From the NCBI RefSeq assembly GCF_024228315.1, contig NZ_CP100455.1, positions 62,001 to 126,000 on the forward strand: 64,000 nucleotides of DNA. The letters are read 5' to 3'. The notes beneath the pieces were generated by a model that worked only from the letters and a program-made list of their open reading frames with translations, did no database searches and had not been told where the DNA came from. Numbering within the stretch: the stretch's first letter is position 1; every line of letters begins with the position of its first letter. Shown here in pieces: positions 1-64,000 of the stretch. This DNA is from Halomarina pelagica (lineage in GTDB: Archaea > Halobacteriota > Halobacteria > Halobacteriales > Haloarculaceae). The position numbers and the translations under genes were made by a program.

Positions 1-726
1 GGCCATCAGCTCGAAGATCTCCGCCATCTCCTTCGAGAGGTAGAGTTCGGACATGGCGATCTCCGGGGGGATGCCGTGGGCCACCTCCACCTCGAACTTC
101 GCCCGCATCGCGCCCATCAGCATCGGCACCAGCGCCTGCTCCGAGAGCAGGTCGACCGTGGTCTCCATGTCGAACGTCCCCTCGACGACGCCGGCGGACG
201 TCGACCCGATGCCCTTCGCGAGCGCCAGCGCCGTCGCCGTCGCCTCGCCCGTCGCGTCCTGGTTCACCGCGAGGATGCTCGGGAAGCTCTCTCCCGCCTC
301 GTAGAGCGTGCGGACCGAGGGGCCGCCCATCCGCGGGGCGACGAGGACGACGTCGACGTCGTCCGGGGGCTGGATCAGGTCGAAGGTGACGTTGTAGCCG
401 TGCGAGAAGGAGAGCGTGTCGCCAGCCGCGAGGTGCGGTTCGACCTTCTCCTCGTACACCTCGGGAGCGACCTCGTCGGGGACGAGCAGGACGACGACGT
501 CACCCTCGGCGGCCGCCTCGTCGATGGCGTAGGCCTCGAAGCCGTCCTCGCGGACGCGCTCGCGGTAGTCGTCCGACCGGTTGCCGACGACCACGCTGAC
601 GCCGGAGTCGCGGAGGTTCAGCGCCTGCGACCGCCCCTGGTTGCCGTAGCCGATGACCGCCACCGTCCGACCGTCGAGGGTCGACAGGTCGGCGTCCTCG
701 TCGTAGTAGACTGTCGTCTCGGACAT
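1..726 (-). CDS. Ketol-acid reductoisomerase-like protein, 3' end outside window
   Basis: The visible 242 residues run off the left edge. The N-terminus has a KARI-type Rossmann domain (VIGYGNQG near residue 25), and the C-terminal part has the start of the KARI metal site (a VDLLSEQ segment matching the usual TDLFGEQ, and SELYLSKEM matching the last glutamate helix). KARI enzymes perform the alkyl shift and NADPH reduction of branched-chain synthesis. This copy departs from the family: the usual GHAHALNL reads GRSQALNL, and the usual APKGPGHTVR reads APRMGGPSVR, so the conserved catalytic lysine is Arg at about residue 132. No ilvB, ilvN or ilvD lies nearby. I read it as a divergent paralog, possibly with another substrate. 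Start ATG at 726. Confidence 0.75.
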   Translation of the reverse strand, partial: MSETTVYYDEDADLSTLDGRTVAVIGYGNQGRSQALNLRDSGVSVVVGNRSDDYRERVREDGFEAYAIDEAAAEGDVVVLLVPDEVAPEVYEEKVEPHLAAGDTLSFSHGYNVTFDLIQPPDDVDVVLVAPRMGGPSVRTLYEAGESFPSILAVNQDATGEATATALALAKGIGSTSAGVVEGTFDMETTVDLLSEQALVPMLMGAMRAKFEVEVAHGIPPEIAMSELYLSKEMAEIFELMA

Positions 727-734
727 CGATGAGC

Positions 735-752
735 GATGCGTTGGCACGCATC
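735..752. promoter_or_regulatory. Perfect dyad GATGCGT-N4-ACGCATC before the KARI-like gene
   Basis: A 7-bp perfect inverted repeat with a 4-nt spacer lies 9 bp before the start codon at 726 and just inside an AT-rich box (about 755-762) on the minus strand. It would cover the expected transcription start, a typical place for a repressor operator. It could instead form a short hairpin in a leader RNA. Confidence 0.4.
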
Positions 753-782
753 ATGACGTTACTGGTCCGCCTCCCCCCCCGG

Positions 783-1877
783 TCAGTCGAAGGTGACGAG
801 GTGATCGTCCTTCGCGTCGGGATCGATCCGGTAGCCGTGTCCGGGGCGGTCCGGGAGGTGGACGTGCCCGTCCTCGACGACCGGCGTCGGGTCGAGGAGC
901 GGTCCCGTGTCGTACTCCGGGATGTACTCGACGACGAACCCCGTCCCGGCGGCGCTGACGACGTGCGCGCTGACGACGTAGTAGAAGTGCGTCGCCAGGG
1001 GGACGTTGTACGTCGCGGCGAGATCCGCCACGCGCGTCTGTCCGGAGACGCCGCCGGCGCGGATCAGGTCCGGCTGCGCGATCTCCATGCCGCCGCGCTC
1101 CAGGAGGCGGACGAACTGCTCGGGGCGGTTCAACATCTCCCCCGTCGCCAGCGGGGGCCCCGTCGCCGCCGCCACCCGCGCGTGGCCGTCGAGGTCGAAC
1201 TCCGAGATGGGTTCCTCGACCCAGTCGACGCCGTGTTCGTCCATCGCCGCGACCGTCTCGATGGCCTCGGGGACGGTCCACGCCTGGTTGGCGTCGACGA
1301 AGACGTCGGCGTCGGGACCGACCGCCTCGCGGACCTCGGCGACGCGGCGGGCCTCCTCCTCGGGCGACTTGTCGCCGACCTTCGTCTTGAACGCGGTGAA
1401 GCCCGCGTCGGCGAACCCGCCGTGGAGGTCGGCGAGGTCGTCCAGATCGTGGTGGGCGTCCATGCTGGAGGCGTAGGCGCGGACGCGGTCGTCGTCGCCC
1501 CCGAGCAGTCGATAGAGGGGCTGGTCCGCGGCCTTGGCCTTGATGTCCCAGCAAGCGACGTCGATGGCCGAGCGGGGCCACGCCGACAGCCCGAGTTCGC
1601 CGTAGTAGACGGTCCGTGCGCGGAGTCGCTTGCGCAACTCCTCGGTGGCGAAGGGGTCGGCTCCGACGACTACGTCCCGGAACTGCGAGTCGACGAACCG
1701 CTCCATCAGGTCGGGCGCGAAGCCGAGCGAGTTCATCCACCCCGTCCCGGTGTACCCCTCGTCGGTCTCCAGTTCGACGACCACGGTGTACAGGTCGGTG
1801 ATCTCGAGCCGCGAGTCGCCCACGACCCGGTCGAGCGGCCGGTGGAGCGTGTAGGTGTCGACGTCCGTTATCTCCAT
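783..1877 (-). CDS. Enolase-superfamily (mandelate racemase type) dehydratase/racemase
   Basis: 364 aa, the usual length. The N-terminal capping domain is followed by the barrel: KTK near residues 164-166 (general base), VDANQAW with metal Asp near 195, WVEEP and ATGEM for the next two metal acids, QPDLIRAGG (Asp of the His-Asp dyad), then ATHFYY with the histidine. This is the mandelate-racemase arrangement that abstracts a proton alpha to a carboxylate, most often leading to dehydration of a sugar acid. The nearest relative in the window is the gene at 44763, with the same MEITDV start and the same motifs. It is divergent from an SDR at 1955. The substrate is unknown. Confidence 0.85.
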   Translation of the reverse strand: MEITDVDTYTLHRPLDRVVGDSRLEITDLYTVVVELETDEGYTGTGWMNSLGFAPDLMERFVDSQFRDVVVGADPFATEELRKRLRARTVYYGELGLSAWPRSAIDVACWDIKAKAADQPLYRLLGGDDDRVRAYASSMDAHHDLDDLADLHGGFADAGFTAFKTKVGDKSPEEEARRVAEVREAVGPDADVFVDANQAWTVPEAIETVAAMDEHGVDWVEEPISEFDLDGHARVAAATGPPLATGEMLNRPEQFVRLLERGGMEIAQPDLIRAGGVSGQTRVADLAATYNVPLATHFYYVVSAHVVSAAGTGFVVEYIPEYDTGPLLDPTPVVEDGHVHLPDRPGHGYRIDPDAKDDHLVTFD

Positions 1878-1954
1878 ATGGAGCGTGCGACCGTCTCTCA
1901 GATAAACCTGCGTCCGGAGGAATAGCTAAGTCCACCCCGTCGGAGTGTGTCACC
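1878..1954. promoter_or_regulatory. Divergent promoter region, enolase / SDR
   Basis: In these 77 bp one TATA-like box for the minus gene (GGTTTATCTG, about 1899-1908) sits about 27 bp from the start at 1877, and one for the plus gene (AATAGCTAAG, about 1920-1929) sits about 27-30 bp before the ATG at 1955. Both transcripts would be leaderless or nearly so. Confidence 0.55.
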
Positions 1955-2731
1955 ATGACGAACCAGTTCGAGCACGTCCCCGTCTCGGTCGAGGGGAAGA
2001 CGGCGGTCGTCGTCGGAGGCACCAGCGGCATCGGCCGCGCCATCGCGCGGGCGTTCGCCGCCGACGGTGCGGCCGTGGTCGCGTCGAGCCGGACCGAATC
2101 GAGCGTCGAGGCGACGACCGAGGAACTCCGCTCGCTCGGGTCCCCCTCGGTGGCCGTCACCTGCGACGTCACCGACCGCGACTCGCTCGAAGCCCTCTAC
2201 GAGGCGACCGTCGACGAGTTCGGCGGCGTCGACGTGCTGGTGAACTCCCCGAGCGCCATCGCCCGCCGAGGGGTGCTCGACGTCACCGAAGCGGAGTGGG
2301 CGTCCGTCCTCGACGTGCAACTGACGGGCGTCTTCCGCGCGTGCCAGACCTTCGCCCGCGGGATGGACGAGGGAAGCATCGTCAACATCGCCTCGCTCTC
2401 GTCGGTCGTGACGATGGCGAACCTCGTCGCCTACTCGACGGCGAAGGGGGCCGTCGACGCGTTCACGCGCACCGCCGCCAAGGAACTGGCCCCCGAGATA
2501 CGCGTCAACGCCATCAGACCGGGGTACGTGGCGACCCCGCAGACGGCGGACGCCTACGCCGAGGGGAGCTACCGCTACGAGCGCATCCGAGAGCGCGCCC
2601 CGATGGGACGGATGGCCGACCCGCGGGAGATCGCCGGCGCGGCCGTCTACCTCGCCAGCGACGCGGCCTCGTACACGACGGGCGAGATCCTCACGGTGGA
2701 CGGCGGGTTCGCCGCCAGCGCGTTCGAGTAG
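1955..2731 (+). CDS. Short-chain dehydrogenase/reductase (SDR)
   Basis: 258 aa, classical SDR length. It has a glycine-rich cofactor motif (VGGTSGIG near residue 20), the active-site YxxxK (YSTAKG near 156-160) and the preceding catalytic Ser in ASLSS. The second structural motif, normally NNAG, reads NSPS, which is unusual. It likely oxidises a hydroxyl of a sugar, sugar acid or 2-keto-3-deoxy acid with NAD(P). It is divergently transcribed from the enolase-superfamily gene at 783, which suggests a shared pathway and control. Its stop is 9 bp from the convergent RraA-like gene. The substrate cannot be assigned. Confidence 0.85.
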   Translation: MTNQFEHVPVSVEGKTAVVVGGTSGIGRAIARAFAADGAAVVASSRTESSVEATTEELRSLGSPSVAVTCDVTDRDSLEALYEATVDEFGGVDVLVNSPSAIARRGVLDVTEAEWASVLDVQLTGVFRACQTFARGMDEGSIVNIASLSSVVTMANLVAYSTAKGAVDAFTRTAAKELAPEIRVNAIRPGYVATPQTADAYAEGSYRYERIRERAPMGRMADPREIAGAAVYLASDAASYTTGEILTVDGGFAASAFE

Positions 2732-2740
2732 ACTCGACGC

Positions 2741-3406
2741 CTAGAACGCGCCGAACTCGCGGTAGGCGTCGAGCGGGGCCGTCCCGCCGCGGACGGCCTC
2801 GCGCACGTCGTCTTCGGTCCCGGCCTTGGCCTCCGCCCGTTCCAGTACCGTCTCCGCCACGTCACCCGGCACGCAGACCACGCCGTCGACGTCGCCGACC
2901 AGCACGTCCCCGGGGCGTACCTCGACGCCGCCGACGAGCGCCGGGACGTCCCAGTCGTCCAGTCGCCACCTCGGGGGCGCGTCCGCCGGCGTCCGGTAGC
3001 GCGAGAAGACGGGGAATCCCCCTTCGAGGATGCGCCGCACGTCGCGGACGCCGCCGTCGACGACCGCCCCGCGACACCCGCGGGCGGCGAGCGCCGTCGT
3101 CGACAGTTCGCCGAGGTGGGCCGCCTCTTCGTCGTTCGTCTCGTAGGCGACGACGCCGTGTTCGGGGGCGTCGCCGAGCATCCGGAGGAAGCGTTCGATG
3201 TTCTCGTCGTAGTCGGCCCCCTCGTCCGGACGACCCCGGACGGGGAAGGCGAGCCCCGCCATCCGGGTGTCTCGGGTCAACGGATCGATGGCGCTCGCGA
3301 GCGTCCGCCGTTCGTAGCCGAGCGCGTCGAGGCTGTCGGCCACCGCACCCGGATGTAACTGCGCGTACCGGTCACAGAGTTCGCCGTCACTCGGTGCCAT
3401 GCTCAC
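2741..3406 (-). CDS. RraA-family protein (4-hydroxy-4-methyl-2-oxoglutarate aldolase/oxaloacetate decarboxylase type)
   Basis: 221 aa. It shows the RraA-type signature: GCRGAVVDGGVRDV (the Arg-Asp pair binding substrate and metal) and DVDGVVCVP in the last third. Members of this fold are either RNase E inhibitors, unlikely in archaea, or divalent-metal class II aldolases that split 4-hydroxy-2-oxo diacids to pyruvate and a 2-oxo acid. In this context an aldolase or decarboxylase role is more likely. It sits upstream of nothing obvious on its own strand and converges with the SDR. Start ATG at 3406. Confidence 0.8.
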   Translation of the reverse strand: MSMAPSDGELCDRYAQLHPGAVADSLDALGYERRTLASAIDPLTRDTRMAGLAFPVRGRPDEGADYDENIERFLRMLGDAPEHGVVAYETNDEEAAHLGELSTTALAARGCRGAVVDGGVRDVRRILEGGFPVFSRYRTPADAPPRWRLDDWDVPALVGGVEVRPGDVLVGDVDGVVCVPGDVAETVLERAEAKAGTEDDVREAVRGGTAPLDAYREFGAF

Positions 3407-3446
3407 CTTGCTCCGGCGGCGGAGATAACGCTTCGGTCGGTAGCAG

Positions 3447-3788
3447 TCAGTCGTCCGCCCACGGGGGGACGGGCCGCGGCGGGCTGAATATCTCGACGCC
3501 GACCGCGGGTTCGTCGCCGCGGTTCTCCGCGGCGTGTACCGCCTCGCCCGGGATCACGTACGAGTCCCCCGCCTCGACGGGGTACTCCTCGCCCTCGACG
3601 GTGAAGACGAGTTCGCCGCTGAAGAGGTACCCCGCCTGTTCGTGTTCGTGGCTGTGGTCGCCGACGACCGCCCCCGGCCCGATGTCGAAGTGCTGGACGC
3701 TCATCCGCTCGCCCGCGGCGAGTTGCGCCAGTTCGACGCCGTCGAGCACTTCCGGGGCCGCGCGGTCGCCGCTGTGTACGACGTCCAT
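3447..3788 (-). CDS. Small cupin-domain protein
   Basis: 113 aa, a single cupin barrel. The first cupin motif is visible as DHSHEHEQ plus the following Gly, and the second as PGEAVHAAEN, giving a likely His/Glu metal site. The C-terminus ends in a Pro-rich tail. Stand-alone cupins of this size are often sugar isomerases, epimerases or binding proteins in uptake and catabolic loci. It is divergent from the SDR at 3888 with about 100 bp of shared promoter. The function is not assignable from sequence alone. Confidence 0.8.
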   Translation of the reverse strand: MDVVHSGDRAAPEVLDGVELAQLAAGERMSVQHFDIGPGAVVGDHSHEHEQAGYLFSGELVFTVEGEEYPVEAGDSYVIPGEAVHAAENRGDEPAVGVEIFSPPRPVPPWADD

Positions 3789-3887
3789 GGCCGACCCTCG
3801 CCGTCACCCGACCTAAAGCTTCGGTCGCCGGCGACCAGCGCGGGGGGATGCCAGAGACTATTAGGCGCGACCGTGAGCATCACCCGC
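3789..3887. promoter_or_regulatory. Divergent promoter region, cupin / SDR
   Basis: TATA-like boxes lie about 27 bp from each start: AGCTTTAGG on the minus strand (about 3810-3818) for the cupin, and ACTATTAGG (about 3857-3865) for the SDR at 3888. Both genes look leaderless. Confidence 0.5.
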
Positions 3888-4673
3888 ATGAACGGACGAT
3901 TCGAGGGCGAGACGGCCATCGTCACGGGATCGAGCACGGGCATCGGCAAGGCCATCGCGCGGGCGCTGGCCCGGGAGGGGGCCGACGTGGTCACGAACTC
4001 CCGGTCCCGCGAGCGGGCGGAGGCGGCCGCGGACGAGATCGCCGCCGAGGTCGAGGGGGCGTCGACGCTCCCCGTCGAGTGCGACGTGACCGACCCGGAG
4101 TCGGTGTCGGCGCTCGTCGACGCGACGGTCGAGGAGTTCGGCCGACTCGACGTGATGGTGAACAACGCCGGGATGACGATCGTCGGTCCCGCCGAGGAGA
4201 TGGCCCCCGAGGACTGGCGGCGGGTGATCGACGTCGACCTCTCGGGCGTCTTCTACGGGTCGCGGGCGGCGGGCAGGCGGATGATCGAACAGGGTGACGG
4301 CGGCGCGATCGTCAACGTCTCAAGCATGATGGGGTCGATGGGGCTCCACGGCCGCTCGCCGTACTGCGCGGCGAAGGGCGGCGTCGACAACCTCACCCGG
4401 ACGCTCGCCGTCGAGTGGGCCGAGCACGGCGTCCACGTCAACGCGCTCGCGCCGGGTTACATCCGCACGGCCATCACCGACCAGTCGATGGAGTCGGCCG
4501 GTTACACCGAGGCGGACGTCCGAAACCGGACGCCGCTCGGGCGGTTCGGCACGACCGACGAGATGGCCAACTGCGCGCTCTTTCTCGCCTCGCGCGACAA
4601 CTTCGTGACCGGCGAGGTGCTCACGGCCGACGGCGGGTGGACGGCGTTCGCGTGGGGGAGTCGGGGCCGGTGA
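3888..4673 (+). CDS. Short-chain dehydrogenase/reductase (glucose/aldose-dehydrogenase-like)
   Basis: 261 aa. It is a canonical classical SDR with TGSSTGIG near residue 13, NNAG near 90, Ser in VSSMMGS, and YxxxK in YCAAKGG. The closing GEVLTADGGW is typical. Family members oxidise sugars, sugar acids or alcohols with NAD(P). The start was set at 3888 because a TATA-like box lies 27 bp upstream; a longer open frame reaches 3534, but that part overlaps the cupin gene in antisense. It precedes two enolase-superfamily genes on the same strand, consistent with an oxidise-then-dehydrate pathway. Confidence 0.85.
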   Translation: MNGRFEGETAIVTGSSTGIGKAIARALAREGADVVTNSRSRERAEAAADEIAAEVEGASTLPVECDVTDPESVSALVDATVEEFGRLDVMVNNAGMTIVGPAEEMAPEDWRRVIDVDLSGVFYGSRAAGRRMIEQGDGGAIVNVSSMMGSMGLHGRSPYCAAKGGVDNLTRTLAVEWAEHGVHVNALAPGYIRTAITDQSMESAGYTEADVRNRTPLGRFGTTDEMANCALFLASRDNFVTGEVLTADGGWTAFAWGSRGR

Positions 4674-4788
4674 GGGGTCCGTCGGCCACGAGCGGGGGGC
4701 CCACCGGGCGAACGCGAAACGTCGCTCCCCGATACCGGTCGACGCGGAAACGGACACAGCTATTACCGTCCCCGGGGGCATCGTCCAC

Positions 4789-5922
4789 ATGACCGAGGTG
4801 ACGGTGGACGCGGTGGAGGCCGTCGGCGTGCGCGCTCCGGTCGACGAGCCGTTCGGCTACTCGCAGGCGTGGGTCCGGGAGCGGACGGCGACGCTCGTCC
4901 GCGTCGAGGCGAGCGACGGTACCGTCGGGTGGGGCGAGTGCTGGGGGCCCGTCGAGGGGACGGTCGAGACCGTCGAGTCCGTGCTCGCCCCGCACGTCGT
5001 CGGCGAGAACCCCCTCGACGTCGAACGCCTCTACGACCGCCTCTACGACGTGGGGCGGGCGACGTACCAGACGATCGTGCCGTTGCCGGCGATAAGTGGC
5101 GTCGACGTCGCGCTGTGGGACCTCGCGGGCAAACTACAGGGCGTGTCGACGGCGACGCTGCTCGGCGGACGACGGCGCGAGTCGGTCCGCCCCTACGTCA
5201 CGGGCCACTACTTCAAGCCCGTCGACGGGATCGAGAGGCAGTACGATCGCATCGTCGCGGAGGCGCGGGCCAACGCCGACGAACTCGGTGCCGTCAAACT
5301 GAAGGTGGGGCTGGAACTGCTCGGCTACGGTCCCGAGGAGGACGTCGAACTCGTCCGCCGCGTCCGCGAGGCCGTCGGTCCGGAGACGACGGTGATGGTC
5401 GACGCCAACTACGCCTACGACCGGCGGGACGCCCGCCGCGTGGGCCGCGAACTCGAGTCGCTCGACGTGGAGTGGTTCGAGGAGCCCGTCCGGCCGGAGG
5501 ACGTCGAGGGGTACGCCCATCTGCGAGAGACGCTCGACGTTCCCGTCGCGGGGGGAGAGTGCCACGCGCCGTTCGAGTTCGACCGCCTGTTCGAGGCGCA
5601 CGCCGTCGACGTCGCCCAGCCCGACGTCTGCATCGTCGGCGGCCTGACGCCGGCCCGCCGCATCGCGCGTCGGGCGCGCGACCGCGGCGTCCCGCTCGTC
5701 CCGCACGTGTGGGGTACGGCCGTCTGTCTCGGCGCGAGCCTCCAGTTGATAGCCACGCTCGACGGCCGACCGTGGCTGGAGTTCGACCGATCCTCGAACC
5801 CGCTCCGCTCGGCGCTCGCCGTCGAGCCCTTCGCCGCGGAGGACGGTCGGGTGTCGATACCGGACGCCCCCGGACTGGGCGTCGAACTCGACGCCGAGGC
5901 GCTGGCGCGGTACCGCGCGTAG
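4789..5922 (+). CDS. Enolase-superfamily (mandelate racemase type) enzyme
   Basis: 377 aa with all expected residues: KLK at about 170-172, metal ligands Asp 205 (VDANYAY), Glu 231 (WFEEP) and Glu 257 (GGECH), and the His-Asp dyad from Asp 279 (QPDVCIVGG) and His 306 (VPHVWGT). The PHVWGT end resembles the mandelate racemase group. It should abstract the alpha proton of a hydroxy acid and either racemise or dehydrate it. A TATA-like box (GCTATTACC) lies about 27 bp upstream of the ATG. The next gene, 39 bp downstream, is a second paralog with its own TATA box. Confidence 0.85.
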   Translation: MTEVTVDAVEAVGVRAPVDEPFGYSQAWVRERTATLVRVEASDGTVGWGECWGPVEGTVETVESVLAPHVVGENPLDVERLYDRLYDVGRATYQTIVPLPAISGVDVALWDLAGKLQGVSTATLLGGRRRESVRPYVTGHYFKPVDGIERQYDRIVAEARANADELGAVKLKVGLELLGYGPEEDVELVRRVREAVGPETTVMVDANYAYDRRDARRVGRELESLDVEWFEEPVRPEDVEGYAHLRETLDVPVAGGECHAPFEFDRLFEAHAVDVAQPDVCIVGGLTPARRIARRARDRGVPLVPHVWGTAVCLGASLQLIATLDGRPWLEFDRSSNPLRSALAVEPFAAEDGRVSIPDAPGLGVELDAEALARYRA

Positions 5923-5927
5923 TCGCG

Positions 5928-5938
5928 TAGTTTGATAA
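5928..5938 (+). promoter_or_regulatory. TATA-like box deciding a GTG start at 5962
   Basis: AGTTTGATAAC lies about 27 bp before an in-frame GTG at 5962 and directly over the alternative upstream start at 5932. For a leaderless haloarchaeal transcript this favours GTG 5962 as the true start. Confidence 0.5.
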
Positions 5939-5961
5939 CGGGACTCCCCGTAGCCGTCGGC

Positions 5962-7041
5962 GTGACGCGCGTAACCGACGTCGACGTCGACCTGTACGGC
6001 GTACCGAACGAGGAGTCGCTGGACGACGCCACCCAGTCGTTCGACGAACTCGAACTGATAGTCGTCGAGGTGGAGACCGACGACGGCCGGGGGATGGGCT
6101 TCACCCACACCATCGGCGAGGGCGGCTCGGCGGTCCGCGAGTTCGTCGAGACGACGCTCGCGCCGGTCCTCGTCGGCGGACCGGCCGCTCCCCGGATCGC
6201 CCGCGACCGGCTACGGGCGGCGACGACGTACGTCGGCCGGGAGGGCGTCTCCGAACTCGCCGTCTCCGCCGTCGACATCGCGCTGTGGGACGCGCTCGGT
6301 CGCCGCCTCGACGCCCCGCTGTACGAACTCGTCGGCGGCGACCGGAGCGAGGTGCCCGCCTACCAGACTCACGGCGGGTGGCTCCAGTACGACGCCGACC
6401 GGCTGGTCGAGAACGCCCACGCCGCCGCCGAGCGCGGCTTCGCCGGGATGAAGATGAAGGTGGGCCGCGGCCACGCCGAGGACGCAGAGCGCGTCCGCCG
6501 CGTCCGCGAGGCGTTGCCCGACGAGATGGACCTCATGGTCGACGCCAACTGCGCGTACACCGTCCCAGAGGCGCGACGGTTCGCCAGACATCTCGGCGAC
6601 GTACCGCTCGACTGGCTGGAGGAACCGCTCGACAAGGGCGACTTCGCCGGCCACGCCGACCTGCGCGACCGGATCGACGTGCCGGTCGCGCTCGGCGAGA
6701 ACCTGTTCAACGAGACGCAGTTCAAGCAGGCGATGGCGGCCGGGGCGGCGGACGTCCTCCAGCCGGACGTCACCCGCGTCGGCGGCGTCACCGCGTGGAT
6801 CGGCGTCGCCGACGCCGCGCGCGTCTGGGGGCTCCCCGTCTCGCCGCACTACGTCGAACCGATCCACGTCCACCTGGCGACGGCGTTCGACAACGTCCCC
6901 TACGTCGAACACCACTCGACGGTGCTCGACGGGGTCACGGAGACGCCCCTCGAACCGGACGACGGGGCGTTCACGCCGCCGGACGAACCGGGGCACGGAA
7001 CTCGGTTCACGGGACTCGACGCCTACCGTAAGGACGGCTGA
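5962..7041 (+). CDS. Enolase-superfamily (mandelate racemase type) enzyme
   Basis: 359 aa from the GTG at 5962; an upstream start at 5932 would add ten residues but lies inside the probable TATA box. Catalytic pattern: KMK about 164-166, Asp 194 (VDANCAY), Glu 220 (WLEEP), Glu 246 (LGENLF), Asp 269 (QPDVTRVGG) and His 296 (SPHYVEP). The SPHYVEPIHVHL segment differs from the paralogs and probably sets the substrate. The N-terminal capping domain is complete. Likely a sugar-acid dehydratase. It converges with the ABC transporter operon that follows, 46 bp away. Confidence 0.85.
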   Translation: MTRVTDVDVDLYGVPNEESLDDATQSFDELELIVVEVETDDGRGMGFTHTIGEGGSAVREFVETTLAPVLVGGPAAPRIARDRLRAATTYVGREGVSELAVSAVDIALWDALGRRLDAPLYELVGGDRSEVPAYQTHGGWLQYDADRLVENAHAAAERGFAGMKMKVGRGHAEDAERVRRVREALPDEMDLMVDANCAYTVPEARRFARHLGDVPLDWLEEPLDKGDFAGHADLRDRIDVPVALGENLFNETQFKQAMAAGAADVLQPDVTRVGGVTAWIGVADAARVWGLPVSPHYVEPIHVHLATAFDNVPYVEHHSTVLDGVTETPLEPDDGAFTPPDEPGHGTRFTGLDAYRKDG

Positions 7042-7087
7042 ACCGTCGGGCTGAACCGTCGGACCCCCCGAGGGGGCGAGAGCCGGC

Positions 7088-8299
7088 TCAGAGACCGATG
7101 TTCTCGCCGGTACGGTCGTCGAACAGGTGGACCTTCTCGAGGTTCGCCACGAGCGCGACGACCCGATCCTCCTCGATGCGGCTGTCGGGCGCGACGCGGG
7201 CGGAGAACTCCCGTTCGATGTCGCCCGGCGCGTCGGCCGGCGTCAGCGTCAGGAACTTGTCCGACCCCATCGGCTCGACGAGGCGGACGTAGGCGTCGAA
7301 GGTGTTCCCCTCGCCGACCACGTCGGTGGCGACGTCGGCGTCGTGAACGTCCTCGGGGCGAAGTCCGAGGGTGAGCCCGTCGCGCGGCCCGTCCCACTCG
7401 TCGACGGCCGTCGACAGGTCAGCCGGAAGTCTGAACTCGAAGACATCGTTCTCGGCGACGTACCCGTCGCCCGCCTCCCGGACCGTCACGTCGAAGAAGT
7501 TCATCGGCGGTTCGCCGATGAAGCCGGCGACGAACTGGTTCACCGGGTTGTCGTACATGTACTGCGGCGGGGCGATCTGCTGGAGTTCGCCGTCGTTCAT
7601 CACGGCGACCCTGTCGCCGAGCGTCATCGCCTCCGCCTGGTCGTGCGTGACGTAGATGGTCGTCTTGCCGACCCGCTTGTGCAGGTCGTTGAGTTCGGTC
7701 CGCATCTGCACGCGCAGCTTGGCGTCCAGGTTCGACAGCGGTTCGTCCATCAGGAACACGGCCGGTTCGCGGACGATCGCCCGGCCGAGCGCGACCCGCT
7801 GCTGTTGGCCGCCCGAGAGCGCCCCCGGCTTGCGATCGAGGAGTTCGGAGATGCTGAGTAACTCGGCGGTCTCGTCGACCCGGCGGTCGATCTCGTCTCG
7901 GGGGTAGTTTCGCACCTCGAGCGGGAACGCCATGTTGCCCCGCACCGTCTTGTGGGGGTAGAGCGCGTAGTTCTGGAACACCATCGAGATGTTCCGTTCG
8001 CGCGGGTCGTACCCGGTGACGTCCTCGTCCTGGATGACGATCCGCCCCGCAGTCGGGGTCTCGAGCCCGGCGACGGTTCGCAACGTCGTCGTCTTCCCGC
8101 AGCCGGACGGGCCGACTAACACCAGGAACTCGCCGTCGTAGATGTCGATGGAGACGTCGTCGACGGCGACGACGTCGCCGCCGCCGCTCTCCTCGTACAC
8201 CTTCGTTACCCCGTCGATGCGGACGTTGACAGTCTCGACGGACTCCTCGCTCGGGGGGCTCCCCGCCTCGAGGTCCGTCGTCTTCGTTGATTCGCTCAT
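7088..8299 (-). CDS. ABC transporter ATP-binding protein, MalK/UgpC type
   Basis: 403 aa. Walker A GPSGCGKTT near residue 65, signature LSGGQQQR, Walker B FLMDEPLSNLD, and H-loop YVTHDQAEA are all present. A C-terminal TOBE/MOP-like extension (from about residue 260) is as in the CUT1 carbohydrate importers. It energises uptake by the two permeases and the binding protein encoded just upstream on the same strand. It is the last gene of that operon, 85 bp after the permease stop. It probably supplies the carbohydrate or sugar acid used by the surrounding catabolic genes. Confidence 0.92.
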   Translation of the reverse strand: MSESTKTTDLEAGSPPSEESVETVNVRIDGVTKVYEESGGGDVVAVDDVSIDIYDGEFLVLVGPSGCGKTTTLRTVAGLETPTAGRIVIQDEDVTGYDPRERNISMVFQNYALYPHKTVRGNMAFPLEVRNYPRDEIDRRVDETAELLSISELLDRKPGALSGGQQQRVALGRAIVREPAVFLMDEPLSNLDAKLRVQMRTELNDLHKRVGKTTIYVTHDQAEAMTLGDRVAVMNDGELQQIAPPQYMYDNPVNQFVAGFIGEPPMNFFDVTVREAGDGYVAENDVFEFRLPADLSTAVDEWDGPRDGLTLGLRPEDVHDADVATDVVGEGNTFDAYVRLVEPMGSDKFLTLTPADAPGDIEREFSARVAPDSRIEEDRVVALVANLEKVHLFDDRTGENIGL

Positions 8300-8384
8300 C
8301 GTGGATTCGTGTGGTGGGTCGAAAGTACGGTTAGCTCCGCTGTTCGGTCGCGCCGTCTCGCGGGTGTGGCGTTCCGGTTTCGGG

Positions 8385-9257
8385 TCATTCCTTGAGCGCC
8401 CCCGAGGTCAGGCCGCTGACGATGTACTGCTGGAAGAACAGCACGACGAAGATGGTCGGCAGGATGGCCACCACCGACGCCGCCGCCAACTGCGCCCAGT
8501 TGATGTTCACTTCGCCGACGAAGCTGTACACCGCGACCGAGATCGGCCGCGACGCGAGGTCCTGGGACGCCATGAACGCGAAGAGGAACTCGCGCCAGGA
8601 GTACAGGAACGTCAGGATTCCGACGGCGGCCACGCCGGGCTTCGACAGCGGGAGGACCACCTTCGTGAACGCCTGGAACTTCGTGCAGCCGTCCACGAGC
8701 GCGGACTCGTCTAGCTCCTCGGGGATCGAGATGAAGAAGTTCCGCATGATGTAGATCATCAGGGGCAACCAGAGGTACACCTCCGCGAGGATGATCCCCG
8801 GGATGGTGTTCAGCAGGCCGAGCGCGCTCAGACCCTGGTAGTACGGGATGATGATCCCGATCGGCGGGAACAGCCGCGAGAAGATCACGCCGATGAAGAT
8901 CACGTTGTCGAAGGGGAAGCGAAACCGGCTGAAGGCGTACCCCGCCGGGACGGCGAGCACCATCACGATCAGCGTCGTGGTCGTGGAGATGATGAGGCTG
9001 TTCCGGACGGCCTTCCAGTAGCCCTCGCGGATGAGCACCTCGCGGTACGCGTTGAAGGTGACGGTGTCCGGGAAGTACGACGCGTTGAACACGCCCTGCG
9101 CGGAGTTGATCGACGTCAGGAACTCCCAGGTGATCGGAACGAGGATCGTGACGACGCCCATGAGTAACACGGCGTGGACGATCAACGGGCTCTCGACGAA
9201 GTCCCAGAACCGCTGTCGTGTGCTGTACGGGATGCGTTCGTAGCTGTCGGCGCTCAT
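8385..9257 (-). CDS. ABC sugar transporter permease, MalG-like
   Basis: 290 aa with about six membrane segments. The EAA loop is visible as ESALVDGCTKFQAFTKVVLPLSKPG, written here as the EAA-type segment near residues 185-210, where it docks on the ATPase. The length and N-terminal FLTSINS segment match inner permeases of CUT1 systems. It lies between the other permease (39 bp upstream) and the ATPase gene. The transported compound is unknown. Confidence 0.9.
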   Translation of the reverse strand: MSADSYERIPYSTRQRFWDFVESPLIVHAVLLMGVVTILVPITWEFLTSINSAQGVFNASYFPDTVTFNAYREVLIREGYWKAVRNSLIISTTTTLIVMVLAVPAGYAFSRFRFPFDNVIFIGVIFSRLFPPIGIIIPYYQGLSALGLLNTIPGIILAEVYLWLPLMIYIMRNFFISIPEELDESALVDGCTKFQAFTKVVLPLSKPGVAAVGILTFLYSWREFLFAFMASQDLASRPISVAVYSFVGEVNINWAQLAAASVVAILPTIFVVLFFQQYIVSGLTSGALKE

Positions 9258-9296
9258 GTGCGTGCTCCGGTCGTGTGTGCGTAGTCGTTCATGTTC

Positions 9297-10241
9297 TCAC
9301 TCTTCGATGCGCTTGAGGACGACGGTCACGTAGAACGTCGCCAGGACGACGGTGACCATGACGAGGAACGCCGCGATCGCCGACCCGTACCCGAAGTCGA
9401 GTTTGACCATCCCCTCGCGGTAGATCATGATCGCGAGCGTCGTCGTCCGCACGCCGGGGCCCCCGTGGGTCATCGGGAAGATGATCGCGAACGCGCGGAA
9501 GGCGAACATCCAGCTGATGAGCCCGACGATGGCCATGTACGGGCGGAGGTACGGGAGCGTGATGTGGCGGAACTGCTGGAAGGTGGTCGCGCCGTCGACC
9601 CGCGCCGCGTCGTACATGTGCTGGGGGATCGCCTGCAGTCCGGCCAGGAACACGACCATCGCGAACGGCATGCGGAGCCAGGCGTCCACCAGGGTCACGA
9701 TCGGCAGCGCCAGCCGCTTATTCGAGAGCCACGCGATGCTCTCGTCGATCAACCCGAGATCGAGCAGGATCATGTTCAACAGCCCGTACGGCCCGCCCAC
9801 GAGGATCCACTTCCACATGAGCGCGACGACCGCGATCGGCAGCGCCCACGAGAAGAGGATGATCGTCGCGTAGCTGTTCCTGAGCCACTTCTTTCGGACG
9901 TGGTTGATCGCGAGCGCCAGGACCATCCCCGTCGTGAACGAGACGAGCAGCGAGCCGAACGAGTAGTAGACGGTGTTGCTGAAGAAATCCCAGAACCTGG
10001 GCGACGTGAACATCTTCGTGTAGTTGTACAGCGGGGCGAACCGCGGCTGCAGCCCGGGCGCCGTCAGAAACAGCGACTGGTAGAACATCCAGACGACGGG
10101 GTAGACGAAGATGGCCGCGATGACCAGCAGCCCCGGGCCCAGCAGCACCAGCAGGATGTGATCGTTGACGAACCTGCTGATCCGTCCCCGCACGGTGTCT
10201 GTGTCCGTTCGCAACCCGCCCACGTGAGTTTCTGTTGACAT
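9297..10241 (-). CDS. ABC sugar transporter permease, MalF-like
   Basis: 314 aa with a cytoplasmic N-terminus, six predicted membrane helices and an EAA loop (DAARVDGATTFQQFRHI region near residue 210). It pairs with the permease encoded next to it to form the membrane channel. The gap to the binding-protein stop upstream is only 31 bp, so co-transcription is expected. The start ATG at 10241 is preceded by no clear TATA box, consistent with an internal operon gene. Confidence 0.9.
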   Translation of the reverse strand: MSTETHVGGLRTDTDTVRGRISRFVNDHILLVLLGPGLLVIAAIFVYPVVWMFYQSLFLTAPGLQPRFAPLYNYTKMFTSPRFWDFFSNTVYYSFGSLLVSFTTGMVLALAINHVRKKWLRNSYATIILFSWALPIAVVALMWKWILVGGPYGLLNMILLDLGLIDESIAWLSNKRLALPIVTLVDAWLRMPFAMVVFLAGLQAIPQHMYDAARVDGATTFQQFRHITLPYLRPYMAIVGLISWMFAFRAFAIIFPMTHGGPGVRTTTLAIMIYREGMVKLDFGYGSAIAAFLVMVTVVLATFYVTVVLKRIEE

Positions 10242-10272
10242 TATGGTGGATTGATGGGTCGTCCTCCGCGCG

Positions 10273-11847
10273 TCACCGGCCGAGCACGGTGTCGACGAAG
10301 TTCTGGGCGTCGTCGAGGGCCTTCTTGGCGGACTTGTCCCCGGCGAGAGCGACCTGGAGTTCCTCGCTCACGCGCTGCATGATGGCGCGCTGCTGCGGGA
10401 ACACCTCGTTCTTCGCGACCTCCATCGTCCGCTGGCGGACCTTCGAGAAGGGCACCGCGTCCGTCTGGGTGGCCTGTTCGAACGCCGCCTTCGGGTACGC
10501 CATGTTGCTCTCGACGACGTACTCCCACCAGCCCGCCTCGAGCGAGTACCGGGCGTCCTGCAGGAGCGCCCCGGCGACCTTCTCGGGGGTCGGCGCGAAC
10601 TTGTTCGTCGCCAGCACGGGGCCGCCGCCCCACGTGTGCCGCGCCGGTGCCGGTCCGTCGGTGCCCTTGAACGGCGGTGCCAGGACGTACTGCTCGTTGA
10701 GTTTGTACTTGGCCGCGGCGTCGGCGAACAGGTCGGTCGCGACCGGGACCATCGCGAACTGCCCGGCCAGGAACCCGTCCGCGAGGTCGCCCTGCGTGTA
10801 GGTGGTGACCCCGTCCGGGACCCAGCCCTTGTCCTTCCACTCGATCATCTTGCTCAGCGCGAGCTGGGCCCCCGGACCGTTCACCTTCACGGTGCCGTCG
10901 TCCTGGACGTACTGGCCGCCGGTCTGGTACCAGTGGACGCGGAAGTCGCGCTCGGTGTAGGTCAGCGAGGAACCGCGGTACGACCAGCCGAAGACGTCCG
11001 TCCCCTCGAACGCCTTCATGACCGTCTCGAGGTCGTCCCAGGTGCTCTTACCCCCCGCGATCCTGTCGACGACCCCCTGTGAGACGCCCTGCTCCTTCAG
11101 CAGGTCGACCCGAACGTGGACGGGCATCCCCTCGTTGTTCCCCGGCGCGCCCCAGAGGTGGTCGTTCCAGTTGAACGTGTTCCGGGCCAGCGGGATGAGG
11201 GGCTCCCACATCTCCTCGTTCGGCATCAGGAAGTCGGTCGGTTCGAGCCACCCGTTCTGGGCGTACGTCGTCATCGACGTGTCGGTCGTCGACTGGAGCA
11301 GGTGCGGCGTGCCCTTCTTCGAGGAGAGCGTCGCGGCCATCTTCGGGATGGCCTGGTCGACGACGATCTGGAGGCGCTCGACCGCGATCCCCGTCTTTGC
11401 CTCGAACATCGCGTCGAGCGCGGCCGTCGCCGGGTCGAACTGCATGTCGCCGTAGTTGAGGACCTGGATCTTGTCCACCTCGCTCGCGGCGGTGTCCTTC
11501 CAGCCCTCGGGGGGCGTCCAGGTCGAACTCTTGACGGACTCGGAGTCGAGCCAGGCCTTCGCGGTAGTCGCGGCCGCTCCCTTCCCGTCGGTCGGGATCT
11601 GCTTGCGCTTCTCGTAGGGCCACTCCTCCAGCGTGGCCATCCGTCGCTTCTTCCAGTTCGAGCCGAAGTCGAGCTTTCCGACCTCGCTGGCGAAGTCGCT
11701 GCTCGCGCCGCCCGAGCCATTACCGCCGCCGGAGCCGCCCGAGCCGCCACCGCCCATACAGCCGGCGATGGCCGCGGTCGAGCCGCTAGCGGCGAGGTAT
11801 TTCAGAAAAGCACGACGATCGACATGTCTATTGCCACGAGATGGCAT
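10273..11847 (-). CDS. Extracellular solute-binding lipoprotein of the ABC importer
   Basis: 524 aa, a family 1 solute-binding protein. The N-terminus has a twin-arginine motif (DRRAFLKYL, Arg 11-12) followed by a short hydrophobic stretch and a lipobox AIAGC with Cys 30, then a Gly/Ser-rich tether typical of haloarchaeal surface lipoproteins. It captures the substrate outside the cell and hands it to the two permeases. It is the first gene of the four-gene operon, with a strong TATA box (ATATATA class) about 27 bp before the ATG. Confidence 0.9.
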   Translation of the reverse strand: MPSRGNRHVDRRAFLKYLAASGSTAAIAGCMGGGGSGGSGGGNGSGGASSDFASEVGKLDFGSNWKKRRMATLEEWPYEKRKQIPTDGKGAAATTAKAWLDSESVKSSTWTPPEGWKDTAASEVDKIQVLNYGDMQFDPATAALDAMFEAKTGIAVERLQIVVDQAIPKMAATLSSKKGTPHLLQSTTDTSMTTYAQNGWLEPTDFLMPNEEMWEPLIPLARNTFNWNDHLWGAPGNNEGMPVHVRVDLLKEQGVSQGVVDRIAGGKSTWDDLETVMKAFEGTDVFGWSYRGSSLTYTERDFRVHWYQTGGQYVQDDGTVKVNGPGAQLALSKMIEWKDKGWVPDGVTTYTQGDLADGFLAGQFAMVPVATDLFADAAAKYKLNEQYVLAPPFKGTDGPAPARHTWGGGPVLATNKFAPTPEKVAGALLQDARYSLEAGWWEYVVESNMAYPKAAFEQATQTDAVPFSKVRQRTMEVAKNEVFPQQRAIMQRVSEELQVALAGDKSAKKALDDAQNFVDTVLGR

Positions 11848-11868
11848 ACCTCAGTCCAATTAGGCAAC

Positions 11869-11904
11869 CGATATATAACTTTCGCTGCTAAAACGAAGTT
11901 CGTT
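11869..11904 (-). promoter_or_regulatory. ABC operon promoter with an upstream dyad
   Basis: The minus-strand TATA box GTTATATATCG (11869-11879) is the closest to consensus in the window and sits 27 bp from the start at 11847. About 13 bp further upstream is a perfect dyad AACGAA-G-TTCGTT (11892-11904), well placed for an activator or repressor of sugar uptake. Confidence 0.5.
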
Positions 11905-11978
11905 ACGCGGGAGCGTCCGAGCGCGACGACACTACGCCCGACGTGTCGTTTCCCCCCGGGCCGATGGAGGCAGTCCGG

Positions 11979-13139
11979 TCACGACTCGGGAGCCGCGACC
12001 GTGAACCCGATACCGACGAGGGCGAGGAGGGCGGCGAACCCGTACCCGGCGGTCCACGAGATACCTTCGATGAGCCATCCGCCGACCACGGGGGCAGCGA
12101 GCGCCCCCATCGTCGAGACGGACGTGACCATCGCCAGACACGTTCCGCGGGTGCCGGGGGCGGCGAGTTCGCTCGCGTAGACGTAGTAGACGCCGATGGC
12201 CAACTGGACGCTCGCGCCTGCGAACGCCATGACGACGGCGAACCATACCGCCGAGGAGGCGAGGGTGACGCCGACGATGACGGGCAGCGAGAGCAGGAAG
12301 GAAGAGACGATGACCGGACGCCGCCGGCCGTCGATTCGGTCGGAGAGCCAGCCGCCCCCCGGTCGGGCGAGGACGCCGGCGAAGGGGACGAGCGCCGTCG
12401 CCGCGCCCGCGGCCGCGAGATCGATCGAGAGCACCTCCGTCGCGTACGTCGGCATCCACGAGTTGAAGAAGACGAACAGCGCGAACGAACAGGCGGACGC
12501 GAGCGAGACGGCCAGGATCGTCGGGTTCCGGAGCGTCCTCGCGAACCGGGCGAGAGAGACGTGCTCGTCGCTCCGAATCGGGTCGGGGACGGCCGCGTAG
12601 AGCACCGGCACGCCGACGACGGCCAGCACGGGATAGACGAGAAAGACCGACCGCCACCCTGCGGTTTCGGCCAGCACCGGGCCGAGGAACTGAGCGATGG
12701 CCTGCCCCGTGGGACCGGCCGCGACGAACAGGCTGGTTCCGAGGGCGAGTTTCGACTCGGGGAACACCCGGCTGACGATGTTCGCGTTCGCCGTCCACAG
12801 GAAGGCCCCGGTCGCCCCGCCGACCAGTCTGGCGAGGAGGAAGACGTCGTAGGTCGGCGCGTAGGCGGTGGCGACGCTGGCGGCGACGAAGACGGCGGTA
12901 CCGGCGAGCGCCAGTCTACGGTTGTCGTGCCGATCCATGAGCCACCCGCCGGGCAGTCCCGCGACGCCCCAGCTCAGAAAGAAGACGCCGATGCTCAGCC
13001 CGGCGGTCGGCTTGTCGATACCGAAGGCGTCGACGAGGAGCGGGATGACGCTCGCCGGAGCGATGAGATAGCAGTTGAAACCGGCGGCCATACAGAAACA
13101 CCCCACGAGCACGATCCACGGACGACGGTCTCTGGACAC
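11979..13139 (-). CDS. MFS transporter
   Basis: 386 aa from a GTG at 13139, with 12 hydrophobic segments and an MFS-type loop (GGWLMDRHDNRR near residue 60, after helix 2). An AT-rich box on the minus strand (CTTTTGTA at 13161-13168) lies 26 bp upstream of this GTG, which decides the start; the open frame extends much further, but only as antisense of the next gene. The carrier probably imports an organic acid. It follows the FAH-family gene on the same strand, and its closest relative here is the carrier at 54625. Confidence 0.85.
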   Translation of the reverse strand: MSRDRRPWIVLVGCFCMAAGFNCYLIAPASVIPLLVDAFGIDKPTAGLSIGVFFLSWGVAGLPGGWLMDRHDNRRLALAGTAVFVAASVATAYAPTYDVFLLARLVGGATGAFLWTANANIVSRVFPESKLALGTSLFVAAGPTGQAIAQFLGPVLAETAGWRSVFLVYPVLAVVGVPVLYAAVPDPIRSDEHVSLARFARTLRNPTILAVSLASACSFALFVFFNSWMPTYATEVLSIDLAAAGAATALVPFAGVLARPGGGWLSDRIDGRRRPVIVSSFLLSLPVIVGVTLASSAVWFAVVMAFAGASVQLAIGVYYVYASELAAPGTRGTCLAMVTSVSTMGALAAPVVGGWLIEGISWTAGYGFAALLALVGIGFTVAAPES

Positions 13140-13201
13140 GTTCGTGCCGACTCCGGCGACGTACAAAAGCACCACGCCACCGAGTGGCGCACCTCCCGTC
13201 A

Positions 13202-13216
13202 CGAGCGAATCGCTCG
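13202..13216. repeat. Dyad CGAGCGA-A-TCGCTCG between FAH gene and MFS gene
   Basis: A perfect 7-bp inverted repeat with a single-base centre lies 49 bp after the stop of the FAH-family gene and about 35 bp upstream of the MFS TATA box. It could be a terminator stem or an operator. No T-run follows it on the minus strand, so an operator is slightly more likely. Confidence 0.3.
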
Positions 13217-13264
13217 CGCGAACGACGAACGGGAACCGGGAGGAGAGCGAACGTCCGGTCGTGG

Positions 13265-13993
13265 TTACCGGGCGACCGAGTGCCGGAGGACGCCGACGCC
13301 CTCGATCTCGACCTCGACCTCGTCGCCGTCCGACAGGGGGCCGACGCCGTCGGGCGTCCCCGTCGAGACGACGTCGCCCGCCTCGAGGGTCATGTAGGCG
13401 GTGATCTCCTCGATGAGTTCCGGAACCGAGAAGATGAGCTGATCGCGCGAGGAGTCCTGCTTCGTCTCGCCGTTGACCCGCAGGGTGATGCGGGCGTCCT
13501 CGGGGACGTGTTCGGGGTCGGCGACGACGGGTCCCATCGGCGCGGCCCCGTCGAAGGCCTTCCCGCGGACCCAGTTCTGCTCGATCCGCTGGTCGTCGCG
13601 GTTCGAGATGTCGTCGAGGCAGGTGAACCCCTCGACGACGTCCATCGCGTCCTCCGCCCTGACGTTGCGACACTGCTCGCCGATGACGACGCCGAGTTCG
13701 GCCTCCCAGTCGACGCGTTCCTTGCCGGCCGGGAGCGTGACGGTGTCGCCGTGGGCCGCGTAGGTGTTCGGTCCCTTCAGGAAGAGCAGCGGTCGGTCGG
13801 GGATTTCGCTGTTCGTCTCCGCCGCGTGGTCGGCGTAGTTCAGCCCGATGCAGACGACCTTCGTCGGTTCACAGGGCGGGAGCATGTCGACCTCGTCGGG
13901 GTCGTAGGTGTCGCCGCCGAACTCGATGCCGTCGTCGGTCCAGACGCCCCGGCGTACGGCACCCGCCGGGTCGCGGAATCGTGCGTAACGCAT
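13265..13993 (-). CDS. Fumarylacetoacetate hydrolase (FAH) family protein
   Basis: 242 aa. The central FAH fold shows VDWEAELGVVIG with the metal-binding glutamates (about residues 101-103) and a downstream Asp in TCLDDISNRD. FAH-family enzymes hydrolyse, decarboxylate or dehydrate 2-oxo acids. Archaeal members include 2-keto-3-deoxy-D-arabinonate dehydratase of pentose oxidation, which fits the sugar-acid setting as well as a 2,4-diketo-acid hydrolase would. The ATG at 13993 starts in front of a weak AT-rich box. It is flanked by a Gfo/Idh/MocA oxidoreductase and an MFS carrier on the same strand. Confidence 0.85.
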   Translation of the reverse strand: MRYARFRDPAGAVRRGVWTDDGIEFGGDTYDPDEVDMLPPCEPTKVVCIGLNYADHAAETNSEIPDRPLLFLKGPNTYAAHGDTVTLPAGKERVDWEAELGVVIGEQCRNVRAEDAMDVVEGFTCLDDISNRDDQRIEQNWVRGKAFDGAAPMGPVVADPEHVPEDARITLRVNGETKQDSSRDQLIFSVPELIEEITAYMTLEAGDVVSTGTPDGVGPLSDGDEVEVEIEGVGVLRHSVAR

Positions 13994-14092
13994 ACCTCCA
14001 CTGTCGAGGGGGGCGTCAAAACCGTTCCGCTACGGGCGAATGAGGCCGGAGCGTTCGAGCACCGACCGCGGAGCCCCCGACCGCGAGCGCGG

Positions 14093-15187
14093 TCACCACG
14101 AGGTGATCGTCACGTCCCGGAGCGGCCGGTCGAAGGGCACCGAGACGTGACCGCCGGTGTGGTGAGAGATGTAGAAGCCCGCGATGACCTCGGCCGACCG
14201 GGTCGCCTCCTCGCCGGTCGAGTGGTTCTCGACCAGACCGTCGAGCAGGTCCACGACGTGCTGGGCGGCGTTGGCGAACGACCCGCGGTAGTCCTCGTCC
14301 CAGCGCCACGCGTCCTCGATGCCCGGAATCGGCTCCTCGACGTGCGTACCGTCCTCGAGCGTCCAGTAGCGCCACTCGCCGTCGTCGTTGTTGAGGTAGA
14401 GTTTCCCCTCGGTGCCGACGAACTGGAACGTCATCGACGAGATGTCGCGGGCGACGGTGCAGTCGATGGAGACGAACGTGCCGTCGTCCATGACGACGAA
14501 CCCGCCGCCGCCGGCGTCGTCGACCTCGCGGTCGCCCTCCAGCGCGGTGACGGCGTCGTTCTCCCCGTTGACGTAGCCGCTGACCCGGACCGGTCGGGCG
14601 TCGAGCAGGTAGATCAGCGTGTCGACGAGGTGCGTCGAGTTCCGGAGCAGTTCGCGGCGGAACTGCGCAGTGACGGCCTTCACCTCGCCGACCAGGCCGT
14701 CCCGGACGTGATCGCGGAGGAGCTGGAGTTTGTCCGTAAAGCGGAACGAGTGGTTGACGACGAGTTCGGTGTCCGTCTCCTCACACACCTCGCACATCTC
14801 GTTCGCCTCGCGCACGCCGGAGGCGATGGGTTTCTCACACCAGACGACGTCGGGGGCCGCCGCCGACCGCGCCGCGTCGACGACGTGTCGGTGGTGGAGG
14901 AACGACGGCGTACAGACCGAGACGACGTCGAGGTCCTCGGTCTCCAGCATCGCCTCGTGGCCGACGTACCGCCGCTCTGGGGGGATCTCCCACGCCTCCC
15001 CGAAGGTGTGCAGTTTCTCCTCGTCGACGTCGGCGACGGCGACCAGTTCGATGCCGTCGGTCGCGTCGTACCCGCCCGCGTGGCTCTCGGGGAACTTCTC
15101 CTTCCCGATGTCCTCCTCGTCGTGGAGACCGAGGACGCCCAGGCCAGCGATGCCACCCGCGCCGATGATACCCGCTCGGTAAGTCAT
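14093..15187 (-). CDS. Gfo/Idh/MocA-family oxidoreductase
   Basis: 364 aa. The Rossmann motif GIIGAGGIAG is at residues 6-15, the family EKP motif reads WCEKPIA near residue 120, and the C-terminal domain has NSTHLVDTLIYLL with the catalytic His and Asp. These NAD(P) enzymes oxidise sugars, inositols or their derivatives. A four-cysteine cluster (MCEVCEE and nearby) follows the EKP motif but is not a recognised metal site. The ATG at 15187 has an AT-rich box (about 15208-15218) upstream, so it may be transcribed apart from the UxaA genes that precede it. Confidence 0.85.
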   Translation of the reverse strand: MTYRAGIIGAGGIAGLGVLGLHDEEDIGKEKFPESHAGGYDATDGIELVAVADVDEEKLHTFGEAWEIPPERRYVGHEAMLETEDLDVVSVCTPSFLHHRHVVDAARSAAAPDVVWCEKPIASGVREANEMCEVCEETDTELVVNHSFRFTDKLQLLRDHVRDGLVGEVKAVTAQFRRELLRNSTHLVDTLIYLLDARPVRVSGYVNGENDAVTALEGDREVDDAGGGGFVVMDDGTFVSIDCTVARDISSMTFQFVGTEGKLYLNNDDGEWRYWTLEDGTHVEEPIPGIEDAWRWDEDYRGSFANAAQHVVDLLDGLVENHSTGEEATRSAEVIAGFYISHHTGGHVSVPFDRPLRDVTITSW

Positions 15188-15249
15188 GCCGTCAACTGCA
15201 CCGGCCGGCGATTTGACTGTTTCGGCGTCCGGGAGTGTCGCCGGCTCGG

Positions 15250-16383
15250 CTACATGGAGGGGCCGACGCGGGTGATGGCGAACTGCGTCAGGCCGTGTCG
15301 CTCGGCGCGGGACGGGGCCCCGTCCGCCACCGCGAGCAGTCGCTCGCGGAACGTCGCGCCGTCGACGCGACGAGCGTCGACGTCGATGTCCTCGGCGAGC
15401 GCGTCGACCGTCGCCGCGTCGCCGGACACCTTCACCACCGGGACGACGGGGTGGCCCGCGGGGATGCCGTCGGCGGTGACGTGGACGACGAGTTGCGCGC
15501 CGGCGGCCGCCAGTCCCGTGGCGGCCTCTTCGAACCGCGAGGGCGCGTCGAGGACGGCCACCCCGGAGTCGACGGTGACCCGATCGCCGTAGTCGACGAC
15601 CTCGTTGACCGGCAGCCCGCCCCACGAGCGAGTGGCGTCCTCGAAGGCCATCCCGCTCGCCTCGGCGGCGACGCGGGTCGCCTTCGCGGGGTAGCCGCGG
15701 TGGCGGGCGAACAGCGCGTCCATCGCGTCGGCCACGGCGTCGGTGGCGGCAGCCGCCCGCGCCGCGTCCGGGTGAGCGGTCAGGCGCTCGTTGCCGGCGA
15801 CGACGACGCGACCGCCGGCCTCGACGACTGCCTCGACGAGCCGGCCGACCAGCGGGTCGGCCTCCCCGACCGTCGAGTCGTCGAGGTCGCTGCTGACGAC
15901 GCCCACGGTGAGGTCGCCGAGGTGCGCCCTCGTCCGGGCCGTCTCGCGGGCGACGCGGCGGAGGTCGCGCACGTGCCGAACGCCCTCCTCGACGCACTCG
16001 TCGGTGCCGCCGACGCCCTGGATCGAGAGTTCGCGCACGGGGACGTCGCGCTCGGCGAGCCGGGCCGCCACGTCCTCGGACTGGAGCACCTCGCAGCCGA
16101 GGCCGACGACGACGGTTCCCGCGACGTTCGGGTTCGAACCGAGACCGAGGAACGTCCGACGCGTCTGGTCGTTGTCGCTACCGATCTGGGCGCAGCCGTG
16201 CCCGTGGGGCGTGCTGACCGCCTCGGGGACGGCGTCGGCGATGCGGTCGGCGACCACGTGCGAGCAGATGACCGACGGCAGGACGAGCACGGCGTTGCGC
16301 ACGCCGACGCTCCCGTCCGGTCGCTCGAACCCCTCGAACTGCCCGGCCTCCGGGGCCGATTCGAGGTCGTTTTCGGCGCTCAC
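15250..16383 (-). CDS. UxaA-family large subunit, paralog 1 (degenerate CGGSD motif)
   Basis: 377 aa, homologous to the C-terminal catalytic domain of altronate/galactarate dehydratases. It keeps the first cysteine motif (HGHGCAQIG near residue 63) and the second (VGLGCE near 97). It lacks the third family motif: where UxaA has ECGGSD it reads VVSSDLDD, and the later SPGN..GG segment is also missing. The adjacent paralog at 16694 has exactly the opposite pattern, suggesting the two subunits share one active site. Start overlaps the stop of the SAF-domain gene (16380-16383), indicating translational coupling. Confidence 0.85.
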   Translation of the reverse strand: MSAENDLESAPEAGQFEGFERPDGSVGVRNAVLVLPSVICSHVVADRIADAVPEAVSTPHGHGCAQIGSDNDQTRRTFLGLGSNPNVAGTVVVGLGCEVLQSEDVAARLAERDVPVRELSIQGVGGTDECVEEGVRHVRDLRRVARETARTRAHLGDLTVGVVSSDLDDSTVGEADPLVGRLVEAVVEAGGRVVVAGNERLTAHPDAARAAAATDAVADAMDALFARHRGYPAKATRVAAEASGMAFEDATRSWGGLPVNEVVDYGDRVTVDSGVAVLDAPSRFEEAATGLAAAGAQLVVHVTADGIPAGHPVVPVVKVSGDAATVDALAEDIDVDARRVDGATFRERLLAVADGAPSRAERHGLTQFAITRVGPSM

Positions 16384-16697
16384 GCCGACTCACCCCCCTC
16401 GGCGATCTCGAGGTCGCCCCGCCCCCGGGTGCTCTCGCAGTTGTGGACGTGGACCCAGTCGCCCGCGGCGATGGGCTCGCTCGCGCGACCGATCACCTCG
16501 CCGTACTTGACGACGTCCTCGCCCGTCGCCAGGTCGACCAGCGCGAACTTGTGGCCGAACTCGACGTCCTCTCCGAGGACGAGCGTCCGGTCGCCGACGT
16601 CGACTTCGCGTCCCGCCTCGAGGTCGTCGATGGCGGTGGCGACGACGTCGTCGGTCGTCATCAGCAGCGCGACGTCGTCGAGGACCTCGCCCTTCAC
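16380..16697 (-). CDS. UxaA-family small subunit (SAF domain)
   Basis: 105 aa, a stand-alone SAF domain equal to the N-terminal part of altronate dehydratase or to the small subunit of sulfolactate sulfo-lyase. The conserved GHKFALVDLATGEDVVKYG segment is clear near residues 48-66, followed by VHVHNCES. It overlaps the genes on both sides by four bases (ATGA type), so all three UxaA-type proteins are probably made in fixed ratio. It would form part of a dehydratase or lyase acting on a hydroxy acid. Confidence 0.9.
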   Translation of the reverse strand: MKGEVLDDVALLMTTDDVVATAIDDLEAGREVDVGDRTLVLGEDVEFGHKFALVDLATGEDVVKYGEVIGRASEPIAAGDWVHVHNCESTRGRGDLEIAEGGESA

Positions 16698-17890
16698 GGC
16701 CGGACCCCCGTCCCGAGTTCGGCGATCTCGTTCGGCTGTATCTCGTTGATGGCGAACTCCTCGAGGCGGCGACGCTCGGCCTCCGTCGGCTCGCCGTCGG
16801 CGACGGACAGCAGTTTCTCGTACGTCCGCTCGCCGACGGCCGAGAGCGACTCCCCGCCGATGACGGTGCTTGCGTTGACGTCCATGTTGTTCGACATCTT
16901 CGCCCAGGTCTTCGGGTTGCCGGTGACCTTGATGACGGGCGCGATGGGGTTGCCCGTCGTGCTGCCGCGGCCGGTGGTGAACGCGATCACCTGCGCGCCG
17001 CCGGCGACCTTGCCGACGACGCTCTCGACGTCGTAGCCGGGCGTGTCCATGAGGACGAGCCCGCCGCCGACCGGGAGGTCGTGGGCGTAGCCGACGATAC
17101 CGTTGACCGGCGTCGTGCCGCCCTTGGCGATGGCTCCGAGGCTCTTCTCCTCGATGGTGGTCAGTCCCCCCTCCTGGTTACCCGGGGAGGGCTGTGCGCC
17201 GCGGATGTCGACGCCCATCATCCTCGCGAGGTTCTCGCGCCGTTCGACGAACGCGAGCAGTCGCTCTCGCACCTCGTCGTCGGCCGCGCGGTCGGCGAGG
17301 ATGTGCTCCGCGCCGATGAACTCCGGCGTCTCGCTGAAGCAGGCGGTGCCGCCGTCCTCGACGAGGCGGTCGCAGGCGTTCCCGACCGCGGGGTTGGCCG
17401 CGATGCCGCTGGTGGCGTCGCTACCGCCGCACTCGACGCCGAAGACGAGTTCGCTCGCGTCGGCCTCCTCGCGGCGGGCGTCACCGACGGCGTCCTCGAG
17501 ATCGGCGGCCGTCTCGACGCCCGCCCGGAGGGCGGCCCGCGTGCCGCCGCACTCGCGGATCGAGAGCGTCTCGACCGGCTTGCCGGTACCGGCGATGCGG
17601 TCGGCGATCGCGTCGGCGTCGACGTCCTCGGTACCGAGTTCGACGACGAGCGCCGCGCCGACGTTCGGGTTGCGCCCGACGCCGACGAGGACGCGTTCGG
17701 TCTGTTCGCGCGTCTCGGCGGGCTGCGTGGTGCCCATCTGGTGCGGCGTCGCGCGGGCCCACGCGCCGGCCTCGCTCGCGACGCGCGAGGCGACGCCTGA
17801 CGCCGCGACCGACGTCGGGACCACGGCGACGTGATTTCGGACGCCGACGCGCCCGTCGTCGCGCCTGAATCCGGTGAAAGTCGGTGGCAT
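16694..17890 (-). CDS. UxaA-family large subunit, paralog 2 (canonical CGGSD, lost first cysteines)
   Basis: 398 aa. It carries the canonical GVECGGSDATSGIAANPA motif near residue 165 and the later SPGNQEGGLTT and TTGRGSTTG segments. The first two family cysteines are replaced: HQMGTTQ for the usual HTxGCSQ near residue 52, and ELGTED for GLGCEN. It is the first gene of a tightly overlapping three-gene operon and is divergent from the acid-sugar kinase at 17982. Together with the neighbours it likely dehydrates a sugar acid such as galactarate or altronate, or cleaves a related acid. Confidence 0.88.
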   Translation of the reverse strand: MPPTFTGFRRDDGRVGVRNHVAVVPTSVAASGVASRVASEAGAWARATPHQMGTTQPAETREQTERVLVGVGRNPNVGAALVVELGTEDVDADAIADRIAGTGKPVETLSIRECGGTRAALRAGVETAADLEDAVGDARREEADASELVFGVECGGSDATSGIAANPAVGNACDRLVEDGGTACFSETPEFIGAEHILADRAADDEVRERLLAFVERRENLARMMGVDIRGAQPSPGNQEGGLTTIEEKSLGAIAKGGTTPVNGIVGYAHDLPVGGGLVLMDTPGYDVESVVGKVAGGAQVIAFTTGRGSTTGNPIAPVIKVTGNPKTWAKMSNNMDVNASTVIGGESLSAVGERTYEKLLSVADGEPTEAERRRLEEFAINEIQPNEIAELGTGVRP

Positions 17891-17981
17891 CGGGGCTGAT
17901 ATTCGGAAGCGGGGACAATAGCCTTTCGCTCACCGGGACGGGTGAGTGCGTTTTTTGTCCGCGACCCTCGAACCCGACGCT
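17891..17981. promoter_or_regulatory. Divergent promoter region, UxaA operon / kinase
   Basis: Within 91 bp there are two AT-rich boxes, GGCTATTGT on the minus strand (about 17912-17920) and GTTTTTTGT (about 17950-17958), each about 27 bp from the start it would serve (17890 and 17982). The kinase start at ATG 17982 is chosen from this spacing. Confidence 0.5.
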
Positions 17982-19262
17982 ATGCAGACGTACCAGGGGC
18001 TAGTCGTCGCCGACGACCTGACGGGAGCGATGGACACCGGCCACGAGTTCGCCCGGCGCGGCTACGCGACCACGGTCACCGTCCGCGAGGCGTTCGACCC
18101 CGACGGGACGGACGTGCTGGTCGTCAACACCGATTCGCGGTACCGCTCGCGTACGGACGCGAGGGAGGCGGTCTCGGCCGCGCTCGAGACGCGGCGCGGC
18201 CACGTCGTCTACAAGAAGGTCGACTCGACGCTGCGCGGTAACCTCGCGGCGGAGATCGAGGCCGCCCTGCGCGCGACGGACGCCGACCTGGCCGTCGTCG
18301 CGCCCGCGTTCCCGGCCAACGGCCGGACGACGGCGTGCGGGTACCACCTCGTCGACGGAGCGCTCGTCACCGAGACGGCCGCCGGCCGCGACGCAGACAA
18401 GCCGGTGTCGTCGCCGCACGTGCCGACACTGCTCGCCGACTGCGGGACGCCGGTACGCCACCTCGGGGTCGACACGGTCGCCGCCGGCGCGTCCGCGATC
18501 GCCGAGGCGCTCGACGCGATCGACGCTCCCGGCGTCGTCGTCTGCGACGCCGTCCACGACGTCCACCTCGACGCCGTCGCCCGCGGCGTCGCCGACTCCT
18601 CCCGGTCGGCCGTCTACGTCGGGAGCGCGGGCCTCGCCGGAGCGGTCGACCTGCCCGGCGCGGGGACGAACCCGTCGCCCGTCGATCCGGCGGGCGACCG
18701 CGAGGTGCTCGGGGTCGTCGGCAGCGCGAGTCCGACGACCCTCGAACAGGTGAACGCGCTGTCGGGGGAGTCCCTCGTCCCGCTGGACCTCGAGCGAGCG
18801 GTCGAGGACTCCGCGGCGGCCGCGGTTGCGGCCGGCGAGCGATGCGCCGAATCGTTGGCGTCGAGGGGCATCGCGGTCGTCGCCTCCGTCCTGTCTGCCG
18901 GCGACGTCGACCGGGCGCTCGACTACGGCGCGGAACGGGGCGTCGACGACCGGGAGGTCCGCGACCGCGTCGCCGAGGCGCTGGCGAGGACGGCGACGGA
19001 CGTGTGGACGCGCCGACCGCCCGGCGGCCTCTTCGTCACCGGCGGCGCGGTGGCGATCGAGACCGTGGACGCCCTCGGCGGGCGGGGCGTCCGCCTGACG
19101 GGCCGCGAGGTCGAGCCGGGGATCCCGTTCGGTACGGTGAGCGGCGGGCGCGCCGACGGGACGGCGCTCGTCACCAAGGCGGGCGCGTTCGGGTCGGCGG
19201 GGACGATCGCCGCCTGCCTGTCCGCGCTGCGCGGATCGGCGGACGTCCCCCGGCGGCGGTGA
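17982..19262 (+). CDS. Four-carbon acid sugar kinase family protein (DUF1537 type)
   Basis: 426 aa with the two-domain layout of the DtnK/OtnK/DenK kinases. The N-terminal substrate domain has VADDLTGAMDTG near residue 9 and VVYKKVDSTLRGN near 73. The C-terminal nucleotide domain has VTGGAVAIET near 353 and PFGTVSGG near 389. Known members phosphorylate D-threonate, L-threonate, D-erythronate or keto acids derived from them. No pdxA2 or otnC partner lies in the window, so the product must be used elsewhere or the substrate differs. Divergence from the UxaA operon suggests a joint pathway. Confidence 0.85.
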   Translation: MQTYQGLVVADDLTGAMDTGHEFARRGYATTVTVREAFDPDGTDVLVVNTDSRYRSRTDAREAVSAALETRRGHVVYKKVDSTLRGNLAAEIEAALRATDADLAVVAPAFPANGRTTACGYHLVDGALVTETAAGRDADKPVSSPHVPTLLADCGTPVRHLGVDTVAAGASAIAEALDAIDAPGVVVCDAVHDVHLDAVARGVADSSRSAVYVGSAGLAGAVDLPGAGTNPSPVDPAGDREVLGVVGSASPTTLEQVNALSGESLVPLDLERAVEDSAAAAVAAGERCAESLASRGIAVVASVLSAGDVDRALDYGAERGVDDREVRDRVAEALARTATDVWTRRPPGGLFVTGGAVAIETVDALGGRGVRLTGREVEPGIPFGTVSGGRADGTALVTKAGAFGSAGTIAACLSALRGSADVPRRR

Positions 19263-19284
19263 ACGCATCGACGCCCGCGGAGCG

Positions 19285-19314
19285 GTTCGACGAGCGAACG
19301 TTCGACGAGCGAAC
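19285..19314. repeat. Perfect tandem pair of 15-bp dyads before the UxuA-like gene
   Basis: The unit GTTCGACGAGCGAAC occurs twice without a gap (19285-19299 and 19300-19314). Each unit is itself a dyad (GTTCG and CGAAC arms), and the junction makes the palindrome CGAACGTTCG. It lies about 40 bp upstream of the TATA-like box of the gene at 19389 and looks like a two-site operator. Confidence 0.45.
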
Positions 19315-19388
19315 GAGTCCGTCGCCGCGTGTCGCCCGCAGGCGTCGCGAAATCGGTTTATAGGGGGCCCCTGTACCGTCCGCCACCG

Positions 19389-20354
19389 ATGCTCACCCCA
19401 GCACTGATACTCCCGCCGGAACCGGACGAGCGGTGGGAACTCGCGAAACAGATGGGCGTCACCGACGCCGTCATCCACCCGCTCGAGATCGGCGACGGCA
19501 AGACCCACTGGAGCTACGACGACCTGCTCGGGCTGCGAAACTGGCTCGAGGGGGACGGCCTCTCCTTCTCCGTCCTGGAGGGGAGCGTTCCGATCTCAGA
19601 CCGCGTCCGCCTCGGTCGGGAGGGCCGCGACGAGGACATCGAGGTGTTCCAGCGGTTCCTGCGCGACTGCGGCGAGGTCGGCGTTCCCGTCGTCGCCTAC
19701 GACTGGATGGCCGGCGTGCGCTGGGCGCGCCCCGAGGCGCACGTCGAGTCCCGCGGCGGGTCGCTCGTCACCGGCTTCGATCACGAACTGATGCGGGGCG
19801 GCCCCGACGTCGACGCCGCCAGGGCGACCGAGGAGGACCTCTGGGAGGCTCTCGAGTACTTCCTCGAGGCGGTCGTCCCCGTCGCGGAGGAGGCGGGCGT
19901 CAAACTCGCGCTCCACCCCGACGACCCGCCGCGCCCGACGGTCCGGGGCATGACGCGCATCGTCCGGAGCGTCGACGCCTACGACCGCGTCCTCGACGCC
20001 TACGACAGCGAGTACAACGGGTTGACGTTCTGCCAGGGCAACTTCGCGGCGATGGGCGTCGACGTCCCGGAGACGATCCGCCACTTCGGCGACCGCATCA
20101 ACTTCGTCCACTTCCGCGACGTCGAGGGCGACGCGGACCGGTTCGTCGAGACCTGGCACGACGACGGGCCGACCGACATGCTCGCGGCGATGGAAGCGTA
20201 CGACGACGTCGGGTTCGACGGCGTGATGCGCCCCGATCACGTGCCGACGATGGCCGGCGAGGACAACAGCAATCCCGGATACCACACGCTCGGGCGACTG
20301 TTCGCCATCGGCTACATGCGTGGTCTCGCCGAGGCGGTCGAGGCCGGCCGGTAG
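19389..20354 (+). CDS. Mannonate dehydratase (UxuA)-like protein
   Basis: 321 aa, a TIM-barrel of the UxuA/xylose-isomerase-like group. Metal-site segments visible are LALHPDDPPR near residue 178, LTFCQGN near 217, VHFRDVEG near 241, and VMRPDHVPT near 280. It is shorter than E. coli UxuA (394 aa) but of the length found in many stand-alone homologs. UxuA dehydrates D-mannonate to 2-keto-3-deoxygluconate. Start ATG 19389 was chosen because TTTATAG lies about 30 bp upstream. It is separated from the kinase by 126 bp holding the tandem dyads. Confidence 0.85.
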   Translation: MLTPALILPPEPDERWELAKQMGVTDAVIHPLEIGDGKTHWSYDDLLGLRNWLEGDGLSFSVLEGSVPISDRVRLGREGRDEDIEVFQRFLRDCGEVGVPVVAYDWMAGVRWARPEAHVESRGGSLVTGFDHELMRGGPDVDAARATEEDLWEALEYFLEAVVPVAEEAGVKLALHPDDPPRPTVRGMTRIVRSVDAYDRVLDAYDSEYNGLTFCQGNFAAMGVDVPETIRHFGDRINFVHFRDVEGDADRFVETWHDDGPTDMLAAMEAYDDVGFDGVMRPDHVPTMAGEDNSNPGYHTLGRLFAIGYMRGLAEAVEAGR

Positions 20355-20394
20355 GCCGGGAGGCCGCACTACCTGCGGCGACGCGGAGACCGGG

Positions 20395-21582
20395 TCAGGC
20401 CCGACTCGCCTCGCCGAGCGCGTTCGCGGTCTTGCACCCCGCACCCGTGTTGATGACGACGACCTCGTCGTCCTCGTCGAAGACGCCGCGGTCGGCCAGC
20501 TCCATCGCCCCCGCGAGGGCGACGGCGGCCGTGACGCACATCTCGACGCCGTCGCGCCGGGCCATCGTCAGCGCCGCCTCGACGGCCGCGTCGTCCGACA
20601 CCGCGACGCCCGTGCCGCCGGACTCGTACACCGCCTCGAGCATCCACGCCGACGCGCCGGGGTCGGGGATCTCGACGCCGCGGGCGATCGACTCCGGGTT
20701 CTCCCACGGGCGGTGTTCGGCCTCGCCCGCTTCGATCGCCCGGACGACGGGCGCGACGCCCTCGGCCTGGGCGACGTCCAGTCGCGGCGGGCGTTCCTCG
20801 TCGAGCCACCCGAGTTCGAGGAGTTCTCGATACGCCTTCCAGATGCCGATGAGCCCGACCCCGCCGCCGGTCGGGTAGACGACGTGGTCCGGCGACGTCC
20901 AGTCGAGCGCCTCGAACAGCTCGAAGCCCATCGTCTTCTTCCCCTCGTGTCGGTAGGGCGTCTGGAACGTCGCCACGGAGTACAGGCCCTCCTCCTCGCG
21001 AGCCTCGTTGAACGCGGCCCCCGCGGAGGATATCTTCCCGTCGGAGAGGTGGAGCGTCGCGCCGTGAGCCTCGACGAGGTCCTTCTTGACGCTCCCCGCC
21101 TGGTGGTTGAGGTAGACGTGACACGGCAGCCCCGCCCGGGCGGCGTAGGCGCTGGCCGACTGACCGGCGTTGCCCGCCGACGGGAGGCCGACCGCCTCCG
21201 CGCCCTGCTCTATCGCGCCCGACATCGCCGCCGACTGCCCCCGGTCCTTGAACGTGTTCGTCGGGTTCTGCCCCTCGTCCTTCACGAGGAGCGACCCCAC
21301 GCCGAGTTCCTCGGCCAACTGCGGGCAGTCGATCAGCGGGGTCACCCCCTCGCCCATCGAGACGATCGCGTCACCGTCCCGAACGGGCAGGAGTTCACGG
21401 TACTTCCACATCGATCCGTGGCGCTCCTCCCAGTCGGTTCGCTCGATCGCCACCGACTCGTAGTCGTACCGAAAGTCCAGTATGCCGCCGCACTCCCGGC
21501 AGGGGAAGTCGGTCGTGTCGAGGTCGTACCGCTCGCCGCAGGACCGACACGCCACGTGTGTTACCGCAGTGTTCGTCGTCAT
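20395..21582 (-). CDS. Threonine synthase-like PLP-dependent enzyme
   Basis: 395 aa. An N-terminal zinc-ribbon-like pair (CRSCGERY and CRECGG in the first 32 residues) precedes a type II PLP fold with the lysine in PTNTFKDRG near residue 107 and a phosphate-binding loop (PSAGNAGQS) near 125. This arrangement is that of archaeal threonine synthases, which convert O-phosphohomoserine to threonine; cysteate synthase is a relative. In a catabolic locus it may act instead on another hydroxy amino acid or phosphorylated substrate. The start at 21582 follows an AT-rich box at about 21618-21628. Confidence 0.85.
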   Translation of the reverse strand: MTTNTAVTHVACRSCGERYDLDTTDFPCRECGGILDFRYDYESVAIERTDWEERHGSMWKYRELLPVRDGDAIVSMGEGVTPLIDCPQLAEELGVGSLLVKDEGQNPTNTFKDRGQSAAMSGAIEQGAEAVGLPSAGNAGQSASAYAARAGLPCHVYLNHQAGSVKKDLVEAHGATLHLSDGKISSAGAAFNEAREEEGLYSVATFQTPYRHEGKKTMGFELFEALDWTSPDHVVYPTGGGVGLIGIWKAYRELLELGWLDEERPPRLDVAQAEGVAPVVRAIEAGEAEHRPWENPESIARGVEIPDPGASAWMLEAVYESGGTGVAVSDDAAVEAALTMARRDGVEMCVTAAVALAGAMELADRGVFDEDDEVVVINTGAGCKTANALGEASRA

Positions 21583-21680
21583 GTGTCTCGGTACCGCGTG
21601 GCCACTCCACGAGGTCGGATATATCTTTGCTCTCGCGGGCGATCGGACCCGGTTCGGGGTGCGTCGCGTCGCGAGCGCCC

Positions 21681-22586
21681 TCACTCGCGCGCGGCGAGGG
21701 CGGCGTCCACCGAGGCCGCGACGTCGGCCGTCGCGTCCCCGTCGAGTTCGACGAGCGGCGGACGGACCGCGTCCGACGAGATGACGTCACGCGCGAGGAG
21801 TCCCGCCTTCGTCGCGGGGGCGAAGCCGTGTGCGACACACTGCTGGAACAGCGGCGCGATGGCCCTCCGGTGAATCCTGCGGGCCGCCTCGACGTCGCCG
21901 TCCGTCGCCGCCTCGTACGCGGCGGCGAACACCTCCGGGACGACGTTCGACAGCGCGTTGATGCCGCCGGTCCCGCCGAAGACGAGCGCGGGGACGAGGT
22001 GGCTGTCGAACCCCTGGAACAGCTGGAAGGAGTCGGGCGTCCGGCGGACCAGTTCGCCGAAGTAGTTGAAGTCGCCGCCCGAGTCCTTCAGCCCCGCGAT
22101 CGAGTCGCGGTCCGCGACCGCTTCGACGACGGACGGCGGGATCTCCTGGCCGGTGCAGGCGGGGATGTTGTAGAGGTAGATCGGGAGCGGCGCGTCGTCC
22201 GCCACGGCGGAGACGAACGCCTCGTTCCCCGCCGGATCGTTGGCCGTGTGGAAGTACGGAAGCGTGACGAGCGCGGCGTCCGCCCCCGCGTCCGCGGCGA
22301 ACGAGACGCGGTCGAGCGTGCCCTCGACGCTGGTGTGTGCGGTACCGGCCATCACCGGCGCACCGTCGGCGCACTCGACCGTCGTCTCGATCACGGCGCG
22401 GTACTCGTCGTCCCCGAGGCTGGCGAACTCGCCGGTCGTCCCGCACGGGACGAGCCCGGTGACGCCGCCGTCGAGCACGTGCTCGACGAGCGCTTCGAGG
22501 TCGTCGTACGCGATCGCACCGTCGCGAAACGGCGTGACGAGGGGGCAGAGGACCCCTCCGAACGGCCGATTGTCGGGTTTCGTCAT
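21681..22586 (-). CDS. DapA-family lyase (dihydrodipicolinate synthase / 2-keto-3-deoxy acid aldolase type)
   Basis: 301 aa TIM barrel. CGTTGEFASL near residue 48 carries the Thr-Thr pair, the tyrosine sits in YLYNIPA near 136, and the Schiff-base lysine in IAGLKDSGG near 164. Members with this pattern are dihydrodipicolinate synthases, N-acetylneuraminate lyases or 2-keto-3-deoxygluconate-type aldolases. Given the ten acid-sugar dehydratase paralogs around it, a 2-keto-3-deoxy acid aldolase or dehydratase is most likely. A TATA box (AAAGTATAAC on the minus strand) lies about 30 bp from the start. Confidence 0.88.
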   Translation of the reverse strand: MTKPDNRPFGGVLCPLVTPFRDGAIAYDDLEALVEHVLDGGVTGLVPCGTTGEFASLGDDEYRAVIETTVECADGAPVMAGTAHTSVEGTLDRVSFAADAGADAALVTLPYFHTANDPAGNEAFVSAVADDAPLPIYLYNIPACTGQEIPPSVVEAVADRDSIAGLKDSGGDFNYFGELVRRTPDSFQLFQGFDSHLVPALVFGGTGGINALSNVVPEVFAAAYEAATDGDVEAARRIHRRAIAPLFQQCVAHGFAPATKAGLLARDVISSDAVRPPLVELDGDATADVAASVDAALAARE

Positions 22587-22791
22587 CGAGTGAACGCTTC
22601 CGCGCGACCGAGTTATACTTTATCAAGACGCGACCCGGCGATCGGGGACGGACTCGGCGACGACGGGCCCAGCGCGCTCCGCGGCGAGCGACGACGGACG
22701 AGGCGGGTCAGTGTTGTTCCGTTCAGTCCCGCACAACCCCCGTCGAGAACCGCGGGCCCCGGTGGGGACACGGAGGGGCTCGCCGTCGGCG

Positions 22792-24249
22792 TCAGTCGCC
22801 CGCCGCGCCCCCTCGCTCCCCGTCTCCGTCCCCGAACCGTCCGTTCGCCGCCTCGGGCCTCGACGCTTTGACGACGACCGGGTTCACCGGCGCGCCCGCG
22901 CCGCCCTCGATGTTGAGCGGGGCCGCCACGTAGAGGAAGTCGTAGACGCCGTCCGCGGCGCAGGCCGCCGCGAGGTCCTGCAGGTAGAGGATCTCGCAGA
23001 CGATCATCCCGAGGTTGGTGATGAGCGCCGGGTGGAGCGGGTTGACGACGTCGAGCCGCTCCCGACCGCCGAAGTCGACCTCGCTCCGGACGTCCTCGTG
23101 GAGGTCCTCCCGGACGTCTATCGTCTGTGTGGTCAGCTTTTCGACGGCGAGGTTGTCCGCGCCGACGACGGGGATCTCCATGTCGGCGAAGAACTCGACG
23201 AGGTCCTGGCTGAAGCAGAGGCCGGGTTCGTTCAGGTCCTCGGGCCCGCCCGTCCCCCAGACGTGCTCGGCGTCGGGGTCGCGGGCGCGCTCGACCGACC
23301 CCGTTCGGACGAGGAGGATGTCGCGCTTCCGAAGCTCCACGCCCTGGGCCTCGGCGGTCGCCGTCAGGTCGTCGAGCGTGACGCACTCCGCGGGGTCGAG
23401 GCGGTACGGCGGTTCGTCCTTCTTGTGGCGACCGACGTCGAGGAGGACGCCGCGACCGACGCTGCCCACGTCGGCGGCGTTCGCGATGTCGACCGCGCTC
23501 GAGCCCCACGTCTCGGAGATCTGTTCGAGCCGGAGGTCCGTCGAGAACGGTTCCCGGAGCGGGTTCGCGGGTCTGAGCCCCGGTATCCCCTCGGCGTAGT
23601 CCGTCCGCGTCGCCGTCGTCTCGGCCGGAAAGCCGTTGTAGAGCAACGGCTCTCGGGTGCCGTCCTCGTCGACGACGCGGTCGTACCAGACGTGCGACAG
23701 CGCGTCGTACTGGGTCGACCCCTGCAGGAACAGCCGAGTGACGAACGCGTCGTCGGCGAACTTCATGCCGCCGGGGAGCGGTTCGGCACCTCCCTCTCGA
23801 TAGTGACGGGCGTCGACGACGTTGTCCCGACGCGCCGGCTGTCGCGTCGGAAACACCGGGTCACCCACAGGGTGTCCCTCGCCGATCGTCTTCCCCGTGT
23901 ACGGCAACTGGAGCGGGAACACCTCCAGGTTCGGCCCGCCGCGCATCGCCGCCCGTAGCCCCGCGAACGCCTCCTCCTCGCCGAGGTAGTTGAGCGCGCC
24001 GACCTGGTCGTCGTCGCCCCACCTCCCCCAGTTGTCGGGCAGGTTCGAGAGCACGCCCGTCCAGATGCGGTTCAGTTCCGGGGTCTCGGCGGCCGCCGCC
24101 GGGACGCCCGCGCCGGCCGCCGCCAGCGCGCCGGCGACGCCCCACGCACGAACGAATCCGCGTCGACTGATCGGCAGTTCTCCGTCGGAGTCTGATGTCG
24201 AGTCGTTTCGGGTCATCGGTAGATCGGGTCGGATGTCCGTACCGACCAC
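22792..24249 (-). CDS. Tat-exported cyclase-family (kynurenine formamidase-like) hydrolase
   Basis: 485 aa from GTG 24249; ATG 24216 is an alternative start eleven residues in. A twin-arginine motif (SRRGFVRAW, Arg 29-30) and an Ala-rich h-region ending in AAAAE without a lipobox indicate secretion of a soluble protein. The cyclase signature, HxGTHxDxPxH in the canonical metal enzymes, reads QGSTQYDALSH, matching the GTQ-DxxxH subgroup. Family members hydrolyse cyclic amides, lactones or related rings. A secreted copy could open a lactone outside the cell before import. Preceded by an unusually AT-rich promoter. Confidence 0.8.
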   Translation of the reverse strand: MVGTDIRPDLPMTRNDSTSDSDGELPISRRGFVRAWGVAGALAAAGAGVPAAAAETPELNRIWTGVLSNLPDNWGRWGDDDQVGALNYLGEEEAFAGLRAAMRGGPNLEVFPLQLPYTGKTIGEGHPVGDPVFPTRQPARRDNVVDARHYREGGAEPLPGGMKFADDAFVTRLFLQGSTQYDALSHVWYDRVVDEDGTREPLLYNGFPAETTATRTDYAEGIPGLRPANPLREPFSTDLRLEQISETWGSSAVDIANAADVGSVGRGVLLDVGRHKKDEPPYRLDPAECVTLDDLTATAEAQGVELRKRDILLVRTGSVERARDPDAEHVWGTGGPEDLNEPGLCFSQDLVEFFADMEIPVVGADNLAVEKLTTQTIDVREDLHEDVRSEVDFGGRERLDVVNPLHPALITNLGMIVCEILYLQDLAAACAADGVYDFLYVAAPLNIEGGAGAPVNPVVVKASRPEAANGRFGDGDGERGGAAGD

Positions 24250-24442
24250 GATACTCTGTACCTTACGGGAGTTTAATTGTTTTCTAGATTAATATACATG
24301 ATGATGGGGGGAATGTGAATAAAACGAGGGGGACGGCGGTCGACCGCGTGGTTCGTCCTGTCCCGCCCCGGCATCCGTTCTCGTTCCGCGGTCGGTGCCG
24401 CCGCTCGATCGACCGCCGTTCGGGGGAGGAGGCGTGCGGGGG
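24250..24442. promoter_or_regulatory. AT-rich intergenic region upstream of the exported cyclase
   Basis: This 193-bp gap starts with about 60 bp of AT-rich DNA (24270-24330), far below the surrounding GC, including a minus-strand box AATTAAAC about 26 bp before GTG 24249. The remaining part, toward the stop of the enolase gene at 24443, is GC-rich with no feature I can name. Confidence 0.4.
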
Positions 24443-25663
24443 CTACCGATCGGCGTCGAGGAACTCGGTCCAGGGCCCCTCGACGTGCGGGTACTCCTCG
24501 ATCACGTCGAAGTCCACCTCGACGCCGAGGCCGGGCCCGTCCGGGAGCTCGAGGTAGCCGTCGTCGACGGCGAGGTCGTCGACGAGGACGTCCTCGGCCA
24601 GCGGGAAGGGGTACATCCCCGCCGCGTCGTCGCCGAAGACGGGGTACTCCAGGTAGCCGTCGAGCGGCGTCGCCGCCGCGAGGTGGGCGTTCGCCACCAG
24701 GCCGAGGTGCGTCCCGAAGTTGTGCGGCAGGAACGTCACGTCCGTCCCGCGGCAGTGTTCGACCACCTCCCAGCACCCGGTGAACCCGCGGTGGTGGCGG
24801 ACGTCGCCCTGGAGGAAGCCGACCGCGCCCGTCTCCGCGAGTTCGATCAGGCCCTCGGGGGACTCCTCGCTCTCGCCGCCGGCCAGCGTGACGTCCACCT
24901 CGGCGGCGAGTTCGCGGTAGGCGTCGTAGTCGGCCGGCGGCACCGGCTCCTCCAGCCAGTAGGGGTCGTACGCCTCCATCTCGGTCACCAGCCCCACGAG
25001 TTCGTCGAACGAGTAGGAGGCGTCGCCCATCTTCCACCACGTGTGGGCGTCGACCATTATCTCCACCCCGTCGCCGACGGCCTCGCGGACGAGCCGGATG
25101 GTCCGAAGGTCGTCGTCGTACCCCAGTCCGGGGCGGTACTTGTACCCCCCGAACCCCCGGTCCCGTATCGCCGCGGCCTGCTCCGCGTAGCCCTCGGGCG
25201 GCATGTACATCCCGGCGCTGGCGTAGAGCGGCAACCGGGTCGTCACCTCGCCGTCGGCCAGCAGGTCGTAGACCGGCGCGCCCCGACGCTTGCCGAGGAG
25301 GTCGTGGTACGCGACGTCGATCACGGAGATCGCCTGCGATTCGAGCATCTCGGGGAGGCCCGCGGCCGCGATACGTTCGTGTATCTCCGAGGGGTCGTCG
25401 ATCGGGTCGTCGGTCACGTGCGGCGCGACGACCTCCTCGAGAACGCTCGCGAAGTCGCCCTGGGAGGCCCCCTCGAAGTACTCCCGCATCGCGGAACTGG
25501 AGGCACCGCCGGGGGCGACGCCGACGTCGCCGTCCGCCGTCTCGACGACGACGAGGACGAAGTCGCGCTTGAGGAGGCGACGAACGCCGCCGGCGTAGCG
25601 GCGGTCCTGCGGGGGGTCGATGGGCGACGAGAGGGTGTGTGCGGTGACGTTCGCGAGTCTCAT
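24443..25663 (-). CDS. Enolase-superfamily enzyme, KxR variant
   Basis: 406 aa. The barrel is complete, but the usual KxK reads KYR (about residues 175-177), and the metal Asp stands in VDAHTWW (Asp 205) rather than DAN. Later residues are WLEEP, GGESEE, GDVRHHRG and PHNFGTH, giving the histidine and acid ligands. Arg for the second Lys and DAH are found in some acid-sugar dehydratases of this superfamily. The start is ATG 25663, with a TATA box (GGTATATTTATG on the minus strand) 27 bp upstream; nine more residues are possible at 25690 but overlap that box. Confidence 0.85.
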   Translation of the reverse strand: MRLANVTAHTLSSPIDPPQDRRYAGGVRRLLKRDFVLVVVETADGDVGVAPGGASSSAMREYFEGASQGDFASVLEEVVAPHVTDDPIDDPSEIHERIAAAGLPEMLESQAISVIDVAYHDLLGKRRGAPVYDLLADGEVTTRLPLYASAGMYMPPEGYAEQAAAIRDRGFGGYKYRPGLGYDDDLRTIRLVREAVGDGVEIMVDAHTWWKMGDASYSFDELVGLVTEMEAYDPYWLEEPVPPADYDAYRELAAEVDVTLAGGESEESPEGLIELAETGAVGFLQGDVRHHRGFTGCWEVVEHCRGTDVTFLPHNFGTHLGLVANAHLAAATPLDGYLEYPVFGDDAAGMYPFPLAEDVLVDDLAVDDGYLELPDGPGLGVEVDFDVIEEYPHVEGPWTEFLDADR

Positions 25664-25716
25664 GTGACTCGCTGTCTCGGAGCACGGCACATAAATATAC
25701 CCACACCGGCGGTTTC

Positions 25717-25817
25717 ATAGGGAGTATCGTAGTACCCCATCGATGCCCTCCGTGAGCATCGATCCCGGCGGCCAGCCGAGGCTCACCGTGCCTCCGGCCG
25801 GCTACGATACTCCCTAT
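25717..25817. repeat. 16-bp perfect terminal inverted repeat element touching a stop codon
   Basis: ATAGGGAGTATCGTAG at 25717-25732 is repeated as its exact reverse complement at 25802-25817. The right arm ends in the first base (plus strand) of the TGA stop of the gene at 25817. Inside lies a second stem: ATCGATGC (25739-25746) and GCATCGAT (25756-25763). The full 101 bp could be a terminator-like structure between two co-directional genes, or a small MITE-like insertion. A similar element, with a different sequence, occurs at 59784-59859. Confidence 0.6.
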
Positions 25818-26983
25818 CAGAAGACGTATTCCGGTCCCTCGACGTACTCGAACCGCTCGCGGTAGTCCTCCCGAAGCGTGAACCCGAGTCCGGGCCGCCC
25901 GGGGGCGTGGACGCGCCCGTCGCGGACGTCGTACTCCTCCTCGAAGATCTCGTTCATCAGCGGCATGTGTCCCTGGCTCACCTCCAGGACGTGGCAGTTC
26001 GGCAGCGCCATCGCCAGGTGGACGCTGGCCGCGAAGAGGACGCCGCTTCCCCACGCGTGGGGTGCGACGCGCAGGCCGCGGGCGGAGGCCATCGCCGCGA
26101 TCCGCCGTATCTCGGTGAACCCGCCGGCGCGGGAGACGTCGGGCTGGGCGACGTCGAGGGCGCGCTCCTCGAAGAGGCTCAGGAAGTCGAAGCGGGTGAA
26201 CTCCCGTTCGCCCGTGGCGATGGGGATGGTGGTCGACCGGCGGACCTCCGCCAGCCCGGCGTGGTCGTCGGGCGAGACGGGTTCCTCGAACCACGAGACG
26301 TCGTACGGTTCGAGCGCATCGGCCAGGCGAACGGCCGTCGACACGTCCAGACAGCCGTGGGCGTCGACCATCAGGTCGACGTCGTCGCCGACGCCGCGCC
26401 GCGCCGCCTCCACGCGACGCACCGTGCGGTCGATGGCGAAGTCGTCCTCGCCCACGACGCGCATCTTCACGGCGTCGAACCCCTTCTCGACGTAGCCGCG
26501 CATCTCCGCTTCGGCCTCGTCGCCGGGGGCCCACCCGCCGCTGGCGTATCCCCGAACGTCGTCCCTGACGGCACCGAGCAGTTTGTAGACCGGCTGATCG
26601 AGGAGCTTCCCCTTCAGATCCCACAGCGCGATGTCGAGCCCCGAGATGGCCTCCAGCGTCACGCCGCGGCGGTCCTCCCGGGGCTGGGAGTAGCCCCGCT
26701 CCAGCGACGGCTTCCACCGCGACCCGTCGTACATCTTCTCCCAGAGCCGCTCCGTGTAGAGGGGGTCCTCGTCGAGCAACAGCGGCGCGAGTTCGTGTTC
26801 GACGATGCTCGCGATCGTCGGCGGGTTCCCGAGCGACGCGCCGACGCCGACGGTGCCGTCGTCGCTCTCGACGAAGACCAGCGTGGCGTCGGTCTTCACC
26901 TTGGTTCCCAGGTCCGTCCGGTGGCGCTTCTCCTCCGGCACCGGGTCCGACAGCGGGACGGCGCGAACGTCCGTGACGTGCAT
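25817..26983 (-). CDS. Enolase-superfamily enzyme, KxR / DAHG variant
   Basis: 388 aa. The catalytic pattern is KMR (about 173-175), VDAHG with metal Asp 207 and His 209, WFEEP, ATGERE, QPDVSRAGG and APHAWGSG. This is the second KxR member; it shares the DAH motif with its neighbour at 24443 but not the rest, so they are not recent duplicates. It is likely a sugar-acid dehydratase. Start ATG 26983, with TACCTATATACG about 27 bp upstream on the minus strand. The stop codon overlaps the 16-bp inverted repeat at 25802-25817. Divergent from the AOR gene. Confidence 0.85.
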   Translation of the reverse strand: MHVTDVRAVPLSDPVPEEKRHRTDLGTKVKTDATLVFVESDDGTVGVGASLGNPPTIASIVEHELAPLLLDEDPLYTERLWEKMYDGSRWKPSLERGYSQPREDRRGVTLEAISGLDIALWDLKGKLLDQPVYKLLGAVRDDVRGYASGGWAPGDEAEAEMRGYVEKGFDAVKMRVVGEDDFAIDRTVRRVEAARRGVGDDVDLMVDAHGCLDVSTAVRLADALEPYDVSWFEEPVSPDDHAGLAEVRRSTTIPIATGEREFTRFDFLSLFEERALDVAQPDVSRAGGFTEIRRIAAMASARGLRVAPHAWGSGVLFAASVHLAMALPNCHVLEVSQGHMPLMNEIFEEEYDVRDGRVHAPGRPGLGFTLREDYRERFEYVEGPEYVF

Positions 26984-27149
26984 GTCGCCGCCGACGCGGG
27001 CGGCACGTATATAGGTATCACGCCACACCCCGCGGCGGACCGAGCGAGGTCGAGTCACGGACGAAGCGATCGCTCTCTCCCCGACGACCCCCGCGACCGC
27101 GTTCCACACCCCTATTTTTATGCGTGACCACACCGCATAGTCCCACGAG
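26984..27149. promoter_or_regulatory. Divergent promoter region, enolase / AOR
   Basis: The 166-bp gap holds a strong TATA box for the minus gene (27004-27015) and CTATTTTTATG for the AOR gene (about 27111-27122), some 30 bp before its ATG. Between them is about 90 bp of GC-rich DNA with no further feature recognised. Confidence 0.5.
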
Positions 27150-28823
27150 ATGCTACACGCCGAAGGACCACTTCTGACCGTCGACGTCGGCGAACGGGAA
27201 GCGTCGACCACGGACATCGACGACGAACTCTCGCAGTTCGTCGGCGGCCGGGGGATCGCGACCAAACTCGCACACGACCGCATCCCGTTCGACGCGGACC
27301 CGTTCGGCCCGGAGAACCGCGTCTACTTCGCGACGGGACCGTATCAGGTCTCCCAGATGAGCTTCACGGGTCGGATGAACATGACCGGCCTCTCGCCGCT
27401 GACGAACGGCCTGCTGTCGACGAACGCCGGCGGCTACATGTCGCGGGAGTTCGCCGACACGGGATACAGCGTCGTCGAGATAACGGGTGCCAGCGACGAG
27501 CTGCTCGCGGTACACGTCACCGACGAGGGCGTCGAGTTCGAGGCCGTGCCTCGACTCGAGGGTGCCAGGACGTCCGAGGTGACCGAGTACATGGCCGCCG
27601 AGCACGGCCTGGCACCCGAGAACATCGCCTGCATCGGTCCCGCCGGCGAGAACCTCGTCAGGTTCGGCTGCGTGATGACCTACGAGAGCCGCGCGTTCGG
27701 CCGGGGCGGCCTCGGGGCGGTGCTCGGCTCGAAGAACGTCAAGGCGGTCACCTTCGAGGGCGACTCCCGCCCCGACCTCGACCTCGACGCGGAGACGATG
27801 TCGGAGATCCACCGCACGGCCGCCACCGCGGACGACATGATGAAGCGACAGGGGACGACCGCCGGCACCGAGTTCATCAACGACAACTTCTCGCTGCCGA
27901 CGCGGTACTTCTCGGAGATGTCCTTCGAGCACGTCGCGGACATCGGCGGGGACGCCGTCGAGTCCAAGAAGTACAAGAAGGGGGCGTGTTCGGTCTGCGC
28001 GTTCGCCTGCAAACTCCCGACGAAGGACGAGGCCAGCGGCCTCGTCACCGAGGGACCGGAGTTCGAGACGGTCATGTCGTTCGGGAGCAACTGCGGCGTC
28101 GGCGACGTCGTCGACGTGATGCAGTCGAACGAACTCTGCGACGAGCTGGGTCTCGACACCATCTCCTGTGGCGACACGGTCGCGGCCTACCTCGCCTCCG
28201 AGGACGAGTTCGGCAACGCCGAACTCGTCCACGAGACGGTCGAGAACATCGCCTACCGCGAGGGCGTCGGCGACCTGCTCGCCGAGGGCGTCGCGCGCGC
28301 CCACGAGGAACTCGGCGTCGAGAACTGGTCGGTCAAGGGTATGGAGTTCGCCGCCCACGACGGCCGCGTCCTCAACGGACAGGGGCTGAGCTACGCCGTC
28401 GCTAACCGCGGCGGCGATCACATGTACACGACGACGCTCCGCCTCGAGTACGACGGCGTCATCGACCCCGAGGGCCTCGAGGGCAAGGCCGAGGTGGTCA
28501 AGGAGCGCGAGGACATCTGCGCCTTCCGTGACAGCGCCATCGTCTGCGCGTTCGGCGACAAAGGTGACTACGTGGACGAGGGGGTCCACGAGACGCTCAT
28601 GGGCTGTGACTACGAGGACCTGAAGTCGATGGGAGCGCGCGTCGTCGAGATGGAGCGACACTTCAACAACAAGCGCGGGATGGACCGCGCGGACGACGTC
28701 CTCCCGTACGACCTCCCCGACTTCGAGTCGGCGCTCGACGAGTACTACGAACTCCGCGGGTGGAACCTCGACGGCACCGTCCCCGACGGCACCGTCTCGG
28801 AGTACGCCCGGGCGGACGACTGA
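27150..28823 (+). CDS. Aldehyde ferredoxin oxidoreductase family protein (tungsten-pterin)
   Basis: 557 aa. It carries the AOR N-terminal domain with GGRGIATKL near residue 33 and FGRGGLGAVLGSKNVKA near 184, the [4Fe-4S] ligands CSVCAFAC near 280 with a fourth Cys in AIVCAFG near 468, and the pterin-binding GPEFETVMSFGSNCG region near 300. AORs oxidise aldehydes to carboxylates using ferredoxin. This could clear glycolaldehyde or other aldehydes from the aldolases encoded around it. A MoaD-like gene converges from the other side, as often seen near tungsten enzymes. Confidence 0.92.
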   Translation: MLHAEGPLLTVDVGEREASTTDIDDELSQFVGGRGIATKLAHDRIPFDADPFGPENRVYFATGPYQVSQMSFTGRMNMTGLSPLTNGLLSTNAGGYMSREFADTGYSVVEITGASDELLAVHVTDEGVEFEAVPRLEGARTSEVTEYMAAEHGLAPENIACIGPAGENLVRFGCVMTYESRAFGRGGLGAVLGSKNVKAVTFEGDSRPDLDLDAETMSEIHRTAATADDMMKRQGTTAGTEFINDNFSLPTRYFSEMSFEHVADIGGDAVESKKYKKGACSVCAFACKLPTKDEASGLVTEGPEFETVMSFGSNCGVGDVVDVMQSNELCDELGLDTISCGDTVAAYLASEDEFGNAELVHETVENIAYREGVGDLLAEGVARAHEELGVENWSVKGMEFAAHDGRVLNGQGLSYAVANRGGDHMYTTTLRLEYDGVIDPEGLEGKAEVVKEREDICAFRDSAIVCAFGDKGDYVDEGVHETLMGCDYEDLKSMGARVVEMERHFNNKRGMDRADDVLPYDLPDFESALDEYYELRGWNLDGTVPDGTVSEYARADD

Positions 28824-28848
28824 GGCGTCGCGTCCGTCGGTCCCTCTC

Positions 28849-29136
28849 TCACTCGCGCCCGCCGACGACCGGTGGGGCCGCCCGGAGCACGTCGCCGTCC
28901 CCCAGCGTCGTCGCCGCCCCGTCGAGCTGTCTGACGTTCGTCCCGTTGACGGTGACGTTGACGCCGCCGTCCACCTCGCCGTCCTCGTTCAACAGCCACC
29001 CCGAAAGCGCCGGGTAGTCGTCCGCGAGATCGTCGGCGAGGTCGCCCACCGTCGCGCCGTCGGGGAGCGTCCGGACGAGCGTCTTCTCGCCGGCGGCCTC
29101 GCGGATCGGACCGAACAGCGTCATCTCGACTTCCAT
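28849..29136 (-). CDS. MoaD/ThiS-family ubiquitin-like protein with C-terminal extension
   Basis: 95 aa beta-grasp protein (MEVEMTLFGPIREAAG start, GDVLRAAPP near the end). MoaD-type sulfur carriers need a free C-terminal Gly-Gly; here the protein ends VVGGRE, two residues past the diglycine, so it would need trimming before activation or act differently. It lies 25 bp from the AOR gene, convergent, which hints at a role in the tungsten/molybdenum pterin cofactor. Start ATG 29136 with GGTTACATACT about 27 bp upstream. Confidence 0.8.
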   Translation of the reverse strand: MEVEMTLFGPIREAAGEKTLVRTLPDGATVGDLADDLADDYPALSGWLLNEDGEVDGGVNVTVNGTNVRQLDGAATTLGDGDVLRAAPPVVGGRE

Positions 29137-29297
29137 ACCCACCGTACCGACGCCGGGAGTATGTAACCTCCCGTCTCGTTCCGTTCCGTCCCGCCCCTTC
29201 CGGTCCCCTCCTGCCCCCTCACGTCGCCGACTCAGGTCCGCTCGACGCGTCACGGGGTGACGCAACGCTTTTGCGTCGTCCCGGAGTTCGGCCGGAC
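29137..29297. promoter_or_regulatory. Divergent promoter region, MoaD-like / HpaI aldolase
   Basis: Boxes for both genes are present at about 27 bp from each start (29158-29168 minus; CTTTTGCG about 29268-29275 plus). The middle contains a pyrimidine-rich plus-strand stretch (29170-29220) with repeated CGTTC and CCCCT words but no clear dyad. Confidence 0.4.
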
Positions 29298-30071
29298 ATG
29301 AACCCGCGATTTCACCGCGCACTGACCGACGGCGAGCGCGTCGTCGGCAACTGGATCTCCATCGGTCACCCGGCGGTCGGCGAGATCAGCGCCCAGTTGG
29401 GCTTCGACTTCGTGGTCGTCGACACCGAGCACACCTCGACCAGCGTCTCCGAACTCGAGGACGTCATCCGCGCCGTCGACGCCGCCGATGGCGACACCGC
29501 TCCGCTCGTGCGCGTGCCGAACCACGACCCCGGACGCGTGAAGCGCGTGCTCGACGCGGGCGCGGCGGGGCTGATGTTCCCGATGGTCGAGACGGCCGAG
29601 GCGGCGGCGGCCGTCGTCGCCGCGATGCAGTACCCCCCGGACGGCGTCCGCGGGGCCGCTCCCGCCCGCGCCTCCGACTACGGCCGCTCGTTCGGCGCGT
29701 ACTTCAGGGACGCGAACGACGCCCTCGTCACGATCGTCCAGATCGAGACCGCCCGCGGCGTCGAGAACGCCGCCGAGATCGCCGCCGTCGACGGCGTCGA
29801 CGCGATCCAGATCGGCCAGGGCGACCTCTCGGCCTCGCTCGGCGCGTTCGGCGACTGGGACGACGACGACTTCACCGCGGCCGTCGCGGCCGTCGTCGAC
29901 GCCGCGCACGCGGCCGACGTTCCCGTGGGGATGCTCGCGCTCGATCACGACGACATCGACCGCTGGCTCGACGCCGGCGTCGACTTCATGCAGGTCGGTG
30001 CCGACATGGTCTACCTGGCCGAGGGGGCCGAGGCGGCCAGGAGCCACTTCGAGGAGGCCGTCGGGGAATAG
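29298..30071 (+). CDS. HpcH/HpaI aldolase family protein (class II pyruvate aldolase)
   Basis: 257 aa. Motifs of metal-dependent pyruvate aldolases are clear: VDTEHT with the base His near residue 45, RVPNHD with the Arg near 71, PMVETAEAA, QYPPDGVRG near 115, QIETARGVEN with the metal Glu, and GQGDLSASLG with the metal Asp near 176. The family splits 4-hydroxy-2-oxo acids to pyruvate and an aldehyde, for example 2-keto-3-deoxy-glucarate to pyruvate and tartronate semialdehyde. This is the most canonical of three copies in the window. Start ATG 29298. Confidence 0.9.
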   Translation: MNPRFHRALTDGERVVGNWISIGHPAVGEISAQLGFDFVVVDTEHTSTSVSELEDVIRAVDAADGDTAPLVRVPNHDPGRVKRVLDAGAAGLMFPMVETAEAAAAVVAAMQYPPDGVRGAAPARASDYGRSFGAYFRDANDALVTIVQIETARGVENAAEIAAVDGVDAIQIGQGDLSASLGAFGDWDDDDFTAAVAAVVDAAHAADVPVGMLALDHDDIDRWLDAGVDFMQVGADMVYLAEGAEAARSHFEEAVGE

Positions 30072-30114
30072 CGACGGGCGTACGCTCTTTACCCGTCGCA
30101 CCCTACGCTCGGGC

Positions 30115-30390
30115 GTGCAGGTAGACGTCAACTGCTACGGCGCGATCGGCGAGGCGGTCGGCGGGAAGTCCCACTCGATGACCGTCGAGGAGGGCGCGAC
30201 GGTCAGGACGGTCGTCGCGCGACTCGACGAGCGCGCGCCCGGACTGCTCGACAGGCTCCTCCACGACGACCCCCACCCGCTGGTGGTGATGCGGAACGGG
30301 CGGCACGTCTCCGTCGTGGACGGTAGCGGGACGCGCCTCGAAGACGGCGACACGCTGGCGCTGTCGGACCCGCCGATGCCGGAGGGCTAG
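30115..30390 (+). CDS. MoaD/ThiS-family ubiquitin-like protein, second copy
   Basis: 91 aa from a GTG at 30115; CTCTTTACC lies about 27 bp upstream, matching a leaderless start, and earlier codons fall inside the aldolase gene. The fold is MoaD-like (VQVDVNCYGAIGEAVGG start, GDTLALSDPPM near the end), but the C-terminus is MPEG with a single Gly, not Gly-Gly. It is 44 bp after the aldolase. It may serve the AOR with its partner at 28849. It overlaps the convergent Lut fusion gene by four bases. Confidence 0.75.
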   Translation: MQVDVNCYGAIGEAVGGKSHSMTVEEGATVRTVVARLDERAPGLLDRLLHDDPHPLVVMRNGRHVSVVDGSGTRLEDGDTLALSDPPMPEG

Positions 30391-32588
30391 CGGCCGGGAT
30401 CCAGCAGTTCGACGGGGTGGCGCGTCCCGTCGTCGAACAGCGCGTCCAGTTGCTCGATGCAGGAGGTGCCGCTGGCGACGATCTCCCGGTCCGGGTGGGC
30501 GGCGAACTCGGATTGCAGGTCCCCGCCGACGTCCATGCTGAGTTCGTAGTACTCGGACTTGTAGCCGAACGACCCCGCCATCCCGCAGCACTCGACGGAG
30601 GACGTCACGACGTCGAATCCGAGGTCGTCGAGGACCGCCTCGGTGTAGGCGTCGAGGCCGAGCGTCCGCTGCTGGCAGTGGCTGTGGTACGCGACCGCCT
30701 CGCCGCGGCCGTCGGCGAGTTCCCCCGCGTCGGCCCCCTCGCCCAGCAGGCCGTAGACGTACTCCATCACCTCGTAGCTGGCCTCGCCGAGGCGTTCGAA
30801 TGACGCCTCCGGGAGGAACTTCTCGTACTCCTGACGAAACATGGCGAGGTCGGACGGCTCGATAACGACGACGTCGCGGCCGGCGTCGACGTGTTCGACG
30901 AGGGAGCGGTAGACCTCGCTCGCGCGTTCGCCCGCCGTCGCCACCATCCCCTGAGAGAGCGGCGCGCGGCCGCTCTCCGGCACCTCCGGGATCCGAACGT
31001 GGACGCCGAGCGCCTCCAGCACGCGCACCGCGGCCTTCCCGCGGTCGACCTGCACGTGGTCGGTGTACGGGTCGGCGTAGAGCACCGCCTCGCGGTCGGC
31101 GTCGCCCGCCGGGACGGCAGCGCCCCCGCGGGCGTCGAACCACGCGCGGAGCGTCTGCCGCTCGAATCTCGGCAGGTCGCGCCGGCGGTCGATGCCGAGG
31201 ACGCGCTCCGCGAGCGCCCGCGCGGGGCCGGCGTTCGCCACCCAGTTCGAGAGCGGCGCGGTGGCGCTGCCGAGCCTGGCGACGGTCCCGAAGTTGCCGA
31301 AGAAGCGCTTGCCGAGGTCCATCCCGCCGGGTTCGGCGTCGGGGGTGAGCCCCTCGACCAGCCAGTCGAGTTCGGCGTCCTCGCCGCGGTTGATCCGGTC
31401 GCGGACGACCGTGTTGATCCACGGGATGTCGATCTTGACGGGGCAGGCGTTGACACAGCGACTACAGCCCGTACAGAGGTCGTTGAACTCCGCTGCGCTG
31501 TCGAGGCCGTGGACACCCGCCTCCCAGCCGGTGGCGATGCCGCCCGTGTACGTCTCGCCGCCGAAGGCGTGGCCGCCGACGTGCTGGAAGTTCGCGCACG
31601 TGTTCGCACAGGCTCCACAGCGGATGCAGTAGAGCGTCTCGCGGAGCTGTGGGTCCTCGCGCATCTCCATCCGGCCGTTGTCGACGAGGACGAGGTGGAA
31701 GTCGCGGTCGCCCTCGGCCTCCGACAGGGGAACGTCCGACTCGAAGTCGAGCGGCGGCGAGTCGACAGGCGGCGAGAGCATCGTGAGGTACTGGGGGAAC
31801 TCCTGGCCCGTCGCGGCCCGTCCGATGAGTTCCGTGAAGGGCGCGAGGTCGTCGATGGACGGGAGGATCTTCTCGACGCCGGCGACGGCGACGTGCGTGT
31901 CCGGCGTGACGGCGCTCTTCCGGGCGTTGCCCTCGTTCGTCACGAGCACGACGGTGCCGCTGTCGGCCAGCACGAAGTTCGCGCCGGTCATCCCGACGTC
32001 CGCCTCGACGATGTACTCGAGCAGGTAGTCCCGCGCGAAGTTCGTCAACTCCTCGGCGGTCTCGAGCGGTTCGTCGGGCTCGAAGTGCGCGTTGAACAGC
32101 TCCGCGATGGCCGCCGTCGACTTGTGGAGCGACGGTCCGACGAGGTGCGAGGGGGCCTCGCCGGCCACCTGTATGACGAACTCGCCGAGGTCCGTCTCGT
32201 AGACGTCGACGCCGGCGGTCTCGAGCGCCTCGTTTACCTCCAGTTCTTCGGAGGTCATCGACTTGCTCTTGACGAGCGTCTCCGCGCCCTTCTCGGCGGT
32301 CACCTCCGTGATGTACCGGTTGGCGTCCGCCGCGTCCTCGGCGACGTAGACGGTCCCGCCGTTGGCCTCGACGCTCTCTCTGACCCGGTCTATCAGCTCC
32401 GGGAGGCGCTCGATGGCGTCCTCCTTTATGGCCCGGGCGGCCTCGCGGCTCGCCTCGTAGCGCTCGAACCGCTCGATGGCGTCGTAGCGCTGGCGGTTCA
32501 TGTGGGTGGTGTTCTCCCGGATGGCGTCCCGTTCGGTCTCCAGGAGGTGACGGATCCGCTCCGCCTTGAGCCGTCGCTCTGCGCTCAT
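30387..32588 (-). CDS. LutB-LutA fusion: LUD domain, two [4Fe-4S] clusters, CCG domains
   Basis: 733 aa. Residues about 1-310 form a LUD (LutB-type) domain. Two ferredoxin motifs follow: CIRCGACANTC near 319 and CTGCSRCVNACPV near 371. The C-terminal third is a cysteine-rich LutA/GlpC-type part with SHCQQ, ECCGMAGSFG near 666 and TSC. In bacteria LutA, LutB and LutC are separate proteins that oxidise L-lactate to pyruvate; here A and B activities are on one chain. Start overlaps the stop of lutC (ATGA), so the pair is coupled. Its electron acceptor is unknown. Confidence 0.88.
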   Translation of the reverse strand: MSAERRLKAERIRHLLETERDAIRENTTHMNRQRYDAIERFERYEASREAARAIKEDAIERLPELIDRVRESVEANGGTVYVAEDAADANRYITEVTAEKGAETLVKSKSMTSEELEVNEALETAGVDVYETDLGEFVIQVAGEAPSHLVGPSLHKSTAAIAELFNAHFEPDEPLETAEELTNFARDYLLEYIVEADVGMTGANFVLADSGTVVLVTNEGNARKSAVTPDTHVAVAGVEKILPSIDDLAPFTELIGRAATGQEFPQYLTMLSPPVDSPPLDFESDVPLSEAEGDRDFHLVLVDNGRMEMREDPQLRETLYCIRCGACANTCANFQHVGGHAFGGETYTGGIATGWEAGVHGLDSAAEFNDLCTGCSRCVNACPVKIDIPWINTVVRDRINRGEDAELDWLVEGLTPDAEPGGMDLGKRFFGNFGTVARLGSATAPLSNWVANAGPARALAERVLGIDRRRDLPRFERQTLRAWFDARGGAAVPAGDADREAVLYADPYTDHVQVDRGKAAVRVLEALGVHVRIPEVPESGRAPLSQGMVATAGERASEVYRSLVEHVDAGRDVVVIEPSDLAMFRQEYEKFLPEASFERLGEASYEVMEYVYGLLGEGADAGELADGRGEAVAYHSHCQQRTLGLDAYTEAVLDDLGFDVVTSSVECCGMAGSFGYKSEYYELSMDVGGDLQSEFAAHPDREIVASGTSCIEQLDALFDDGTRHPVELLDPGR

Positions 32589-33094
32589 CGGTCCTCCACG
32601 ACGACGACGTGGACCTGTTTCGGACCGTGGACCCCCGAGACCAGCGCGCCCATGTCGCCGGTGGAACTCGCTCCCGTCGCGAAGACGACGCTCCCGGGTT
32701 CGGCGTCGAACTCCTCCGCCACGCGGTCGAGGCCCGCCTGTACGTCGGCGACGACGTCGCTCTCCCGGACGACGGCGACGTGCCGCTCGGGGTAGAGGCT
32801 CACCGGCTCGGTCCCCTTCGCGTCCGAGGGGATCGCGAGCGTCCCGTAGGAGGCGATGCCCGTCGTGACGCCCGCGACGCCCGTCGTCGCCTCGAGTAGT
32901 TCCGCCGGCGTCGGGTCGACGGTGACGGGGGCGTCGCCGAAGTCGAGTCCCCACTCCGAGAGGTCGGTGGCGACGGCCGGTTCGACGACGGCGTCGGCCA
33001 CCGCGTCGGCGAACCCCTCCGTCGTCGTCCTGGTCCAGCTGGACCCCTGTCGCTGCAACGAGGCTTCGAACTCCGTTCGGGGCTGGGCGGTCAT
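32585..33094 (-). CDS. lutC: LutC-like LUD-domain protein
   Basis: 169 aa with the LUD signature in the second half (VVFATGASSTGDM and VSGVHGPKQVHVVVV). It is the small subunit of a lactate-utilisation type complex and is encoded directly upstream of the LutB/LutA fusion with a four-base overlap. The ATG at 33094 is preferred; a start at 33106 would add four residues. An AT-rich box (AACGTTAACC on the minus strand) is about 27 bp from 33094. Confidence 0.85.
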   Translation of the reverse strand: MTAQPRTEFEASLQRQGSSWTRTTTEGFADAVADAVVEPAVATDLSEWGLDFGDAPVTVDPTPAELLEATTGVAGVTTGIASYGTLAIPSDAKGTEPVSLYPERHVAVVRESDVVADVQAGLDRVAEEFDAEPGSVVFATGASSTGDMGALVSGVHGPKQVHVVVVEDR

Positions 33095-33160
33095 GACAGA
33101 ATCCACCGAGCCGATACGGTTAACGTTTGCCCGTTCCGGACGCCGGGGCCGCCCCCGGCG

Positions 33161-33919
33161 TCACTCCTCGAACAGTCCCGCGGGGGTCGAGACGACCGCG
33201 TCCGGCTCGGGGCCGTCGTCCTCCTCGCGGGCGTGTTCGGTGACGAGGACGCTCTCGATGCCGGCAGCGCGCGCCCCCGCGACGTCGGCGGTCCGCGAGT
33301 CGCCCACCATGACGACGCGGCCGTCGAGTCCCGACAGCGCCCGCTCGAACAGCGCCGACCGGGGTTTGCCGACGACGGTCGGCTCCCGCCCCGTGGCGGT
33401 GCGCAGGGCGGCCACCAGCGCGCCGGTTCCGGGCGCGACGCCCCCCTCGGTCGGGTAGGTCGCGTCGTCGTTGGCGGCGACGAACGCCGCGCCGTCGCGG
33501 ACGAGGCGGGTCGCCGTCGCCAGGTCGTCGTACGTCGCCGACCGGTCGAGTCCCACCGCGACGGCGTCGACGGCGACGGCTTCCCCGTCGACGGGCTCCA
33601 GGCCGTGGCGGCGCAGTTCCTCGGCCAGGCCGTCGCCGCCCAGGACGTACGCCGACTCCGCCCCCGCGTCGGCGAGGTGGGCGGCCGTCTCCGAGGCGGC
33701 GGTGAACAGCTCCGCCGTGCGCGCCTCGATCCCGAGTCCGCGGAGGTGCCCGCAGATCGCCTCGCGGGTCGACCGGGAGTTGTTCGTCACGAAGCGGATC
33801 GGGACCCCGCGGTCGCGGAGGCGGTCGAGCGTCTCGACGGCACCCGTCACGGGGCGGTCGCCGACGACGACGACGCCGTCGAGGTCGAACAGGAACGCGT
33901 CGTATCGTTCTGCGAGCAT
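33161..33919 (-). CDS. HAD-superfamily phosphatase, NagD-like (HAD-IIA)
   Basis: 252 aa. All HAD motifs are visible: FDLDGVVVVG near residue 11 (nucleophile Asp), VTNNSRS near 44, GKPRS near 185 (Lys), and VMVGDSRTADVAGA near 205. The large C2-type cap between motifs II and III places it with NagD-like phosphatases that hydrolyse sugar phosphates or nucleotides. It may dephosphorylate a pathway intermediate or act in housekeeping. Divergent from the enolase-superfamily gene at 34027. Confidence 0.88.
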   Translation of the reverse strand: MLAERYDAFLFDLDGVVVVGDRPVTGAVETLDRLRDRGVPIRFVTNNSRSTREAICGHLRGLGIEARTAELFTAASETAAHLADAGAESAYVLGGDGLAEELRRHGLEPVDGEAVAVDAVAVGLDRSATYDDLATATRLVRDGAAFVAANDDATYPTEGGVAPGTGALVAALRTATGREPTVVGKPRSALFERALSGLDGRVVMVGDSRTADVAGARAAGIESVLVTEHAREEDDGPEPDAVVSTPAGLFEE

Positions 33920-34026
33920 CGACCGATGGGTTCGCCGCCGCCGACCTTCAGTCCCCCGTTCGTTTCGCGTCGTTCGACGGACACTCCCGGCATACTTTTA
34001 GGTTCGACCGCCCCGAGGGGAGGACG
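33920..34026. promoter_or_regulatory. Divergent promoter region, HAD / enolase
   Basis: The box CATACTTTTAGG (about 33991-34002) is 27-35 bp before ATG 34027. No comparable AT-rich box is seen near the minus start at 33919; the HAD promoter is weak or atypical. Confidence 0.4.
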
Positions 34027-35193
34027 ATGCGAATCAGCGAGCTAGAGATCCACGAGTTCACCTACGAACTCGACGACGTGGGAACCCGACACGGCCACCA
34101 GGGGTACGCCCCGGGAGAGACGCTCGAACCGCCGGGATTCGTGCTGACGATACGGACCGCCGACGGCCTCGAGGGCCACTACCGCGGCTTCTACTTCGTC
34201 CCGCCGATGCTGGCGCAGATCCGGATGGCGTCGGCCGACCTGCTCGACCGCGACCCGCTCGAACGCGAGGAGGTCTGGCAGGACCTCTGGAAGGCGCTGC
34301 GTCACCTCGACCACGTCGGGATGGGGCCGATCGACGTCGCGCTGTGGGACCTCGCGGGGAACCACTACGGAGCGTCGGTCGCAGAACTCCTCGGCGGGAC
34401 GAGCGAGCCGGTGCCGGCGTACGCCTCGACGTTCATGGCCGACGACGAGGGCGGGCTGGACTCGCCGGCGGCGTACGCCGACTTCGCCGAGACGTGTCTC
34501 GACGCCGGCTACCCGGCCTACAAGCTGCACGCCTTCGGCGACCCCGATCGGGACGTCGCCGCCTGCCGCGCGGTCGCCGAGCGCGTCGGCGACGAGATGG
34601 ACCTGATGCTCGACCCCGCGAGCGAGTACGACACCTACGCCGACGCCCTCCGGGTCGGGCGCGTTCTCGACGAACTCGACTTCTTCTGGTACGAGGACCC
34701 GATGGCCGACGGCGGCGAGAGCACGGAGATGAACCGCCAGCTCGCCCGCGACCTCGACACGCCCGTCCTCGGCGTCGAACACGTCCGCGGCGGGCCGTTC
34801 ACCCGGGCGAACCACCTCGCCGGCGAGGCGCTCGACCTCGTCCGCGCCGACGCCCACCTCGACGGCGGCATCACCGGCGCGATGAAGATCGCCGCCGTCG
34901 CCGAGTCGTTCGGCCGCGACGTCGAACTCCACGTCGGCGGGCCGGCGCACCTCCACTGTATGAGCGCCATCCGCAACACGAACTACTACGAGCACGGACT
35001 CCTCCACCCGGCGGGCATCGAGTGGATGAGCGCACAGGGGTTCGTCGAGTCCCCCGAGCGGGTGAACGACGACGGCACCGTCCCGATCCCGGACGGTCCC
35101 GGTCTCGGCGTCGAGGTCGACTGGGACTTCGTCGAGGCGCGCCTGACGAACCACGAGGTAATCGACGAACCCCTCGTGAGCGGTCTCGCCTAG
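34027..35193 (+). CDS. Enolase-superfamily enzyme, KxH variant
   Basis: 388 aa. The usual KxK is KLH (about 166-168). The first metal ligand is Asp 196 in MLDPASEYD, then WYEDP, a Glu in GVEHVRGG, and RADAHLDGG; the late histidine is in ELHVGGPAHLH. The only other member with this pattern is the gene at 43544 (KIH, MLDPVGEY, WYEDP, RADPEWDGG), so the two form a distinct subgroup. The chemistry is presumably alpha-proton abstraction from an acid sugar, but with the base pair changed, so the product is hard to predict. Confidence 0.82.
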   Translation: MRISELEIHEFTYELDDVGTRHGHQGYAPGETLEPPGFVLTIRTADGLEGHYRGFYFVPPMLAQIRMASADLLDRDPLEREEVWQDLWKALRHLDHVGMGPIDVALWDLAGNHYGASVAELLGGTSEPVPAYASTFMADDEGGLDSPAAYADFAETCLDAGYPAYKLHAFGDPDRDVAACRAVAERVGDEMDLMLDPASEYDTYADALRVGRVLDELDFFWYEDPMADGGESTEMNRQLARDLDTPVLGVEHVRGGPFTRANHLAGEALDLVRADAHLDGGITGAMKIAAVAESFGRDVELHVGGPAHLHCMSAIRNTNYYEHGLLHPAGIEWMSAQGFVESPERVNDDGTVPIPDGPGLGVEVDWDFVEARLTNHEVIDEPLVSGLA

Positions 35194-35329
35194 CGCGAGC
35201 GGCCCGCCGGTATCCCCCGAGGACGCCGAACGCCGGCGTCACGTCGAGCCCCGGTCGATCGGAACCCTCGCCGCGGCCGCCCTCGGCGGCGAAGCCCTCC
35301 TCGCCGCCTCGCTACCGGGCCGCCCGGAC
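35194..35329. other. Intergenic region between convergent genes
   Basis: 136 bp of GC-rich DNA between the enolase-superfamily gene and the small membrane protein. It contains a GC-rich imperfect stem (around 35270-35295) that could act in termination. Nothing else is recognised. Confidence 0.3.
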
Positions 35330-35599
35330 TCAGAGCCTCGACCGCCGCGAGCGCACCCGGTAGCCGCCGTAGCCGAGCGCGATCGCGGCGACGACGCCGA
35401 AGATCAGCGCGTAGAACGTCTCTGCGGTGTTCGGCCAGACGCCCTCGGTGAAGAAGAAGTAGCCGGCGAGGAGCAGGGTGCCGACGCCGACCAGCCAGGC
35501 CGGCCACGCCCCCGTGGCGGTTCGCAACCAGCTCTCCTCGGGCGCGGGGGTCGGCCCGCCCCCGCTCTCGTCCCGTTCGCGGATCGGGTGATCGTCCAT
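35330..35599 (-). CDS. Small two-helix membrane protein
   Basis: 89 aa from ATG 35599; a longer frame to 35638 is less likely because an AT-rich box (CAGTAATTCC on the minus strand) sits between the two. A hydrophilic, Pro/Glu-rich N-terminus is followed by hydrophobic segments at about residues 32-50 and 61-79 and a basic tail (RVRSRRSRL), indicating both ends face the cytoplasm. I do not recognise a family. It may be a haloarchaeal housekeeping membrane protein unrelated to the pathways. Confidence 0.65.
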   Translation of the reverse strand: MDDHPIRERDESGGGPTPAPEESWLRTATGAWPAWLVGVGTLLLAGYFFFTEGVWPNTAETFYALIFGVVAAIALGYGGYRVRSRRSRL

Positions 35600-35690
35600 G
35601 ATCGGATCGCCTCGGGGAATTACTGTCAGCCGAGCCACTAATAGCTAGGGGTCCGGGCGGTGGGCGGCGTCGGCGTCCGTCCCGACCGCC

Positions 35691-36953
35691 TCAGATCGGC
35701 TCGAGCGGCTCCTGTCCGGGGGCCGTGTGCGCTTCGAGCACGTCGAAGTCGAGTTCGAGTCCCAGTCCGGGGTCCTCCGGCACCTGAATCTCGCCGTTCT
35801 CGATGAGCGGCGACCCCGTGTGGAGGTCGTCCCACCACGCGACCTCGCGGGCGTGCCACTCCAGCGCGAACGCGTTCGGGACGGTGGCGCAGGCGTGGAC
35901 GCCCGCGAGCGTGCCGACCGGACTGGAGATGTTGTGCGGCGCGGTGGGAACGTCGAAGGCGTCGGCGACCGTCGCGATCTTGCGGAACTCCGAGAGGCCG
36001 CCGCACTTCTGGATGTCCGGGGCGACGACGTCGACGGCCTGGTCGGTCAGGAACGGCAGGAACCCCTCGACGCGGGTGAGGTTCTCGCCCGCGAGGATGG
36101 GCGTGCTCGTGCTCTCGGTCACCTTCCGGTGGGCGTCGACGCTCTCCGGCGGGACGGGGTCCTCCAGCCAGTCGAGGGCGTACTCCTCGACGCCGCGGGC
36201 GATCTTGATCGCCGTCTCGATGGTGAAGTTCCAGTGGAGGTCGAAGCCGAGCGTCGGGTCGGAGCCCACCTCCTCGCGGACGGCGTCGACGATGGCGATC
36301 TTGTGCTGGATGGCCTCGTTCGAGAGGCGGCGGGTCGCGGTGTCGGCGTCCGCTATCCTGACGTCGAGGTCGAACTTCAGGGCGTCGAACCCCTCGTCGA
36401 TCACCTCGCGGGCGACGGCGGCGTACGACTCCGGCGCGTAGACCTCCCGCGGGTCGGCCTCGGTCGCCGCCGCGAGGTTCTCGCCGGCGTGGCAGTCGGC
36501 GTATATCCGGACGGCGTCGCGGTACTTCCCGCCGAGGAGCTGGTAGATCGGAAGCCCGGTGACCTTGCCCGCGACGTCCCACAGCGCGATCTCGATGCCG
36601 CTCACCGCCGCCTGCGAGTAGCCGAGCGACCCGCCCAGCCCGGAGACGAGCTGCGTCATGTGCTCGACGAGGCGGTCCACGTCGAGGGGGTTCTGTCCGA
36701 CCAGCCCCGGCTTCAGGAACTCGACGTACTCGCCTGCCGGACCGGGGAACGCTTCCCCGAGCCCGTACTCGCCCGCGTCCGTCTCCACCCTGATGATGTT
36801 CCACGGGAAGTTGCCCTCGACGACGACGCACCTCACGTCCGTTATCTCGACGTCGCGGTCGGGGGCGCGCCGGAGGCCGTCGGCACGGAGGTCGCGCCAC
36901 CCGACGCCGCCGATCATGTCCGCCACTAACTGCCGGTATTTGGACTCTCGCAT
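35691..36953 (-). CDS. Enolase-superfamily dehydratase, gluconate/xylonate/galactonate-dehydratase-like
   Basis: 420 aa with an N-terminal extension of about 35 residues. The catalytic segment reads KFD (about 193-195), and the metal Asp stands in GFDLHWNF (Asp 238), followed by WLEDP, AGENLT, VAPDIQKCGG and APHNISSP. KFD with DLHW is the pattern I associate with archaeal D-gluconate, D-xylonate and D-arabinonate dehydratases. It should form a 2-keto-3-deoxy aldonate. The start codon (ATG 36953) is only about 15 bp from the end of the tnpB element, so its own promoter has probably been displaced. Confidence 0.82.
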   Translation of the reverse strand: MRESKYRQLVADMIGGVGWRDLRADGLRRAPDRDVEITDVRCVVVEGNFPWNIIRVETDAGEYGLGEAFPGPAGEYVEFLKPGLVGQNPLDVDRLVEHMTQLVSGLGGSLGYSQAAVSGIEIALWDVAGKVTGLPIYQLLGGKYRDAVRIYADCHAGENLAAATEADPREVYAPESYAAVAREVIDEGFDALKFDLDVRIADADTATRRLSNEAIQHKIAIVDAVREEVGSDPTLGFDLHWNFTIETAIKIARGVEEYALDWLEDPVPPESVDAHRKVTESTSTPILAGENLTRVEGFLPFLTDQAVDVVAPDIQKCGGLSEFRKIATVADAFDVPTAPHNISSPVGTLAGVHACATVPNAFALEWHAREVAWWDDLHTGSPLIENGEIQVPEDPGLGLELDFDVLEAHTAPGQEPLEPI

Positions 36954-37054
36954 GCGCTTCGACGCTCTTGACATCCTCCCCGCCCTGAAGGGGCGGGGAT
37001 TCCTCGCGTTGGGGGTCTCGGCTCATGCCGAACCACCCCGCGAGCGACATTCCC

Positions 37055-38326
<1,272 letters not shown>

Positions 38327-38350
38327 CAACATCTCGTACAACCCGAACGT

Positions 38351-38364
38351 ACATAAGTGTATGT
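38351..38364. promoter_or_regulatory. Palindromic TATA region shared by tnpB and the small gene
   Basis: ACATA-AGTG-TATGT is a perfect 5-bp dyad located 22-32 bp from both start codons (38326 minus, 38380 plus). One bidirectional promoter, possibly bound by the ribbon-helix-helix-like protein encoded alongside, is a reasonable reading. Confidence 0.4.
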
Positions 38365-38379
38365 GTTCTGTAGGTGAGT

Positions 38380-38517
38380 ATGGGACGAACGCTACACATC
38401 AAGGTTGATGATGACCAATACGAGTGGCTATCTACCGTGAAAGAACAACGCGGCCTCACGTGGCGCGGGATGTTAATCCACGCCGCCGAAGATTTGGAGA
38501 TCTCGGATAGGCAATAG
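38380..38517 (+). CDS. Small ribbon-helix-helix-like protein inside the tnpB element
   Basis: 45 aa. The start [10 protein letters not shown] is followed by two amphipathic helices, [13 protein letters not shown] and [14 protein letters not shown], the layout of MetJ/Arc/CopG DNA-binding proteins. It lies inside the element, divergent from tnpB and sharing its promoter region. Comparable short genes accompany tnpB in other haloarchaea, to my recollection. It may control tnpB expression; a toxin-antitoxin role is not supported, since no toxin gene is present. Confidence 0.65.
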
Positions 38518-38702
38518 TCGGCGGTTGTTCGGCAGTGCCTATCGCTTAGACCCCGCCCTAAAGGGCGAGGCTTCCGATTGCTATACGTCAGCGACGGACA
38601 AATACGCTCCGACCGCCCGTCGCAGGGGGACGCTCGCCGCCTCGGGGGCCGGTGGCCGTCCGGGGGGACGGCCGACCGAAGGAGCAACGTGTCCCGCCCG
38701 AC
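38518..38702. other. Left end of the element and intergenic DNA
   Basis: The first 50-60 bp are element DNA, including the left-end hairpin. From about 38585 onward is GC-rich host DNA downstream of the E2 gene (stop at 38703). No gene or clear terminator is seen. Confidence 0.4.
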
Positions 38703-40052
38703 TCAGAGTCGCGCCAGGAGCAGGTCGGGGTCCTCGATGCTCCCGATGACGTGATCGGCGAACTCGGAGGCGGTGACGCCGTCGACGAGCCGGTGGTCGT
38801 ACGACAGCGACAGGTGGAGTTGCTCGCGCACCGCCACCTCGCCGTCGACGGCGACCGGCTCCTCGCGGATGCGCCCGAGGCCCAGGATGGCCGCCTCCGG
38901 GTGGTTGATGATCGGCGTCCCGAACGTCCCGTTCTCGCTGTGGCTCCCCACGTTCGTCACCGTGAACGTGCTCCCGCGGAGCTGTTCGGGTGCCAGGGAG
39001 CGCTCCCGCGCGCCCTCCGCGAGGGCGTCGAGTTCCTCGGCCACCTCGACGAGCGACTTCTGGTCGACGTCGCGGACGACGGGGACGAGCAGGCCGTCCT
39101 CGGTGTGGGTGGCGACGCCGAGGTCGTAGCGGCGCTTCTCGACGATCTCCTCGCCCTCGATGCTCGCGTTCAGGAGGGGGAACGCCTTCAGCGCGGGAAC
39201 GACGGCCTTGAGCACCATTGCCGTGTAGGAGATACGCGCGTCGTGCTTCTCGTTCAGCCGCTCGCGGAGCGTCACGAACTCGACCGCGTCGGCGCGGAAG
39301 CCCGAGGTGACGTGCGGTATCTCGGCGGTCGAGCGGACCATGTTGTCGGCGATGGCCCGCCGCAGCCCCCGCAGCGGACGGCGCGTCTCGCGCTCGCCGG
39401 ACGACTCGGTCCCGACATCGGTCGACGCGGGGTCCCGCGACTCGTCGCCCCCGGCCGCCCGGCGCGTCTCGCCGTCGCGGTGGGCCTCGACGTCGGCGCG
39501 GAGCACCCGCCCGCCGGGGCCGGTCCCCTCGACGGTCGGGAGGTCGACGCCGACCTCGCGGGCGTACCGCCGCGTGCTCGGGGCCGCGAACACCCGAGCG
39601 TCGTCGTCGCTCTCGACGGTCCCACCGCCGACCGCGGTCGTCCCGTCGGTCGCGTCCGTCCCCTCCGTCCCGTCGGTACCGGCGACCTCGGCTCCGGCCG
39701 CCGACTTCGCGACCTCGTCGGCGGGTTCAGCGGCGGCTCCGGCGGCGGACTCGACGTCGCCCGACGCGGCGGCGTCGGCGCTCCGCTCCCGCCGTCGCTC
39801 CCGCGGGGGGTCGTCCGTCTCGAAGACGGCGACGACCTCGCCGACGGCGACGACCTCGCCGGGGTCCCCGCGCCGCGCGTCGAGCGTCCCGTCGCAGGGG
39901 GCCGGTATCTCGACGACCGCCTTGTCCGTCTCGACGTCGACGAGGGGGTCGTCCTCGGCGACGTCGTCGCCGGGGGCGACGTGCCACTCGACGATCTCGG
40001 CCTCGGTCAGCCCCTCGCCGGGGTCCGGGAGGGGGAACTCGTACCGCGTCAT
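38703..40052 (-). CDS. Dihydrolipoamide acyltransferase (E2) of a 2-oxoacid dehydrogenase complex
   Basis: 449 aa. A lipoyl domain with the modified Lys in VETDKAVVE near residue 44 is followed by a long Ala/Gly/Asp/Glu-rich linker, a peripheral subunit-binding domain ([15 protein letters not shown] near 155-170), and the catalytic domain ending with [18 protein letters not shown], where the His and Asp act. It transfers the acyl group from E1 to CoA. It is the last gene of an E1alpha-E1beta-E2 operon. No E3 gene follows, so E3 must come from elsewhere. Confidence 0.92.
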
Positions 40053-40106
40053 CGCCGCCTCCGGGCGGGCGTTCGTCGGCTCGGTTCGGCTCGTTCGGGG
40101 TGGGGG

Positions 40107-41120
40107 TCAGAACTCATAGGACATCACCGCCTTGATGGCGTGTTCGGCCCGCTCGGCGTCGGGCAGGTAGGCGTCTTCGGTCTGGTGGCCGGGGAAGTGG
40201 ACGTCGAAGCCGGTCGCGCGCTTTATCGGCGCGTGGAGGTGATCGAGCGCGTACTCGTTCACCAGCGCCGATAGCTCCGCGCCGAGGCCGAGCGTGCGCC
40301 GCGCCTCGTGGAGGACGACACACCGGCCGGTCCGCTTCACCGAGTCGAGCACCGTCTCGACGTCCAGCGGCGACAGCGACACGAGGTCGATGATCTCGAC
40401 GTCGGCGTCGACGCGGTCGGCCGCCGTCTCGGCGTGCCGGAGCATCGCGCCCCACGTCAGGACCGTCACGTCCTCGCCCTCGCGGACGACTCGCGCCTCG
40501 TCGATCGGCAGGACGTACTCGTCGGTCGGGACCGCCTCGCGCTCGCCCCGGTAGATCTTCTTGGGCTCGAGGAACATCACGGGGTCCGGGTGCCGGATGC
40601 TCGCCGCGAGCAGCCCCTTGGTCTGGGCGGGGGTGCTCGGACAGACCACCCTGACGCCCGGCGTGTGCGCGAAGTACGTCTCGGTGGACTCAGAGTGGTA
40701 CTCGCTCGACTTGATGCCGCCCCCGTAGGGGACGCGGACCGTCATCGGCAACTCCAGGCCGCCGCCGGAGCGCTCGTGGAGTTTGACCAGCGAGTACATG
40801 AACTGGCCGAACGCGGGGTAGAAGAAGCCCATGAACTGGATCTCGGGCACCACGCGCTCGCCCCGCACGGCCATCCCGACGGCGGTGCCGAGGATGCCGC
40901 CCTCCGACAGGGGCGTGTCTATGACGCGGTCCGCGCCGAACTCCTCGTACAGGCCCTCGGTGGCGCGGTAGACGCCGCCGATGGGCCCCATGTCGTAGCC
41001 GAGCAGGCGGACCGAGTCGTCTCTGCGCATCTCCTGTCCCAGCGTCTCGCGGACGGCCTCGACGACGTTCCACGACTCGGTGTCGCTCGCGACGTCGGCG
41101 GCCGCGTCGCCGCGGCTCAT
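40107..41120 (-). CDS. 2-oxoacid dehydrogenase E1 beta subunit
   Basis: 337 aa. Typical E1 beta features include RVIDTPLSEGGILGTAVGMA near 65 and YHSESTETYFAHTPG near 140, and the C-terminal transketolase-like domain with DLVSLSPLD and HEARRT near 270-280. It pairs with E1 alpha to decarboxylate a 2-oxo acid with thiamine diphosphate. The start at 41120 overlaps the E1 alpha stop by four bases. The open frame extends further upstream but only in antisense of nothing useful within E1 alpha. Confidence 0.92.
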   Translation of the reverse strand: MSRGDAAADVASDTESWNVVEAVRETLGQEMRRDDSVRLLGYDMGPIGGVYRATEGLYEEFGADRVIDTPLSEGGILGTAVGMAVRGERVVPEIQFMGFFYPAFGQFMYSLVKLHERSGGGLELPMTVRVPYGGGIKSSEYHSESTETYFAHTPGVRVVCPSTPAQTKGLLAASIRHPDPVMFLEPKKIYRGEREAVPTDEYVLPIDEARVVREGEDVTVLTWGAMLRHAETAADRVDADVEIIDLVSLSPLDVETVLDSVKRTGRCVVLHEARRTLGLGAELSALVNEYALDHLHAPIKRATGFDVHFPGHQTEDAYLPDAERAEHAIKAVMSYEF

Positions 41121-42247
41121 TCGAACCCCTCCCCGTCGAAGTCGACGAAGGGGTTCTCCCCCGCCAGTTCGCGCCGCAGTTCGGCGCGCTGGTGGCGTTC
41201 GGTCCACGACTCGCCGTGGAGGTGGTGGTCGAACATCCGCTGGGGGTCCGACTCGGGCACCGCTCGCGCGGCGGCGACGGCCTCGTCGACGGCCGCCTCG
41301 GCCTCTTCGGCGACGCGGGAGGCGGCCTCGTCGTCCAGTACCCCCTCCGCCCGGAGGTACGCCTCGAACCGGTCGACCGGGTCGAGTTCGGCCCACCGCT
41401 CCAGTTCGGTCTCGTCGCGGTAGACGCTGTCCTCGTCGGCGGTGTTGTGGTCGACCATCCGGTAGGTGACGCACTCGAGGAGCGTCGGTCCCTCCCCGCC
41501 CCGCGCGCGATCGACCGCCTCGCGCGTCTTCTCGTACACCGCGAGGACGTCGTTGCCGTCGACGCGGTCGTGGGGGACGCCGTGGGCCTCGGCCTTCTGG
41601 GCGAACGTCTCCGCGGCGGTCTGGCGGTGGGTCGGCACGGAGATGGCCCACTGGTTGTTGTGACAGATCGTCACGGCGGGGGCCTCGAAGACGCCCGCGA
41701 AGTTCAGCGCCTCGTGGAAGTCGCCCTCGCTCGTCGACCCGTCGCCGACGTACGACATCGTCACAGTGTCCCGGTCGTTGAACCGGTCGGCCATCGCCGA
41801 CCCGACGGCGTTGGTCACGTTCACCGTCAGCGGGACGTACGGCGGCGAGAAGTTCACCGCCGGTTCCCCCTCCTCATCGAGGTGTTCGGCCGTCGTCTCC
41901 GGTTCCGTACCCATGAGGCCGGCGAACGCCTTCGCGAGCGAAGCGTCCCAGTAGACCATCGCGGCGGTCTGTCGGTAGGTGGGGAAACACCAGTCGCCCG
42001 GTTCGAGCGCCGCCGCGGTCCCGATGGGGACGGCCTCCTCGCCCACCGACGCGGCGTGGATGCTTATCTCGCCCCGTCTCTGCAACCGGAGGGCCTTCTC
42101 GTCGAAGGCGCGACTCCGGACGAACGCCCAGTACATCCGTCGGAGCGTCCCCTCGTCGACGTCGGGCGGATCGCGAATCGGGCTGCCGTCCGGGTCGAGC
42201 ACTCGGTAGAAGTCCTCCCGCGGGCGAACCTCCGTCCAGTAGGACAT
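41117..42247 (-). CDS. 2-oxoacid dehydrogenase E1 alpha subunit
   Basis: 376 aa. The thiamine diphosphate motif GDGSTSEGDFHEALNFAG lies near residues 165-180, ending in the NNQWAIS segment near 192. The region RMVDHNTADEDSVYR near 263 corresponds to the regulatory loop that binds E1 beta. Archaeal complexes of this type accept branched-chain or other 2-oxo acids; pyruvate in haloarchaea usually goes through a ferredoxin enzyme. It could use a 2-oxo acid produced by the aldolases around it. First gene of the operon, with a TATA box 27 bp upstream. Confidence 0.92.
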   Translation of the reverse strand: MSYWTEVRPREDFYRVLDPDGSPIRDPPDVDEGTLRRMYWAFVRSRAFDEKALRLQRRGEISIHAASVGEEAVPIGTAAALEPGDWCFPTYRQTAAMVYWDASLAKAFAGLMGTEPETTAEHLDEEGEPAVNFSPPYVPLTVNVTNAVGSAMADRFNDRDTVTMSYVGDGSTSEGDFHEALNFAGVFEAPAVTICHNNQWAISVPTHRQTAAETFAQKAEAHGVPHDRVDGNDVLAVYEKTREAVDRARGGEGPTLLECVTYRMVDHNTADEDSVYRDETELERWAELDPVDRFEAYLRAEGVLDDEAASRVAEEAEAAVDEAVAAARAVPESDPQRMFDHHLHGESWTERHQRAELRRELAGENPFVDFDGEGFE

Positions 42248-42344
42248 GGTAGGCGAGACGGAGCGTACCGTTGAAAATTTTTGGGTACGGGCGACGACGA
42301 CGCCGAGTTTTTAGGGGGTACGCCCCCTGGTCGAAGTGATCCGA
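42248..42344. promoter_or_regulatory. Divergent promoter region, E1alpha / MFS, with dyad over a TATA box
   Basis: The dyad CGTACC (42264-42269) and GGTACG (42284-42289) spans the AT-rich box AAAATTTTT (42273-42282) that lies about 27 bp from the E1 alpha start at 42247. The box GAGTTTTTAG (42305-42314) serves the MFS gene. The dyad would let a regulator block the E1 alpha promoter. Confidence 0.45.
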
Positions 42345-43547
42345 ATGCGACTGGAGACCAACGACCGCGCGGTGCTCTCGCTGACGATGCTCGGCCACGC
42401 GATGGTCCACACCTACGAACTCTCGGTGCCGCTCCTGCTCCCCCTGTGGATGGCGGAGTTCGACGCGACCGCGGCGACCGTCGGCCTCGTCGCCGGGGCC
42501 GGCTACGTGCTCTTCGGACTCGGCGCGCTGCCGGGCGGCGTCCTCGCGGACGCCCTCGGTCGACGGCCGCTCATCGTCGCCTGTCTCGTCGGCATGGGGG
42601 CGTCCTTCCTCCTGTTGAGCGTCGCGCCCACGCTGCCGTTCGTCGCGCTCGCGCTCGTCTGCTGGGGGCTGGCCGCCAGCGTCTACCATCCCGCGGGACT
42701 GTCGCTCATCAGTACCGGCGTCGAGGAGCGGGGCACCGGCTTCGCCTACCACGGCATGGCCGGCAACCTCGGCATCGCCGTCGGTCCCTTCGCGATGGCG
42801 CTGCTCCTCGTCGCCGTCGACTGGCGGACGGCGGTCGCGATCCTGGCGGTTCCGGCGCTCGTCGCCGCGGCCCTCGGCCTCCGCGTCGACGTCGACGAGA
42901 CCGCCGCCGTGCAGGCCGACGGTGGGCACGCCCCGCCGACGGATCTCGGGACGTTCCGCGAGCACTCGGTGCGACTGTTCGCCGGCGGCTTCGCGCTCGT
43001 CTTCCTCGTCGTCGCCGTCGACGGCCTGTTCTACCGCGGGATACTGACCTTCCTCCCCAGCCTGCTCGCGGACTCCGTCCCGACGGTGTCGCTCACCGGC
43101 GCGGACGTCGCCGGGTCGCGCTACGTCTACGCCGGTGTACTGATGGTCGGTCTGGTCGGCCAGTACGCCGGCGGGCGGCTCACCGATCGCGGCGACGTAG
43201 AGCGGGTACTGGCGCTCGATCTGGTCGCCCTCGCCGTCCTCGCGCTGCTGTTCGTCCCCGCCGCGAACGCCGGTCTGCTCGCGCTTCTCGCGGTGAGCGC
43301 GGCGCTCTCCGTGGTGCTGTTCGGCGAACAGCCCCTCTTGCAGGCGACCGTGGCCGAACACTCCGATCCGGGGCTCCGCGGACTGTCCTACGGCTTCATG
43401 TACATCGGCACGTTCGGCGTCGGCGCGGTCGGCGCGGCGGTCGCCGGCGCGATACTCACCTACGCCGACCGGGCGACGCTGTTCGCCGTCCTCGCCGCAG
43501 TCGCGCTGTTCGGCGCGGGGGTGGGGTTCCTCCTCGCCCGTCGCTAG
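42345..43547 (+). CDS. MFS transporter
   Basis: 400 aa from ATG 42345; a GTG at 42336 would add three residues and has equally good box spacing. Twelve hydrophobic segments with the loop GGVLADALGRRPLI near residue 63 mark the MFS fold. It imports or exports a small organic compound. It is divergent from the 2-oxoacid dehydrogenase operon and converges with the KxH enolase gene, overlapping its stop by four bases. Its group differs from the two related carriers at 11979 and 54625. Confidence 0.87.
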   Translation: MRLETNDRAVLSLTMLGHAMVHTYELSVPLLLPLWMAEFDATAATVGLVAGAGYVLFGLGALPGGVLADALGRRPLIVACLVGMGASFLLLSVAPTLPFVALALVCWGLAASVYHPAGLSLISTGVEERGTGFAYHGMAGNLGIAVGPFAMALLLVAVDWRTAVAILAVPALVAAALGLRVDVDETAAVQADGGHAPPTDLGTFREHSVRLFAGGFALVFLVVAVDGLFYRGILTFLPSLLADSVPTVSLTGADVAGSRYVYAGVLMVGLVGQYAGGRLTDRGDVERVLALDLVALAVLALLFVPAANAGLLALLAVSAALSVVLFGEQPLLQATVAEHSDPGLRGLSYGFMYIGTFGVGAVGAAVAGAILTYADRATLFAVLAAVALFGAGVGFLLARR

Positions 43548-44716
43548 TCGTAGACGCGCCCGCCGAGCGCGTTCTCCTCGACGTAGTCCCAGTCGTAGGT
43601 GACGCCGAGGCCCGGCCCGGTCTGGACCGACACGTGTCCGTCGTCGACCTCGTCCACGGCGTCCGTGTAGCCGTCGAGGTAGACCGGCGACTCGACGTGG
43701 GGCGTCCCGAAGTCCGGGCCGACGAGCCCGAGTTCGTAGTAGTTGGCGTTGCGGGTCGCCGCCATCAGCTGCCGCTGGACGGGTCCGGCGAGGTGGTACT
43801 CCACGTCGAGTCCGAACCCCTCGGCGACGCGGGCGATCTTCGTCGCGCCGGTGACGCCGCCGTCCCACTCGGGGTCGGCGCGGGCGAAGTCGGTCGCCTC
43901 GGTCGCCAGGAAGTCCGCGTGGGGCTCCAGTCCCCGCACCAGCTCGGTCATCAGGAGCGGCGTCTCCAGTCGCTGGCGGAGCTTCCGGCTGGCGTGTTGC
44001 GATCGAGTGGCCCCCCGGAGCGGGTCCTCGTACCAGAGGAACCCCTGTTCGTCGCAGGCCTTCCCCACCGTCAACGCGTCGGCGAACGTGTGGTACTCGC
44101 CGACGGGGTCGAGCATGAGGTCCATCTCGTCGCCGACGCGCTCGCCGACCGCGCGGACGATCGCCACCTCGCGGTCGACGTCCCTGTCGTCGAGCCCACC
44201 GATCGGGTGTATCTTGAACGCCCCGACGCCGCGGTCGAGACACGTCTCGGCGAAGTCGGCGTACGCGTCCGGCGAGTCCAGCCCGCCCGCCTCGCTCCCG
44301 AAGTAGGTCGAGACGTAGACCGGAAACCGCCGGCGGTAGGTGCCGAGCAGGTCGTGGATGGGGGCGTCGTGGTACTTCCCCGCGAAATCCCACAGCGCGA
44401 TGTCGAGCGGACCGATGCCCATCCGGTCGTACTTGCGGAGGGCGCGTTTCATCTCCGACCAGTGTTTCTCGCGGTGGAGCGGGTTCTTCCCGACGAGGTA
44501 GTCCGCGACCAGGTTCACCTGCGCGAACGCGGGGGAGTTGCCGCCGACGTACTCGCCGGTCACCCCCGCGTCGGTGTGGACGCGGATCCCGTAGGTGACC
44601 ATCTCCCGCGTCCGCCCGGGTTCGTAGACGGCGTCGAACCCGTGGGGGTTCGTGGTGACGTTCTCCAGCGGGTAGGTGAACTCGGTCGTCTCGATCCGTG
44701 TGACCGTCGGTGCCAT
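43544..44716 (-). CDS. Enolase-superfamily enzyme, KxH variant (paralog of 34027)
   Basis: 390 aa. Catalytic segment KIH (about 168-170), Asp in MLDPVGEYH, WYEDPLRG, Glu in MTELVRGL, RADPEWDGG, and EYHLAGPVQRQ. These features match the gene at 34027 and no other paralog, and both share a long segment around RNxNYYE near residue 325. It lies 46 bp downstream of the enolase-superfamily gene at 44763 on the same strand, so the two may be co-transcribed and act in one pathway. Substrate unknown. Confidence 0.83.
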   Translation of the reverse strand: MAPTVTRIETTEFTYPLENVTTNPHGFDAVYEPGRTREMVTYGIRVHTDAGVTGEYVGGNSPAFAQVNLVADYLVGKNPLHREKHWSEMKRALRKYDRMGIGPLDIALWDFAGKYHDAPIHDLLGTYRRRFPVYVSTYFGSEAGGLDSPDAYADFAETCLDRGVGAFKIHPIGGLDDRDVDREVAIVRAVGERVGDEMDLMLDPVGEYHTFADALTVGKACDEQGFLWYEDPLRGATRSQHASRKLRQRLETPLLMTELVRGLEPHADFLATEATDFARADPEWDGGVTGATKIARVAEGFGLDVEYHLAGPVQRQLMAATRNANYYELGLVGPDFGTPHVESPVYLDGYTDAVDEVDDGHVSVQTGPGLGVTYDWDYVEENALGGRVYD

Positions 44717-44762
44717 GCGAGGGGCACTCTCGGCGGGGGTAAGGGAGTTGCGGTGGCGGCGC

Positions 44763-45851
44763 TCACCCGTCGATTCTGTGGGCCTCGCGGGCGTCGGGGT
44801 CGATCCGACAGCCGTGGCCTGGTTCCGCCGGGAGGACGACGCGGCCGTCGCGGACGGTCGGTCCCGAGGCGAGAAGCGGCGAGGCGTCGTACTCGGGGAT
44901 GTACTCGGCGTACAGGCCGTTCGGGGCGGCGCTGACGAGGTGGGCGCTGACGGCGTAGTTGACGTGCGGCGCGAACGCGACGCCGCGGCTCTCGGCGAGG
45001 CTGGCGACCGCCCGGAGTCCCGTGACGCCGCCGCCGCGGATCAGGTCCGGCTGGGCGACGTCGACGGCGTCGGCGTCGAGCAGGTAGCGCAGTCGCTCCG
45101 GGCGGTAGAACATCTCGCCGGACGCGACGGGGACCGTCGCCGCCGCCGCGACCCGGCGGTAGCCGTCGACGTCGAACTCCGAGACGGGTTCCTCGACCCA
45201 GCCGACGTCCCGTTCGGCGAGCGCCGCGACCGCCCGCCGGGCCTCCGCGACGGTCCACGCCTGGTTGGCGTCGACGAGGATCTCGACGTCGGGACCGAGC
45301 GCCTCCCGGAGCGCGTCGACGCGGTCGAGGTCCGCCTCGAGCGACCGCGCGCCGACCTTCGTCTTGAACGCCGTGAACCCGCGGTCCGCCTGCTCCGCGT
45401 GTCGCTCGACGAGCGTCTCCAGGTCGTCGCCGGCGTCGAGGCGCGAGCAGTAGGCGGGGACCTCCCGGTCCTCGCCGCCGAGCAACCGGTAGAGCGGGAC
45501 GCCCGCCCGCTGTGCCTTGACGTCCCAGCAGGCGACGTCGATGGCAGAGCGGGGGTGCGCAGAGAACCCGAGTTCGCCCGGGTAGTAGAGCGTCCGCTCG
45601 CGCATCGCCGCGCGTAATTCCTCGGTGGCGAAGGGGTCAGCGCCGACCAGCAGGTCCGAGAACTCCCGCGCGTAGCGCGCCAGCAGGTCGGGGACCCGCC
45701 AGGTGCTGATCCACCCGGTGCCCGTCAGGCCCGCGTCGGTGTCGAGTTCGACGACGACCCAGTAGCGCTCCGTGACCGACGCCCGCGCGTCGCCGAGTTC
45801 CGACTCAAGCGGCGCGCGGAGCGCGTCGACGCGAACGTCGGTTATCTCCAC
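44763..45851 (-). CDS. Enolase-superfamily (mandelate racemase type) enzyme, paralog of 783
   Basis: 362 aa with KTK (163-165), VDANQAW, WVEEP, ASGEMF, QPDLIRGGG and APHVNYAVSAH. It is very close in length and motifs to the gene at 783, including the RSAIDVACWD and the VEYIPEYD-type segments near the C-terminus, so the pair looks like a duplication kept for related substrates. It lies between an amidase gene (upstream, gap 37 bp) and the KxH paralog. Start ATG 45851. Confidence 0.85.
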   Translation of the reverse strand: MEITDVRVDALRAPLESELGDARASVTERYWVVVELDTDAGLTGTGWISTWRVPDLLARYAREFSDLLVGADPFATEELRAAMRERTLYYPGELGFSAHPRSAIDVACWDVKAQRAGVPLYRLLGGEDREVPAYCSRLDAGDDLETLVERHAEQADRGFTAFKTKVGARSLEADLDRVDALREALGPDVEILVDANQAWTVAEARRAVAALAERDVGWVEEPVSEFDVDGYRRVAAAATVPVASGEMFYRPERLRYLLDADAVDVAQPDLIRGGGVTGLRAVASLAESRGVAFAPHVNYAVSAHLVSAAPNGLYAEYIPEYDASPLLASGPTVRDGRVVLPAEPGHGCRIDPDAREAHRIDG

Positions 45852-45888
45852 GGTCGTCGCCCCCCTCGATCGCGGTCGCGGTCGACGC

Positions 45889-47328
45889 TCATCGGGGGTA
45901 GGTGTCGGCCCACGGTCTGACGCGCTCGAACGCCGCGCTCGCCGCCAGGACGTCGTCGTCGGCGTGGCGCTGCCCGACCACCTGCATCCCGACGGGGAGC
46001 CCGTCGTCGGTCAGTCCGGCGGGGACCGACGCGACGGGGTGCCCGGAGAAGTTGAACGGCTGGGTGAGGAGCCACCCGCGTAGCGGCTCGACCTCGACGC
46101 CGTTCACGCTCGTCGGGTGCTCGCCGTGCGGGAACGGCGGCACGGCCGCGGTGGGCGTGAGGAGCAGGTCGTACGCCGCGAGGAGGGCCCGGATCCCGTC
46201 GTAGACCCGCGTTCGGACCCGTTGCGCGGCGGCGTACTCGCGGGTCGTCACCCCGTCGCTCTCGAGGATCGTCTCGACGGTGACCGGGCGGAGCAGGTCG
46301 CGGTCCTCGCCGTAGGGGTCGAGGCCCTGCCGTTCCAGCCCGTCGAAGAGGCCCTCCCAGCGGACTTTCGCGAACGTGTAGAAGGCGTTCAGGATCGCGT
46401 CCTGATCGACCCCGAGGTCCGGATCGACGCGCTCGACGGACGCGCCGGCGTCCTCGAAGGCGTCGGCGGCGTCCTCGACGACCTCCTCGACGGTCGGTTC
46501 GACGGGGTAGCCCCCGAGGTCGGGGCTGTAGGCTATCGAGCGGCCGTCGACGCCGCGCTCGGTCGCGGCGAGGTAGTCGCCGGGGTCGTCGGGGAGCGAG
46601 AAGGGGTCCGCCGGGTGCTGGCCCGCCATCACGTCGAGCATGAGCGCGGCGTCCTCGACGGTGCGCGCCATCGGCCCGACGTGCGAGAACGGCGTCCCCG
46701 CCTCGAAGGCGTCCGGACGGCTCACGCGGGGGACGCGCCCGAACGACGGCTTCAGGCCGTAGACGCCGCAGAACGCCGCGGGCGTCCGGATGGACCCGCC
46801 CGTGTCCGACCCCTGCGCCAGCGGGGCCATCCCGGCGGCCAGGGCCGCCCCCGCGCCGCCGGAGGAGCCGCCGGCGTTCAGCCCGGGCGCGAACGGCGTC
46901 GACGTCGGTCCGGCGACGAGGTTGTCCGTCGTACAGCCGAGCCCGAACTCGGGCGTGTTCGTCTTTCCGACGACGACGGCCCCGGCGTCGAGCAGTCGAT
47001 CCACGAACGGTTCGTTCTCCTCGGCGACGTTGTCCTCGAACAGGCGCGACCCGAACGTCGTCCGGACGCCCGCGATCCCGTCCAGGTCCTTGATCGCGAC
47101 GGGGACGCCGTGGAGCGGGCCGAGGTCGTCGCCCGCTTCGACGGCGCGTTCGGCCGCCCTGGCGGCCTCGCGCGCTCGCTCCTCGGTGACGGTGACGTAG
47201 GCGTTGACCTCGCCGTCGCGGTCCGCGATGCGGTCTATGTGCGCCTCCACCACCTCGACGGGTGACAGCGACCCGTCCCGGATCCGTCTCGCCAGCTCGA
47301 CCGCCGACGCGTACCACAGGTCTGACAT
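45889..47328 (-). CDS. Amidase signature family protein
   Basis: 479 aa. The Ser-Ser-Lys catalytic set is visible: Lys in VAIKDL near residue 78, Ser in GGSSGGAGAAL near 152 and the nucleophile Ser in DTGGSIRTPA near 175. Amidase-signature enzymes hydrolyse amides of carboxylic acids; GatA of tRNA amidotransferase is a relative but is usually with gatB or gatC, absent here. It may release an acid from an amide for the enolase-superfamily enzymes encoded just downstream. Start ATG 47328. Confidence 0.88.
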   Translation of the reverse strand: MSDLWYASAVELARRIRDGSLSPVEVVEAHIDRIADRDGEVNAYVTVTEERAREAARAAERAVEAGDDLGPLHGVPVAIKDLDGIAGVRTTFGSRLFEDNVAEENEPFVDRLLDAGAVVVGKTNTPEFGLGCTTDNLVAGPTSTPFAPGLNAGGSSGGAGAALAAGMAPLAQGSDTGGSIRTPAAFCGVYGLKPSFGRVPRVSRPDAFEAGTPFSHVGPMARTVEDAALMLDVMAGQHPADPFSLPDDPGDYLAATERGVDGRSIAYSPDLGGYPVEPTVEEVVEDAADAFEDAGASVERVDPDLGVDQDAILNAFYTFAKVRWEGLFDGLERQGLDPYGEDRDLLRPVTVETILESDGVTTREYAAAQRVRTRVYDGIRALLAAYDLLLTPTAAVPPFPHGEHPTSVNGVEVEPLRGWLLTQPFNFSGHPVASVPAGLTDDGLPVGMQVVGQRHADDDVLAASAAFERVRPWADTYPR

Positions 47329-47389
47329 ACCCTCCGGTGGACCAGCGAGGTGAAAAAGCTAGCCCGGCCAGCCCTGCGCGCGGGGCCGC

Positions 47390-48166
47390 TCACCGCAGCG
47401 CGTCGATCCGGTCGCCCAGCACCTCCCTGACCGCGCCGACCTCGTCGCCGACGCGGAGGACGGTGTACCCGTCGTCGATGGCCGCCGCCGCCGCCTCGGT
47501 GTCGTGTCTCGGCGCGCCGAACGGCACGCCCGCGTCGAGGCAGGCCGATTCCACGCGCTCGATGGCCGCCGCGACCTCGGGGTGGTCGGTCTCCCGGGGG
47601 TGGCCCATCGAGATGGAGAGGTCGTTCGCGCCGATGAAGACGAAGCCCAGGTGCGCCACCGAGAGGATCTCCTCGACGCTCTCGACGGCCGAGCGACGCT
47701 CTATCATCGCGCCGACGAGCACCTGTCCGTCCTGCCGTTCGGTGAAGCCCTCCGCGTCCGCGCCCCACTTCGTCGGACGGCCGCCGCCCCACCCGCGGTT
47801 TCCGGGCTCGCCGTCGAACTCGAACCGGGCCGCCCGGACGGCACGCTCGACCTGGTCGGCCGACTCCACCTGCGGGACCAGGAGCGTCGTGACGCCCGTA
47901 TCGAGCACCTTGTGGACGAGCGGCGACTCCGCGTGCGGGACGCGAACCAGGAGTTCGACGTCGGCGATCTCGGCCGCCCTGACGAGCGCGTCGAAGGCGG
48001 TGCCGTCGTAGGGGCTCGGCCCCGCGTGCTCGAGATCGAGCCAGACGAAGTCGTACCCTAACTGTCCGTACACCTCGACGAGGACCGGCGACGCGGTCTC
48101 GGCGCGCGCGCCGAGGACGATCTCGCCGGACTCCAGTCGACTCCGAACCTCGTTCTCACCGTTCAT
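47390..48166 (-). CDS. HpcH/HpaI aldolase family protein, variant with long loop
   Basis: 258 aa. LDLEHAG with the His near 44, RVPHAE near 70, PQVESADQ near 96, ERRSAVES with the metal Glu, and GANDLSISMG with the metal Asp near 184. Compared with the canonical copy at 29298, the PPxGxRG loop is replaced by a longer FDGEPGNRGWGGG segment that is shared with the gene at 62503. It likely cleaves a 4-hydroxy-2-oxo acid to pyruvate. Start ATG 48166 is preferred over longer frames; a CTTTGCC box lies about 27 bp upstream. Confidence 0.85.
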   Translation of the reverse strand: MNGENEVRSRLESGEIVLGARAETASPVLVEVYGQLGYDFVWLDLEHAGPSPYDGTAFDALVRAAEIADVELLVRVPHAESPLVHKVLDTGVTTLLVPQVESADQVERAVRAARFEFDGEPGNRGWGGGRPTKWGADAEGFTERQDGQVLVGAMIERRSAVESVEEILSVAHLGFVFIGANDLSISMGHPRETDHPEVAAAIERVESACLDAGVPFGAPRHDTEAAAAAIDDGYTVLRVGDEVGAVREVLGDRIDALR

Positions 48167-48318
48167 GCCCGTCCCACTCACGAACCGACGGCAAAGCCCT
48201 TTGGGTCGCTCACCCGACGGCGAGCGCGTCACGACGATGCGTCAGACAGTGTCAGGCATACACTTAACACGTGTCGGGTCGGACGTGGGAGCGTTCCGGA
48301 TCCGTCCGAGCGATCACC
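48167..48318. promoter_or_regulatory. Divergent promoter region, HpaI aldolase / DapA
   Basis: Besides the minus-strand box near 48193, a plus-strand box (CATACACTTAAC, about 48257-48268) lies some 50 bp before ATG 48319, so this gene may have a leader of about 30 nt. CAGACAGTGTCAG (48243-48255) differs by one base from a sequence in the inverted repeat at 59850-59862. Confidence 0.35.
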
Positions 48319-49233
48319 ATGACCGAGATACGCGGAGTCGTTCCACCGATCGTAACGCCGTTCGACGAGACGGGCGCGGTCGACGCCGACGCCCTGCGCG
48401 AGGAGATACGGTACCACCTCGACGCGGGCGTCAACGGCGTCTCCGTCGCCGGCAGCACCGGCGAGGGCAACGCCCTCTCGGTCGACGAACACGAAGCGGT
48501 GTACAGCATAGCGACCGAGGAGGCGGACGGCGAGGTCCCCGTCGTCGCGGGCGTCATCGCGACGAGCGCCCGCGAGGCGACCGCGAAGGCCGAACGCGCC
48601 CGGGACGTCGGCGCGGACGCCGTCATGGCGACGCCGCCGCACTACGAGCGGCCCACCGACGACGGTCTCGTCGACTACTTCGCGGCCGTGGGGGACGCCG
48701 CCGGGCTGCCCATCCTCATCTACGACGTCATCGAGAAAGTCGACGTGACGGCCGAACTGGCCGCCCGAATCGCCGAGGAAGTACCCGAACTGTACGGCAT
48801 CAAGCAGAGCGGCGGCGACATGCACGGCCTGGCGAACATGCTCACCACCGTCGGCGACGACCTGACGGTCCTGACGGCCCTCGACGACCTGCTCTTTCCC
48901 TCGTACGTCCTCGGCGCGGAGGGGACCATCGGCGGCGTCACCTCCATCTACCCCCGGGTGAGCGTCGACCTCTGGGAGGCCGTCCAGGTCGGCGACGTCG
49001 ACCGGGCGCGAACCATCCACGAGGCCACGCTCCCGCTGGCTAGGGCCGCGGTGTGGGACCGCGAGGGCAACTACCCCGGCGGCGTGAAGGCGGCCATCGA
49101 GATCCTCGGTCGGAACCCCGGTCGTCCGCGAAACCCCATCGTCGAGTCGTCGGGCGCGGACCGGAGGCGAATCGCCGCCGCCGTCGAGACCATGCGCGCC
49201 CGGGGCGTCCACGAGTCCTCCGTGAAGGGATAG
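48319..49233 (+). CDS. DapA-family lyase
   Basis: 304 aa. AGSTGEGNAL near residue 45 holds the Ser-Thr pair, the Tyr is in ILIYDVIE near 135, and the Schiff-base Lys in YGIKQSGGD near 161. This is the second of three DapA-type genes. It stands directly before the glucarate-dehydratase-like gene (43 bp gap), so it may act on 5-keto-4-deoxyglucarate or a related product. Start ATG 48319; the upstream frame to 48271 is not supported by homology-like composition. Confidence 0.88.
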   Translation: MTEIRGVVPPIVTPFDETGAVDADALREEIRYHLDAGVNGVSVAGSTGEGNALSVDEHEAVYSIATEEADGEVPVVAGVIATSAREATAKAERARDVGADAVMATPPHYERPTDDGLVDYFAAVGDAAGLPILIYDVIEKVDVTAELAARIAEEVPELYGIKQSGGDMHGLANMLTTVGDDLTVLTALDDLLFPSYVLGAEGTIGGVTSIYPRVSVDLWEAVQVGDVDRARTIHEATLPLARAAVWDREGNYPGGVKAAIEILGRNPGRPRNPIVESSGADRRRIAAAVETMRARGVHESSVKG

Positions 49234-49276
49234 CACACCGGTATCTTTATCCCGACGCTCGCCGGCGAGGCCGACC

Positions 49277-50500
49277 ATGGAGATAGCCGAGATGGAGGTG
49301 ATCCCGGTCGCCCACCGGGAACCGCCGCTCCGGAACTCGTGGGGGGCGCACAGCGAACTCGCCGCGCGGACGATCGTCCGCGTGACGACGAGGGACGGCG
49401 AGGTCGGCGTCGGCGAGACGTACGGCGACGAGCGGGTCGTCGACGCCCTCGAGGGGGCCGTCGATCTGGTGGAGGGGCGCGACCCCTACGAGGTCCGCCC
49501 GCTCGAACTCCGCCTGCAGGACCCGATGGTCTACGGCGCGATCGACACCGCTCTCGTCGACCTGCTCGGCAGGGCCCACGACGAACCCGCGTACAACGTC
49601 CTCGGCGGTCGCGTCCGCGACGAGGTGGCGTTCTCGGGCTACCTCTTCTACAAGTACGCGGACTCGGATCCGGACGCCGCCGCCGTCGCGCCGGGGGAGG
49701 TGCTCTCGGCGGAGGCGATGGTCGAGGAGGCCCGCCAGTTCGTCGACCTCGGGGGGTTCGAGACGCTGAAGGTGAAGGGCGGCGTCCTCCCCCCCGACGA
49801 GGAGGTGCGGACGCTCGAACTGCTCGCCGAGGAGTTCGGTCGCGACACGCCCCTCCGCATCGATCCGAACGGGACGTGGAGCGTCGAGACGGCGGTGCGC
49901 CTGGCGACGCGCCTCAGAGAGCTAGACCTGAACCTCCAGTTCCTCGAGGACCCCGTGCCGTCGATGAACGCCCACGCCCGGCTCAAGCGCCGCGTCGACT
50001 ACCCGGTGGCGACCAACATGTTCGTCACCGAGTTCGACCACATCGCGCCCGCGGTCGAACTGGACGCCGTCGACGTCGTCCTGAGCGACCACCACTACTG
50101 GGGCGGAATGCGCGGCAACGTCCGCCTCGACGATGTCGCGGGGACGTTCGACCTCGGGATCGGGATGCACTCGAACTCCCACCTCGGGGTGAGCATGGCC
50201 GCGATGGCGCACGTCGCCGCCGCGATGCCCGCCCTCCGCTACGCCTGCGACTCGCACTACCCGTGGATGGCGGACGACGTGGTGACCGACCCGCTCTCGT
50301 TCGAGGACGGGTGCATCGAACCGGAGGGTCCCGGTCTCGGCGTCGAACTCGACGAGGGGGAACTCCAGCGCCTCCACGAGCGGTACGAGGAGGGCGATCC
50401 GCTGGCGTACTCGTCGGTGTCGTCGATGGCGGCCGAGTACGCCGACGCGATGGCCGACGTCGGCCGCTCGGACTGGCTGCCGAACAAACCGCGCTGGTAG
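49277..50500 (+). CDS. Glucarate dehydratase-like enolase-superfamily enzyme
   Basis: 407 aa, near the length of glucarate dehydratases. The motifs fit that subgroup specifically: LKVKGGVL (Lys 165/167), RIDPNGTWS (Asp 196), FLEDPVPSMN, NMFVTEF, LSDHHYWGG, and GMHSNSHLGVS with His 298 near the C-terminal third. GlucD converts D-glucarate or L-idarate to 5-keto-4-deoxyglucarate. It is preceded by a DapA-family gene, which could convert that product to 2-oxoglutarate semialdehyde or cleave it. TATA box GTATCTTTATC lies about 30 bp upstream. Confidence 0.9.
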   Translation: MEIAEMEVIPVAHREPPLRNSWGAHSELAARTIVRVTTRDGEVGVGETYGDERVVDALEGAVDLVEGRDPYEVRPLELRLQDPMVYGAIDTALVDLLGRAHDEPAYNVLGGRVRDEVAFSGYLFYKYADSDPDAAAVAPGEVLSAEAMVEEARQFVDLGGFETLKVKGGVLPPDEEVRTLELLAEEFGRDTPLRIDPNGTWSVETAVRLATRLRELDLNLQFLEDPVPSMNAHARLKRRVDYPVATNMFVTEFDHIAPAVELDAVDVVLSDHHYWGGMRGNVRLDDVAGTFDLGIGMHSNSHLGVSMAAMAHVAAAMPALRYACDSHYPWMADDVVTDPLSFEDGCIEPEGPGLGVELDEGELQRLHERYEEGDPLAYSSVSSMAAEYADAMADVGRSDWLPNKPRW

Positions 50501-50559
50501 CCGCGCGGCCGCCGTCGATCCGTGACAACGCTTAACCGGGCGTGCTCGTATCTCACGGC

Positions 50560-51957
50560 ATGAGCGAAACCGAGACCGGCTACGACTGTCGCTTCCTGGC
50601 CGACGTCGTCGACGAGGGTCGGGTGAGCTTCGAGGAGAGCCGCCGCGAGCAGTACGCCGTCGACGCCGGGCCGCACGACCCGCGAACGCCGGACGCGGTG
50701 GTCTGGCCCGCCGACGCCGCGGAGGTGTCCCGCGTCCTCGCGGCGGCGAACGAGCGCGGCGTCCCCGTCACCCCGTGGTCGGGCGGGTCGAGCCTCGAAG
50801 GCAACCCCATCCCCGTCGAGGGCGGCGTCGTGCTCGACGTCTACGGGATGGACGAGGTGTCGGTCCGCGCCGAGGACCTCCAGGTCGTCGTCGGCCCCGG
50901 CGTCGTCTACGACGACCTGAACGAGACGCTGGCCCGCGAGGGCCTGCGCTTCCCGCCGGGCATCTCGAGCGGCGACGTCGCCACGATCGGCGGCATGATC
51001 GCCAACAACGCGAGCGGGTTCAACGCCGTCCGCTACGGCGAGACGCGCGACCACGTCCGCCGACTCGAGGTCGTCCTCCCCGACGGTCGAATCGTCGAGT
51101 GCGGCCGCGACGTCGTGAAGACCTCCGCGGGCTACAGCCTCAAGGACCTCTTCGTCGGCAGCGAGGGGACGCTCGGCGTCGTCACCGAGGCGACGCTCGC
51201 CGTCGAGGGTATCCCCGAACACCGTCGGGCGGCGCTCGTGACGTTCTCGACCGAGCGCGACGCGAGCAGCGCCGTCTCCGAGGTCATCCGCTTCGGCGTC
51301 CGCCCGGGTGCCATCGAGTACCTCAGCGCGCCGACCGTCGGGATACTCGACGAGTACGACCCCGACCTGGGGCTGGAGGTCGCACCGACGCTGATCGTCG
51401 AACTCCACGCCAACAACCGGGGGATCGACGAGGACGTCGCGTTCGTCCGCGACATCTGCGAGGACAACGGCGCGACGGGGTGGAACGCCGCCGCCGGGGA
51501 CGAGATGGACGAGGTCTGGCGCGCGCGCCGCGAGGCGTACACGGCCATCCGCACCCACCGCGAGGGCCTCGAGCCGGTCCTCGTCGGCGACGTCGTGGTC
51601 CCCATCTCGCGGTACCCTGACGTCGTCGAGGCCGTCGCCGAGGCGAGCGCCGACCTCGACCTGCTCTGTCCGGCCGTCGGCCACGCGGGCGACGGTAACC
51701 TCCACTACACGCCGATCGTCGACCGTGACGACGAAGACGAGGTGTCGCGGGCGTTCGAACTGAACGACCGCATCGTGACGCGAGCCATCGAAATGGGCGG
51801 GACGGCGACGGGCGAACACGGCGTCGGCATCGGGAAGCGGAAGTTCATGGAACGAGAACACGGCGCGGCCCTGGAGCTGATGCGCGACATCAAGGAGATC
51901 GTCGACCCCAACGGCATCATGAACCCGGGGAAGGTCATCCCGGACGCGACCGAGTGA
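50560..51957 (+). CDS. FAD-linked 2-hydroxyacid dehydrogenase (GlcD / D-lactate dehydrogenase type)
   Basis: 465 aa. The FAD-binding PCMH domain has PWSGGSSLEGNPIP near 75 and GPGVVYDDLN near 120, and the C-terminal domain holds the VGHAGDGNLHY motif near 380 with GEHGVGIGKRKF near 418. These enzymes oxidise glycolate, D-lactate or similar 2-hydroxy acids. It could feed the Lut proteins or the 2-oxoacid dehydrogenase. The next gene is an amidase 39 bp downstream with its own TATA box. Start ATG 50560 with CGCTTAACC about 27 bp upstream. Confidence 0.92.
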   Translation: MSETETGYDCRFLADVVDEGRVSFEESRREQYAVDAGPHDPRTPDAVVWPADAAEVSRVLAAANERGVPVTPWSGGSSLEGNPIPVEGGVVLDVYGMDEVSVRAEDLQVVVGPGVVYDDLNETLAREGLRFPPGISSGDVATIGGMIANNASGFNAVRYGETRDHVRRLEVVLPDGRIVECGRDVVKTSAGYSLKDLFVGSEGTLGVVTEATLAVEGIPEHRRAALVTFSTERDASSAVSEVIRFGVRPGAIEYLSAPTVGILDEYDPDLGLEVAPTLIVELHANNRGIDEDVAFVRDICEDNGATGWNAAAGDEMDEVWRARREAYTAIRTHREGLEPVLVGDVVVPISRYPDVVEAVAEASADLDLLCPAVGHAGDGNLHYTPIVDRDDEDEVSRAFELNDRIVTRAIEMGGTATGEHGVGIGKRKFMEREHGAALELMRDIKEIVDPNGIMNPGKVIPDATE

Positions 51958-51996
51958 GGGTGAGGAGTTAACTGCCCCAGTGCCGAGGTACGCCAC

Positions 51997-53490
51997 ATGA
52001 GTCGGCTCGGCGATACGACGGAGCGGGACGTGGCGGCCGCGGCGGAGCGGATCGGTCTCGACCTCGGCGACGGGGAGCGCGCGGCGGCGGTCGACCGGAT
52101 CGCGGCGCTGTCGGGGATCTACGACGACCTCGAGGTCGCCCCGGTCGGTCGCCGACGCACCGCCCGCGACGTCTTCGAGACGACCCCCTACCGCCCGGAC
52201 GAGGGCACCGATCCCCACAACGCGTGGCTGTGGCGGTTCGACCTCGTCCGCCCCGGGGGGACCGGCGTCCTCGACGGCCTCGACGTCGCCGTCAAGAACA
52301 ACGTGGCCGTCCGCGGCGTCGAACTGACCTGCGGGTCGCGGGCGTTCGAGGGCGTCGTCGCCGACGCCCACGCGGAGGTCGTCGAGCGCCTCCTCGACGC
52401 CGGCGGTCGGATCGTCGGCGCGACGAACATGGACGAACTCGCGTTCGGCCCCACCTCGGAGACGAGCGCCTTCGGCCCGACGACGAACCCGGTCGACGCC
52501 GACCGCGTGACCGGCGGCTCCTCCAGCGGGAGCGCCGCCGCGGTCGCCGCCGGAGACGTCGACCTCGCGCTCGGTTCGGACACGGGCGGGAGCGTGCGCA
52601 TCCCCGCGAGCTACTGCGGCATCGTCGGTCACAAGCCGACCTACGACCTCGTCCCGCGCCGCGGCTTCGTGGCGATGGCGTACTCGATGGACCACGTCGG
52701 GCCGCTCGCCCGCGACGTCGAGACGGCGGCCCGCGGGCTGACGGCGCTGGCCGACGCCCCGCCGGGGGAGCCCACGATAGACTACGCGGCGGACCTCGGC
52801 GTCGACGTCGGCGACCTCACGCTCGGCGTCTGCGAGCGCTTCTTCGAGACGTACGTCGCCGAGGGCGTCGAGGCGACGGTCCGCGACGCCGTCGACCGGC
52901 TGGCCGACCGCGGAGCGACGGTCCGCGAGGTGGAGATCCCGGGACTGGAACGCTCCCGCGAGGCGTGGTGGGGCATCGCGCCCGTCGAGTTCGCGGCGAC
53001 GTACGCGACCGCGGGCGTCGGCCTCTGGCGGCGCGGTCGGGTCGACCCGTCGCTCGCGGCGTCGGCCCGACGCGTGCGCGACGCGACGAGCCGGGAGTTC
53101 GGCGACCACGCCACGGAGATGCTCGCGCTGGGCGGGACGCTCCTCGATTCACACGGCGGGACCCACTACGTCCGGGCGCAGAACCTCCGGGCCGACCTGA
53201 CGGCGTCGTTCGATCGGACGTTCGAGGAGGTCGACCTCCTCGTCTCGCCGTCGACGCCGACGACGGCGCTCGGCCTCGGCGAGTTCGAGCGCGGGGTCAC
53301 GCCGCCGGTCAACTGGAACACCCACCCGGCGAACCTGACGGGTCACCCCGCGGCGAGCGTCCCCTGCGGGGAGGCGGAGGGCCTCCCGGTCGGCCTCCAG
53401 TTCGTGGGGCCGACGAACGGCGACAAGCTGGTTCTCGACGCCGCGTACGCGTTCGAGCGCGCGGCGTCGGCCACGCCCCCCGTCGACTGA
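51997..53490 (+). CDS. Amidase signature family protein (GatA-like)
   Basis: 497 aa. Lys in VAVKNN near residue 98, SSS segment in GGSSSGSAAAV near 173, and the catalytic Ser in DTGGSVRIPA near 198 are all present, so the enzyme should be active. An N-terminal all-helical piece of about 70 residues precedes the amidase domain. No gatB or gatC is nearby, arguing for catabolic hydrolysis rather than tRNA charging. It lies between a 2-hydroxyacid dehydrogenase and an LDH2-type dehydrogenase, suggesting a combined amide-to-oxoacid route. Confidence 0.88.
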   Translation: MSRLGDTTERDVAAAAERIGLDLGDGERAAAVDRIAALSGIYDDLEVAPVGRRRTARDVFETTPYRPDEGTDPHNAWLWRFDLVRPGGTGVLDGLDVAVKNNVAVRGVELTCGSRAFEGVVADAHAEVVERLLDAGGRIVGATNMDELAFGPTSETSAFGPTTNPVDADRVTGGSSSGSAAAVAAGDVDLALGSDTGGSVRIPASYCGIVGHKPTYDLVPRRGFVAMAYSMDHVGPLARDVETAARGLTALADAPPGEPTIDYAADLGVDVGDLTLGVCERFFETYVAEGVEATVRDAVDRLADRGATVREVEIPGLERSREAWWGIAPVEFAATYATAGVGLWRRGRVDPSLAASARRVRDATSREFGDHATEMLALGGTLLDSHGGTHYVRAQNLRADLTASFDRTFEEVDLLVSPSTPTTALGLGEFERGVTPPVNWNTHPANLTGHPAASVPCGEAEGLPVGLQFVGPTNGDKLVLDAAYAFERAASATPPVD

Positions 53491-53524
53491 GGGTTTAACT
53501 ACCCGCCCCGTGAGAGGGTAACCC

Positions 53525-54628
53525 ATGAGGCGGATCGACGCGGCGGAACTGGAGGCGTTCGTGCGGGCGATCGTGGCGGGTCTCGGTGCCGACGAGGACG
53601 TGGCCGCCGAGGTGGCGGCGTCGCTCGTCGAGGCGGACCTCGCCGGCCACGGCTCGCACGGCTCCATCCGGATGGGAACGAGCTACGCCGAGATGATCGA
53701 GACGGGCGACATCGACCCGGGGGCGACGCCGGATGTGGCGCGGCTCTCGCCGACGGCGGCGCGGGTCGACGGTAACCTCCAGTACGGGCAGGTGGTGGGA
53801 CGACGCGCGGTCGAGGTCGGCGTCGACCTCGCCTCGGGGAGCGGCGTCGCCGTCGTCGGCGTTCGCGACGCGACCCACCTGGGTCGCGTCGGCGAGTGGG
53901 CCGAGCGGGCGGCGGACGCGGGGTTCTGTTTCGCCTCGTTCGTCAACACCGGCGGCGGCGCGCCGCTCGTCACGCCGCCGGGCAGCGCCGACCGCCTCTT
54001 CGCGACGAACCCCCTCGCCTTCGGCGTCCCCTCGTTCGGCGCGCTCGAGCACCCCGTCGTCCTCGACATCGCCACCAGCCAGGTCGCCCACGGGAAGGTG
54101 ACGAAGCGGGCCGTGGAGAACCGTCCCATCCCCGACGGGTGGATCATCGACGCGGCGGGCGAGGCGGTGACCGACCCGCGGGAGTACGAGGACGGTCGGG
54201 GGGTGATGCTCCCGCTCGGCGGCGTGCTCGCCGGGTACAAGGGGTTCGGCCTCTCGATGATGGTGGAGCTGTTCGCCGGCGTCGTCGGCGACGGGCGGGT
54301 GTCGGGACAGCCGACCGACCGCCGCGTCAACAACGGCGCGATGTTCGTCTTCGTCGACCCCGACGTCTACTCCTCGCGGGCGGCCAACCGCACCCGCGTC
54401 GAGGCGCTGGACGAGCTGCTGCGGAGCGCCGACTACCCCGACGCGGTGTCGATGGGGCCGACGGCGAAGGGCGACCGGGCGATGCTCCCCGGCGAGGCCG
54501 AACACGCGACGCGACTGGAGCGACTCGCAGAGGGTATCCCCTTCCACCGGGAGACGCTCGACCTCCTCGCGGACACCGCCCGCGAGGCCGGCGCGGCGGC
54601 GGCGGTCCCCGACTCGTTTTCGCCCTAG
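53525..54628 (+). CDS. Malate/L-lactate dehydrogenase (LDH2/MDH2) family protein
   Basis: 367 aa. The unique NAD(P)-binding fold shows HGSHGSIRMG near residue 42 with the catalytic His, NTGGGAPLVTPPG near 140, NPLAFGVPS, ATSQVAHGK near 180, and GGVLAGYKGFGLSMM near 236. Relatives include ureidoglycolate dehydrogenase, sulfolactate dehydrogenase and diketogulonate reductase, so the substrate may be any 2-hydroxy acid. It overlaps the convergent MFS gene by four bases. A GGTTTAACTA box lies about 27 bp upstream. Confidence 0.9.
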   Translation: MRRIDAAELEAFVRAIVAGLGADEDVAAEVAASLVEADLAGHGSHGSIRMGTSYAEMIETGDIDPGATPDVARLSPTAARVDGNLQYGQVVGRRAVEVGVDLASGSGVAVVGVRDATHLGRVGEWAERAADAGFCFASFVNTGGGAPLVTPPGSADRLFATNPLAFGVPSFGALEHPVVLDIATSQVAHGKVTKRAVENRPIPDGWIIDAAGEAVTDPREYEDGRGVMLPLGGVLAGYKGFGLSMMVELFAGVVGDGRVSGQPTDRRVNNGAMFVFVDPDVYSSRAANRTRVEALDELLRSADYPDAVSMGPTAKGDRAMLPGEAEHATRLERLAEGIPFHRETLDLLADTAREAGAAAAVPDSFSP

Positions 54629-55845
54629 TCGGCCGTCGGCGACCGTGCCGCGGCGGGTTCCGGCGTGACGGCGGCCATCCCGAGGCCGACGAGACCGACG
54701 AGGGCCGCGAGCAGGAACGCCGGACGGTACGAGCCCGTCCGCTCGATGAGGACGCCCGCGGTGATGGGCGCGGCGAACGAGCCGAGCGAGGACGCGCCGG
54801 TGAGCGCCGCCACCGCCGTCGTCGCCACGGAGGGTCGAGCGAGTTCCCGAACGTAGGTGTACAGCAGGCCGATCGCGAGCTGGACGAAGAACCCCGAGAG
54901 GACGACGAGGACGAAGACGACGGCGACGGTGGAGGTCCGGGTCAGCGCGACCACGACGGGGACGGGGATCAGAAACGACAGCACGGTCACGGGCCGACGG
55001 CGGCTACCGAAGACGCGGTCCGAGAGGACTCCGCCGCCGGAGCGGGCGACGACCCCCATCGCGGGGAACAGCGAGACGGCGAGCCCGCTCGTCGCGAGCG
55101 TCGCCCCGAGGTGGTCCGTCAGGTAGGTCGGCAGCCAGCTGTTCAGGAAGGAGTACAGCGAGAACGTCGAGACGCCCATGACGGAGACGGCCCAGAACGC
55201 GCGGTTGCCGAACACCTCGCTCGCGTCGGCCAGTCGGGGGCCGGACGTGGCCGATCCGCCGGCGACGGCGACCCCCCGCGAGGACCGCCAGAACGCCGCG
55301 AACGGGACGACCGCGAGGACGCCGAAGACGCCGATCGTCGTCGTCCAGCCGAACGCGCCGGCGATCCGCGGGCCGAGGAACTGCGCCAGCGCGAACCCCG
55401 TCGGCGCGCCCGCGGTGAAGACGCCGACGGCCGTCGCCCGACGGCGGTCGTCGAAGGCGCGCGCCAGCACCGACACCCCGGCGTTCCAGACGACCAGGCT
55501 CGCCAGGCCGCCGAGGACGCGCGAGGCGACGAGCGGGTAGTACGCGCCCGCCGCGGCGCTCGCCGCACCCCAGACCCCCGCGACGACGAGCGCGAGCGTC
55601 GCCGCGGCGACGAACCGGCGCGTGTCGTAGCGGTCGAGACCGAGGCCGACGGGCACCGTCGCGAGTATCTGGATGCCGAAGACGACGCTGACGACCCAGC
55701 TCGCCGCCGCCGCGCCGACGTCGAGCCTCGACATCACGACCGGCAGGACGCTCGCGGGGACGATGAGGTAGGCGTTCGCCAGCGCCGAGAGGGCGAACAG
55801 TTCGGCCACGAGAAGCCACCGCCGGTCGAGGGAGGGAGGACGCAT
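54625..55845 (-). CDS. MFS transporter, paralog of the carrier at 11979
   Basis: 406 aa. Twelve hydrophobic segments; the N-terminal segment ANAYLIVPASVLPVV closely resembles NCYLIAPASVIPLL in the carrier at 11979, and both have RSGGGVLSDR-type loops after helix 8. It probably carries an organic acid. Start ATG 55845 is used because the AT-rich box (AACCGTTAGTAAC on the minus strand) lies about 27 bp upstream; the longer frame starting at 55914 would run through it. Confidence 0.87.
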   Translation of the reverse strand: MRPPSLDRRWLLVAELFALSALANAYLIVPASVLPVVMSRLDVGAAAASWVVSVVFGIQILATVPVGLGLDRYDTRRFVAAATLALVVAGVWGAASAAAGAYYPLVASRVLGGLASLVVWNAGVSVLARAFDDRRRATAVGVFTAGAPTGFALAQFLGPRIAGAFGWTTTIGVFGVLAVVPFAAFWRSSRGVAVAGGSATSGPRLADASEVFGNRAFWAVSVMGVSTFSLYSFLNSWLPTYLTDHLGATLATSGLAVSLFPAMGVVARSGGGVLSDRVFGSRRRPVTVLSFLIPVPVVVALTRTSTVAVVFVLVVLSGFFVQLAIGLLYTYVRELARPSVATTAVAALTGASSLGSFAAPITAGVLIERTGSYRPAFLLAALVGLVGLGMAAVTPEPAAARSPTAD

Positions 55846-55958
55846 CCGTCTCGGGCGGAGGCGGCGACGGTTACTAACGGTTTTCGAAGCGGCAGTCCTC
55901 CCGCGAGCCGTCACCCGGGGGAACGTTTAGTACGGGTGGCCGAGCACGACACACCGTC
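55846..55958. promoter_or_regulatory. Divergent promoter region, MFS / hydroxyacyl-CoA dehydrogenase
   Basis: Both genes have an AT-rich box about 27-33 bp from the start: 55869-55881 for the MFS gene and AACGTTTAGTA (55921-55931) for the gene at 55959. Nothing else is evident in the 113 bp. Confidence 0.45.
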
Positions 55959-56894
55959 ATGATGCGAACGGTAACCGTCATCGGCGCGGGCGACATGGGA
56001 CACGGGTTCGCGGTACACTTCGCGCTACACGGCCGGGAGGTGACGCTCGTCGACCACCGGCGGTCGAACCTGGACGAGGCCGAGGAACGCATCCGCGAGG
56101 TCGTCGAGTTCCACGACGAGGAGGGGCTCGCCCCGGCGTCGCCGGACGAGGTGCTCGACCGCGTCTCCTTCACGCTCGACCGGGACGCGGGCGTGAGCGA
56201 CGCCGAGTTCGTCCTGGAGACGGTCCCGGAGGACCTCGACGTCAAGCGGGAGGTGTTCGAGTCGGTGGCCGCCGCCGCGCCGTCCGACGCGGTGCTCGCA
56301 AGCAACACCTCGGGCATCCCCGTCACCGACATCGCCGCGGGCAACGCGGCCGCCGACCGGATCGTCGGCTGTCACTGGTGGTACCCGCCGTACCTCCTGA
56401 CGCCCGTCGAGGTGGTCCGCGGCGAGGCGACGAGCGACGAGACGATGGACCGGACGGCGGCGTTCCTCGAGGACGTCGACCGGACCCCGGTCGTCGTCGA
56501 GCGCGACGTGCCGGGGTTCGTCTGGAACCGCGTCCAGAACGCCGTCGTCCGCGAGTGCATGCACCTCGCCGAGGAGGGCGTCGCCTCCGTCGAGGACATC
56601 AACGCGGCGGTCCGCGACGGCTACGCCCGTCGGACCGCCGTCATCGGTCCGTTCGAGACGATAGACGTCGGCGGCCTCGACCTCTATCGGACCGTCGCGG
56701 GCAACCTCTTTCCGCACCTCTCGAACGCCGACGAGCCGAGCGACCTGTTCGACGAGTACCTCGAGCGGGGTCGCGGCGGCATCGAGGACGGCGCGGGATT
56801 CTTCGAGTACGACGCCCCCGCGAGCGAGGTGACCCGCCGCCGCGACGAGGGGCTGGCGGCGCTCGGGCGCGCCCTCGACGACCGGCGGGACTGA
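55959..56894 (+). CDS. 3-hydroxyacyl-CoA dehydrogenase family protein (possible L-gulonate 3-dehydrogenase type)
   Basis: 311 aa. GAGDMGHGFAVHFA near residue 8 is the NAD-binding loop; the helical C-terminal domain has one copy, as in CRYL1/L-gulonate 3-dehydrogenase and carnitine dehydrogenase rather than multifunctional beta-oxidation proteins. The catalytic pair is likely Ser in SNTSGIP near 113 and His in GCHWWYPP near 136. In a sugar-acid locus an acid-sugar dehydrogenase role deserves weight. The next gene downstream, 124 bp away, is the lactonase. Confidence 0.85.
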   Translation: MMRTVTVIGAGDMGHGFAVHFALHGREVTLVDHRRSNLDEAEERIREVVEFHDEEGLAPASPDEVLDRVSFTLDRDAGVSDAEFVLETVPEDLDVKREVFESVAAAAPSDAVLASNTSGIPVTDIAAGNAAADRIVGCHWWYPPYLLTPVEVVRGEATSDETMDRTAAFLEDVDRTPVVVERDVPGFVWNRVQNAVVRECMHLAEEGVASVEDINAAVRDGYARRTAVIGPFETIDVGGLDLYRTVAGNLFPHLSNADEPSDLFDEYLERGRGGIEDGAGFFEYDAPASEVTRRRDEGLAALGRALDDRRD

Positions 56895-57018
56895 GCGGCG
56901 GCGTCCCTCGAACGGGTCGTCGCCCTCGTGCGGTCGGTTCGTCCCCGACGACGGTACCGCGAGCGCCCCGGGCGTTCGCGGGGGACGACTTATTAGCGGC
57001 GGCCGCGACGACGACCGC

Positions 57019-57894
57019 ATGAGCTGGCGATTCGAGCGGGTCGCGGGGCCCTTCGGGACGACCGAGGGGCCGGTCTGGGACGGTGAGGGTGTGCTGTTCA
57101 CCGACATGCCGTCGAGCCGCGTGATGCGGTACGACGCGACCACGGGCGACTGCGGGGCGTATCGCACCGGCACGAACAACGCTAACGGGCTGAAATTCGG
57201 CCCCGACGGCGGCCTCTACGCCTGCGAGATGGGCGGTCGTCGCGTCGTCCGCTACGAGGCCGACGGCGGCGTCACCGTCGTCGCAGACGAGTACGAGGGC
57301 GGCCGACTCAACAGCACCAACGACCTGGCGTTCGACGCCGCGGGTCGGCTCTGGTTCACGGACCCCTTCTACGACACGTCGTGGGTGGACCACGGCGACG
57401 ACCTCGACCTCGACCACCGCTCGGTCTACCGGGCCGACCCGACCGACGACTGGGCGCTCGCCCGGACGACGTACGACACGACGAACCCGAACGGCCTGCT
57501 CGTCTCCCCGGACGACGGGACGCTGTACGTCGCCCAGAGCCGGTACGGCGAGGGCAACCCCCGCGAACTCCGGGCGTACCCCATCGAGGGGGACGATCTC
57601 GGCCCGTACGAGGTGTTGCACGACTTCTACCCCCACCGCGGCGTCGACGGGATGTGCCTCGACGAGGAGGGGAACGTCGTCGCCACGGCGGGCTACGAGG
57701 AGGGCGGCCCCGGCCCGATGCTCTACGTCTTCACGCCCTCGGGGCGGGTGCTCGAGACGCATCCCGTCCCCGACCCCCGCCCGACGAACTGCTGTTTCGG
57801 CGGCGACGACCTGCGGACGCTCTACCTCACCGGCTACGACGGCTGTCTGTACCGCGCCGAGACCGACCGTCGGGGGTACCTCGGCGCGCCGTAG
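57019..57894 (+). CDS. SMP-30/gluconolactonase family protein
   Basis: 291 aa beta-propeller. Metal ligands of the family fit: Glu in TEGPVWDG near residue 15, Asn in STNDLAFD near 98, Asn in TNPNGLLVS near 155, and Asp in GVDGMCLDEEG near 210. These enzymes open aldonolactones to the free acid, the step before dehydration by enolase-superfamily enzymes. It converges with the Rieske gene. The CTTATTAGCG box lies about 27 bp before ATG 57019, indicating a leaderless transcript. Confidence 0.9.
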   Translation: MSWRFERVAGPFGTTEGPVWDGEGVLFTDMPSSRVMRYDATTGDCGAYRTGTNNANGLKFGPDGGLYACEMGGRRVVRYEADGGVTVVADEYEGGRLNSTNDLAFDAAGRLWFTDPFYDTSWVDHGDDLDLDHRSVYRADPTDDWALARTTYDTTNPNGLLVSPDDGTLYVAQSRYGEGNPRELRAYPIEGDDLGPYEVLHDFYPHRGVDGMCLDEEGNVVATAGYEEGGPGPMLYVFTPSGRVLETHPVPDPRPTNCCFGGDDLRTLYLTGYDGCLYRAETDRRGYLGAP

Positions 57895-57935
57895 CGTCCG
57901 CCGACGGCGAGGGGACGACGAACCGCGCGGTGTAC

Positions 57936-58301
57936 TCAGAGCGTGACCACAACGTCCCCCCCGACCTCCTCGACCGGATACGACGGCAACGCGACCGACC
58001 GCCTCGAGAAACACTCCCCCGTGAGGGCGTCGTACTCCCAGCCGTGCCACGGACACATCAGCACCTCCCCCTCGCGGCACCACGACAGCGACACCTCGTT
58101 GCCCTCGCGGTCGTACGACGACTCGTAGGTGCCGGTGAGCGCCCCCTCGCAGACGGGACCGCCCTGGTGGGCACACCAGTTCAGGTAGGCGTGGAGGTCG
58201 CCGTCGAGCCTGAAGACGGCGACTTCCCGGCCCTCGAGTTCGACGACGACGCGGTCGCCCTCCGACAGTTCCGACGCGCTGACGACGACGTGCTCCCCCA
58301 T
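57936..58301 (-). CDS. Rieske [2Fe-2S] ferredoxin-like protein
   Basis: 121 aa from ATG 58301. Ligands are CAH in WCAHQGG near residue 44 and CPWH in LMCPWHGWEYD near 83. A 15-20 residue insertion between the two ligand loops makes it longer than simple oxygenase ferredoxins. It starts two bases after the amidohydrolase stop, so both are surely co-transcribed. It may donate electrons to an oxygenase encoded elsewhere; none is in this window. Confidence 0.88.
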   Translation of the reverse strand: MGEHVVVSASELSEGDRVVVELEGREVAVFRLDGDLHAYLNWCAHQGGPVCEGALTGTYESSYDREGNEVSLSWCREGEVLMCPWHGWEYDALTGECFSRRSVALPSYPVEEVGGDVVVTL

Positions 58302-58303
58302 GG

Positions 58304-59383
58304 TCAGATGGAGAGGTCGAACGCTTCGACGGCGTTGTCCGCGAGGACGGCCGCGCGCGTCTCCTCGGGGTAGAACTGCCGGAGGTGCCTGTCGAGCGCG
58401 TCGGGGTGATCGAAGTCCCAGTGGGGGTAGTCGGTCGCGAGCATCAGGTTCTCGGTGCCGACGACGTCGAGTATCCGCTCGAGGTGGCGGGGGTCGTTCG
58501 GCTCGCCGATCGGCTGGCTGGCGAAGTAGAACTGGTCGCGGATGTACTCCTCGGGGCTCCGCTCGAGGAGCGGCGCTTCGCGGCGGCGCATCCCGTACTC
58601 CTTGTTCAGCCGGAACATCATGTACGGCACCCACGACAGGCCCGCTTCGAGGAAGCTGAAGTTGAGATCGGGGAACTTCTCGGGCGTCCCGTTGACGAGG
58701 AGGCTCGTCACGGTCAGCATGTGCGCCCACGGGTGTGCGAGGACGTGCGTCGCCATGAACCGGTTGATGGCGCTGTCCTGGATCGGGAAGTCGCGGGCGA
58801 ACGGCGCGCCGGCCGACGCGTGGTAGGCGACGTGGAGTCCGTGGTCCTCGGCGGCCCGGTACATCACGTCGAAGTCCGGGTGACCGAGCGGGAGGTGCGC
58901 GCCGCTGTTGAGGACGTAGACCCCCTCTATCCGTTTCTCGGACGACATCCGGTCGATCTCGTCGGCTGCGGCCTCGGGGTCCTGGGTCGCCACCGACAGC
59001 AGCCCGCGGAAGTTGTCGTACTCGTCGAGGTAGTTGTCGAGGAGGTAGTCGTTGTACGCCCGCATCATGTTGACCGCCCGGTCGTCCTCGGGGACCGACG
59101 CGAGGACGGGGAAGGCGTTGATGATCGGGTAGTCGACGTCGAACCCCTCACAGACCTTCCGGTAGACCGTCTCCGCGTCCGGAAGCGACTCCTTCTGGAT
59201 GTTGCCGCCCATGTATCGATCCCACCCGCTCCGGTGGACGGCCGTGTACGTCGGACGCTTGATCGTGCTCCGGTAGGGTTCGTCGCAGTAGTCGGCGAGT
59301 TCCTCCAGCGGGATGCGGAGGTGGACGTCGACGTCGACGACCGTGTTCTCGGCGAGCGGACTTCGCCCGGTTTGCGTTGACAT
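58304..59383 (-). CDS. Amidohydrolase 2 family protein (ACMSD-like)
   Basis: 359 aa. The metal-binding DVDVH near residue 18 equals the DxH motif, the middle His are in AYHASAG near 190 and VLAHPWAH near 218, and the last Asp in ATDYPHWD near 324. The group includes aminocarboxymuconate-semialdehyde decarboxylase and resorcylate-type decarboxylases and hydrolases. With the Rieske protein it suggests breakdown of an aromatic or cyclic compound. The start at ATG 59383 follows a box (GGCAAAACTATTTG on the minus strand) about 27 bp upstream. Confidence 0.85.
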   Translation of the reverse strand: MSTQTGRSPLAENTVVDVDVHLRIPLEELADYCDEPYRSTIKRPTYTAVHRSGWDRYMGGNIQKESLPDAETVYRKVCEGFDVDYPIINAFPVLASVPEDDRAVNMMRAYNDYLLDNYLDEYDNFRGLLSVATQDPEAAADEIDRMSSEKRIEGVYVLNSGAHLPLGHPDFDVMYRAAEDHGLHVAYHASAGAPFARDFPIQDSAINRFMATHVLAHPWAHMLTVTSLLVNGTPEKFPDLNFSFLEAGLSWVPYMMFRLNKEYGMRRREAPLLERSPEEYIRDQFYFASQPIGEPNDPRHLERILDVVGTENLMLATDYPHWDFDHPDALDRHLRQFYPEETRAAVLADNAVEAFDLSI

Positions 59384-59440
59384 GGTCGGTATGGTACCTC
59401 GTGGCGCGGCAAATAGTTTTGCCGACGCCGGAGGCACGAC

Positions 59441-59749
59441 TCACGCCAGCGCCGCCGTCACGCGTCGGCGGAATTCCGCGGCGTCGACCTCGTAGACCGT
59501 GTTGCCGTTGTCGTCGCGGTGGCGGCCGATCGTGAAGAGCGTCTCGCCGTCGGCGCGGACCTCCCAGTCCGCGGGGTAGCCCCCGAAGCCGACGAACCGG
59601 AGGGTGCAGTCGTGGGTCGCTTCGAGCGGGTCGACGACTTCGTGGGCGTACGTCCCGTCGCGGAACCGCGACGGTTCGTACGGCGGCAGTTCCATCTCGG
59701 CGCGGAGGCGGTCGTTGCGTCGCCACCACTCGGGCTTTCCGTCGACCAT
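59441..59749 (-). CDS. Conserved-looking hypothetical protein next to the amidohydrolase
   Basis: 102 aa, soluble, acidic, rich in Arg and Trp in the first half (PEWWRRNDRLR), with mixed alpha/beta character. I do not recognise a domain. Its position 57 bp upstream of the amidohydrolase and Rieske genes on the same strand suggests a partner in their reaction, perhaps a small accessory subunit. Start ATG 59749; an AGTATAAG box (minus strand, about 59779-59786) that overlaps the inverted repeat lies some 33 bp upstream. Confidence 0.65.
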   Translation of the reverse strand: MVDGKPEWWRRNDRLRAEMELPPYEPSRFRDGTYAHEVVDPLEATHDCTLRFVGFGGYPADWEVRADGETLFTIGRHRDDNGNTVYEVDAAEFRRRVTAALA

Positions 59750-59783
59750 GTCCGGACGGACGTGCGCCCGCCTCAAGTAGCTT

Positions 59784-59859
59784 ATACTGTCTGCCGTACC
59801 GTCGCGGATCTCGCCACCGGGGGTAGCGAGTCGCGTCACGACGGTACGGCAGACAGTAT
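59784..59859. repeat. 21-bp perfect terminal inverted repeat element touching a stop codon
   Basis: The 21-bp arm at 59784-59804 (beginning ATACTGTCTGCC) is repeated as its exact reverse complement at 59839-59859. As with the element at 25717-25817, the right arm ends at the first base of the TGA stop of the minus-strand gene (here the MFS gene). A short inner stem (CTCGC and GCGAG) is present. The left arm overlaps the probable TATA box of the 102-aa gene. It could be a terminator, an operator, or a short mobile element. Confidence 0.65.
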
Positions 59860-61025
59860 CAGAGACCGAGGTCGAGGGCGCGGTTCGCGGCGATACAGAC
59901 CACCGCGAGGCCGAGGACCGCGCCGACGACGCCGTAGGCCGCCGCCCAGCCCGCCGTGTCGGCGAGTATCCCGGTGACGGCGCTCCCGAGCGACCCGACG
60001 AACATGTAGATCGTCCGCACGAGGCCATAGGCCGTGCCGCGCTGGGCGTCCGAGAAGAGGTCCATGAACCGGGACTGGAAGACGCCACCCCAGCCGAAGC
60101 CGAACCCCAGCAGCCCGACGCCGACGAGGGCGACGAGCGACGGGTCGGCGACCACGACGACGCCGAAGCCGACGACGGCCGTCGACAGTACGAGGGCGAG
60201 CACCGTCTCGCGGGCGAACCGGTCGGAGAGTCGGCCGTAGACCGGCTGTGTCACCGCCGACAGCAGGAAGACGACGCCGAAGACGAGGCTGGCGTTCGTG
60301 AGCGTGAGCCCCCGGTACTCGACGAGGAACGTCGGGAAGAAGGTGGTGAACGACTGCCACGTGTAGGCGGTGGTGACGCCGATGAACGTCATGTAGAGGA
60401 CCGACGGTCGCTTCAGGAGGGCGACGGTCGTGGCGAGGACGTCGGGCGCGTCCCGCGTCGTCCCGGTGCCGTCGACGGGTTCGACGTGCCGAAGGAAGAC
60501 GGCGGCACCGAGAAACGAGAGGACGGCCCCGAGGAGCAGCGCGGGACGCCACCCGTACCGGACGCTGACGGCGGCGGCGACCGCGGGCGCGACGAGTCCC
60601 GCCGCCGGCCCGGCGGCCGAGTGGACGCCGAGGACCTGACCGTGCCGTCTGAAGGACTTGACGAGCATCGACGTTCCGACCACGAAGTAGAGGCCGGCCC
60701 CCGCACCGAGCGCGAGTACGGCGACGCCGAACAGGAAGAACGACGGCGACAACGCGAGGAAGAGACTCCCGAGGCCCGTCAGCACGAGCGAGACGAGGAT
60801 GACCCGGTAGTCGCCGACGCGGTCGGCGATGACGCCGCTCGGGAACTGCAACAGTGCGTAGATGGCCCACATACCCGTGAGCGCGAGGCCGACGACGCTC
60901 TTCGAGAGGTCGAACGCGTCGATGACGTTCGGGAGGACGGGGCTGATGACGAGCCTGGACGCGTTGTTGCTGAAACAGGCGAGAAACGCGGCCGCGAGTA
61001 GCGTGTGCTGATACCGCCAGTTCAC
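59859..61025 (-). CDS. MFS transporter
   Basis: 388 aa from a GTG at 61025, chosen because GATACACA lies about 27 bp upstream; a TTG at 61070 would add 15 residues with no membrane character. Twelve hydrophobic segments and the GVIADRVGDYRV loop near residue 65 mark the family. The stop codon overlaps the 21-bp inverted repeat. The carrier may serve the amidohydrolase/Rieske module next to it or the lactonase. It is divergent from another MFS gene. Confidence 0.85.
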   Translation of the reverse strand: MNWRYQHTLLAAAFLACFSNNASRLVISPVLPNVIDAFDLSKSVVGLALTGMWAIYALLQFPSGVIADRVGDYRVILVSLVLTGLGSLFLALSPSFFLFGVAVLALGAGAGLYFVVGTSMLVKSFRRHGQVLGVHSAAGPAAGLVAPAVAAAVSVRYGWRPALLLGAVLSFLGAAVFLRHVEPVDGTGTTRDAPDVLATTVALLKRPSVLYMTFIGVTTAYTWQSFTTFFPTFLVEYRGLTLTNASLVFGVVFLLSAVTQPVYGRLSDRFARETVLALVLSTAVVGFGVVVVADPSLVALVGVGLLGFGFGWGGVFQSRFMDLFSDAQRGTAYGLVRTIYMFVGSLGSAVTGILADTAGWAAAYGVVGAVLGLAVVCIAANRALDLGL

Positions 61026-61181
61026 GAGGGAGCCACCGGCGGCCTGGGACAAATGTGTATCTATCGACAACCGGATTGCCGCAAGTCGCCGCCGCCCGGA
61101 GCGGGGTTCGTAGAGTGCCCCGATCGGTTGTCTTTAGTAGCCACGTCGCGGACTCTCACCCTATCGGGTGAGACGAGAGAC
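61026..61181. promoter_or_regulatory. Divergent promoter region between two MFS genes
   Basis: AT-rich boxes are at about 61053-61062 for the minus gene and GTCTTTAGTAG (61129-61139) for the plus gene, the latter implying a leader of about 20 nt before GTG 61182. The middle is GC-rich without a dyad I can name. Confidence 0.4.
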
Positions 61182-62450
61182 GTGACCGCGAACGAGAACC
61201 GACGGGAACGAATCCAGCGGTTCGCCATCGGCGTCGCCGCGGCGGCGAACAAGGGCAGAGCCGTCCTGATGGGGACGGCGATGGCCGTCTACATCGGCCA
61301 GGTCGGCACGCCCCTCGCGGTGAGCCTCGTGTTCACCGTCTACTGGTTCGGGCTGATGGTCTTCTCGCCCGTCGCGGGGGCCGTCGCCGACGTGACCGGC
61401 CGCCGTCGCGCGGTGCTCGTGGGGACGGCGCTCCTCTCGACGCTCGCCGTCCTGCCGCTCGTCGTCGTCGACGGCGTCCGGGAACTGCTCGCGTTCCGCG
61501 GCCTGTTCGCGGTCTTCGCCGCCGGGTTCCTGCCTGTGATGCTCGCGATCGTGAGCGATCGCGGCGGCGCGGAGGCGCGCGGCCAGTCGCTCGGCTTCTT
61601 CAACAGCACGCAGGCCGTCGGCTTCACGCTGGCGCAGTTCTTCGCCGGCGTCCTCCTCGGACTGGTGGCACCGTGGACGCTCTACCTCGTCGTCGCCGCC
61701 GTCAGCGCGAGCGTCGCCGTCGCCGTGGTCTTCGTGCGCGATCCGACGCCGCCGAACGCGGGGTCGCCGACGCTCGCCGAACTGACCGCCGAGGTGCGGA
61801 CGCGGCTCCTCCCGGCGAGGGCGGACCGCGACCACCTCGCCAACAACGGACTGAAGTGGCTCTACGTGGCCGTCCTCCTGCGGAACATGACCGTCCTCGG
61901 GACGTCGAGCCTCCTCCCCATCTACCTCGTCGGCGAGATCGGCGTCACGGAGTTCGTGATGGGCACGCTCCTGGCGATCAACCCGGCCGCGCAGATGCTC
62001 TTCATGTACCTGTTCGGCCACGTCGCCGACGCCTCCGGGCGGAAGCCGCTGATCGTCTACGGGATGGCGGGCGCGGGCGTCCACGCGCTGATCGTCACCG
62101 CCGCCGTCGTGCCCGCGTCGGTGCCGGTTCGCGCCGTCGTCGTCGCCGCCTCGTTTCTCGTGCTCGCGGCGGCCTACTCCTCGGAGACGACGGGCACCTA
62201 CGCGTTCATCGGCGACGTCTCACCCGAAGAGCGCGGGTCCGAACTGATGGGGTTGCACTCGACGGCCCGCGGCCTCGGCGGCGTCGTCGGGCCGGTCGTC
62301 GTCGGCGGTCTGGCGACGCTGTTCGGTTACGAGGTGGCCTTCGTCTCTGGGAGCCTGCTCGCGTTCGCCGCCACGGCGCTGGTCGCCCGCTCCCTCGTCG
62401 AGAGCTACCCGACGGCGCGGCGACGGGGTCACGTCCCCGTCGAGGACTGA
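61182..62450 (+). CDS. MFS transporter
   Basis: 422 aa from GTG 61182. The preceding frame back to 61005 lies over the divergent promoter and encodes no plausible protein. The N-terminal RRERIQRF segment leads to twelve hydrophobic helices; the loop ADVTGRRRAVL lies near residue 67. It differs from the neighbouring carrier, so they are not a recent duplication. Four copies of CTGAC (62447-62466) follow the stop. It converges with the HpaI aldolase at 62503 and is likely the importer for that enzyme's pathway. Confidence 0.85.
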   Translation: MTANENRRERIQRFAIGVAAAANKGRAVLMGTAMAVYIGQVGTPLAVSLVFTVYWFGLMVFSPVAGAVADVTGRRRAVLVGTALLSTLAVLPLVVVDGVRELLAFRGLFAVFAAGFLPVMLAIVSDRGGAEARGQSLGFFNSTQAVGFTLAQFFAGVLLGLVAPWTLYLVVAAVSASVAVAVVFVRDPTPPNAGSPTLAELTAEVRTRLLPARADRDHLANNGLKWLYVAVLLRNMTVLGTSSLLPIYLVGEIGVTEFVMGTLLAINPAAQMLFMYLFGHVADASGRKPLIVYGMAGAGVHALIVTAAVVPASVPVRAVVVAASFLVLAAAYSSETTGTYAFIGDVSPEERGSELMGLHSTARGLGGVVGPVVVGGLATLFGYEVAFVSGSLLAFAATALVARSLVESYPTARRRGHVPVED

Positions 62451-62502
62451 CCTGACCTGACCTGACCGGCGAGGGACCGGTACGGCGGTACGATCGACCG
62501 CG

Positions 62503-63285
62503 TCACTCGTCGGTGACGGCCGCCCAGTCGCCGTACACCCGTCGGACGGCGTCGAACTCGTAGCCGCCGAGGACGATCCGGTATCCCTCGTCGACCGCGG
62601 CCCGGGCGTCGTCGACGTCGGCTGCGACCCTGCCGACGGGGACGCCGGCGTCGAGGCAGGCGTCGCGTATCGCGGCGACCGTCTCCGTCACCTCCTCGTC
62701 GTCGACGGCCTCGCCGTGGCCGAGCGAGTGCGTCAGGTCGCGGTGACCGACGAAGACGAAACCGAGGTCGGGGACCGCGAGGACGTCGTCGAGGTCGTCT
62801 ACGGCCGCCGCCGTCTCCAGCATCACGCCGAGCGTGGTGGCGGCGTCCTCGCGTTCGAGGTACCCCTCGTACGCCCCGCCCCAGCGGTTTGCGCGGGTGC
62901 CCGCGATCCCCCGGTCGCCCACCCCGCCGTCGAACGCGAAGCGCGTCGCCGCCACCGCCTCGCGGACCTCCCCCGCCGTCTCGATTCGGGGCACCAGGAG
63001 CGTCCGCACGCCCGTCTCGAGCACCTTCCGGACGAGCGGCGGGTGGGGGTCCGGAAGCCGGACCACGGGGTCGATGCCGGTCAGTTCGGCGGCCCGGACG
63101 AGGTTCTCCATCGTCGCGCTGTCGGTGGGGCTGTGGCCGCCCGCGTGCTCGTAGTCCAGGAGGACGAAGTCGAGTCCCACGTCGCCGTACACCTCGACGA
63201 GCGTCGGCGTCGGTACCCGGGCGACCGCGCCGACGGACGCTTTCCCCGCCGCCAGTCGCCGCCGCAACGTGTCGTAGCCCTGCAT
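62503..63285 (-). CDS. HpcH/HpaI aldolase family protein, variant with long loop
   Basis: 260 aa. LDYEHAGG with the His near 45, RLPDPHP near 75, PRIETAGE near 102, a FDGGVGDRGIAG segment in place of the usual PPxGxRG, LETAAAV with the metal Glu, and GHRDLTHSLG with the metal Asp near 188. This is the second long-loop copy, similar to 47390. GHRDLTHSLG departs from the usual GPxDLSxSxG, so the active site is more divergent. It is divergent from the DapA-type gene at 63451, suggesting a joint pathway. Confidence 0.82.
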   Translation of the reverse strand: MQGYDTLRRRLAAGKASVGAVARVPTPTLVEVYGDVGLDFVLLDYEHAGGHSPTDSATMENLVRAAELTGIDPVVRLPDPHPPLVRKVLETGVRTLLVPRIETAGEVREAVAATRFAFDGGVGDRGIAGTRANRWGGAYEGYLEREDAATTLGVMLETAAAVDDLDDVLAVPDLGFVFVGHRDLTHSLGHGEAVDDEEVTETVAAIRDACLDAGVPVGRVAADVDDARAAVDEGYRIVLGGYEFDAVRRVYGDWAAVTDE

Positions 63286-63450
63286 CGTCCCGTTACTCGG
63301 GTCACGCTGGCAAATAGCTATGCTCCGGGCGGCGCGTCACACCCCCGTCGTCCTGCGGGCCGCGACCGCCGACGGGGCGAATCGACGAACGCTCGGTGGC
63401 CGCGACGGCAACCTTTTTGACCGTGGTCGCGTCTGTGGTACTCGATATCG
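63286..63450. promoter_or_regulatory. Divergent promoter region, HpaI aldolase / DapA-type lyase
   Basis: The 165-bp gap has AGCTATTTGC (minus strand, about 63310-63319) for the aldolase and ACCTTTTTGACC (63410-63421) for the lyase. The latter sits about 35 bp before ATG 63451. The rest is GC-rich. Confidence 0.4.
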
Positions 63451-64000
63451 ATGGGCTACGAGGAACTCAAAGACAGTCTCCGGGGCGTCGCGTTCACCAA
63501 CCCGACGCCGTTCAGCGAGGACCGCGAGGACGTACTGCACGACGAACTGGCGAGGAACGTCGAGTGGATGGTCGACCGGGGGGCGGGCGTCGTCATCCCC
63601 TGCGGGAACACGGGCGAGTACTACTCGCTGTCGATGGACGAGCGCGCCGAGGTGGTGGCGACGACGGTCGAGGCGGCCGGGGACGCGACGGTCGTCGGCG
63701 GCCTCGGCGGGAGCACGAAGTCGGTGCTGCACCTCCTGTCGCGGTACGAGGCCGCGGGCGTCGACGCGGTGATGGTGATGCATCCGGTCCACACCTACGT
63801 GCACCACGAGGGGATCCGCCGCTACTACGAGCGGATACTCGAGGCGACCGACCTCGGGGTCGTCCTCTACAAGCGCGGGCCCGAGCTGACGGCCGACCAC
63901 CTCGCGGCGCTGGCCGAGTACGACAACGTCGTCGCCGTCAAGTACGCCGACAACGACGTCAAGGCGTTCTCGCAGGCCGTCTCCGACGTCGAGGGCGACG
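63451..64000 (+). CDS. DapA-family dehydratase/lyase (5-keto-4-deoxyglucarate dehydratase-like), 3' end outside window
   Basis: The first 183 residues are visible. CGNTGEYYSLSMDE near residue 51 resembles the GGTGEFFSL-type motif of 5-dehydro-4-deoxyglucarate dehydratase, with an Asn in place of Gly. The Tyr is in VVLYKRGPE near 136 and the Schiff-base Lys in AVKYADND near 163. It may convert the product of the glucarate-dehydratase-like enzyme at 49277 to 2-oxoglutarate semialdehyde, or act as an aldolase. Its stop lies past the right edge. Confidence 0.82.
   Translation, partial: MGYEELKDSLRGVAFTNPTPFSEDREDVLHDELARNVEWMVDRGAGVVIPCGNTGEYYSLSMDERAEVVATTVEAAGDATVVGGLGGSTKSVLHLLSRYEAAGVDAVMVMHPVHTYVHHEGIRRYYERILEATDLGVVLYKRGPELTADHLAALAEYDNVVAVKYADNDVKAFSQAVSDVEGD

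What the first reader, a model, noticed from the sequence alone, without database searches (positions are those of the whole stretch)
34027..44716. Two KxH enolase-superfamily members form an unassigned subgroup
The genes at 34027 and 43544 replace the second Lys of KxK by His (KLH, KIH), share MLDPxxEY, WYEDP, RADxxxDGG and an RNxNYYE block, and keep the late His. A His-based second residue would change which face of the substrate is deprotonated. I cannot match this pattern to a characterised function.
Basis: partly seen in the sequence, partly recalled or inferred. Interest (0 to 1): 0.55.

Follow-up and report, generated by a model that had tools for sequence, protein, structure and literature searches.

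The report
Histidine-based sugar-acid dehydratases in haloarchaea
Two genes of a salt-loving archaeon encode enzymes that probably remove water from sugar acids, and both carry a histidine where most relatives carry a catalytic lysine; the swap is fixed across a widespread but little-tested branch of a well-known enzyme superfamily.

Summary
Enzyme A (34027-35193, +) and enzyme B (43544-44716, -) are intact enolase-superfamily proteins with KLH and KIH where neighbouring paralogues have KxK. KxH is invariant in 88 of 88 distinct homologues, as are the three metal ligands. It is not unique to this window: 108 of 292 genomes of its class carry relatives, as do SAR202/Dehalococcoidia and Proteobacteria. 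The nearest solved structures also have KLH: 1rvk and 4hch, the latter titled D-glucarate dehydratase. "Unassigned subgroup" is therefore only partly right. A and B lie in different clades, so one shared substrate is unlikely. A subclade beside A has lost both dyad residues yet keeps KFH under purifying selection, suggesting the strand-2 His alone can suffice. Best reading: Mg-dependent acid-sugar dehydratases feeding aldolases, with B in a putative aldolase-amidase-racemase-like-KxH operon. Substrates are unknown.

The parts
34027..35193 (+). Enzyme A, KxH enolase-superfamily protein (388 aa)
   Evidence: AlphaFold2 model pLDDT 94.3
34522..34530 (+). KLH of A (K166-L167-H168), end of barrel strand 2
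   Evidence: invariant K and H in 88 of 88 homologues; strand 164-167 in model
34612..34614 (+). A metal ligand D196
   Evidence: 88 of 88
34693..34695 (+). A metal ligand E223
   Evidence: 88 of 88
34777..34779 (+). A metal ligand E251
   Evidence: 88 of 88
34849..34851 (+). A dyad Asp D275
   Evidence: 80 of 88
34930..34932 (+). A dyad ('late') His H302
   Evidence: 83 of 88
34972..34992 (+). A RNTNYYE block (316-322)
   Evidence: E322 88 of 88
43544..44716 (-). Enzyme B, KxH enolase-superfamily protein (390 aa)
   Evidence: AlphaFold2 model pLDDT 92.7
44207..44215 (-). KIH of B (K168-I169-H170)
44108..44110 (-). B metal ligand D203
44027..44029 (-). B metal ligand E230
43943..43945 (-). B metal ligand E258
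43874..43876 (-). B dyad Asp D281
43793..43795 (-). B dyad ('late') His H308
44763..45851 (-). Mandelate-racemase-like paralogue with canonical KTK, directly upstream of B (46 bp gap)
45889..47328 (-). Amidase, next upstream in the putative B operon
   Evidence: Pfam PF01425
47390..48232 (-). HpcH/HpaI aldolase, first gene of the putative B operon
   Evidence: Pfam PF03328

Best explanation
A and B are Mg2+-dependent acid-sugar dehydratases of the mandelate-racemase-like part of the enolase superfamily. Three carboxylates (A: D196/E223/E251) bind Mg2+, which holds the substrate carboxylate; K166 helps stabilise the enolate; H168 at the end of strand 2 replaces the usual second Lys as base on that face; the D275-H302 dyad on the other face acts as general acid that expels the 3-OH (or the two swap roles, depending on the sugar acid). 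The product, a 2-keto-3-deoxy acid, goes to a neighbouring HpcH/HpaI- or DHDPS-type aldolase or an oxidative branch. B probably works in one transcript with an amidase, a KTK paralogue and an aldolase. Shown: residue conservation, gene order, predicted fold. Inferred: residue roles, reaction and operon. Unknown: substrates; A and B probably differ.
For: KxH and metal ligands 88 of 88; dyad Asp 80 and His 83 of 88. AlphaFold2 models put KxH at the end of strand 2 and D275/H302 (B: D281/H308) at the ends of later strands. Best structural match for both is 4hch, titled D-glucarate dehydratase (A: Z 48.7, rmsd 1.9, 368 aligned; next non-1rvk entry Z 42.2; B: Z 47.4, rmsd 2.0, 373 aligned). Downstream enzymes: in L122 the HpcH aldolase overlaps the end of the KxH gene by 4 bases in my gene call, in L075 it follows by 168 bp; HpcH lies within 8 genes in 5 of 8 clade C loci and 2 of 5 clade B loci, the window among them. 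In the widest haloarchaeal clade, within 8 genes in 27 loci: FAH-type 10, aldehyde dehydrogenase 10, SDR 10, Gfo6 9, Amidohydro_2 5 (each gene cluster named from one scanned representative). B's gene order amidase-KTK paralogue-KxH recurs in Haladaptatus at 76, 70 and 74% identity. Dyad-less, KxH-keeping enzymes beside A have dN/dS 0.06-0.19 in 10 of 10 pairs among themselves.
Against: I found no reported activity for a haloarchaeal or SAR202 member in the searches made. Clade A contexts are not conserved: of 10 places, SDR cluster genes lie near 2 (a third place, L094, has an SDR by Pfam), Amidohydro_2 near 1, HpcH near 1 (the window itself), and FAH, Gfo6 and AldDH near none. An amidase is near only 2 of 5 clade B loci, and it does not fit a plain sugar-acid route. 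The context of the wide clade need not apply to A or B. Racemases share the same residue layout.
Confidence: 0.6

Rival explanations
1. A and/or B are racemases or 2-epimerases of hydroxy acids: strand-2 His and the Asp-His dyad exchange the alpha proton between both faces without loss of water.
For: A base is present on each face, as in mandelate racemase (dyad intact in A and B; mandelate racemase is among the structural matches). D-2-hydroxyacid dehydrogenase genes lie near several KxH loci, and an Ldh_2 gene lies in the window and in Haladaptatus. A characterised enolase-type fuconate dehydratase also partitions to 2-epimerisation on D-arabinonate (PMC6336799, passages).
Against: The closest solved relative with a functional title is called a dehydratase; the dyad-less subclade cannot do two-base racemisation with these residues; aldolase pairing fits a 2-keto-3-deoxy product.
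Confidence: 0.2
2. A and/or B are D-glucarate (aldarate) dehydratases, the same function as given to Agrobacterium 4hch.
For: Nearest solved homologue with the same KLH, crystallised with L-tartrate.
Against: 35% (A) and 27-28% (B) identity; 1rvk has Gly where A and B have the dyad Asp, and plasmid proteins with its motifs form a separate clade; TIGR03247 glucarate dehydratase scores 28.5 (A) and 24.1 (B) against a cut-off of 828.7. The 4hch assignment is a title; I found no paper behind it (only 20 of 330 titles seen).
Confidence: 0.12
3. The subfamily consists of 6-deoxyhexonate/pentonate dehydratases (L-fuconate, L-rhamnonate, D-arabinonate, D-ribonate type), and A and B keep that specificity.
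For: In the wide clade (27 loci), the cluster annotated L-rhamnose mutarotase lies near 3, lactonase-type Amidohydro_2 near 5, nucleoside hydrolase near 7, Gfo6 near 9; alpha-L-fucosidase and mutarotase in Halostagnicola. Salinigranum (L014), in clade A, has Amidohydro_2 and an SDR on either side. A cultured SAR202 strain grows better with fucose, rhamnose and their acids (PMC10444878, passages), and other SAR202 genomes carry this subfamily.
Against: Among the 20 window proteins scanned there is no Amidohydro_2, Gfo6, FAH or mutarotase, though an SMP-30-type lactonase lies at 57019. Five of the 27 loci (L082-L086) are one genus, so the counts are not independent.
Confidence: 0.25

Closest known systems
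Agrobacterium tumefaciens AGR_L_2751, PDB 1rvk/4hcd/4hch/4hcl/4mmw (4hch titled D-glucarate dehydratase)
   Same: KLH on strand 2, same fold (Z 48.7 A, 47.4 B), retained late His, related KNCRWYE block
   Different: Dyad Asp is Gly; proteins with its motifs form a separate clade; 35% and 27-28% identity
Mandelate racemase / mandelate-racemase-like acid-sugar dehydratases (e.g. L-talarate/galactarate dehydratase 2pp0)
   Same: Domains, metal ligands, Asp-His dyad, first Lys of KxK
   Different: Second Lys is His
Haloarchaeal xylonate-dehydratase type (xac-cluster protein, Haloprofundus L137:19790-21028)
   Same: Superfamily, haloarchaeal sugar-acid context
   Different: KFD plus DxH on strand 3; 26% (A) and 28% (B) identity; it is instead 49% identical to the window's 35691 protein
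SAR202 COG4948 paralogue expansion (PMC6946804, PMC10444878; passages read)
   Same: Members of the same KxH family occur in SAR202/Dehalococcoidia genomes
   Different: The passages I saw treat COG4948 as a whole; none of them mentions KxH
3-Methylaspartate ammonia lyase (H194/K331)
   Same: A His in an enolase-superfamily active site that contacts the enolate (PMC7241714, passages)
   Different: There K331 is the base and H194 stabilises the enolate; that H194 sits on strand 2 is recalled, not tested here

Membership tests
Enolase superfamily, mandelate-racemase-like | MR_MLE_N and MR_MLE_C domains | tested here: met
   PF13378 and PF02746 above gathering score for A and B
Enolase superfamily, mandelate-racemase-like | Three carboxylate metal ligands on strands 3-5 | tested here: met
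   D196/E223/E251 and D203/E230/E258, 88 of 88
Enolase superfamily, mandelate-racemase-like | KxK at the end of strand 2 | tested here: not met
   KLH / KIH; K and H invariant in 88 of 88. That KxK defines the subgroup is recalled
Enolase superfamily, mandelate-racemase-like | Asp-His dyad on strands 6 and 7 | tested here: met
   D275/H302 and D281/H308
1rvk/4hch KxH group | KLH on strand 2 | tested here: met
   KLH in A, KIH in B
1rvk/4hch KxH group | Gly in place of the dyad Asp; same clade | tested here: not met
   A and B have Asp; they branch away from L129-L131 and from L097, L099, L100, L132 (1rvk itself was not in the tree)
1rvk/4hch KxH group | D-glucarate dehydratase activity | not testable with these tools
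   needs enzyme assay
Glucarate dehydratase TIGR03247 | Score above curated cut-off 828.7 | tested here: not met
   28.5 (A) and 24.1 (B) bits
L-talarate/galactarate dehydratase NF047820 | Score above curated cut-off 500 | tested here: not met
   104.3 (A) and 102.6 (B) bits
Haloarchaeal xylonate dehydratase (XacD) | Close identity to, and motifs of, the xac-cluster protein | tested here: not met
   26-28% identity; KFD/DxH against KxH. Tested on a Haloprofundus protein beside xacR; the Haloferax XacD sequence itself was not available
L-rhamnonate dehydratase of Haloferax volcanii (rhc pathway, recalled) or L-fuconate dehydratase | Identity to the characterised enzyme | not tested
   the H. 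volcanii plasmid record is not held under the accessions tried; it could belong to the wide KxH clade

The most novel reading that the evidence does not exclude
The KxH family is a separate catalytic class within the superfamily: the strand-2 His is the obligate base throughout, while the Asp-His dyad is optional. The 1rvk branch lost the Asp, the KFH subclade beside enzyme A lost both dyad residues, yet these one-base enzymes still work. Haloarchaea, SAR202 and Proteobacteria share this class, and each clade has taken a different sugar acid.
Probability: 0.35. Interest if true: 0.55.

Novelty: new variant of a known kind. Interest (0 to 1): 0.4.

Why it matters
The enolase superfamily is a standard case of how one active-site scaffold is retuned for many reactions, and the second Lys of KxK is one of its best-known catalytic residues (recalled). 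A large family in which it is always His, with natural members that lack the opposite base, gives a ready-made test of which residue does the chemistry. The same family lies in the SAR202 enolase expansion, whose substrates are an open question in ocean carbon cycling, and haloarchaeal proteins would be another route to them.

Tried and rejected
Considered and rejected. (1) A or B as the haloarchaeal xylonate dehydratase: the xac-cluster protein has KFD and 26-28% identity. (2) Chance KxH: rejected, invariant in 88 of 88 and confined to 4 of 17 paralogues aligned. (3) One shared function for A and B: unlikely, separate clades. (4) A clear substrate for A from gene context: failed, because its clade shows no conserved neighbours. 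(5) Literature for a KxH enolase or for the 1rvk/4hch function: searches found nothing; one search found 330 papers holding at least one of the four PDB codes, and the 20 listed are unrelated by title; the other 310 were not seen. The library holds open-access papers only. (6) Side-chain distances in the models could not be measured: model coordinates are not in the script box.

Weak points. Gene calls in fetched loci come from my own script, so some starts and small genes will be wrong. Neighbour genes were clustered by BLAST and each cluster named from one scanned or annotated member; not every member was scanned. In one search the anchor gene could be another enolase, so I use the counts, anchored on KxH genes only. 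From I dropped L091 (the same place as L013), L088 (its KxH gene was not called by my script) and L098 (no anchor). There is no control for how often such genes lie near other enolases in these islands. Sequences in the 88-row alignment were chosen by similarity to A or B, not by motif. dN/dS between the dyad-less enzymes and A or L044 is higher, 0.38-0.56, but A against L044, both with the dyad, is also 0.52, and high GC makes these long-distance values rough.
Full report
Observation. The window (70% GC, haloarchaeal, G000:C2:62001-126000) carries enzyme A at 34027-35193 (+, 388 aa) and enzyme B at 43544-44716 (-, 390 aa). Both match the enolase-superfamily domains PF13378 and PF02746. Aligned with paralogues in the same window, KLH/KIH occupies the KTK position. 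Among 17 distinct enolase-superfamily proteins of this genome that I aligned, 4 have KxH, and these are the four members of one family: A, B and two copies outside the window. The own-genome search reported 23 matching places in all.

Conservation. I collected homologues with more than 150 bits to A or B from the loci then at hand, 109 genes giving 88 distinct sequences, without regard to motif. K166 and H168 are invariant in 88 of 88; so are the metal ligands D196, E223 and E251 and the residues R273, E300 and E322. The dyad Asp is kept in 80 of 88 (5 Ser, 3 Gly) and the dyad His in 83 of 88 (5 Leu). Relatives occur in 108 of 292 genomes of the window's class at E <= 1e-50, 37 of 77 genera, and with B as query in 101 of 292 at E <= 1e-80. 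In a separate scan of public genomes, 31 loci encoded relatives; 20 of these were at 42-61% identity: Natronomonas aquatica, Salinigranum, SAR202/Chloroflexi/Dehalococcoidia, Proteobacteria and one unclassified bacterium; the other 11 were at 23-30%.

Phylogeny. A FastTree tree of 94 sequences, rooted on three proteobacterial plasmid proteins with 1rvk's motifs (L129-L131), separates a haloarchaeal clade with those motifs, a clade with A, bacterial groups, a clade with B, and wide haloarchaeal clades; B and A are not sisters. Some internal nodes are weak (support below 0.7), including parts of clade A and the node that joins clade B to the wide clades. The outgroup and the haloarchaeal 1rvk-like clade keep KLH and the late His but have Gly for the dyad Asp.

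A natural variant. Five members beside A (L013, L046, L048, L049, L050; motif KFH) have lost both dyad residues (Ser and Leu) but keep KxH and the metal ligands. All are open reading frames, and the 10 pairwise dN/dS values among them lie between 0.06 and 0.19, so they look functional. If so, the strand-2 His is the only remaining His of the usual acid-base positions in them.

Structure. AlphaFold2 models of A (pLDDT 94.3) and B (92.7) show the barrel, with KxH at the end of strand 164-167 (A) or 166-169 (B). The best structural match is 4hch, titled 'D-glucarate dehydratase from Agrobacterium tumefaciens complexed with magnesium and L-tartrate': A, Z 48.7, rmsd 1.9, 368 aligned, 35%; B, Z 47.4, rmsd 2.0, 373 aligned, 27%; 1rvk follows, and the next entries are at Z 42.2 (A) and 41.8 (B). 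By sequence profile the 1rvk group scores 348 bits and the next entry 163. The PDB sequences of the group carry KLH and the late His. I found no paper for these entries (nothing; only 20 of 330 titles seen).

Mechanism. In mandelate racemase Lys166 and the His-Asp dyad serve opposite faces (recalled; the titles of 1mns and 1mra name Lys166 and D270N). KxH sits where Lys166 sits, so the swap changes the chemical nature of the base on that face, not the face. A and B keep both sides, so either can be base or acid. A His in an enolase-superfamily active site has a parallel in methylaspartate ammonia lyase, where H194 is described as stabilising the enolate and K331 as base (PMC7241714, passages).

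Gene context. B ends a run of four minus-strand genes: HpcH/HpaI aldolase (47390-48232), amidase (45889-47328), KTK paralogue (44763-45851) and B, with gaps of 61, 37 and 46 bp (from the coordinates; families). Amidase-KTK paralogue-KxH recurs in Haladaptatus sp. DYSN1 at 76, 70 and 74% identity; of the 5 clade B loci, 2 have an amidase nearby, the window and this one. Close relatives of the KTK paralogue occur in only 4 of 292 genomes; of the three other than this one, two have a KxH gene within the 20 kb fetched (L139, L140) and one does not (L141), and all three are nearer to the window's second KTK protein at 783. A has no conserved partners: of 10 places, SDR cluster genes are near 2, Amidohydro_2 near 1 and HpcH near 1; one more, L094, has an SDR by Pfam. 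In the widest clade (27 loci, five of them one genus) FAH-type genes lie within 8 genes in 10, aldehyde dehydrogenases in 10 (the scanned one is of the 2,5-dioxovalerate type), SDR in 10, Gfo6 in 9, nucleoside hydrolases in 7, Amidohydro_2 in 5 and L-rhamnose mutarotase in 3. Haloprofundus, Haloarcula and Halostagnicola records show the same kinds of gene with annotated names. These point to oxidative, non-phosphorylating sugar routes with a 2-keto-3-deoxy acid. In one locus (L122) the HpcH aldolase overlaps the end of the KxH gene by 4 bases in my gene call. For SAR202, papers report up to 75-80 enolase paralogues and better growth of one strain with fucose, rhamnose and their acids (PMC6946804 and PMC10444878, passages).

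What it is not. No NCBIfam equivalog reaches its cut-off for A or B; the best scores are 104 bits, against cut-offs of 500 (A) and 311 (B). The xac-cluster xylonate-dehydratase-type protein has KFD and is instead close to the window's 35691 protein, 49%. The characterised Haloferax volcanii rhamnonate dehydratase (recalled) could not be compared and might belong to the wide clade.

Verdict. This is a widespread KxH branch of mandelate-racemase-like proteins, probably acid-sugar dehydratases, for which I found no reported assay and only a solved, titled but distant relative. The two window proteins belong to different clades within it and probably have different substrates.

Noticed in passing
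L013:8001-9146, L046:1501-2646, L048:1513-2658, L049, L050:1498-2646: Relatives of A with KFH but Ser/Leu in place of the dyad Asp/His; purifying selection among themselves (dN/dS 0.06-0.19).
   Followed up: yes
G000:C2 36884-142370 (window inside): 23 enolase-superfamily places in one genome, 17 of them on this stretch of contig C2; an expansion reminiscent of SAR202.
   Followed up: partly
35691-36974 (-): Enolase-superfamily protein with KFD and DLH, 49% to the xac-cluster xylonate-dehydratase-type protein of Haloprofundus.
   Followed up: partly
49277-50500 (+): Enolase-superfamily protein with KVK but, in my alignment, no Glu where the third metal ligand is expected, and no PF02746 hit at the threshold used. 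May be a misalignment.
   Followed up: no
37055-38341 (-): TnpB-family RNA-guided nuclease gene (NF040570) between the two KxH genes.
   Followed up: no
38703-42247 (-): 2-oxoacid dehydrogenase E1-alpha and E2 genes inside the sugar-acid island; the ORF between them reads like an E1-beta but was not scanned.
   Followed up: no
L073 and L112: Haladaptatus plasmid and an unnamed haloarchaeal contig share many island genes with the window in rearranged order, as if the catabolic island were reshuffled between replicons.
   Followed up: partly
27150-28823 (+) and 30387-32954 (-): Aldehyde:ferredoxin oxidoreductase, and a LUD-domain/Fe-S protein, beside the aldolase at 29271.
   Followed up: no
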